Under the pieces are notes generated by a model, which was not told the origin of the DNA, ran no database searches, and saw only the letters and a list, made by a program, of their open reading frames with translations. Position numbers and translations under genes: made by a program. Positions 1 through 32,652 of a stretch of DNA of 32,652 bases are shown in pieces. The stretch comes from Fragilaria crotonensis (Eukaryota > Bacillariophyta > Fragilariophyceae > Fragilariales > Fragilariaceae): the NCBI GenBank assembly GCA_022925895.1, contig JAKSYS010000695.1:1-32652 (forward strand). Direction: 5' to 3'. How positions within the stretch are numbered: position 1 is the stretch's first letter; the number at the start of each line of letters is the position of its first letter.

Positions 1-1484
1 CAAGTGACTCTATTGTGTCAAGAGCTATCTACGTTTCTTACTGGGGAGCAAACAGCTGTCTTTTTGCCTCGGTATTCCTTCGCACAGATGACAACGGAAC
101 AAATCAAAGGTCATTTTGAGCTCCATGAAAAATATGTCAAGTCCTCCATCAAATACAGTTACCACCCATGGTAACTGCTCTAGATCTGAGGCGCACAGAG
201 TATCTGGAAGACGGAACAGCGATCGAGCGAACGACACGCGAATGGGCACTCTCTCTTACTCTTCCAGATGGAACAACACATGCAAAATGTGATGTCGCAA
301 ACGGAGGCAAAGATAAGAAAACATATCTTCTCGTTCCAGCTGCATATGCCGCCGCTATTAAGCCAATGATAGTGCAGTACAAAGAGAGGTTACAACCAGT
401 TTCTAAGCGTGAGGCGAGGTATCGAGACAGTATCCCTGATCTTCCGGAGGTCATTCATATCACATCTACCGTTCAATCCAACCTCGATTACATGGCAAAG
501 ATGTCTGCTGCAGATATTTGGAGTAAAGCACCTCCATCGGTTAAACCTCTGCCTTATGCAGCCGCACCAACTGCTCCAGCTATGACTCAGACTCAGCTGG
601 ATCAGTCTCATTCAGTCAACCACAACACAACCTGGCCGTCCTTGGTAAAAAGACCAAGACCCACTGCTGACGATTCTCTTGGTTCCACAACGCCCTCAAA
701 GAACCTTGCGTCCAAAGGATCTTATCTTAAACGACAGATGCGAGGGAAATCAACCCAAATCAGTGTTACGTCACTCGAAGAAGGTGATCGCGCGGAAACA
801 GCATCCACCCATTCGTTGACAACCACTCTACGTTCTATTCCGACAACACGACTGACAGAACTCGAATCTGAGATGAGAGAATGCCGTGAGATGTTGTTAA
901 CCACAAATTCTACAGCAAAAGATTCAGCTGATCGATTGGCAAAGACGGAGTTACACCTTGCAACCACGATGGCGACTTTGAACGATCTGACGAGAAATGT
1001 TACCGGTTTGCAAACATCATTTAACGATCTCACGAGGACTTTGGAGAGTATGCGTTTAACCCTCCATACAATCGCTAGCAACCAAGCACCAGCGATGATA
1101 TCTCATACCGGTATGAATCCGCTTCCGATCGAGCAACCGCTGACGACAATTGCAGAATCAGTTCGGCAGGCAGCATCTCTAGATGAAGGAGGTTCCGTCT
1201 CTTCTGATGGATCAACGTATCGAAAATCTCCTGAAAAGAAGAAGAAACGGTCGTACGTTCGAGACGACGATAGGGATGAAGCGAAACAGGATGAAAATGA
1301 CGATTGTACAATGGAACTTTTCCCAGACTCCTGTGACCCCCGCACGGATTTATCAGAAAATGCGAATGATACACAAAATACTGCCAACCTGGATCCCAAT
1401 GTTCAACACCCTCACCACACTCCCAGCCCCCCGGACACTCAATACACTAACCAACGTGATCCGGCAGGGCAGGAGGACAAATGA
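1..1484 (+). pseudogene. LINE A ORF1 protein, 5'-incomplete and frameshifted
   Basis: The protein is probably the RNA-binding, RNP-forming ORF1 product of the LINE. Two frames carry it. From base 1 a frame reads TGEQTAVFLPRYSFAQMT, matching the LINE C ORF1 segment TGRNVGVYIPRFAFESMT, and stops at about 171. The second frame, open from 168, continues the same homology (TREWALSLTLPDG, KCDVANGG, SKREARYR, VIHIT). One base therefore appears to be missing near 161-168, and the methionine at 168 is not a real start. The C-terminal half has a coiled-coil-like heptad region (about 830-1080), a basic SPEKKKKR motif that could be a nuclear signal, and an acidic, proline-rich tail. No zinc finger is seen. 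The stop overlaps the ORF2 start (ATGA). The true start lies outside the window. Confidence 0.75.
1481..1484 (+). promoter_or_regulatory. ATGA stop-start overlap between LINE A ORF1 and ORF2
   Basis: The ORF1 stop TGA (1482-1484) overlaps the ORF2 start ATG (1481-1483). A second ATG follows at once (ATGATG). The same four-base arrangement occurs in LINEs B and C. It suggests ORF2 translation by termination-reinitiation; the mechanism is inferred. Confidence 0.7.
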
Positions 1485-4435
1485 TGAGGGCTCAGCAAAA
1501 TCCAACCCCTGTAGCACCACTCGCAGAAATTCAACCTCTAGCCAGTGCTGCTACTTTGCATCTGAACGACGGCGCCGCCGCTTCAGAAAATTCACCAAAC
1601 AACGTATCCCAAGCAACCCTGCTTGAGGACGCCAAACTAAAATGGCGACAGTTATTTTCTGGTACACAACCTCACAATTATAGTTGTTCTCGACAATCTG
1701 TCATGACAACTAATAATCTCAGGACAAATTATCCCTGGGGAGATCAATTAGGAAGTAAAGCTTCTCATGTCACGCGACTCTACTCGATCAATGTCAACGG
1801 CATATCACTTGACCGACGGGGCGGCTCTTTTGACGGAATATGCCGTTCGTTGAAGGAAATTCAAGCAGACATCTTTTGTGCTCAAGAGCATAACCTTGAC
1901 ACAACACAGTTTAAAGTACGCAGCGTTTTATTCGATACAGTCAAAAATCATTGGGAACGCAACCGAATGGTTATGGGAACAACTCCAATAACGGTCGAGA
2001 CGCCGTACAAACCAGGTGGAACACTTATCGCAACCGTCGGAAGTTTAATGGGACGAGTCGTTCAGCAAGGCCGTGATAAATGGGGACGGTGGGTCTTTCA
2101 AGAGTTCATCGGTAAAGGAAATCGACGTGTCGTTCTGTTTTCAGCTTACCAGCCAGTGGAGAAACATTCACAACCGGGAAAGATCACTGTCGCAGCACAA
2201 CAAAAGAGCCTACTATGTATGACGCAAGACCCGATTCAGAACCCTCGCTCTGCATTCCGCCGTGACTTGTTCAACGTACTACATAAGTATTCGCAAGACG
2301 GAGCAGAGCTTATAGTAGTTGGAGATTTTAATGAAAAACTTGGAGCTGACCCAGACGGTATGGCAAGGATTGCAGTGAATCTCGGGTTGATTGATTTAAT
2401 GACAAGCCGACATTCTTCTCCCCTGCCGGCTACATATGCACGCGGATCGAAGTGCCTGGACTACGCTCTCGCTAGTCCGCTCGTAGGCGAAGCGTTAATA
2501 TCAGCTGGATATGAAGAATTTAACGCTCATATCGCCTCTGATCATCGAGGATATTTCTTCGATTTCGACACCAATATATTGTTCGGTTCAGAAACACAAC
2601 AATTGGCAACACCATCCAAGAGAGGCCTGTCTTCGAGTAATGTTCATCAAGTAACGGAATATATTCAAGAGAAGCACAGAATTCTATTTGGGCATCATAA
2701 TGCGTCCCAACGGGCGCTGCAATTGTCTCTTCCAGGAAACCGACACGAATACGCTGAACGCCTAGACACGGATGTTCTAAGCGCGAGCTTAGCAGCGGAA
2801 GCCAAGGTTCGTCGGGTTGGAGAACCGGCATGGTCAGTGGAATTATCGCACGCCCGAAAAACAGTTTCACTGCTCAAGAAGCAATTGTCTGCTCTGAGGA
2901 CGGGATACGACCACTCTGAAATCCTAACGACGGAATTGGCAAAGCTCGATAACCCTGTAGAATTGCCAACTACCGTCAAAGAGTGTTCAACAGCCTTACG
3001 TACAGCTGAAGCAAAGGTGCGTGAAATAGTTGCTGAAAGCTATCAGAGACGAGATCAAGAACGCCGAAAACGTATTGAAGCACTCGAACAGTCCCAAAAC
3101 AAAGCAGATAAGAAGAGAGCCAAGATCCTTCGACGATTAAAAAAGGCAGAGGACATTAAGGAATTGTTTCGGAAGTTGAAACACGTTCGTATTAAGAAGA
3201 AGCATCAAGGTGTGACCCGTATCGAAATTCCACTGCACCCAAATGATGATCCAAAGTCGTGCACAGAATGGACACAAGTTGAGATACCGACGGAGATTTT
3301 GAGATTGCTGCAAGAGCGAAACCGCAAACATTTCGGACAAGCTCATGGAACACCATTTACGGTACCGCCTTTGTCTGACGATTTGGGCTTTCGAGGCGAC
3401 GGTCCCTTAAGCGAGGAGGTTTTTCAAGGAACATACGCGTCTCACGATCTTGATGACAACGTTCGGTTATTAATAAGCCATTTAGAACATGTTCGAGAGA
3501 TGGCGGATACTCCCTCTTTTCCTACCATTTCAGACGACGAGTTCTGTAGTAAACTTCGAGCGTGGACGGAATCGACAACAACATCCCCATCAGGAATGCA
3601 TCTCGGTCATTACAAGGCACTTATCGCGCGACATTCGTATTCTACAGATTTGGATGACGACGAACTCACCCAAGAGTTCAAGGAGAAACGAGACGAGTTA
3701 AACAGAATGCAGCTCGAATTACGATCTCTTCATCTCAACCTATTGAATTACGCATTGGAACGCGGCTATTCGTATCGGAGGTGGCAAACTATCGCGAATA
3801 CAATCCTTTTCAAAGATGATGACAACGTACGCCTTCATCGGACACGAGTAATTCACATATACGAGGCTGATTTTAATTTAGCTCTCGGAATAAAGTGGCG
3901 AATCGCCATGTACCAGGCTGAAGCCTTGGCTGCACTGAACGATGGGCAATATGGGTCACGGCCACGAAGAAATGCAATTGATCCCGTATTCATAGAGGAA
4001 TTGCAATGCGAGATTTCTAGAGCGACGAGGAAACCAGTTGTTCTGACCAATTATGACGCCACAGCTTGTTACGATCGCATTATTCCAAGTGTGGGGATGT
4101 TAGCAAGTCGAAAGTTTGGAGTCCCTTATTCGGTAACACAAACAAATGCTACCACTTTGGAGAAAGCTGAGTACAGAGTTCGAACCGAACTAGGGTTAGC
4201 TCCAACTGGATATACACATTCCACGGAGATGCCAATTTACGGCACGGGGCAAGGGAGCGCTAACTCACCGGCTATTTGGTGTTTCCTGTCGAGCTGCCTT
4301 TTTGACGGGTACGACGACATCGCGCAACCAGCAACGTATATATCCCCGGATACGTCGACGTCTGTCTCCATTGGTCTCGTGGGCTTTGTCGATGACTGTA
4401 ACGGACAAACAAATGATTTTCTATCTGATGGATCA
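1481..4435 (+). CDS. LINE A ORF2, N-terminal part: APE endonuclease and most of the reverse transcriptase
   Basis: This is the first 985 codons of the replicase that nicks target DNA and copies the element RNA onto it. The endonuclease spans about residues 95-360: the NVNGI asparagine, the AQEHN glutamate, VVGDFNE (D-x-N) and SDHRGYF are all present. A lysine/arginine-rich linker (about residues 440-580) is coiled-coil-like. The reverse transcriptase runs from TTTSPSGMHLGHY (about 700) through NYDATACYDR (motif A) and GTGQGSANSPAIW (motif B) to FVDD (motif C, about 968). The real frame ends at 4435, where LINE B enters 12 codons after FVDD; the open frame to 4552 is LINE B sequence read in antisense. 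The protein resumes at 11098 in the matching phase. Confidence 0.9.
4417..4435 (+). repeat. Target-site duplication of LINE B, left copy (19 bp)
   Basis: The sequence TTTTCTATCTGATGGATCA is identical to 11079-11097. It belongs to LINE A ORF2 and was duplicated when LINE B inserted. Confidence 0.95.
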
Positions 4436-4585
4436 TATATAAAACCTAATTATTGGGTTATCACCGTCATCGGTCTTTCGTCAAGGCCAATGTGTGTACC
4501 CCGCCGTGGCCTCACCATATTGCAAGTGGGCGACAGCTTATCTAATCCCTAACCCTAAAATTTCCCTCAGTCGATTCAGTCCCAT
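4436..4585 (-). other. 3' UTR of LINE B
   Basis: This 150-bp stretch lies between the ORF2 stop and the target-site duplication. The minus strand ends AATTAGGTTTTATATA. It includes two telomere-like units (CCCTAACCCTAA on the plus strand, 4547-4558), which are too few to be telomeric. LINE 3' ends are usually recognised by their own RT, so this is the probable priming template. Confidence 0.7.
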
Positions 4586-7500
4586 TTACTCCTTCTCAGG
4601 CGGAGAAGATACTGTAGATCGAAAGTACGATGTCAGAACTGTTTGCCGTAATCTTCCTTCATGTGCTCGAGCCTGAGATTGGCGGACGTAACGCAGCCAT
4701 CTTCTTCGGGACGATGGATTTTTCTTGATGATCACTGAAAGAGGTTGTTCACAATAGTGTCGGTCGCTCGGACGTAATCTGTCCGCCTGCCGATATAACT
4801 CCGTTATCTCCATGAATTCCGCGTCTCGAATTCGTTGATTGTCCGAATCTTTACCGTTGTGCAGTGTCTGATTTCTTCCTTGCCATTTTGCTTGTGTCAT
4901 TTTGTGGAGTGCCTGTAGGATTCGTTGTATGCATTGAAATCCCTGTCCCGTTTGCTGTTGACTCGATCCATACATATCACAGTCAGCCATCGTTCGCCAT
5001 TCAACGCTGAGGTATCCTTTAAGTGCATTATGCCAGCCAATGTCCTTTTGATCACGTGTTGCCACTCTGATACTATCGTGGAACTTGGTAGGAAACTCTG
5101 ATACTTGCGGTTGATAATCGTCACATCCATCGATCCAAGCGAGAATACCCGCCTTCAGTATTTGATAAACGGGATGCTGTTCTGCAGGCGACATCTGTTG
5201 CTTGAACTGCTGCACACTTGTGAGATGTGCAGGATTCTGACTGCATCGAAGAACATGAGTAGGTGTCTCGTCGCTTTCCCGGCAGCACGGACATATTTTT
5301 AAAGTACAATCTTTCACTTTGGCATTCTGATATCGCACTTTTCCCGTGTTCCATTGATCATAAATGAATTTTGTTTGAGCCGCTTGTTTTGCCGGCGACA
5401 ATTTGCGGAAAAAACGTCCGAGTACCTCGACGTCAATTCGATTCCACGTCGAGTTCGACCACCGGTATTTGGACTGAGTATATGTTCGCAAGTGATACCC
5501 ATTAATGTGAAATCGTATGCTTTCCTCAACTTGTGACACCAGTCTCATGCCGTTGATTGTTATTGATATCTTTGATTCCAATGCGTGGTCGGTCAGTTCG
5601 CACGATTGTCGTTTCGTAGATTGTTCCCGATACCAAGTTGCGAGTGCATCCACATGGTTATTGCGTTTGATATCGAAACTCTTGCCTGAGGAGTTATCGC
5701 AAGCTAATTGATGTCCTTTCACCCATACCGGAGTGACCCGTCTTCTTAACGATGTTGTTCCCGATCGAATGATGCCCATATAATCAGGGTTCGACGGTTG
5801 GCGACGTTGAAGTTGGGGATCGGAGACATTCTGGATAGCTGACTTACTGTCCGTTACCCAACGAAATTTGCACTTATACCGTGTTCCCCAAGATACATTT
5901 AATAGCGATAGCATCAAGAGAGCTGCAGCGTAGCCGCCGAGTTCACATCTTGTCGAATTTGCTGTATCAAAAGGGCCATCAACTGGCCCTGCTCCCTCGC
6001 ATAGCGTGACGTTGTTAGGTGTGGTCACACTCCAGCCGAAGGTTCCACGGCGTCCTTTCAAGCCCCCATCAGATGTTATAGTCAAGGTCTGTTTGCGCCG
6101 GCATTCGCTCCAGATATGATCAATGTCTGTAGATAACTTTACATACGACAGTAATCGTTTCTTGTATCTTGGTAGATTTTTTATATCAGAAAATATTTCC
6201 GTGGAAGTAGTTGTCGGTGACGAGGTCTTCAATGTTGTACTCTGCTTGAGTTCCATCATAGTCGCCATCGGTGGCGTCTTCCACTTGCGGTCGTAACGTA
6301 AAAATTGTGAAGATATATACCTCCGCCATAAACGTTTCTGCGACTGACTCACAAGATTTTGTCTTGGCCACGCTCTATTTGCAATAAATGTGGAGGGTCT
6401 TGTGCCTGTAATAGCCCATTCGGCGATTTTTGTTGGTTCCGATCTATCTGCCATGTCGGCTATAGTTGTGACTTGAAGGAATATCCTCGTGAGATTTAAA
6501 TCGCGCTTTTGCTGAATACTGTATCCCTGAAGTCGATGTGGCTCCATGATGTACTGGTCATGTTTTCCTTTTAGCGTGCTGTGAGGTAGTAGGTCAGTAA
6601 TCGTGATCCGCAGATTGTGATTGGACATAAACTGTCTCATAGACGTGATCCAGGTGGGAGTTAAATATGGTATGTGAATATCCGGTTCCTCCAATAGCGG
6701 CGTGCCGATTCCTGACTCAATTTGTGATGCCTGAAGTTGTATTAAGAACAGTTTTCCCACTTCTGTGTTGCCATAGACCTCGTGGCGGAAATATTTGATC
6801 ATTTCTATACCCGCTTCAGTTCGAAGATCCATTAATCCCAAACCACCCATTGTAGTCGGACCAAATCTGATAGCTGTCGGGAGTTTACTGGTGAATCCCA
6901 ATTTTTGGACGATGGTTGGGATAACTTTCGACTGTATGCTGTCCAACTCTTCTTCATCCACCGCAACTGCTGGTAAAGAATAACGCATCGCTGGATCGTA
7001 GATTGTTTTGTGAAAAACTCTTACGTCTGTGGTGGATAGCCTAGGTGATTTCAAGTACCCCGCGTATGTATCTGCTTTTGCTTTGAGAACTTTGATATGG
7101 GCTGCAAAATCTCCAACCGGTGTTTGGTATACCCCTAAGATCCGAGTCGCTTCAGATATCGCTTGTCGTCTTATACTGGTTTTCTTGCGGTCCCTCGACC
7201 CTTGGTAAAGTTGTATCGATGGATCATCACTTGTCGCGGCTCGGATATGAGGTCTACCCTGTCGCCAGTCCCAATACATCACGTACCATGAGCACTTTTT
7301 CAGGTTAAGTGCCCCGCCGGAAAAATGAAGAAGTTGCTCCCAGGTTTGTGCCACCTGTTCGAGTGTTCCTATCAAATCGGACAGCGTCTTGGAACCGTCA
7401 TCGGTGATGCCAATGGCAGTATCGTCAACAAAGGCATCCACCAAGCGGGTGTGGATAGTGGAACCGTCCTCTGACCTGAAACTTATCCGATCCGGTACTA

Positions 7501-10404
7501 CTCTCTCTAGAGTATTTAACAGTAGGACCACAAGAGTTAACCACACTGCTGGAGATGCTCCGCTTCCTTGGCCAGTGCCGAATAATGGTTCCAAAGCAGT
7601 CCCGCTATATGCGTCTTCAGATACACCGTATATGGTTTTCACCATATATTGCATTAGTTCTAGTGATTTGGCGTGGGTTCTGATAGCATCTTCTGGCATC
7701 CCGCATCGCCTTGCTGCCAGCATTCCAAGCGCCACGATGATCCTGTCAAAACATGCTGACGCATCATTGTCAAATCGCGCATAGTTAACCTTAAGGAGTC
7801 GGCACATGTCCGTGGTGAGCTGATTTAGCATGACCGGATCCATTGTTGTTCTCCCTGGAACCGATCCATGTTGTCCGTCGTTGAGGAGATTCAATTTGAC
7901 CGCGCGTTTGACTAATCTTGACCCCCACATTATTTTTAAGAAAAGATTATAATCCGCCTCGAAAAGATGAATAATTCGTAATCGATTTATCCGAGGATTC
8001 CCTGTGTCTTTCTCGATCATAACATTTACCGCTTGACACCATCTCGGTATTGATATTCCCCTGGAAATTGCACTATTTATGAACTTGCGAAAACACTCTA
8101 AAAGCATGGTATCTTGAATCATTGCCTTGTAATGTCCCAAATGTCTGCCTGACGGTGACGTTGTCGTAGTCTCTTTCCATGACTTAAATCCTTTAACGAT
8201 ATCATCGGCGGTAATGACCTGGGAAATGGGATCTGTAGCCAAAACCGATTCCGGAATCCGAAAAGATGCGAGGAATTCTCGAAGGAGTTGTCTATCTCCG
8301 ATCCACTCTACCGGTACCTCCCCTTGTAATAGTGCTTCCGCTTCTGGGGTGAGACTCGTGAATGTTAGCGCGTCGTGTATCACTCCGTGTCCACACGGTG
8401 ATTCAGCTGCAGCCCTGAATGACTCTCTGTTAAATGTTAATAAGTGCTCTTCGATATCAGCTCTAGAGATCACGGTATCCCATATTAGGTTTTCGTGTTC
8501 ATTTGACTGAAGGACATTATGCACTTGTCCTGGGGCGGTTGGAAACTCCTGTGTTCTTGGACGCGGTACAAGAAGCTGTGTGAGCGATGAATATTCTGTT
8601 GGTCGCATGATCTGCCGTATTTTTCCAAAGAGTTGTCGACTTGTCTCACTCCGCATCGTGCGTTTGATAATCTTGGCCTTCCGTTTCGATTCCTGGTGTG
8701 TTGCTGTGTCTGTGTCCAGCTCATAGGATTCGAGTAACTCGCTGTAATTTTCGTGATGTAGCTCTGTCGCTGCTTTCTGAGTCATTCGAAGATGTTTGGT
8801 TGCCTTATTGAGATTGATTCTGACCTGTTCAATAGACAGCTTGGTTGATCGGCACGGGAGGACAAAATTTGGATCTCTTGATTGTATCTGGCGCTCCCAC
8901 CGGAGAAAAGTTGCAGTATAGTCTTCGTCATATTGAATTTCGCGAAGACGAAGTTTCCAATACCTCATGAGTACCCCCCGCATTTCGTAATCGCGGGGAC
9001 CATTTGTATAATTTGGGTGGAAGCCGGAGCATCTTCTCAGCTGCTCTCATAGCCCTGCCTTGGTCCTCGTCCCATGATGAAAGCAGTCGTCGTACCTGTT
9101 CACGTGATAGCGACTGATGCGTAGAATATAACGTGTCTATACGCTCTTTCATACTGTGAATGGAATAGTAGTTGCGCATCTCACGAAGATACTTCGATAC
9201 CAATTCCGGATTCCCGCTTTTTAGAGCTCTGCTGATGGATGGTGGTAGTTGCTGTTCGGTTATCTCTGCCCCAAATAGTTGAAGTATGTTGAGATCGATA
9301 TAGAGCGCACGGTGATCAGATTGTGGTCCCTCAAAGTAGGATAGTGTACCTTGCCGACTGATAGCTGCCACTGTTCTTGGGCATCCAAACATGTAATCGA
9401 TTCTTCTATGATCAGATCCAATGTATGTTGACGGAGCCGGAGATGATTTGTGCAGATCCTCTAGATCATGGGACAACAACATTTCACCTAGTTTGGTGTC
9501 TTTTTCGAGGAACGGCATTCGCATCCATCATGACGAGAATGGCATGGCCACTCGTCTGTAACCGTTTAATTGTGTTGGAGAGATCCGTTATAAATCTCGT
9601 TCGTGGTTGCGGGCTCCGTTCGCCTTTCTCCTGATAATACACGTATTCTCGATGAAACGTGCTTCCCAGTGGTGCCGTTGATATCGCGCCCGAACATGTC
9701 CTGTAGCCAGTAATGACGCTGAATTTTTGACCCGCCTTCCCAATTAAGGTGAATCCGCACCACCGTCCCAACCCAGTAGAATCGGTGATCGGTGATCCAA
9801 ATACCGAAGTCGTGAGAGGACCTCGTACGACTTGTGTTACTCCTCCAGCTTGGAAAGTTTCTTTGTCGTCCAGTGGATCAATGAGTGCTGTGGGCGCTCC
9901 AAAGACTGTTTTGCCGTACTGTAATTGACGCCGTACGCACTGCTTAAATGTAGATTGCATGTGCGCGTGTTGCCAGCCTGAATTCGTTTCAGCCATACCA
10001 AAAACGTCAACTGAGTATGAAAGCATTGAGGATAGAAAGTATTTGTAATCTTCACCTGAGCTTGAATACGTGAGTCCCTTAACATTCTGAAACATGAATC
10101 GGATGGTCTTTGGATCTTTATAGACAATCGCGTCCCCATATGTTACGTTCGCAGCTGTGTCCCCTTGAATTCGATGCGTTAATCGTCCGGGTCTGTACCG
10201 TGGAAATAGTAGTACCTGTGACATTGGAATATTCGGATGACGATCAACTCCTCTAGAGATATATCGTCCCCTCCGTTCTTCGGTTCCTGTTACTTCTTCG
10301 CCTTGCGAGTCACCTACGTCGTTGTTGTCTTCTGTGTCATCGGTGGTATACCTCTTGTGGTTGTCCAGAGGGATACGTTGTGTAGGATGTTCTGTCCTAC
10401 TCAT
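4586..10404 (-). pseudogene. LINE B ORF2: APE endonuclease, reverse transcriptase, RNase H, zinc knuckle; two frameshifts
   Basis: This is the replicase of LINE B, about 1,940 codons in three frame segments: 10404-~9515, ~9515-~8978 and ~8978-4586. The first slip is near 9511-9517, just after MMDANA (the endonuclease D-x-N motif). The second lies in a run of six G (C on the plus strand, 8974-8979), between SPRLRNAG and RYWKLRLR. Both look like one-base insertions relative to LINE C. Motifs in order: QNVKGL, AETNSGW, MMDANA and SDHRALYID (endonuclease); TTTSPSGRHLGHY, FDNDASACFDR, GTGQGSGASPAVW and FVDD (RT); SDGG, CELGG, TDSKSA and HVDALA (RNase H DEDD set); and CPCC..ETPTHVLRC (zinc knuckle, about 5230-5295). 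The start ATG overlaps the ORF1 stop. Confidence 0.88.
10401..10404 (-). promoter_or_regulatory. ATGA stop-start overlap between LINE B ORF1 and ORF2
   Basis: On the minus strand the ORF2 ATG (10404-10402) overlaps the ORF1 TGA (10403-10401). The geometry is the same as in LINEs A and C. Confidence 0.7.
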
Positions 10405-11078
10405 GTTGTATCGCCTCCCTCTGGATCACTTAGAGATTTGTATTGAGTGTCCAGATCGGGCATAACTTCAGTGTGGGTGGAAAATTCATCCGAGGAATCA
10501 TCTAGGAGCGATCCCCCAATTTGAATTGGATCTCCTTGATTGAAAAGATACCTGTTCGTCTCCAAGCGACTTGGATTGTCTGAATGTAATGCTGTGTCGG
10601 AGCCAAGTGACATATCTTCAAGATCAACATGAAGAGTACAATTATCCTTGTCCGATTGTTTTTGTTGGCGTGACTTCTTCTTATTTGGAGATGAAATGTG
10701 GTCTGAATGTTGCATATCCGTCTTTGATGTTGGCTTGTCTGCCTTGTTGATGGACATTGAGACATCTGTGGTTTCCTCCAGTACGACGCCTGGTGTTTGC
10801 TCCATTGTGCTTGACAATTCATCAATCGTTCGCCTCCGTGCCGTGCCTTCGGCGGTGTCGAGTTGTCGAGTGTCGGTCTGATTTTGGTGACGAATGGTAA
10901 TCGTTGTTAGTGTATCCATTTGAGATGCCATGCGATCGATGATCTCCGTCAGTCGTGATACCCTGGTGCTGAGTTCGACCAATTGAACATGTGTATCATG
11001 TTGACGTTCCATTGTCATGATAAGCTTATCACTGTTTTCTTGTAGTGTAGTGATAGTCTGTTGCAAAGAAGCGTCCAT
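10401..11078 (-). CDS. LINE B ORF1, 5'-truncated
   Basis: This 225-codon remnant of ORF1 begins MDASLQQ exactly at the insertion junction. An in-frame ATG also exists at 11102 but lies in LINE A. Residues 1-75 form a coiled-coil-like region (LQENSDKL, LVELSTRVSRLTEII). These are followed by a polar, acidic region with the basic SPNKKKSRQQK motif, equivalent to SPEKKKKR in A and SPEKKKVRAS in C. The globular N-terminal domain seen in LINE C ORF1 (some 700 residues) is missing, so this copy is 5'-truncated, as is common for LINEs. Whether the remnant is translated is unknown. Confidence 0.75.
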   Translation of the reverse strand: MDASLQQTITTLQENSDKLIMTMERQHDTHVQLVELSTRVSRLTEIIDRMASQMDTLTTITIRHQNQTDTRQLDTAEGTARRRTIDELSSTMEQTPGVVLEETTDVSMSINKADKPTSKTDMQHSDHISSPNKKKSRQQKQSDKDNCTLHVDLEDMSLGSDTALHSDNPSRLETNRYLFNQGDPIQIGGSLLDDSSDEFSTHTEVMPDLDTQYKSLSDPEGGDTT

Positions 11079-11097
11079 TTTTCTATCTGATGGATCA
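11079..11097 (+). repeat. Target-site duplication of LINE B, right copy (19 bp)
   Basis: It is an exact copy of 4417-4435. LINE A ORF2 resumes in phase at 11098 (codons DKTLSQVL). Confidence 0.95.
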
Positions 11098-14000
11098 GAC
11101 AAAACTCTCTCACAGGTCCTTGAACAAGCACAGAGGAACGCGCAGAAGTGGAATGATCTTCTCTATACTAGCGGCGGTGCACTGGAACTTTCAAAATGTT
11201 CTTGTCACATCTTGCACTGGTGGTTCTCGGCACAAGGATCCCCAGTTCTCGCACCCAAAACATCAACTCATCAAGAGTTTTTGACGGTACACGATAAAAC
11301 AACAGCAAGAGATCATGATTTGGAGCTCCTTTCTCCATATCAAGCGCATAAAACACTGGGACATTTCAAAGATCCTGCGGGTACCCAAAAAGAACAATAC
11401 AGAAGACTGCACTCCAAAAGTGAAAACTTAACGTCTTTTCTTTGGCGATGTCCCTTGACCAGATTAGAAGCGTGGACATTCTACTATGCCTGCTATCTTC
11501 CCAGTGTGAGTTACCCGCTTTCATGTTCGACATTATCATATAAACAGCTAGATCAAGTTCAACGGCGCGCGATGTCTATCATCGTTCCGAGATGCGGATT
11601 CAATCGTCATACAAAAAGAGAAGTCTTGTACGGACCAATAGAATTGGGAGGCGCAAACTTCAGACATCTCTACGTTGAACAAGGAATCGGACAGGTGGGA
11701 TTGTTTATAAGGAATTGGCGACAACAGTCAATAGCAGGGCGCCTGTTACGAATTGCGGTTGGATGGTTTCAATTCCAAGTCGGTACGTCATACTCCTTTT
11801 TGGAGAACGTTGATAAACCCTTGCCACACCTTGAATCGAAGTGGCTCCGGTCTCTTCGAGAGTTCTTAGCACATATCAACTCGTATCTACAACTCGACAA
11901 TGCGGGTATTCCCAAACTGCAACGGCATCACGATACACATATCATGGACGGGATATTATCATCTGGGCAATTCACGGCAGCGGAGGTTAGGCGCCTAAAT
12001 TATTGTCGGTTGTACCTCAAGGCACAAACAATTTCCGATTTGACAGATGTTTCAGGTACGCGATTAGATCCCTCAAAGCTGATCGGCCAGCCGGCAATCA
12101 CTAGCAGCAATACATATGGCATCCACATCAATCAAGATAGACCATCGGAGCTGGAATGGAAACTTTGGCGCAAGGCGAATGGAATATGGAGCAACGAACG
12201 TGGTGAACTACACCAATCACTCGGACCTTGGCTTTCTTCGATTAAAGAGCATCGTCAACAACATTATGCATACCAGTATAAACGACAACTATGGGTCCGA
12301 GATAATGACCAATATCAAATATGTACACGTCGGAACGGAGAGCGCGAAACGTACTACAGTATTGGCAATACTTGTTTTTGGCATGATATCGCAGCTGAAA
12401 GTTGCCCAGTCGAAGTCACCAGGACTTCGGCGGGCGCGTGGCGAATAACAGCGCAAACAACAATTGCGCTCATTCATCGGACGATTTTTCCGGCGACCTT
12501 TGATGAATACGTCTCAAGCCTTGCACCGTGGGAAACAGAACTACTTATGCACATTGAATTTTCTGAAGATCCTTTTTCCGTTAGTGATGCCCTCTCGCAT
12601 GGAGTACGAGGGGTTAGCGATGGATCAGTATGGTTAAAACAGACGGGCGCGTATGGATGGGCCATTAGCACCGACATTGGGGAGCGAGCGGTCGAAGGCA
12701 TGGGACCGGCACCAGGTGCAAATCCTAATTCATATCGCTCGGAAGCATATGGTATGCTCGCAATGCTGAGCTTCTTGAAGAGATTGGCAGAATTCACGTA
12801 CAAACACGAACCATGGCATGGTGTTATTGCTACTGACAGCCTTAGTCTGATCGATACAATCTTGGGAGTGACACGGAACGAATTTGGGGTGGCAAATCTA
12901 GATTCTCTCGAAGTGGAACCAGTCCAGCTTCCATTAGACCCACTCAGTCCAGAGTGGGATTTGGTGGTGAACATTCGGCGACTGCTTCACGAACTACCTG
13001 GTTTAAAGCTCAAGCACGTTAAAGGCCATCAAGATCGAGGAGTGGAGTACAGACGACTTAGTCTATTGGCTCAGCTTAACGTCGATGCGGACGCGTTAGC
13101 AAATAGATTCCAGCGGGAACATGGCGCAATCCGACCTTACGTGACTCTGACAGACGACGCCGGAGTTCATTTGGTTACACCCAAAGGCAGTATCACTTCA
13201 AATTACAAGAAGGCAATCCGTTATCAAGCAACTTACGGGCCATTACTGCGGTACATACAGGAGCGGAACAAGTGGACACCTTCAATAACAGAGCGGATTA
13301 ATTGGCAGGCGCACGGGCATAGCCTCAAGAAACGGATGGTGAGACGCGACCACTACGTGAAACTGGTTCATGGAATTCTACCTACAAATCACCACTTACA
13401 CCGACATGATCCGAACCGGAGAGGTTGTCCGATTTGTAGTCACCGAGATGAAGATTGGGCACACATCCTTCGGTGCCGACACACAACTCGCGCTGGGTGG
13501 AGAACCCGCATGTTGGCTTCTCTTAGAGCAACATGCGTGAAATGGAAAACGCGACCACGTCTTCAAACCATTCTCCTCGACGGACTTCAGGGATGGCTAG
13601 AGTGTGAAGATCCCGATGGTTATCAGTTGGCAGATTCGTTATATGAGGACGAGTTCACAGGCTTGATTGCTCAACAAAACAAAATTGGTTGGCATCAAGT
13701 TTTTTTGGGTCGTTTCAATGAAAAATGGAGCGAAATGCAAGACGTTTATTATACGACGAGACCCACTTACAATCCGAAGAAGTGTCGGACAGGATTACAC
13801 TGGCAAGTAGCTATTATCGGAAATATCTGGGACCAATGGTACTTGTTATGGGAGCAACGAAACCAGGACGTTCATGGTGCGGATGCTAGACTTATGGCTC
13901 AAACAGAGCGACGGAACGCATTGCGGACTTTACGTGAGATATATGCACTACGAGAGCATTATGAGCCATCAGCACGCGAATTGCTGATGGCCGACATCCG

Positions 14001-14151
14001 AGATCATGAGGCGCGATCAACGTGGCACCTTAAATCTTGGTTAGCTATTAACCAGCCTATCTTGCGAGCAAGTTTTCAACGTGCACGGAAATTGGCAATA
14101 TCAGGTGTGAGGTCGCTACGGTCGTATTGGCCAAGCACTTCAACGAACTAG
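11098..14151 (+). CDS. LINE A ORF2, C-terminal part: RT thumb, RNase H, zinc knuckle
   Basis: This is the remaining 1,017 codons of LINE A ORF2, in exact phase with 1481-4435. Together they give about 2,002 residues. The open frame extends upstream to 11017, but those codons are LINE B antisense and the target repeat. It opens with the RT thumb (SGGALELSKCS). RNase H follows: SDGSVWL near 12615, SEAYG near 12740, ATDSLSL near 12830, then VKGHQ and NVDADALA near 13080, a full acidic set. A C-x2-C, H-x4-C knuckle (CPICSHRDEDWAHILRC) lies at about 13425-13475. A conserved tryptophan-rich tail (IGWHQVFLGRFNEKW) has its counterpart in LINE B (IGWHNALKGYLSVEW). RNase H would remove the RNA strand; the knuckle probably binds nucleic acid. 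Confidence 0.9.
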   Translation, partial: DKTLSQVLEQAQRNAQKWNDLLYTSGGALELSKCSCHILHWWFSAQGSPVLAPKTSTHQEFLTVHDKTTARDHDLELLSPYQAHKTLGHFKDPAGTQKEQYRRLHSKSENLTSFLWRCPLTRLEAWTFYYACYLPSVSYPLSCSTLSYKQLDQVQRRAMSIIVPRCGFNRHTKREVLYGPIELGGANFRHLYVEQGIGQVGLFIRNWRQQSIAGRLLRIAVGWFQFQVGTSYSFLENVDKPLPHLESKWLRSLREFLAHINSYLQLDNAGIPKLQRHHDTHIMDGILSSGQFTAAEVRRLNYCRLYLKAQTISDLTDVSGTRLDPSKLIGQPAITSSNTYGIHINQDRPSELEWKLWRKANGIWSNERGELHQSLGPWLSSIKEHRQQHYAYQYKRQLWVRDNDQYQICTRRNGERETYYSIGNTCFWHDIAAESCPVEVTRTSAGAWRITAQTTIALIHRTIFPATFDEYVSSLAPWETELLMHIEFSEDPFSVSDALSHGVRGVSDGSVWLKQTGAYGWAISTDIGERAVEGMGPAPGANPNSYRSEAYGMLAMLSFLKRLAEFTYKHEPWHGVIATDSLSLIDTILGVTRNEFGVANLDSLEVEPVQLPLDPLSPEWDLVVNIRRLLHELPGLKLKHVKGHQDRGVEYRRLSLLAQLNVDADALANRFQREHGAIRPYVTLTDDAGVHLVTPKGSITSNYKKAIRYQATYGPLLRYIQERNKWTPSITERINWQAHGHSLKKRMVRRDHYVKLVHGILPTNHHLHRHDPNRRGCPICSHRDEDWAHILRCRHTTRAGWRTRMLASLRATCVKWKTRPRLQTILLDGLQGWLECEDPDGYQLADSLYEDEFTGLIAQQNKIGWHQVFLGRFNEKWSEMQDVYYTTRPTYNPKKCRTGLHWQVAIIGNIWDQWYLLWEQRNQDVHGADARLMAQTERRNALRTLREIYALREHYEPSARELLMADIRDHEARSTWHLKSWLAINQPILRASFQRARKLAISGVRSLRSYWPSTSTN

Positions 14152-14258
14152 GGAAGGCAACAAATATTACGTGAAGTCCTGCTATACAAAGCACGGGTTT
14201 CACCGTACGGGTCGAATGTCTGTATCTCCAGGACATAGCGGTAGTACGTTAAATAGAG
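14152..14258 (+). other. 3' UTR and 3' end of LINE A; junction with transposase
   Basis: About 105 bp with no coding sequence lie between the ORF2 stop and the first transposase-like codons. The stretch ends GAGTTGAGGTTTTTTTTATT, recalling the LINE B tail (AGGTTTTATATA). The exact end of A cannot be set, because its 5' target-site duplication is outside the window. Confidence 0.5.
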
Positions 14259-15916
14259 TTGAGGTTTTTTTTATTTGTTATACAGGATATGCAAGAAGGT
14301 GATGCCCTTTGCGGTCGTTATGGCCCCCACACGCCGCAGGTGCAACGCCATTGTCGATCATGCAATGTCACTTATGAAGATTTAGATTCTCCCTATTTCA
14401 CATGTCGTTACTTGCTTGCCGAACCAATGGCAATGATTGCTGCCAGTGACAACAAGGCAATTCGCGTTAGGTGGTCACAACATGCAGTGCACAATGCCTT
14501 CCAAGATGAAGTGCTTGCTGATCATGTACGCGGTATCTTTGGTGCAACTCCTGTGGAAACCATGCATGCCTTTCGCAAAGGTTTAATTGAGCACGTTACC
14601 TTTTTGGTGTTAGAAAATGTTCCTGCTTCTCGCAAAGCCGCTCTGGACAATCTTGCAATTCAATTTCATCAGCGACACCGTCAAACGTACCGCTCACGAT
14701 ATCCGGCTACCGACTTTAGTCGTGGTGTGACCAATCTAACAAAAGTAACTGCGCGCGAACGCCTTGGTTTGGTTTTCCTGTTTGTCATATTGTCCCAATA
14801 TGATGAAGGCTGGGATATATTGGACGAAACGTTTGAGCGCCGAAGCATTGCTACTGTGAAAAACATTGTTGAAGTGTTCGAAGCACTTCTCTGTTTTGAT
14901 GCCTGGCTTATGCAAGACAGATTTTGGGATACTTCAAACAGCACAAACGCAATTCAATCTGCACGTTCGTCAATAGAAGCGTTATTACGGTTGTGTAAAA
15001 CCAACATCCCTGCATTGAAGGAAAATTGTTGGAAATTTCCAAAGTTTCATGAATTGTTGCACATTGTTGATGACATCGAACGATTTGGGGCACCACGAAA
15101 CTTTAATGCCGAACGACCAGAATCGCTATTGATTTATGCTGCCAAACGTCCTGGACGTCGGGCTCAAAAACGACATGCAGGAATTATGTATGAACTGCAA
15201 TCTGCACAACGCCTTGCGGACTCCCATATCATTAATTTGGTTCACACACGTATCTGGGGTGACAACCAAGATCTCGATGAATCAAGCGACTCCGACGAAA
15301 ACAGCGATGATGATGACGACACAACCGAATCTGCCATTTTGCAAACGTCTGGCCACGCCACTTTTGCGACCGTGACGTGCGTCGTTGAAGGGTCTTGCGA
15401 TATTGCTCCGCAATGCAAAGTGGTATGGCATAGCTGTACTGACCTTCAACGGATGCGGTTGCCAACAGCATTGCTCGAGTTTCTGATTAACATTTTGGTC
15501 TTCATGTCCGCATTGCAACTGAATATGTGCGGCACATTTATACTTTTCGATGTCATCCTGCCTACCAATCTGGCGGAGCTGTCTACGATTGGATGAATGT
15601 CCAGTTCAATGATGATAGTATTTGTCCTTGTCGATTAGCTGCCGTTGTTGTATTGGATGACGATCCAAACAACCCTGAACGATTTGCTTTGGTTGTTCAG
15701 GCAGCTATGAAACGGTCGCACATTGATTCCGTTTTATTTACAGAATGGAGTTGGTCAAGCACCTACCTGACCATATCGCCCAACGCAATTGATTCCCCTT
15801 GTTTTGTGGTTTCCATTAAGGATGATGATTCAAAAGTTTTGGTAACAAAACCGTATGACGAGTGGCCCGCCCAGTTTACCACTCTCCATCACTATCCATC
15901 ACAGAATTCAACTTAA
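14259..15916 (+). pseudogene. DNA-transposon transposase, C-terminal part (Tnp2/CACTA- or Plavaka-like), frameshifted
   Basis: The protein would catalyse cut-and-paste movement. The visible part starts RFFLFVIQDMQEGDALCGRYG, followed by QRHCRSCNV, the Asp plus CxxC-type pattern typical of Tnp2/Plavaka-like transposases (gD....CG....CR.C). A long helical region follows, then NFNAERPES and KRPGRRAQKR near 15100-15175, an acidic serine stretch, and a C-terminal module (FRCHPAYQSGGAVYDWMNVQF, about 15547-15610). The frame changes near 15488-15492: the upstream frame is open to 15596 but its end is out of register, while the second frame carries CHPAYQ onward to 15916. One base seems lost. The N-terminal half is absent; LINE A abuts the first homologous residues, so the missing part is probably left of the window. 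The superfamily assignment is tentative. Confidence 0.55.
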
Positions 15917-16010
15917 ATTAATAAGATCAGAAATTAAATGTCAAACTTAATGTAAAGCAATCAAATGTATGTCATACGTAATGTAAATCATTCACATAGA
16001 TTGTAGTTCC
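15917..16010. other. Convergent intergenic spacer
   Basis: This 94-bp AT-rich stretch separates the stops of the transposase (+) and the companion gene (-). It holds two similar segments (ATGTAAAGCAATC, ATGTAAATCATTC), presumably overlapping 3' UTRs. No gene is seen. Confidence 0.5.
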
Positions 16011-19000
16011 TCATGCAAGCGTCATCAGATCAAGTTTGTGCTTTTTTGTCCCTTTGTACCTTAGGAAATATCCACGGCGAACAAATGAACTCTTCACTTC
16101 TGCTGTTGAAGTGCAATAATCAAGTGCCTCTTGGCACAACGGGAGTGCAACCACTTCATTTGCGTCATACACAAATCCTCCATGAATTGTTACCGCATGA
16201 GAACAATTGCCGTCAGATGCCAACAAGACACCAACCAAAATATGGCTCATCCAATAGATCTTTCTGCCAATCAAAACTTTTAGGTATCCTTTCAATAACA
16301 ATCCACTTAGGTAGAATATTCCTTGCACGCAGCATCACGCAATCAAGAGCATCAACGACAGCACCTTTCAAGATTTCCTCACCATAGAAATCTATTTCTG
16401 CTGCTTCTTTCTCAAATCCAAGTGAGTGAAGAGCTGAAGCTAACGATTTCGACACGCACAAATCCTTGCCATCCTTCTGTGTGAAGCGTACGGTCGGGGC
16501 ACCAGGAACCTCCAAATGAGGATGCAGATGCAGATGAGAATGTTTAAAATCTCCAACTGGAACATCCACGAAACCTCTCTTCGAACTCTTAAGTTCATTA
16601 GCAAAGGCGTCACCGAAATTTTTTGACGAAAGTCTCGTCAAGGTCTGTTTCTTTCCCATTGTTCATTCTGCCGACCCACTTTTCTTTTATATTGATCGTT
16701 CTGCGAGGCACTTCTTCGTCATCTTCTTCTTCGTCCAAGATTGTTCCTTTAAAGGTTTTGCCCGTCTTTTTCTTGTATGCCAGACGAATCGCTCTAGCTC
16801 TACTTGAACGTCTATTCTGCTTCTCTCTCAAATACTTTGTCATTGCCTCACTGTCAATGACGCGCATCTGTCGAGGTCCAGTGTAACGCACACGAACAAT
16901 TTTTTGTTTTCCGATCCTCACCTCGATGTCCCGCGGAGCTTGTATCCAAGTATTGTCAAGGCGCATATTAATAATATGTTGAACATCTTCTTCGGAAAAT
17001 TCATCACGGACCCAAGCTTCATCCACCTGCATTTCCTCTTCCTGTTCTATAAAATTATCTTTGTTGTCCGGATCAACATCATAAAATACCAAACGTGCCT
17101 TGAAAGTGTTGGTTCTGCTCACGTATTTGAGACCTTTTACCATGGAACGCCTGGTAAACATAAACTCTTTGGTAAGCTTCTTCTTGAATGTGGCTCGTTC
17201 ATCCTTCAATGCCTTTATAAGAGTGCGTATCCACTGTTGTTCCTTTTCGGTATTGTCGGGGTTTGTAGTTGCGCTACCCACGTAGATATTAGGTTCTTAT
17301 GCTTTTCCTCGGAATCCCACCCCCAAGCCTCAAAACTATCAGAAATGAATTGCTGGAGCTCACGTTCGTAGTCGGCATCGCGTTTCACCATAGGCTCTTC
17401 TTCCTCATGGTTGGTCCGATACTTGTCTTGGAAGCTTTTAATAGATTTCAAAGATTGGGTGCATATCTTCTTTCTCAATGAAGCCTCGTACTCTGCTTCC
17501 ATCGCGTCAAGTTTTTCCTCTTCCTCAACTTGCTTTTTGCGGGCATTTCTTGCTCTTTTCTTTTGATTCTCTGTTAAAGATTTGAATACCTCGTTATCAT
17601 CAGAGTCAAGTCTCAATCTTTTGATCCAATCCACTTTTGCCTCTGAAGGCCGCTTGGGTATTCGCAGACGTTTGGGATCGAAAGATTTCAAATACTTTAC
17701 TGTCACCTTGTTAGGATCGTCCGCAGTAGTTTCATGACATGGCGGGGACACGGCAGAAGTTTCATCACTGGCTCTGGTAGCATCTTGCTTTTCACCCAAA
17801 CCATTCGTGACTTCTATTGTTGCGAAAATATCATGATTTTCATCTTGGTTGTCACGCATAACATTATCACCGAATTCATTTGGGACTTCCATGCCTGCAT
17901 GGACATCTCTAATTTCAGCTGTGACATCATCACCTAATTCATTGATGGCTGAAAATGTTGCTGTTTGAACAGCAACATTTTCAGCAACGGGAATGGCATT
18001 GACTTGGCTTTGGGTTACGAACGCAAACCTGACAACCCCGATTTCTGGTTTCTTGTCTTCGCTTTTACGAAAAGCTGAGTCGTTACTGGCCCCGTCGACA
18101 TTGCTTGAATTTGCGTCTTGAAATTCTTGTTCATCATCTGTATCTTGTAACACAAAGTCTGATTCATTATTCGTATCAGATCCCTGCACATGAGCAGATG
18201 GTGTTGTAATGTCCATGACAAGTTCCTCACGTCGTGCTTGAGTCATTTTGGTTGGTGTGGTCAAATCCACAACACTTCCTACCATAACGAAAGGTTGATT
18301 GGTTGGAGGTGCTTGTTCAGCCTGCCGAAGCACGAGAGCAGCTTTCTCCTTGGTCTCTTTCGAGATAATTCGTTTTTTACCACGAGGCCACGAAAGTAAG
18401 TCCATGGTGGAAACATACGCAATGTCCGGTTCATTTTTCTTGTCCAGCATGTATGGACCTCCAACGAATTGAAACTCAGCCATTCGATCAAACAAGGTAA
18501 ACCACTGCTCTCTAACTGTCGAAAGGTAATCTTTCTCCTTTTTCTTTTTCGATCCAATAGCATCATCATGACCTGGAAGCTTCTTCATGATGCTAACCGG
18601 CATGTGACAAAAAACCTCACCACTGCTTTCACAACGATATGTTGGCATGTTTGCTCTCGAAAATAGATCATCAAACAAGAAGTCTTCGTTTCGAGGGAGA
18701 AATTCCCGGAACAGAATTCCAATTGTTGCACAGACACCAACACCACAATTGTAGCCGTCCTTCTGCAATGGGAAGTATCCATCTTCGTGACGCGCAGTGC
18801 CGGGAAAAAATCGGTCCCTAACATGTCTCCTTCGGTATTTGACCCAAAAGGTTCAATGAATGAAATTCGTTGACTTCCCAGGTTCGATTTCATGTGAATT
18901 TCATAAGAAGCACACAAGTTTAAAAACCAAATAACTCCTTGGTCTAACAAAACCTTGCGTGTACCATCATTGCGCAACGAGCAATACCGAAAGAAGCAAG

Positions 19001-20870
19001 GTCGCAGAACTGTTCCTGTGTTTGATGAGGAGTTGGTTTGTTCTTTGCTTTCGAAAATGGAATCGGCGTTGAACACAAACGTGGCAGACCAATGGTCGCA
19101 ACCTTCACAAAATGGAAACACAATTATTCTTCGTTCAAGCAAACCAGGATTCCGACTGACCACTTTGACGAGAAGGTTGCTCATGTGATTATTGTAATTT
19201 GACAATGCATTGGCAACCTCATGTCCGAGTCTTTCTCTAACAACTGCGTTCACTTCGTCAGAAGAACGAATTCCATCGTCAAGAATTGCACGAAGCGTTG
19301 CGGCTTGCCTCAACAACTTCTTATAGGCAACGTATGAACCATAGGCAATCGATATGCCTTCGCAAATACTAAACGGCACTACAAAAGCGGAATCTTCGTA
19401 CCGTCCGTCGAGCATCAAAGTTGCAACCATCAAATCCATTTCACTAGATGACATCCAAGTTGTGCCTTCAGAGTGGCTATGTATGATCCTTCGCAATATC
19501 GATATGTGACCTTTGACTGGAAGAGATGTAGCAGGCACAGGATTTGCATAGGTTGGAGGTAGTAGTTCTTGTATGCGTGGAAGTCCTTTGAGAAGCTTTT
19601 CAATCAAAGAAATTGAATACGACAGTCGCGTCCCTTTCGGTCCAAAACTTGGTGGTGGATACTGACACCACATAGCTTTCAAGGGTATGTGAACATTTTC
19701 GTCCAGTTGCAGGCTTTCGTTCGTTGCTCCTGACATCACCAGAGATGCATCGTCATCAATTTCAATCATGCTTCGTAATTGTTGGTGGCGCAAGTGCATC
19801 AACTTAGTGGCGGATTGCCCAATTTGTTCAGGATCATCACCCCAAAATGAAAATGTAGATTGTCGACGGCCTCCCTTTTTCTTATTCGGTGGAACTGCAA
19901 AAAGGACATCTTGCAACTTCTTAGGAAGCAATGTGAAACCATCGTCGTGATTCGAATTCAGTCGTTGAAAGCCCAGCATACAGTAAAATCTGAATGCACC
20001 AGCTTCGTGGCATTGCAAAAGACTTCAATATTGCTCCATCTTGGAATGCTGCACATTGCTTGATAATGAGTATAAACATGAACTGGCCAATCCCTTGACG
20101 CCATGATGCAGCAATAGAAGGCATCGGATGTGTCCTGTCAGAAACTGCCAACCATGTTAGCATGACATCGGTCTCCATCAGTGTCTCTCTTATCAGCGTC
20201 ATCCAAAGACACAGATTTTGGAGCCGTAGCCGGAGATCTGGATCCTGAGGGCTTGAGTCATCATCTGCTTCATCAGGACATACGAACGATACGATGCAGC
20301 TGATACAACATGAATGTTTTTGCGTAAATATAATGTTGATTTGGGCAAGTCTTTGCTTCCAACTTTCGATGCCAATAACATAACTGTCGTATCCCGATTG
20401 AGCGACAGACCAATTTTGTAGGTGTTCTCCTCGTTTGCCTCAAAATTGGTTAAATAAAACTTTTTCGCAACAGCTGTAAAGAATTCGAGCTTCGCCGTAC
20501 TTTCAGGATTTTTCGTTTTATCAACACGAAAAACTGTTGCTCTGGGCTCGACCATAACGATATGGTAGAGCCACTTTGAGTTATCGCCGTCGCTTGGATC
20601 CAGAAAGCGCCACATTCGCAAGTCCGTGCCCCAACTTTTAAATCTTTCTAATTGCGTTTCGAACACGCCCACTCGACGTATCGTTTTAAAGCGTTGCACG
20701 ACACCTCGGAGAGAATGCTTTCCATCACTTGGCAATTTTTGTAGATCCAAGAGCCCATTGAAGCGGTACGCATCGGTGCGATATGTCCAAGAAGAAAGTG
20801 GCATGTTGCATGACAAACTTTGGGGCTCACCAGCTGCCAGACTGGATGAAGCAGCTGTGGATGATTCCAT
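16011..20870 (-). pseudogene. Transposon companion protein with Ulp1-like (C48) protease and a second papain-like Cys/His module; multiple frameshifts
   Basis: Reading right to left, about 1,620 codons are carried in overlapping frames with slips near 20205, 20018, 18805, 17290, 16621 and 16235. Start chosen: ATG at 20870 (MESSTAASS); ATG at 21053 is also in frame. The N-terminal third is unrecognised. The Ulp1/SUMO-protease core has GCDHWSATFVFN (His codon 19092-19094), FIEPFGSN (possible acidic residue) and LQKDGYNCGVGVC (Gln 18763-18765, Cys 18745-18747). A Glu/Lys-rich, coiled-coil-like region follows (near 17440-17600), then a basic segment. The C-terminus has DLCVSKSLASALHSLGF (Cys 16456-16458) and CSHAVTIHGGFVYDAN (His 16197-16199, Asp 16164-16166), resembling a papain-fold Cys-His-Asp set. 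Ulp1-type companions are known in several DNA-transposon superfamilies. The gene converges on the transposase. No GT-AG intron explains the slips, so this copy is probably decayed or mis-sequenced. Confidence 0.6.
17948..17985. repeat. 38-bp near-perfect palindrome inside the companion gene
   Basis: Two 18-bp arms (17948-17965 and 17968-17985) are exact reverse complements separated by TG. They lie inside the linker after the Ulp1 domain and encode part of VAENVAVQTATFSAIN on the minus strand. Confidence 0.9.
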
Positions 20871-22186
20871 TTCTCTTCGCCTGCCTCTGATTGTAGGGAT
20901 CCAGCAGTGGGAAGTTGTTCTGGTTAGAATGCAGTGCTTCGTTGTCGTGATGCAGCGGTCGCTGCACTGTCTGTTCTCGACAGTACAGCATTGACTGATT
21001 GCAATTGCTGCCGTTGAAGAAGACAACTGCTGCATCAGCCTGTGATGCAGCATTCGCTATAATGTCAATCCATGTCTGAACGATGATCTTCTACACTAGT
21101 AGAAGCATTCTCACCATGATTTGAAACTTGCTGCATGCAGCGTCGATTCATCATTGTTGTGATTCATCATCAAAGTGCCTTCGCAGAATCAGTATTCGAC
21201 ATAATTAATCGAATGGATTGTAGCTGATCTTCCTTTCTTCAAAGAACAAGTATCAAGAATGGGACGGTCACTAGAAATGACCGGGATTTGTTGAATCAAC
21301 AACCTCAAGGACGTACACTAAGTCTCAGGTGCTTTGCTGGTTAGGCACGACGTGAGGACACACTACTTTAAATGAATAAAGCAAGATTCCCCAGGTGACC
21401 AGCGTCCACACAAGAAACAGATGTAACGCCAAGCCCCACTCTTGGTACAGTCTTTCGAAAGGAATGACCAATGGTATTCGAAAGGAACGCTTGCTTTGTT
21501 GGTTGAAGCAAAGGACTGTAAAGGTGGTGAAGTAGGACAAGAGAAGTGAGTGTGAAATGTATACACACCGGACGGTAAAAGTGGTTGCGCTGATCAAACA
21601 CTGTGTCCTTGATTGTAGAACAATACTGCATACGGAGTTATGCGGTACTGTGCTACAGTACACAACTGCTGTACTGGAGTGTAGCGTAGGTACTGTACCC
21701 ACGTCGAGAAATCACGGGCACTGGGCAGGTTCGTATATCCGGGTTACAAGACGATTTCACACAACAGCAAAATGATGAAGTCCATTCAAAAGGGGGAAAA
21801 AAAACAACAACACAAACACAGAACTCACACAAATAACACCAATGAGATGGTGGTGATCAAGAGGAGGTGTTCTGAAGAAAAGAGGTGGCAATAGGAAGGT
21901 GTGAAGAGAGAGTGAAGTATGCTGTTGAAGGTGACAGGTTGTGTGCATTTTCTGTCAAACAACAACAAGATCGCTCAAGAACGAGTGAAATACCGTATTT
22001 TTAACGGTTTTTTAACGAGATTTAAAAAAATATGTATTGCCGAGTAGTGGAGTACTACTTGCAGCTGTAGTACACACTCCTAAGTGCGACACCACCAGTC
22101 AGTACTACCAAACGAGTACTGGCACTTCGACATGTTAGTACAGCATCATCGTGTAACAGTGAACGTTAACCCCGCAACAACACACG
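20871..22186. other. 1.3-kb non-coding region rich in short inverted repeats; promoter or subterminal region
   Basis: No convincing gene is present; open frames here are short and low-complexity. Near 20945-21070 are several GCTGCAT/ATGCAGC copies, including the inverted pair CTGCATCA..TGATGCAG. At about 21091-21108 is CTTCTAC-ACTA-GTAGAAG, and near 21135 the perfect palindrome GCTGCATGCAGC. At 21645-21661 is GTACTGT-GCT-ACAGTAC, and at 21689-21699 GGTACTGTACC. A further cluster of AGTAC/GTACT motifs lies at 22050-22142. The region could hold the promoter of the companion gene, transposase-binding subterminal repeats, or a boundary between two elements. Confidence 0.5.
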
Positions 22187-22684
22187 TCAATGAAGCTTGC
22201 GTTTCTTTGCCAACGGCGTTGGGGCGGTATAAGTACCATGATCAGAAGCATACGACTCGTTAGAGTGAACAAACGGCATGTTTTCCTTCTCGGAATGTAT
22301 GCTGGGCGGGGATACAGACACAGACATGGATTCATTCGATTTTGGTTTGAAAACATTTTGCTTTGATTGAGGTTTGGAACATTTGCTCAATGATAGTTCG
22401 GTTTGCCCAGCATGGAGGTGACATTGGTTGTCTTCTTTGAATGAATTCGATACCGCTTCGTTAACGTATTCGGTATTGTCAGCAAGCGCCTGCAACATCT
22501 GTGATGTAACGACGGGCAGTGGCTGGACAAAGCACCGAAGATCAAAACAGTGAAATTCATCCGGTGAGGGGCATTCTTGACACAAATTTACGGAACCGAC
22601 TGGTGATGAGCAAACAACGGGTGATGAAGTCATTATTGATTGACTTGTGGCGGAATCGCCAGATGCAACGTCTCCACGTTCCAT
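22187..22684 (-). CDS. Unrecognised 165-aa protein with a C-terminal nuclear-localisation-like tail
   Basis: One uninterrupted frame starts MERGDVASG and ends PLAKKRKLH. I do not recognise a family. It is Ser/Pro-rich and probably largely disordered. A Cys-containing segment (LCQECPSPDEFHCFDLRC) near residues 34-51 might bind metal, though its spacing matches no named finger. The terminal AKKRK is a classical monopartite nuclear signal. It is transcribed divergently from the four-exon gene at 22947, with a 262-bp shared upstream region, so the two may be co-regulated. It could be an accessory protein of the neighbouring DNA transposon. Its reality rests on frame length, the divergent arrangement and the NLS only. 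Confidence 0.45.
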   Translation of the reverse strand: MERGDVASGDSATSQSIMTSSPVVCSSPVGSVNLCQECPSPDEFHCFDLRCFVQPLPVVTSQMLQALADNTEYVNEAVSNSFKEDNQCHLHAGQTELSLSKCSKPQSKQNVFKPKSNESMSVSVSPPSIHSEKENMPFVHSNESYASDHGTYTAPTPLAKKRKLH

Positions 22685-22946
22685 GTGGCTGAGCAGTATA
22701 AATTAAAATTGCTGCCGCCATTTTTTGGTGGCATGAACGGTCACGTCAGACGTGTGTGTTACAGTGCGAACCAAGCAAATTTTAAATAATGTTATATTCG
22801 ATTTCAGACATGTAAAATAACATAACAATTCAAAGCTTGGTACTCGTACATTGGTAACGTAAAGGTTTACATGCCACAACACATTTATACGAAAGGACAC
22901 GCAAGAAGACCTGGTGGCTTTGAACGGATAGACACAAAAATGCACA
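22685..22946. promoter_or_regulatory. Putative bidirectional promoter region
   Basis: This is a 262-bp gap between two divergent start codons. It is AT-rich toward the left gene. A TATAAATT stretch lies at about 22697, but it is only some 15 bp from the left start codon, too close to be a normal TATA box for it. No other clear core element is seen. Confidence 0.35.
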
Positions 22947-23008
22947 ATGTCACGCAAAACGCAGAATCGGAAACCAGCTGCAAACAAAGCCTGGACCATG
23001 GAGATTGA
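22940..23008 (+). promoter_or_regulatory. Out-of-frame upstream ATG overlapping the four-exon gene start
   Basis: An ATG at 22940 opens a 22-codon frame that stops at 23008, beyond the ATG at 22947 and the alternative ATG at 22998. If transcribed it could lower translation from either start or indicate transcription starting downstream of it. Confidence 0.35.
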
Positions 23009-24402
23009 TCCGACTAATGCTTTGCTTGCCTCGTTAACAAGTGCTCAAGTTCCAGCTGTTGCTGAAAAACAAACGATAAAAGTAGCGTCTAACACAGAGC
23101 AGCATCATCAACGTGGTGCACAACCATCGGCATCAAATGGATGCTTTTCGTCAATTACGGCGGATCTCACCACAAGTCAAGCACGCGTTTCACCATTGCC
23201 AATGTGTGTGCAATTTGAAACAGATGCGGTAGGTGGGCACATGTTACAACCAATGGTAAGCCATGCCCCGTGTGATATGACATTGAGCGTGTCGACAAAA
23301 CAGTTGCAGGTTTTAGTGACAGGCTGCGTGAAGCAGCAATTGTTTCGGAGAGTTAAATTTTTTGACGATGACTTGCATGGGGACTATGATTACAATCCGG
23401 AGTCTGTGTGTGGTATGGTGCGTAATTACTGCAACGTTTCTTCTGTCGAAACAAACTTGCAATGGTGGCACGAAACACGAAAGAAAATTAAACGCACTCT
23501 TGGAAATCATCGCAACAACTGCATTAAAGCAATGCGTTTACGTTTTCGAGGTATGTGCAACAATCCGAATAAACAGGTTTCTTTATTATGATGTGACTAA
23601 CAACTGCCAATTGTACAGATGGCGAAACGGGCAAGATCAATGGTTACCAAAGGATTACCGGTAGTGATGACGACATTGCCTACATGCTACAAATGCGACA
23701 GAATCAGGTCCATTACATTGCATTGATGGATGTCTTTGCCCCTTGTATTGTTTCTAGCAGTGTGTGGAACAACGATGCCCTCATGGCCAAGTATTGTGGA
23801 GACAATCAAGACAATTTTCAGGAATATGTTCTAACCATTAGTAGTGACGAAGCGTTTATGTTGTTGGTGTTGGTAAACTACGCTGCGCGTTGGGCAGCAG
23901 AATTACAAATGGAAAAGAAGATGGTGAGTCATTATTGCGGTTTGCCAACTGTTGCATTCGTCAACCTGCTTACGAACAAACATGCAGGTGATGCCTTTGA
24001 TGCATAACGCAGCAGAAATACAGCTGCCAGTAAGTACGATTTTATTCGTGTGTAAATGTGGACCAATGAACAACCCGCCCGACCCTAACGAATTCATCCC
24101 ACTTTTTGCGACAGCTTCCGAAGTATACGCATTCGCGCGTTAGTCGCCAGCAGCAAGCCAATGGTGGCATTGGATGGTCTGACGATGGCATTGCAAAATA
24201 TAACGAGCTTTACGATCTTGTGGAAGTTGATCGTCAGTTGCGAGGCAACGCCTTCAATCAGGAGTTGTTGAAGGTTCACCAGAAACGGCGTCAGAAGAAT
24301 AAATCATCCCACGCACCCATGGTTAACAATGAACGGGCAAAGAAGCGAAAACCTCGCGACGATCTTCGAAAGAGTCAGGCGTTCGATCGTGAGCCGAAAT
24401 GA
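22947..24402 (+). CDS. Unrecognised four-exon gene, 400 codons, apparently intact
   Basis: Exons 22947-23550, 23619-23923, 23988-24029 and 24151-24402 join in phase through three GT-AG introns of 68, 64 and 121 nt (donors GTATGT, GTGAGT, GTAAGT; acceptors TACAG, TGCAG, GCCAG). The product starts MSRKTQNRKPA. It has a disordered N-terminus, a compact core (VTGCVKQQLFRRVKFFDDD, WWHETRKKIKRTLGNHRNNC, DDDIAYMLQ) and a C-terminal segment (GWSDDGIAKYNELYDLVEVDRQLRG) ending in a very basic Lys/Arg tail. No named domain is recognised. The basic ends and tryptophan-rich helices would suit a nuclear, perhaps DNA-binding, role, which is inference. ATG 22998 (CCATGG, in frame) is an alternative start in better context. 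The clean introns contrast with the broken companion gene, suggesting selection or recent arrival. Confidence 0.6.
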
Positions 24403-24911
24403 CGCCATTGTAACAATGCGTCGTGTTGTGTGGCTTTAGAGAGAACACGGTTTTCTGTGGTTTTAGGAATATGCATTATAATGATTCAGAAAGATGAATA
24501 GCCGTTACTATTAACAACGCATAGTCTTTCAAAGATAGATGATAATAATACGCCATAAAACGCGTCACATAACTTCAGGAACACTTTGTCAACAATTCTA
24601 TCAAACTGAAAAGCATATTGCGTATTACGTAATTATTGAACCAAATGTATATGCAGTAATTTCACAGGACGCGATTTGTAAATTGAAGTAGAAACGTCAT
24701 TGATTTTTTGGTTAAGATGAAAACCGTATTCAGGAATATGAACTGCATCTATCAGCATTACGTTATTGTATACTCAGACGTACGCAAAATTGTGCGTACC
24801 TCAACACGATTTACAACCAAAATGCTAAATATATACCTTAGAAAATACAACTCGTTCTGAAAACGAAGATTTGGGAAATATTTTTATCCTACATATCGGT
24901 GCCCTTAGATG
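24403..24911. other. AT-rich non-coding stretch; possible right terminus of the DNA transposon
   Basis: There is no coding sequence. It contains the palindrome ATTACGTAAT (24624-24633) and the inverted pair GTACGCA-AAATTG-TGCGTAC (24780-24799). It ends where LINE C homology begins abruptly, inside the LINE C ORF2 frame. The outer sequence read from the LINE side begins TAAGGGCACCGATATGTAGG, which could be a terminal inverted repeat, but the partner end is not in the window. Confidence 0.4.
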
Positions 24912-27900
24912 TTATGAAAGACTCGTACATCGGAGGACTTGAGCCGAGGTGATAACAAACGTGTGGCAAGAGCGTCTGACTTCTTTTTGAGGTACTGTAT
25001 ATGGTCCGAGAAGTTACCCAGAGGATTCAGGAACACTCCAAGAATGCGGGAAGACCTGTCCAAAGGAACACGCTGTATGGTTGTAATGTGTCCAGTATCC
25101 GGGGCCGTTAACTCGATGGTGCTGTCGTTGTCGTTAACGTTTCGCAGTCTTGGACGACCAGAGTGCCATTCCCAATACATTGCGTACCAGTTGCATTTTG
25201 AGAGATTAAGCTTTCCGCCAGATAAGTGAAGGAGATGTGACCATGTCTGGGAGACTTCCTGCAAACGGTGTATGAGTTCGTTGAGAGTTTGCTGCCCGTA
25301 ACTGTCGGTAAATCCGAGGTACGTATCGTCGACGAAAGCGTCCACTAAACGAGAGTGAGTGAGTTCAGGTGATTGGAACGTCATTCGTTCAGGCCCAACT
25401 TTATCAAGAGTGTGAAGTAAAAGGACAACCAAAGAAAGCCAGACTGCCGGAGATGCGCCGCTTCCCTGGCCAGTGCCGAATAATGGTTCGAAATTGGTCC
25501 CATGATAATTCTCGTTGGATACCCCATAAAGTGTTTTTACTGTGTATTTCATGAGTTCAAGTGCTGTAGCATGACTGGAGATGGCAGAGTCTGGCATTCC
25601 GCATCGTCTTGCAGCCATCATTCCAAGTGCAACAATAATTCGATCGTAGCATGCCGACGCGTCGTTGTCAAAACGTAGGAGATTGATCTTCATGATTCGA
25701 CACATGTCGGTTGTTAGCTGGGTCATCATAATGGGGTCCATGGTGGTTCTTCGAGGAGTTGATCCGTGTTGTCCCGCATGAAGAAGGTCTAGATCGTCGG
25801 CTCTTTTGACGAGGCGATGTCCCCACATGAGCTTCAAAATGAAATTGAAGTCAGCTTCGAATAGATGAATAATGCGAAGCCTATTTATATGTGGTTTGCC
25901 TGGATCCTTTTCGATCATGACGTTTGTGGCGTTACTCCATCTTGGAAGAGACAAGCCGTGTGCAAGGACAATGGATAAAAACTGCTGTAAACAGCTTAAG
26001 AGATCCGGATCCTGAATGAGTGCCCGATAGTGCCCCAAATGTCGACCAGAGGGCGAAGTGGTTGTTGATTCTTTCCACCTTGAGAAGCCTTTCCAGACGT
26101 CGTTTTCGGTAATATCGATAGAGATGGGGTCTGATGCAAGAACCTCTGGTGGTATAGTGAAAGACAATAGAAATTCCTTCAAAAGTTCATCGTCTCCATA
26201 CCAATGTGGAGGAACGATGCCTACCAACATGTCTTTCGCTTCGATTGAAAGACTCGAGAAAGTTAGAGCGTCATGAATCATTCCTTTCCCGCAGGGTGAA
26301 GAAGCCGCAGCCCGGAATGCGTCTCTGTTAAAGGTTAGAAGGTGTTTTTCGATATCGGTCTTCTCAAGCACTGTGTCCCATATCACTTCCGACGGATCAG
26401 TGTTAGTAAGAAAAGCGTGGACGTGATCTGAAGGTTGGAGAGGCTGACTGTCTGAATTACAAGGTACCAGGATCTTAGATAATTGTGAGAACGGTTCCGC
26501 TTTCAGTTCGGTATTCAAAAGCTTGAAGATAGCACGGCACGATTCCGTCTGGATGGTCCGTCGAACAATAGTTGCCTTTCGTTTCGATTCTTCTTTAGTC
26601 GATGGAGACTCATCTTGTGCATATGTATCGAGAAGATCCTCGTACGATTGCAGACGAAGATCTTGGGAGCGAGCTTGGCAGCGACGGAAGTGCAGTGTCG
26701 CCTGGTTCAAATGCCTGCGAATTTCGTCTGTAGATAGAGTGTGATTTAGGAAAGGTAGAGAGAACGACCGATCATGACGTTGGATACGAGCCTGCCACTT
26801 TGTGAACAGAGCAGTGTAGTCCCTTGACTCTTGAGTTCCTCGGAGACGAAGAATCCAGTACCTTCTGATGACGGCTGCGTTTCGTAGTTGCGGTGACCAA
26901 GCATACTTTTTAGGAGGAATGGTGAGACGTTTTTCCGAATTCTTCATCGCCCGGCCCTGGTCTGCATCCCATTTGATAAGTTGATGAAAAATCTCGCTTT
27001 TGGCCATTGAGGTGTGGTTCTTGTACAACTCGTTTATTCTGTGGATCATATTGTGAGAAGCATAGTATTCTTTCATGTGGCGTATGTAAGTTGATACTAA
27101 TTCTGGATTGTTAGTGTGGAGGGCGCGATGGGAAGGAGGCGACATTTTTTGTGGCCTCATATTCTTGCGGATTTCATCGATGCAGAAGTCAACATAGAGC
27201 CCGCGGTGATCAGATTGGGGTCCTTCTTGGTACGACAAGGATCCAGAACGAACGCATAATTTCTCGAGATCATCGCTGCATAGAATATAGTCGATACGGC
27301 GTGATGCCGAACCAATGTACGTTGACGGAGGTGGATGATGACGATGAAGATCAACGAGTGCGCAAGATGTGGTAAATTCTTCGAACCGCCTTTCGCTTTG
27401 AAGATCTGAGTTTGCATCCATCATCAAAATGATAGAGTGTCCATTTTGTTGTAGCTGGTTAATGAGTATTCCGAGGTGTTGGAAGAAAAGCTTTCTTGGA
27501 TTAGGAGACGCTATTCCTTGATCACGGAAGAACTGGTATTCTCGAGAAAATGAACTTCCCAGTGGGGATGTCCTTATGTTTCCGCCGCACACTCGGTATG
27601 CTGTAATGACGGAGAGCAGAAAATTGTTAGATCCTCGAATAGTAAAACCGCACCAGCGTCCCAGGCCTGTTGTGTCTAAGATGCTGTCTCCAAGAATGCT
27701 GGACGTGATAGCTCCCGTGGAAAGAACCAGACTACCGCCTGAGTGGAATGAAGTGCCCGACGGCGCTTGATCAACTTCTACCGATGGATATCCGAAAGCA
27801 ACTTTGCTTTGAATGCTATGTCGTCGCAGGATTTTTCGGAAGTCTGCCTGTAGATGAGGTTGCTGCCAACTTGTATTAGTCTCGGCGAGACCGGATATAT

Positions 27901-28207
27901 CGGCGTGTATGAACTTAAGAGATTGAATGTAGTAGTTGTAATCCTCCAATCCTGACGAGTAAGTCAGACCGTGAACGTTTTGAAAGAAGAATCGGATCGA
28001 ACCGTTGGTTTTTTGAGTGATGGAGTCGCCGAAAGATACTGTTGGTTGTTTGTCCACTGGAGAATCCCATGCTTTGCGGAGGGGCCTTATTCGTGGAAGA
28101 GATAGTAGACTGGAAGACGGAAGAGAATGAGTAAGATGAATGGAACCTGTCTGATGCCTTGCTTGTGCATCGGCAATCCTTGAGATGGTGTTTGCGTCGT
28201 GATTCAT
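24905..28207 (-). CDS. LINE C ORF2, truncated: APE endonuclease and reverse transcriptase
   Basis: This is a 1,100-codon open frame starting MNHDANTISR at the ATG that overlaps the ORF1 stop. The endonuclease has FFFQNVHGL, LAETNTSW, MMDANSDL and SDHRGLYVD (residues about 70-345). A helical linker follows. The RT has TTTSPSGRHLGHY (about 715), FEADFNFILKLMWG, RFDNDASACYDR (motif A), GTGQGSGASPAVW (motif B), FVDDTYLG (motif C, about 955) and a thumb with SGGKLNLSKCN. It ends VFHNI at a stop that is not native: LINE B continues for another 840 or so residues through RNase H and the zinc knuckle. All catalytic residues seen are intact, with no frameshift in 3.3 kb, so the copy is young apart from the missing end. 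Confidence 0.9.
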   Translation of the reverse strand: MNHDANTISRIADAQARHQTGSIHLTHSLPSSSLLSLPRIRPLRKAWDSPVDKQPTVSFGDSITQKTNGSIRFFFQNVHGLTYSSGLEDYNYYIQSLKFIHADISGLAETNTSWQQPHLQADFRKILRRHSIQSKVAFGYPSVEVDQAPSGTSFHSGGSLVLSTGAITSSILGDSILDTTGLGRWCGFTIRGSNNFLLSVITAYRVCGGNIRTSPLGSSFSREYQFFRDQGIASPNPRKLFFQHLGILINQLQQNGHSIILMMDANSDLQSERRFEEFTTSCALVDLHRHHPPPSTYIGSASRRIDYILCSDDLEKLCVRSGSLSYQEGPQSDHRGLYVDFCIDEIRKNMRPQKMSPPSHRALHTNNPELVSTYIRHMKEYYASHNMIHRINELYKNHTSMAKSEIFHQLIKWDADQGRAMKNSEKRLTIPPKKYAWSPQLRNAAVIRRYWILRLRGTQESRDYTALFTKWQARIQRHDRSFSLPFLNHTLSTDEIRRHLNQATLHFRRCQARSQDLRLQSYEDLLDTYAQDESPSTKEESKRKATIVRRTIQTESCRAIFKLLNTELKAEPFSQLSKILVPCNSDSQPLQPSDHVHAFLTNTDPSEVIWDTVLEKTDIEKHLLTFNRDAFRAAASSPCGKGMIHDALTFSSLSIEAKDMLVGIVPPHWYGDDELLKEFLLSFTIPPEVLASDPISIDITENDVWKGFSRWKESTTTSPSGRHLGHYRALIQDPDLLSCLQQFLSIVLAHGLSLPRWSNATNVMIEKDPGKPHINRLRIIHLFEADFNFILKLMWGHRLVKRADDLDLLHAGQHGSTPRRTTMDPIMMTQLTTDMCRIMKINLLRFDNDASACYDRIIVALGMMAARRCGMPDSAISSHATALELMKYTVKTLYGVSNENYHGTNFEPLFGTGQGSGASPAVWLSLVVLLLHTLDKVGPERMTFQSPELTHSRLVDAFVDDTYLGFTDSYGQQTLNELIHRLQEVSQTWSHLLHLSGGKLNLSKCNWYAMYWEWHSGRPRLRNVNDNDSTIELTAPDTGHITTIQRVPLDRSSRILGVFLNPLGNFSDHIQYLKKKSDALATRLLSPRLKSSDVRVFHNI
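28204..28207 (-). promoter_or_regulatory. ATGA stop-start overlap between LINE C ORF1 and ORF2
   Basis: On the minus strand the ORF2 ATG (28207-28205) overlaps the ORF1 TGA (28206-28204), as in LINEs A and B. Confidence 0.7.
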
Positions 28208-31017
28208 TCAGTATGCCCGCCACCTAGAGCGTTGTAGTTGTATCGGGCTTCTAGGTTGGCAGAAACATCGTTGAGAGACGATTGTGATGACGTAGCTTGG
28301 ATTACAGAGGCATTTGTGAGTGGCTGTGTTGTTGGTTCTTGTTGGTTTGGATTAGGTGTAGGGTGTGCACTGTCGAGTAGTGATTGTTGGGATGGAGGTG
28401 AAGCTCGAACCTTCTTCTTCTCTGGGGATGGAACTGAGCATGTAGTTTGGAAAGATGAAGACTCGTCGGATGATGTGGAAGGGTTGGAGGCCATGTCTGT
28501 GTCCACGATTTCGAGAATGGATGATGGTTGGCAAAATTCATCGAGATGTATCCCTGATTTTTCCTTGTGCGTTTCTTGACTTGTGGTGTCTTCTTTGTGT
28601 TGGGAGTTAATAGCGAGGTTGTTCACAATGGAGATTAAGGAGTTAATTTTGTCTTCAACCGAGAGAATATTTTTTCCCATGTCAACTTGTTGTTCCATAA
28701 ATTGAACGACTTGTGTTTCCAATCCTTGAAGTCTATCGTTGTGCTCGACCTGGGATGCCTTGGATTCCGTGACCGCGTTTTCAATTGTTTCCAGTCGATG
28801 AAACTGGCGTTCCATTTGACTAAGTCTATCGTCTGTGATCTTGCTGAGTTTTTCGTGGTCTTTCCTCTGCCGCTTTATGATGGCGTCGAGTTCGTGAAAT
28901 CGAGCTTGATTTGTAGAGGAAATGGATGTGGCGTTCCAAGAATGAGAAGACGCTCCTGTAGTGGAGGTAAGATCGTCTCGAGGAAGAGTTGACGTGTTTG
29001 TTTGGCTATGTCTGCGTGGAGTATTTATGCTATTTTGTTGTCGGTGAGAATGCAGGTCGATGGATGCAGAGACGGAGCTTGTCGAGGATTTTGACGCACT
29101 CGAGTGACTGCTGCGTTGATCGTGTTGTTGACTCGCATTTCCGGTTAGGTTGGTGTTGTCCGCGGTGGGGCTTGCAGCGACTGACAGTGAATCGAAGATT
29201 GAGAGGTTTGCTCTGATTTTGTTATCTGTAATATGGATGACTTTGGGGGGGCCGATGGAAGCACGAAATTGTTCTTCTCGCTTGCTGAAAGGGAAAACTC
29301 TCTTTTTGTACGCAGCGAATTCGGAAATGACGAAATCGTAGTGGATCTGGGAGATAAGAAGATACGCTTTTTGGTCGAAACCTCCATTGACGACATCGCA
29401 TTTCACTGTGGAAGTATCGCTGTTTGGTAAAGTGAGTGCTGACGCCCATTCTCTTGTACTCCTATCGATTTTTTCGCCCGTTTCGAATTGCTCTGTTCGG
29501 AGAGTGTCAATGTTAGTAATAAAAGGTGCCAATGGGATCATCTTCAGGGACTTGACGTAGGCGTCGTGCTTTTGGAAAAGAGCCGAGATTGCTTCTTGAG
29601 TCATGCTTTCGAAAGCGAACCGAGGTATATAAACTCCAACGTTTCTCCCAGTGAGGTAATTTAGAAGTGCCTGACTAACGCTATGCACGAACCTTTCGCC
29701 GCATTGTATAACCAGATGATCAATACGTTGGTCAAGGGGTGTCTCTCGATGAAGAAGAAGATCGAAGTGGGGAGTTGCCTCTGGGAGCTTGCTTCGAAGG
29801 AATTGATGGTAGCGGACGCGGTGAGTCAGATTTGGAGCCTTTAAAAGAATATACCCGGCTATCACATTTTTGCCACCCGTGCTTTTCGAGTTCGAGATGG
29901 ATACCGTAGCGTTGTGAAGTGCCAAGTTGTTTTTGGTGTTTGTTCTGTTTCGCCAAATAGTGGAGTTTGTATAGTTGAAACCAAACCTGACTGGGATGAT
30001 GATGAGGGCCTGGGTCGGTGACATAGTGATTGACGGGAGATATGCTCTGACTTCGGATGGAGACAACTGAGAGATTACTTTGGGGTTCTCGAGTCCATCG
30101 GAGTGCCAATTGTATAACATGCCGTCATCATCTTGGAAAATCTTGACCAAGAAATCATATATAGACTGGGAAAGTTCTGCTGATTTTTTGTCAAGCTGAC
30201 GAACATCGAGGTCCATCTTTATACGAAAAGTGACCCTGTGTGTGCCGTCATTGAGTGGTATAGATGAGTTAGGTACCAAAGCAGATTGTTTGGCATCAAA
30301 AGAGGATGCGAGGGATTTAGACGAAAACGACGAGGTGTCGGAAGCCTTTGGGTTTTGGATTTCTGATGTGGATTCTTCCAAAACGTCAGGGCGGTCGGAC
30401 TCTTCGAGGATAGTTGACGGCTTCGTTGGAGGCGGAGGTTTGTTGATTGGCTGTGTAGGTTTATTCTCGTTTGGTGGCGAAACGATGGTAGTCTTCTTTC
30501 GTTTGTACGGGTTTGTTGGCTTGTTGTGAGCCCCTATCTTCATCCATGGATTAATCCTCCCGTGGAAAGTTTTCCATGGAGTAGTGATCGTATCTATCTT
30601 GAGTGACTCGGGGTAGTGGACGGCAAGGAAGGGGTTGGAAATTGACATTGCCCAGGACTGGAGAAGTTCTGGAATGTCAATTTGCCTGTCGACATGGTAC
30701 ATGAAATTGAACCAGACCAGGTGGTGGAGCTGAGATGGGTCGGTGGGGAAAGCTTGAAGGATGTCGTCGAACCATGGGCCTTCTACGGTGTGTCTTGCTA
30801 AGACTGCATACTTGTGCCAATGAGTTGTGGACGTTGAGTTCCTGTAGACGGTTTCATCTGCAAGGCGTCTGTATTGTTCTTCGTCAGTTTCAGGGGGTTT
30901 CATTTCAAAGGAGGTTGCGTCGTACCACTCTTTGGTGATAAAACCAAAGAGCGGGTCATCATCAGGAGGTAGAGTGTGCTCTGCGAGCAAAGAGGTAAGG
31001 ACGGAGCCTTCGGTCAT
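28204..31017 (-). CDS. LINE C ORF1 protein, about 937 aa
   Basis: The start is set at ATG 31017 (MTEGSVLTSLL), the first methionine after the join with LINE D; the frame is open further upstream through unrelated elements. The order is a tryptophan-containing N-terminal region (WYDATSF, WFNFMYHVDRQ), a Pro/Lys-rich linker, a large globular region (VTFRIKMDLDVRQLDKKS to FITNIDTLRTEQF), and a block shared with LINE A ORF1 (TREWASALTLP, KCDVVNGGFDQKAYLL, FSKREEQFR, KVIHITD). A Ser-rich spacer follows, then a coiled-coil-like region (DAIIKRQRKDHEKL, LETQVVQFMEQQVD) and SPEKKKVRAS near the C-terminus. There is no CCHC finger. By analogy with other LINEs it should coat element RNA; that is inference. 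At about 940 residues it is long for an ORF1 protein. Confidence 0.75.
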   Translation of the reverse strand: MTEGSVLTSLLAEHTLPPDDDPLFGFITKEWYDATSFEMKPPETDEEQYRRLADETVYRNSTSTTHWHKYAVLARHTVEGPWFDDILQAFPTDPSQLHHLVWFNFMYHVDRQIDIPELLQSWAMSISNPFLAVHYPESLKIDTITTPWKTFHGRINPWMKIGAHNKPTNPYKRKKTTIVSPPNENKPTQPINKPPPPTKPSTILEESDRPDVLEESTSEIQNPKASDTSSFSSKSLASSFDAKQSALVPNSSIPLNDGTHRVTFRIKMDLDVRQLDKKSAELSQSIYDFLVKIFQDDDGMLYNWHSDGLENPKVISQLSPSEVRAYLPSITMSPTQALIIIPVRFGFNYTNSTIWRNRTNTKNNLALHNATVSISNSKSTGGKNVIAGYILLKAPNLTHRVRYHQFLRSKLPEATPHFDLLLHRETPLDQRIDHLVIQCGERFVHSVSQALLNYLTGRNVGVYIPRFAFESMTQEAISALFQKHDAYVKSLKMIPLAPFITNIDTLRTEQFETGEKIDRSTREWASALTLPNSDTSTVKCDVVNGGFDQKAYLLISQIHYDFVISEFAAYKKRVFPFSKREEQFRASIGPPKVIHITDNKIRANLSIFDSLSVAASPTADNTNLTGNASQQHDQRSSHSSASKSSTSSVSASIDLHSHRQQNSINTPRRHSQTNTSTLPRDDLTSTTGASSHSWNATSISSTNQARFHELDAIIKRQRKDHEKLSKITDDRLSQMERQFHRLETIENAVTESKASQVEHNDRLQGLETQVVQFMEQQVDMGKNILSVEDKINSLISIVNNLAINSQHKEDTTSQETHKEKSGIHLDEFCQPSSILEIVDTDMASNPSTSSDESSSFQTTCSVPSPEKKKVRASPPSQQSLLDSAHPTPNPNQQEPTTQPLTNASVIQATSSQSSLNDVSANLEARYNYNALGGGHTE

Positions 31018-31099
31018 GGTGATCAGCACGAGAAGGCGCAGTACTTTTTCAGCTAGAAAACGGTTGACGGACAGAAAGGTGGTGTAAAAACTTAGTAAA

Positions 31100-32652
31100 T
31101 TGAAATGTGTGACTTGTGATGTGTTGGAAGAATTCAAGATTCGCCGAACATGAGTACCAAGCTTCTGGGTTGGTGTCCCAAATAATTGAGCTGTATTGAA
31201 GTCCATAAAGTATGCGCGATGGTCCGTGTGGAAGCGTTCATTAAATGGCTCATACCCTGACTTTGTAAGCGCAGTAGCGACATGGGCAGTGGATAGTGCG
31301 TAATCCAACCGTGTACGCCCTCGGGCATATGTAGCAGGTGGACTGCTCGAGTGGCGAATGTCGAAGAGTACTACGTTTGCACGGTTAAGCGCAGTGTCGT
31401 AGTAAGACTCCAAACCGTTCCACAATGCCGTTGGGTCCAGGCGCTTGTCATCGAGCATGCCCTGGGCAATTGACTGCGCCTGCCCGCCATGAACGGCACC
31501 ACGAAGGGCATAGAAGATACTCTCCGCAATCTCCGGATGTTGCCCCGACAGCGCAGGGTCGTCCAAAAAACGCCCAAACCCCGCGGTACCCAAGACATTA
31601 ACCGTGGCCTCTTTCCAAGTAAAGTAGTCCTCATCGTGACCCGAAAACTTGTCGAGAGTTGGCACGGCCTTCTTGTCGTACGCTTGAACAGCGCGACGCG
31701 TCGGCGAGGATGCAGCGCCACTCCCCGTTGACCCACGTTGCTTAAACGTGGTCACGGCCGATACAATGTCGTTCATAGTCAAGGTAGGGCTCAAAGTCCC
31801 AAACTGGGCATAATCAACGATATATCCCAGCTTCTTGATAATGACCGGAGCTGTCAACTCTGGCGGAACGTTAGTACCAGAAACTAGAGCCGCTGCGACA
31901 TCCGCCGACGAGAAAACCATTAAATCCTCCCAACTGAACACCTTCCAGTGGTGCGAGAAGAGCGCATCGATGCCCGATGCCAAAGGATCATGTTCGTCAC
32001 TGTCATTGGACACGAGGTTCACAATCAACTTCAGATCGGCCGGCGTGAATCGCACCAAACGCACAGGAGTCATGCCAGCTACATCACCGGGGGTAACGGC
32101 GGCATGCTGCTGGCTAGCTGGACTAGGGGTAGATGGGGAAGACATGGTCAAAGTAAGCAAGGAAAAGTTAATCGTCAGCACTAATAGAAGTGATCCTAAG
32201 ATATAGATTACACATTCTATTCTTGTGTGTGGGAACGACGTGGCCTTGGTGGACGGCAGGACAGACGACCCTATCCTGACAAGATCTACCAATTGCAATT
32301 CTGCTGCTATCTTTTCCATTCCATCTGGATCACTACCAAACGGCTCATTAAAATCTCCGACAAGTAAAATCTCATGTCCTTTGGCAACTTCCGTTTTCAA
32401 ATACAACAAGAGGTCTCGTCTGAAGGCTGTACGCGGATTAGATGTGACATCTGCGTTTGAAGTAACAAGCTTTGTTGTTGTGATGCCGTTGTTATACTGC
32501 CGGAAATTGTTGGTTTGCCGACAACTTGATACGCCGAAATCACAGTGAGGGCAATGTGTTCTTGACCTCGAAAGGTTTGACTTACCCACCGTCCCCATTT
32601 GTCACTTTCTTGGTGAGTTATTCTCCCAGTAATGTTCCCTGTACTGATTATG
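31100..32652 (-). mobile_element. LINE D fragment (A lineage), split by a Copia gag insertion
   Basis: Only the endonuclease part of ORF2 is present, in two pieces. 32652-~32282 carries DKWGRWVSQTF, VISAYQVV and, after a frameshift near 32440, NPRTAFRRDLL, LLVGDFNE, DPDGMEKIA and LVDL. ~31353-31100 carries HSSSPPATYARG, RLDYALST, TDHRAYFMDFN and SSNTSQVTHF. Both pieces align with LINE A ORF2 (NPRSAFRRDLF, VVGDFNE, HSSPLPATYARG, SDHRGYFFDFD). It enters from the right edge and is cut at ~31100 by LINE C. The frameshift and two insertions make it the most eroded LINE here. Confidence 0.8.
31354..32281 (-). mobile_element. Copia (CoDi-like) LTR/leader and gag fragment inserted in LINE D
   Basis: The insert, about 928 bp, replaces a few codons of LINE D between LVDL and RHSSS. 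On the minus strand its left edge reads TGTCAGGATAGGG, a plausible LTR start (TG). A gag start codon lies at 32145 (MSSPSTPSPASQ). The gag part, about 264 residues, has AVPTLDKFSGHDEDYFTWK, LGTAGFGRFLDD, YALRGAVHGGQA, LDPTALWNGLESYYD and ALNRANVVLFDIR, matching the N-terminal gag of diatom CoDi Copia elements as I recall that family. No protease, integrase or RT follows, and no second LTR or 5-bp target duplication is visible. It is therefore a truncated or partly deleted insertion. Confidence 0.7.

Follow-up and report, generated by a model that had tools for sequence, protein, structure and literature searches.

An Ulp1-like relic with a possible second papain-like module beside a transposase-like gene in Fragilaria crotonensis

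A chain of open frames beside a transposase-like gene

The window analysed here is the whole 32,652-nucleotide stretch of Fragilaria crotonensis DNA in contig JAKSYS010000695.1. On its minus strand, a chain of five stop-free frames runs from position 20024 to 16011, each overlapping the next, with four frame switches (J1 to J4). A transposase-like gene lies on the plus strand next to them. The features of the locus are as follows.

20202-21056, minus strand: possible 5' extension, presumably attached to piece 1
18588-20024, minus strand: open piece 1, an upstream part followed by the first half of the Ulp1-like domain, including FPFCEGCDHWSATF
17218-18852, minus strand: open piece 2, with QKDGYNCG, the second half of the Ulp1-like domain and then a long charged linker
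16613-17296, minus strand: open piece 3, a charged middle region without a credible family match
16216-16662, minus strand: open piece 4, with QKDGKDLC (16479-16456) and the putative Cys-helix DLCVSKSLASALHSLGF (16464-16414)
16014-16334, minus strand: open piece 5, with the putative His/Asx strands SDGNCSHAVTIHGGFVYDAN (16217-16158)
14253-15593, plus strand: C-terminal half of the transposase-like gene, with QDMQEGD, CRSC (C(2)C), HELLH (H(3)H) and NAERPES
15491-15916, plus strand: probable C-terminus of the transposase-like gene, in another frame and with a stop, presumably continuous with the preceding piece

Piece 5 ends with the stop codon of the companion gene at 16013-16011 (minus strand), and between the 5' extension and piece 1 there is either a gap or more frame switches (20201-20025). 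The first-pass annotation had presented four motifs as parts of one gene coding for an Ulp1-like protease and a second papain-like module. All four were indeed found on the minus strand, but not in one open gene, for their frames differ and four switches intervene; each supposed catalytic set, the Ulp1-like one and the second one, is itself divided by one switch. The distance between the two sets of motif boxes, given as roughly 760 codons, was measured at about 769 codons. From the overlapping frames and the codon usage described below we infer a single ancestral gene; this copy of it has been broken and is not expected to yield a full protein.

Codon-usage scores were learned from seven other open reading frames (ORFs) of the window. 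Among the minus-strand frames, the open one had the best score in four of the five segments of the chain, and the five pieces are thus likely to be one ancestral gene that is now broken. The exception is the last segment, 16014-16215 (202 bases), where the open frame scored 7.9 against 9.1 for a minus-strand frame with 5 stops, so that piece 5, which carries the His/Asx motif, has the weakest codon-usage support of the five. Codon usage did not discriminate in the upstream stretch 21053-20199 (29.9 versus 30.5). When the plus strand was included, one of its frames outscored the open minus-strand frame in three of the five segments: 23.8 (14 stops) versus 22.2 in 16640-17230, 27.0 (7 stops) versus 13.8 in 16216-16640, and 12.5 for a stop-free frame versus 7.9 in 16014-16215. 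A plus-strand ORF of 124 aa (16013-16387) overlaps the His motif. The codon-usage test is support for the one-gene reading, not proof of it.

The transposase-like gene, which is half-preserved and also frameshifted, ends at 15916 and the companion gene at 16011, leaving 94 bases between the two stops of this tail-to-tail pair. Given this close and convergent neighbour, the name of transposon companion is reasonable. PMC12730594 places C(2)C and H(3-4)H motifs between the second D and the last E of transposases of the CMCT clade (EnSpm, Plavaka and kin). The transposase-like ORF has C(2)C, then H(3)H, then an E, a loose pattern that was also met in 306 of 5,000 shuffles. The ORF had no Pfam match at E values up to 10 and no relative among the viral contigs. 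We presume that the resemblance to Plavaka extends beyond the C(2)C/H(3)H motifs. A scan of 14100-24920 revealed no recognisable terminal inverted repeat. The pair of genes sits between retroelements, and a neighbouring retroelement likewise had no relative among the viral contigs. A plant En/Spm terminal sequence gave one exact match (11047-11035, minus strand); it falls inside the first ORF of retroelement A (10401-11102) and is rejected as a border.

The Ulp1-like part

Ulp1 peptidases (C48) carry their catalytic residues in the order His, Asp, Gln, Cys, within HW, DSL-like and Q(x5)C boxes. The HW and Q(x5)C boxes are present here: DHW lies at 19097-19089 (minus strand), inside FPFCEGCDHWSATF in piece 1, and QKDGYNCG at 18765-18742 (minus strand) in piece 2. 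The sequence CFFRYCSL (YCSL at 18986-18975) sits where the DSL-type Asp is expected and, in an alignment made by eye, this Asp reads Cys. Since YCSL stands at the Asp position, the catalytic triad of this copy may be incomplete.

Searched one by one against Pfam, the single pieces gave nothing better than an E value of 0.066 (the best, for piece 3). We also read the Ulp1-like pieces through the one frame switch, joining them with an X at that point. Up to an E value of 10, Pfam then offered no family but Peptidase_C48 (PF02902) for the read-through piece, with an E value of 0.0068 (16.7 bits) for a 491-aa read-through and 0.002 (18.5 bits) for a 205-aa one, both scores being below the curated cut-off of 20.7. 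With the shorter, 205-aa piece a search of PDB sequences returned only three unrelated chains (best E value 0.07), and among the viral contigs the Ulp1-like pieces had no relative. The first-pass annotation called the Ulp1 set clear. With a weak C48 match, Ulp1-like is a fair description, but clear is too strong for scores under the cut-off; judged from its sequence, the first protease is plausibly Ulp1-like.

The C-terminal module

The two quoted motifs of the C-terminal module are DLCVSKSLASALHSLGF (16464-16414) and CSHAVTIHGGFVYDAN (16205-16158), both on the minus strand, and the candidate catalytic residues are C68, H154 and either D165 or N167 in module numbering. No Pfam or PHROGs family matched the module at E values up to 10, nor did any peptidase family within the same limit. 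NCBIfam gave one family that is not credible (citF, E value 0.2). PDB sequences gave one chain at an E value of 1.6 and three at 0.2-0.48 over 18 residues, none of them credible. No relative was found in the viral contigs, prokaryote genomes, phages and plasmids as searched; with piece 4 as the query, tblastn returned 3 phage and 2 plasmid records, with best E values of 6 and 3, respectively. As we understand it, these collections hold few eukaryote sequences, so that missing relatives say little about how widespread the module is. The motif pattern itself was matched once in the viral contigs, inside a 104-aa ORF as judged by eye (L001), and in prokaryote genomes in a 16-codon frame (L003), in 95 codons (L004) and in long unrelated proteins (L002 and L005); these matches look like chance.

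Three more specific identities were considered and set aside. OTU peptidases have Asp three residues before Cys and a polar or aromatic residue two after His; the module has Lys (QKDGKDLC) and Val (SHAV) at these positions, and no OTU match was obtained in Pfam at E values up to 10. The VTD deubiquitinases are described in PMC9741609 as having an invariable Asp-x-His, and the module reads C-S-H there, with Cys two residues before His. The QKDG box common to both parts raised the question of a duplicated Ulp1-like domain within the gene, and a self-comparison of the window at E values of 1 or less gave no match between the two parts.

How often such residues fall together by chance was estimated on shuffled sequences and on 132 windows of 215 aa taken from 13 ORF stretches of the analysed DNA, three other parts of the companion gene being among these stretches. 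Of the 20,000 shuffles, 18,935 held the bare Cys-His-Asx set with papain-like spacing, as did 85 of the 132 windows. Together with its helix and strand context it was found in 199 of 20,000 shuffles and 2 of 132 windows, this pattern having been written post hoc. A QKDG box precedes both Cys residues, the one of the Ulp1-like part and the one of the C-terminal module, which was equalled in 15 of 20,000 shuffles (also post hoc).

Structure prediction with AlphaFold2 without relatives gave a pLDDT of 31.6 for the 215-residue module and of 41.2 for a version trimmed to 154 residues, 145 of which were below 50. In this trimmed, low-confidence model a helix begins three residues past Cys and is followed by four strands, of which the second contains His and the third ends at Asp; at that confidence, the predicted order of elements is as in papain. 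Foldseek searches of the PDB returned 207 matches at E values of 10 or less for the trimmed, better model and 29 for the other, and none at 0.001 or less for either. Among the best 50 of the 207 were UCH-L3 (ranks 29 and 38), UCH-L1 (rank 50) and the transporter PCAT1 (rank 41), which we take to carry a C39 domain of papain fold. Each had a probability of 0.09 or less and stood amid many unrelated folds, and they count for little as evidence of a papain fold in the model. A papain-like reading of the module is possible.

Origin of the locus and comparison with known elements

We consider that there is about an even chance that the locus is the relic of a companion gene of an EnSpm/Plavaka-like DNA transposon, coding for one protein with an Ulp1-like part and a C-terminal module. 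The single gene, its membership of a transposon and the fold and function of the C-terminal module are what we infer here; the motifs, the chain of frames, a partial codon-usage support, the weak C48 match and the convergent neighbour are what the DNA itself shows. The closest competitor, which we hold to be a serious possibility if somewhat short of even, is that the module is another small alpha/beta domain, binding DNA or protein, and that its Cys, His and Asx residues reflect pattern-seeking in decayed sequence. The frequency of the bare residue set in shuffles and windows speaks for this, as do the absence of any peptidase family at E values up to 10 and the lack of a Foldseek match at 0.001 or less among the 207 of the better model. 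Against it are the greater rarity of the pattern once helix and strand context is added, the papain order of elements in the low-confidence model and the 4 papain-fold rows among the best 50, little as these count.

A reading in which introns or assembly errors account for the frame switches and the organism has an intact gene appears unlikely. Short homopolymers do occur wherever two successive frames overlap, as long-read errors would give, and when internal stops are disregarded every switch offers phase-fitting GT..YAG pairs of 40-300 bases (40, 15, 11 and 16 pairs from J1 to J4). However, a consensus-like donor is present in only 2, 1, 2 and 3 of these pairs. At J1 the corresponding introns lie downstream of QKDGYNCG and would leave it out of its frame, at J2 and J3 they would cut 218-295 bases of the coding pieces, and at J4 they would remove the Cys or the His motif itself. 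Disruptions are also denser here than in the retroelement ORFs, 5 in 5,675 bases against 2 in 15,138 (P = 0.019), in small counts of our own that exclude 21056-20025, the retroelement ORF1s and 28204-32598; decay is thus favoured over assembly error. Still less probable, in our judgement, is that the locus holds two unrelated relics next to each other, one of an Ulp1-like companion gene and one of another gene that coded for the C-terminal module. The module does have an ATG in its own frame (16659), but no gap interrupts the overlapping frames between piece 1 and piece 5, and in the middle piece the open frame has better codon usage than the other minus-strand frames.

If the locus is the relic of a single companion gene, its intact ancestor would have encoded a single protein, at least about 1,340 residues long, in whose first half an Ulp1-like peptidase lay, followed by a long charged linker and, at the C-terminus, a globular module. 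The Ulp1-like part may have stripped SUMO or ubiquitin from the transposase or from host repair or silencing factors, and such deconjugation would favour transposition. The C-terminal module would probably be a papain-fold domain, in which Cys stands just ahead of a helix, His lies on a strand and Asp or Asn follows 11-13 residues on, and it might be a further enzyme for deconjugation or a pseudo-enzyme that binds the substrate. It is possible, though less likely than not, that the protein was a two-headed deconjugating enzyme of an undescribed family. It would then have joined a circularly permuted papain-fold peptidase, the Ulp1-like one, in which His precedes Cys, to an unpermuted one with the opposite order, and a QKDG oxyanion-type box would have stood ahead of the Cys in each.

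Ulp1 companions of DNA transposons are established, as the first-pass annotation had stated: PMC2836005 reports Ulp1 domains in proteins of cut-and-paste transposons and says that a Ginger1 transposase contains one of the two domains OTU and Ulp1, "but not both". The likeness of the present gene to such Ulp1/C48 accessory proteases (Mutator-like, Ginger1) is an Ulp1-like domain in a transposon protein. As that source describes Ginger1, however, Ulp1 lies at the C-terminus of the transposase itself, whereas here it seems to belong to a separate convergent gene with a further module. The statement that a two-protease companion is undescribed proved too strong in general, for according to PMC9741609 OTU is also present in 121 VTD-containing Helitrons, and one zebrafish Helitron has two VTDs. 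Like the proposed ancestor, these combine a pair of cysteine peptidase domains in a single transposon protein; they differ, as described there, in being rolling-circle elements with RepHel and in combining VTD with OTU, not Ulp1. In the literature searched, outside which most subscription journals lie, no Ulp1 domain with a second peptidase was found in an EnSpm/Plavaka-like element. The likeness to the EnSpm/Plavaka (CMCT) elements is that the neighbouring ORF has C(2)C and H(3)H with an E after them; such elements have CA..TG termini and target-site duplications of 2-5 bp, and neither termini nor a duplication was found in 14100-24920. Iyer and colleagues have reportedly worked on TET/JBP-associated transposons.

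DNA transposons of several kinds carry proteases of the SUMO/ubiquitin type (PMC2836005, PMC9741609). The case for two proteases at this locus rests on one broken copy. If true, a two-protease companion of a cut-and-paste element would parallel the Helitrons with VTD and OTU, and would suggest a recurring need of transposons for more than one deconjugating activity.

A retroelement nested within another

An exact direct repeat of 19 bases flanks a minus-strand retroelement:
4417-4435 and 11079-11097, the two copies of the repeat
about 4436-11078, minus strand, retroelement between the repeats

When the flanks of this retroelement were joined, an open frame was obtained that continued through the reverse-transcriptase region. 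Since the repeat is exact and the joined flanks restore an open frame, the retroelement is inserted in a second one, with a 19-base target-site duplication.

Open frames in and beyond the companion gene

The broken minus-strand companion gene, with its Ulp1-like part, is faced by an ORF of 124 aa, and two further open stretches differ from each other in frame:
16013-16387, plus strand, ORF opposite the piece with the putative His/Asx strands
22947-23591, plus strand, open stretch
23684-24007, plus strand, open stretch

Opposite the His/Asx piece, the codon-usage score was 12.5 for the stop-free plus-strand ORF (compare with 7.9 for the companion-gene frame); this ORF is probably a shadow frame. 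Within the coding piece that carries QKDGYNCG, we also observed a perfect 18-base inverted repeat with arms 2 bases apart (17948-17985). Stretch 22947-23591 gave no credible match in Pfam (best E 0.12), and 22947-24007 may be another broken gene.

Related endonuclease/RT elements and a chimeric-looking ORF

10404-4586, minus strand, endonuclease/RT element, its frame interrupted at about 9.5 kb and about 8.98 kb
28207-24905, minus strand, endonuclease/RT element, open frame ending at 24905
28204-32598, minus strand, ORF of 1464 aa

The two elements are related (56% identity across 659 residues). Two parts of the ORF, 32439-32275 and 31377-31057, match the 24905-28207 element, and an endonuclease-like fragment of the ORF matched Pfam Exo_endo_phos (E 0.0023); G+C at 31-32 kb is 0.52. 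The ORF looks chimeric, endonuclease-like fragments bracketing a middle stretch that we take to resemble a gag and that is perhaps an in-frame insertion.
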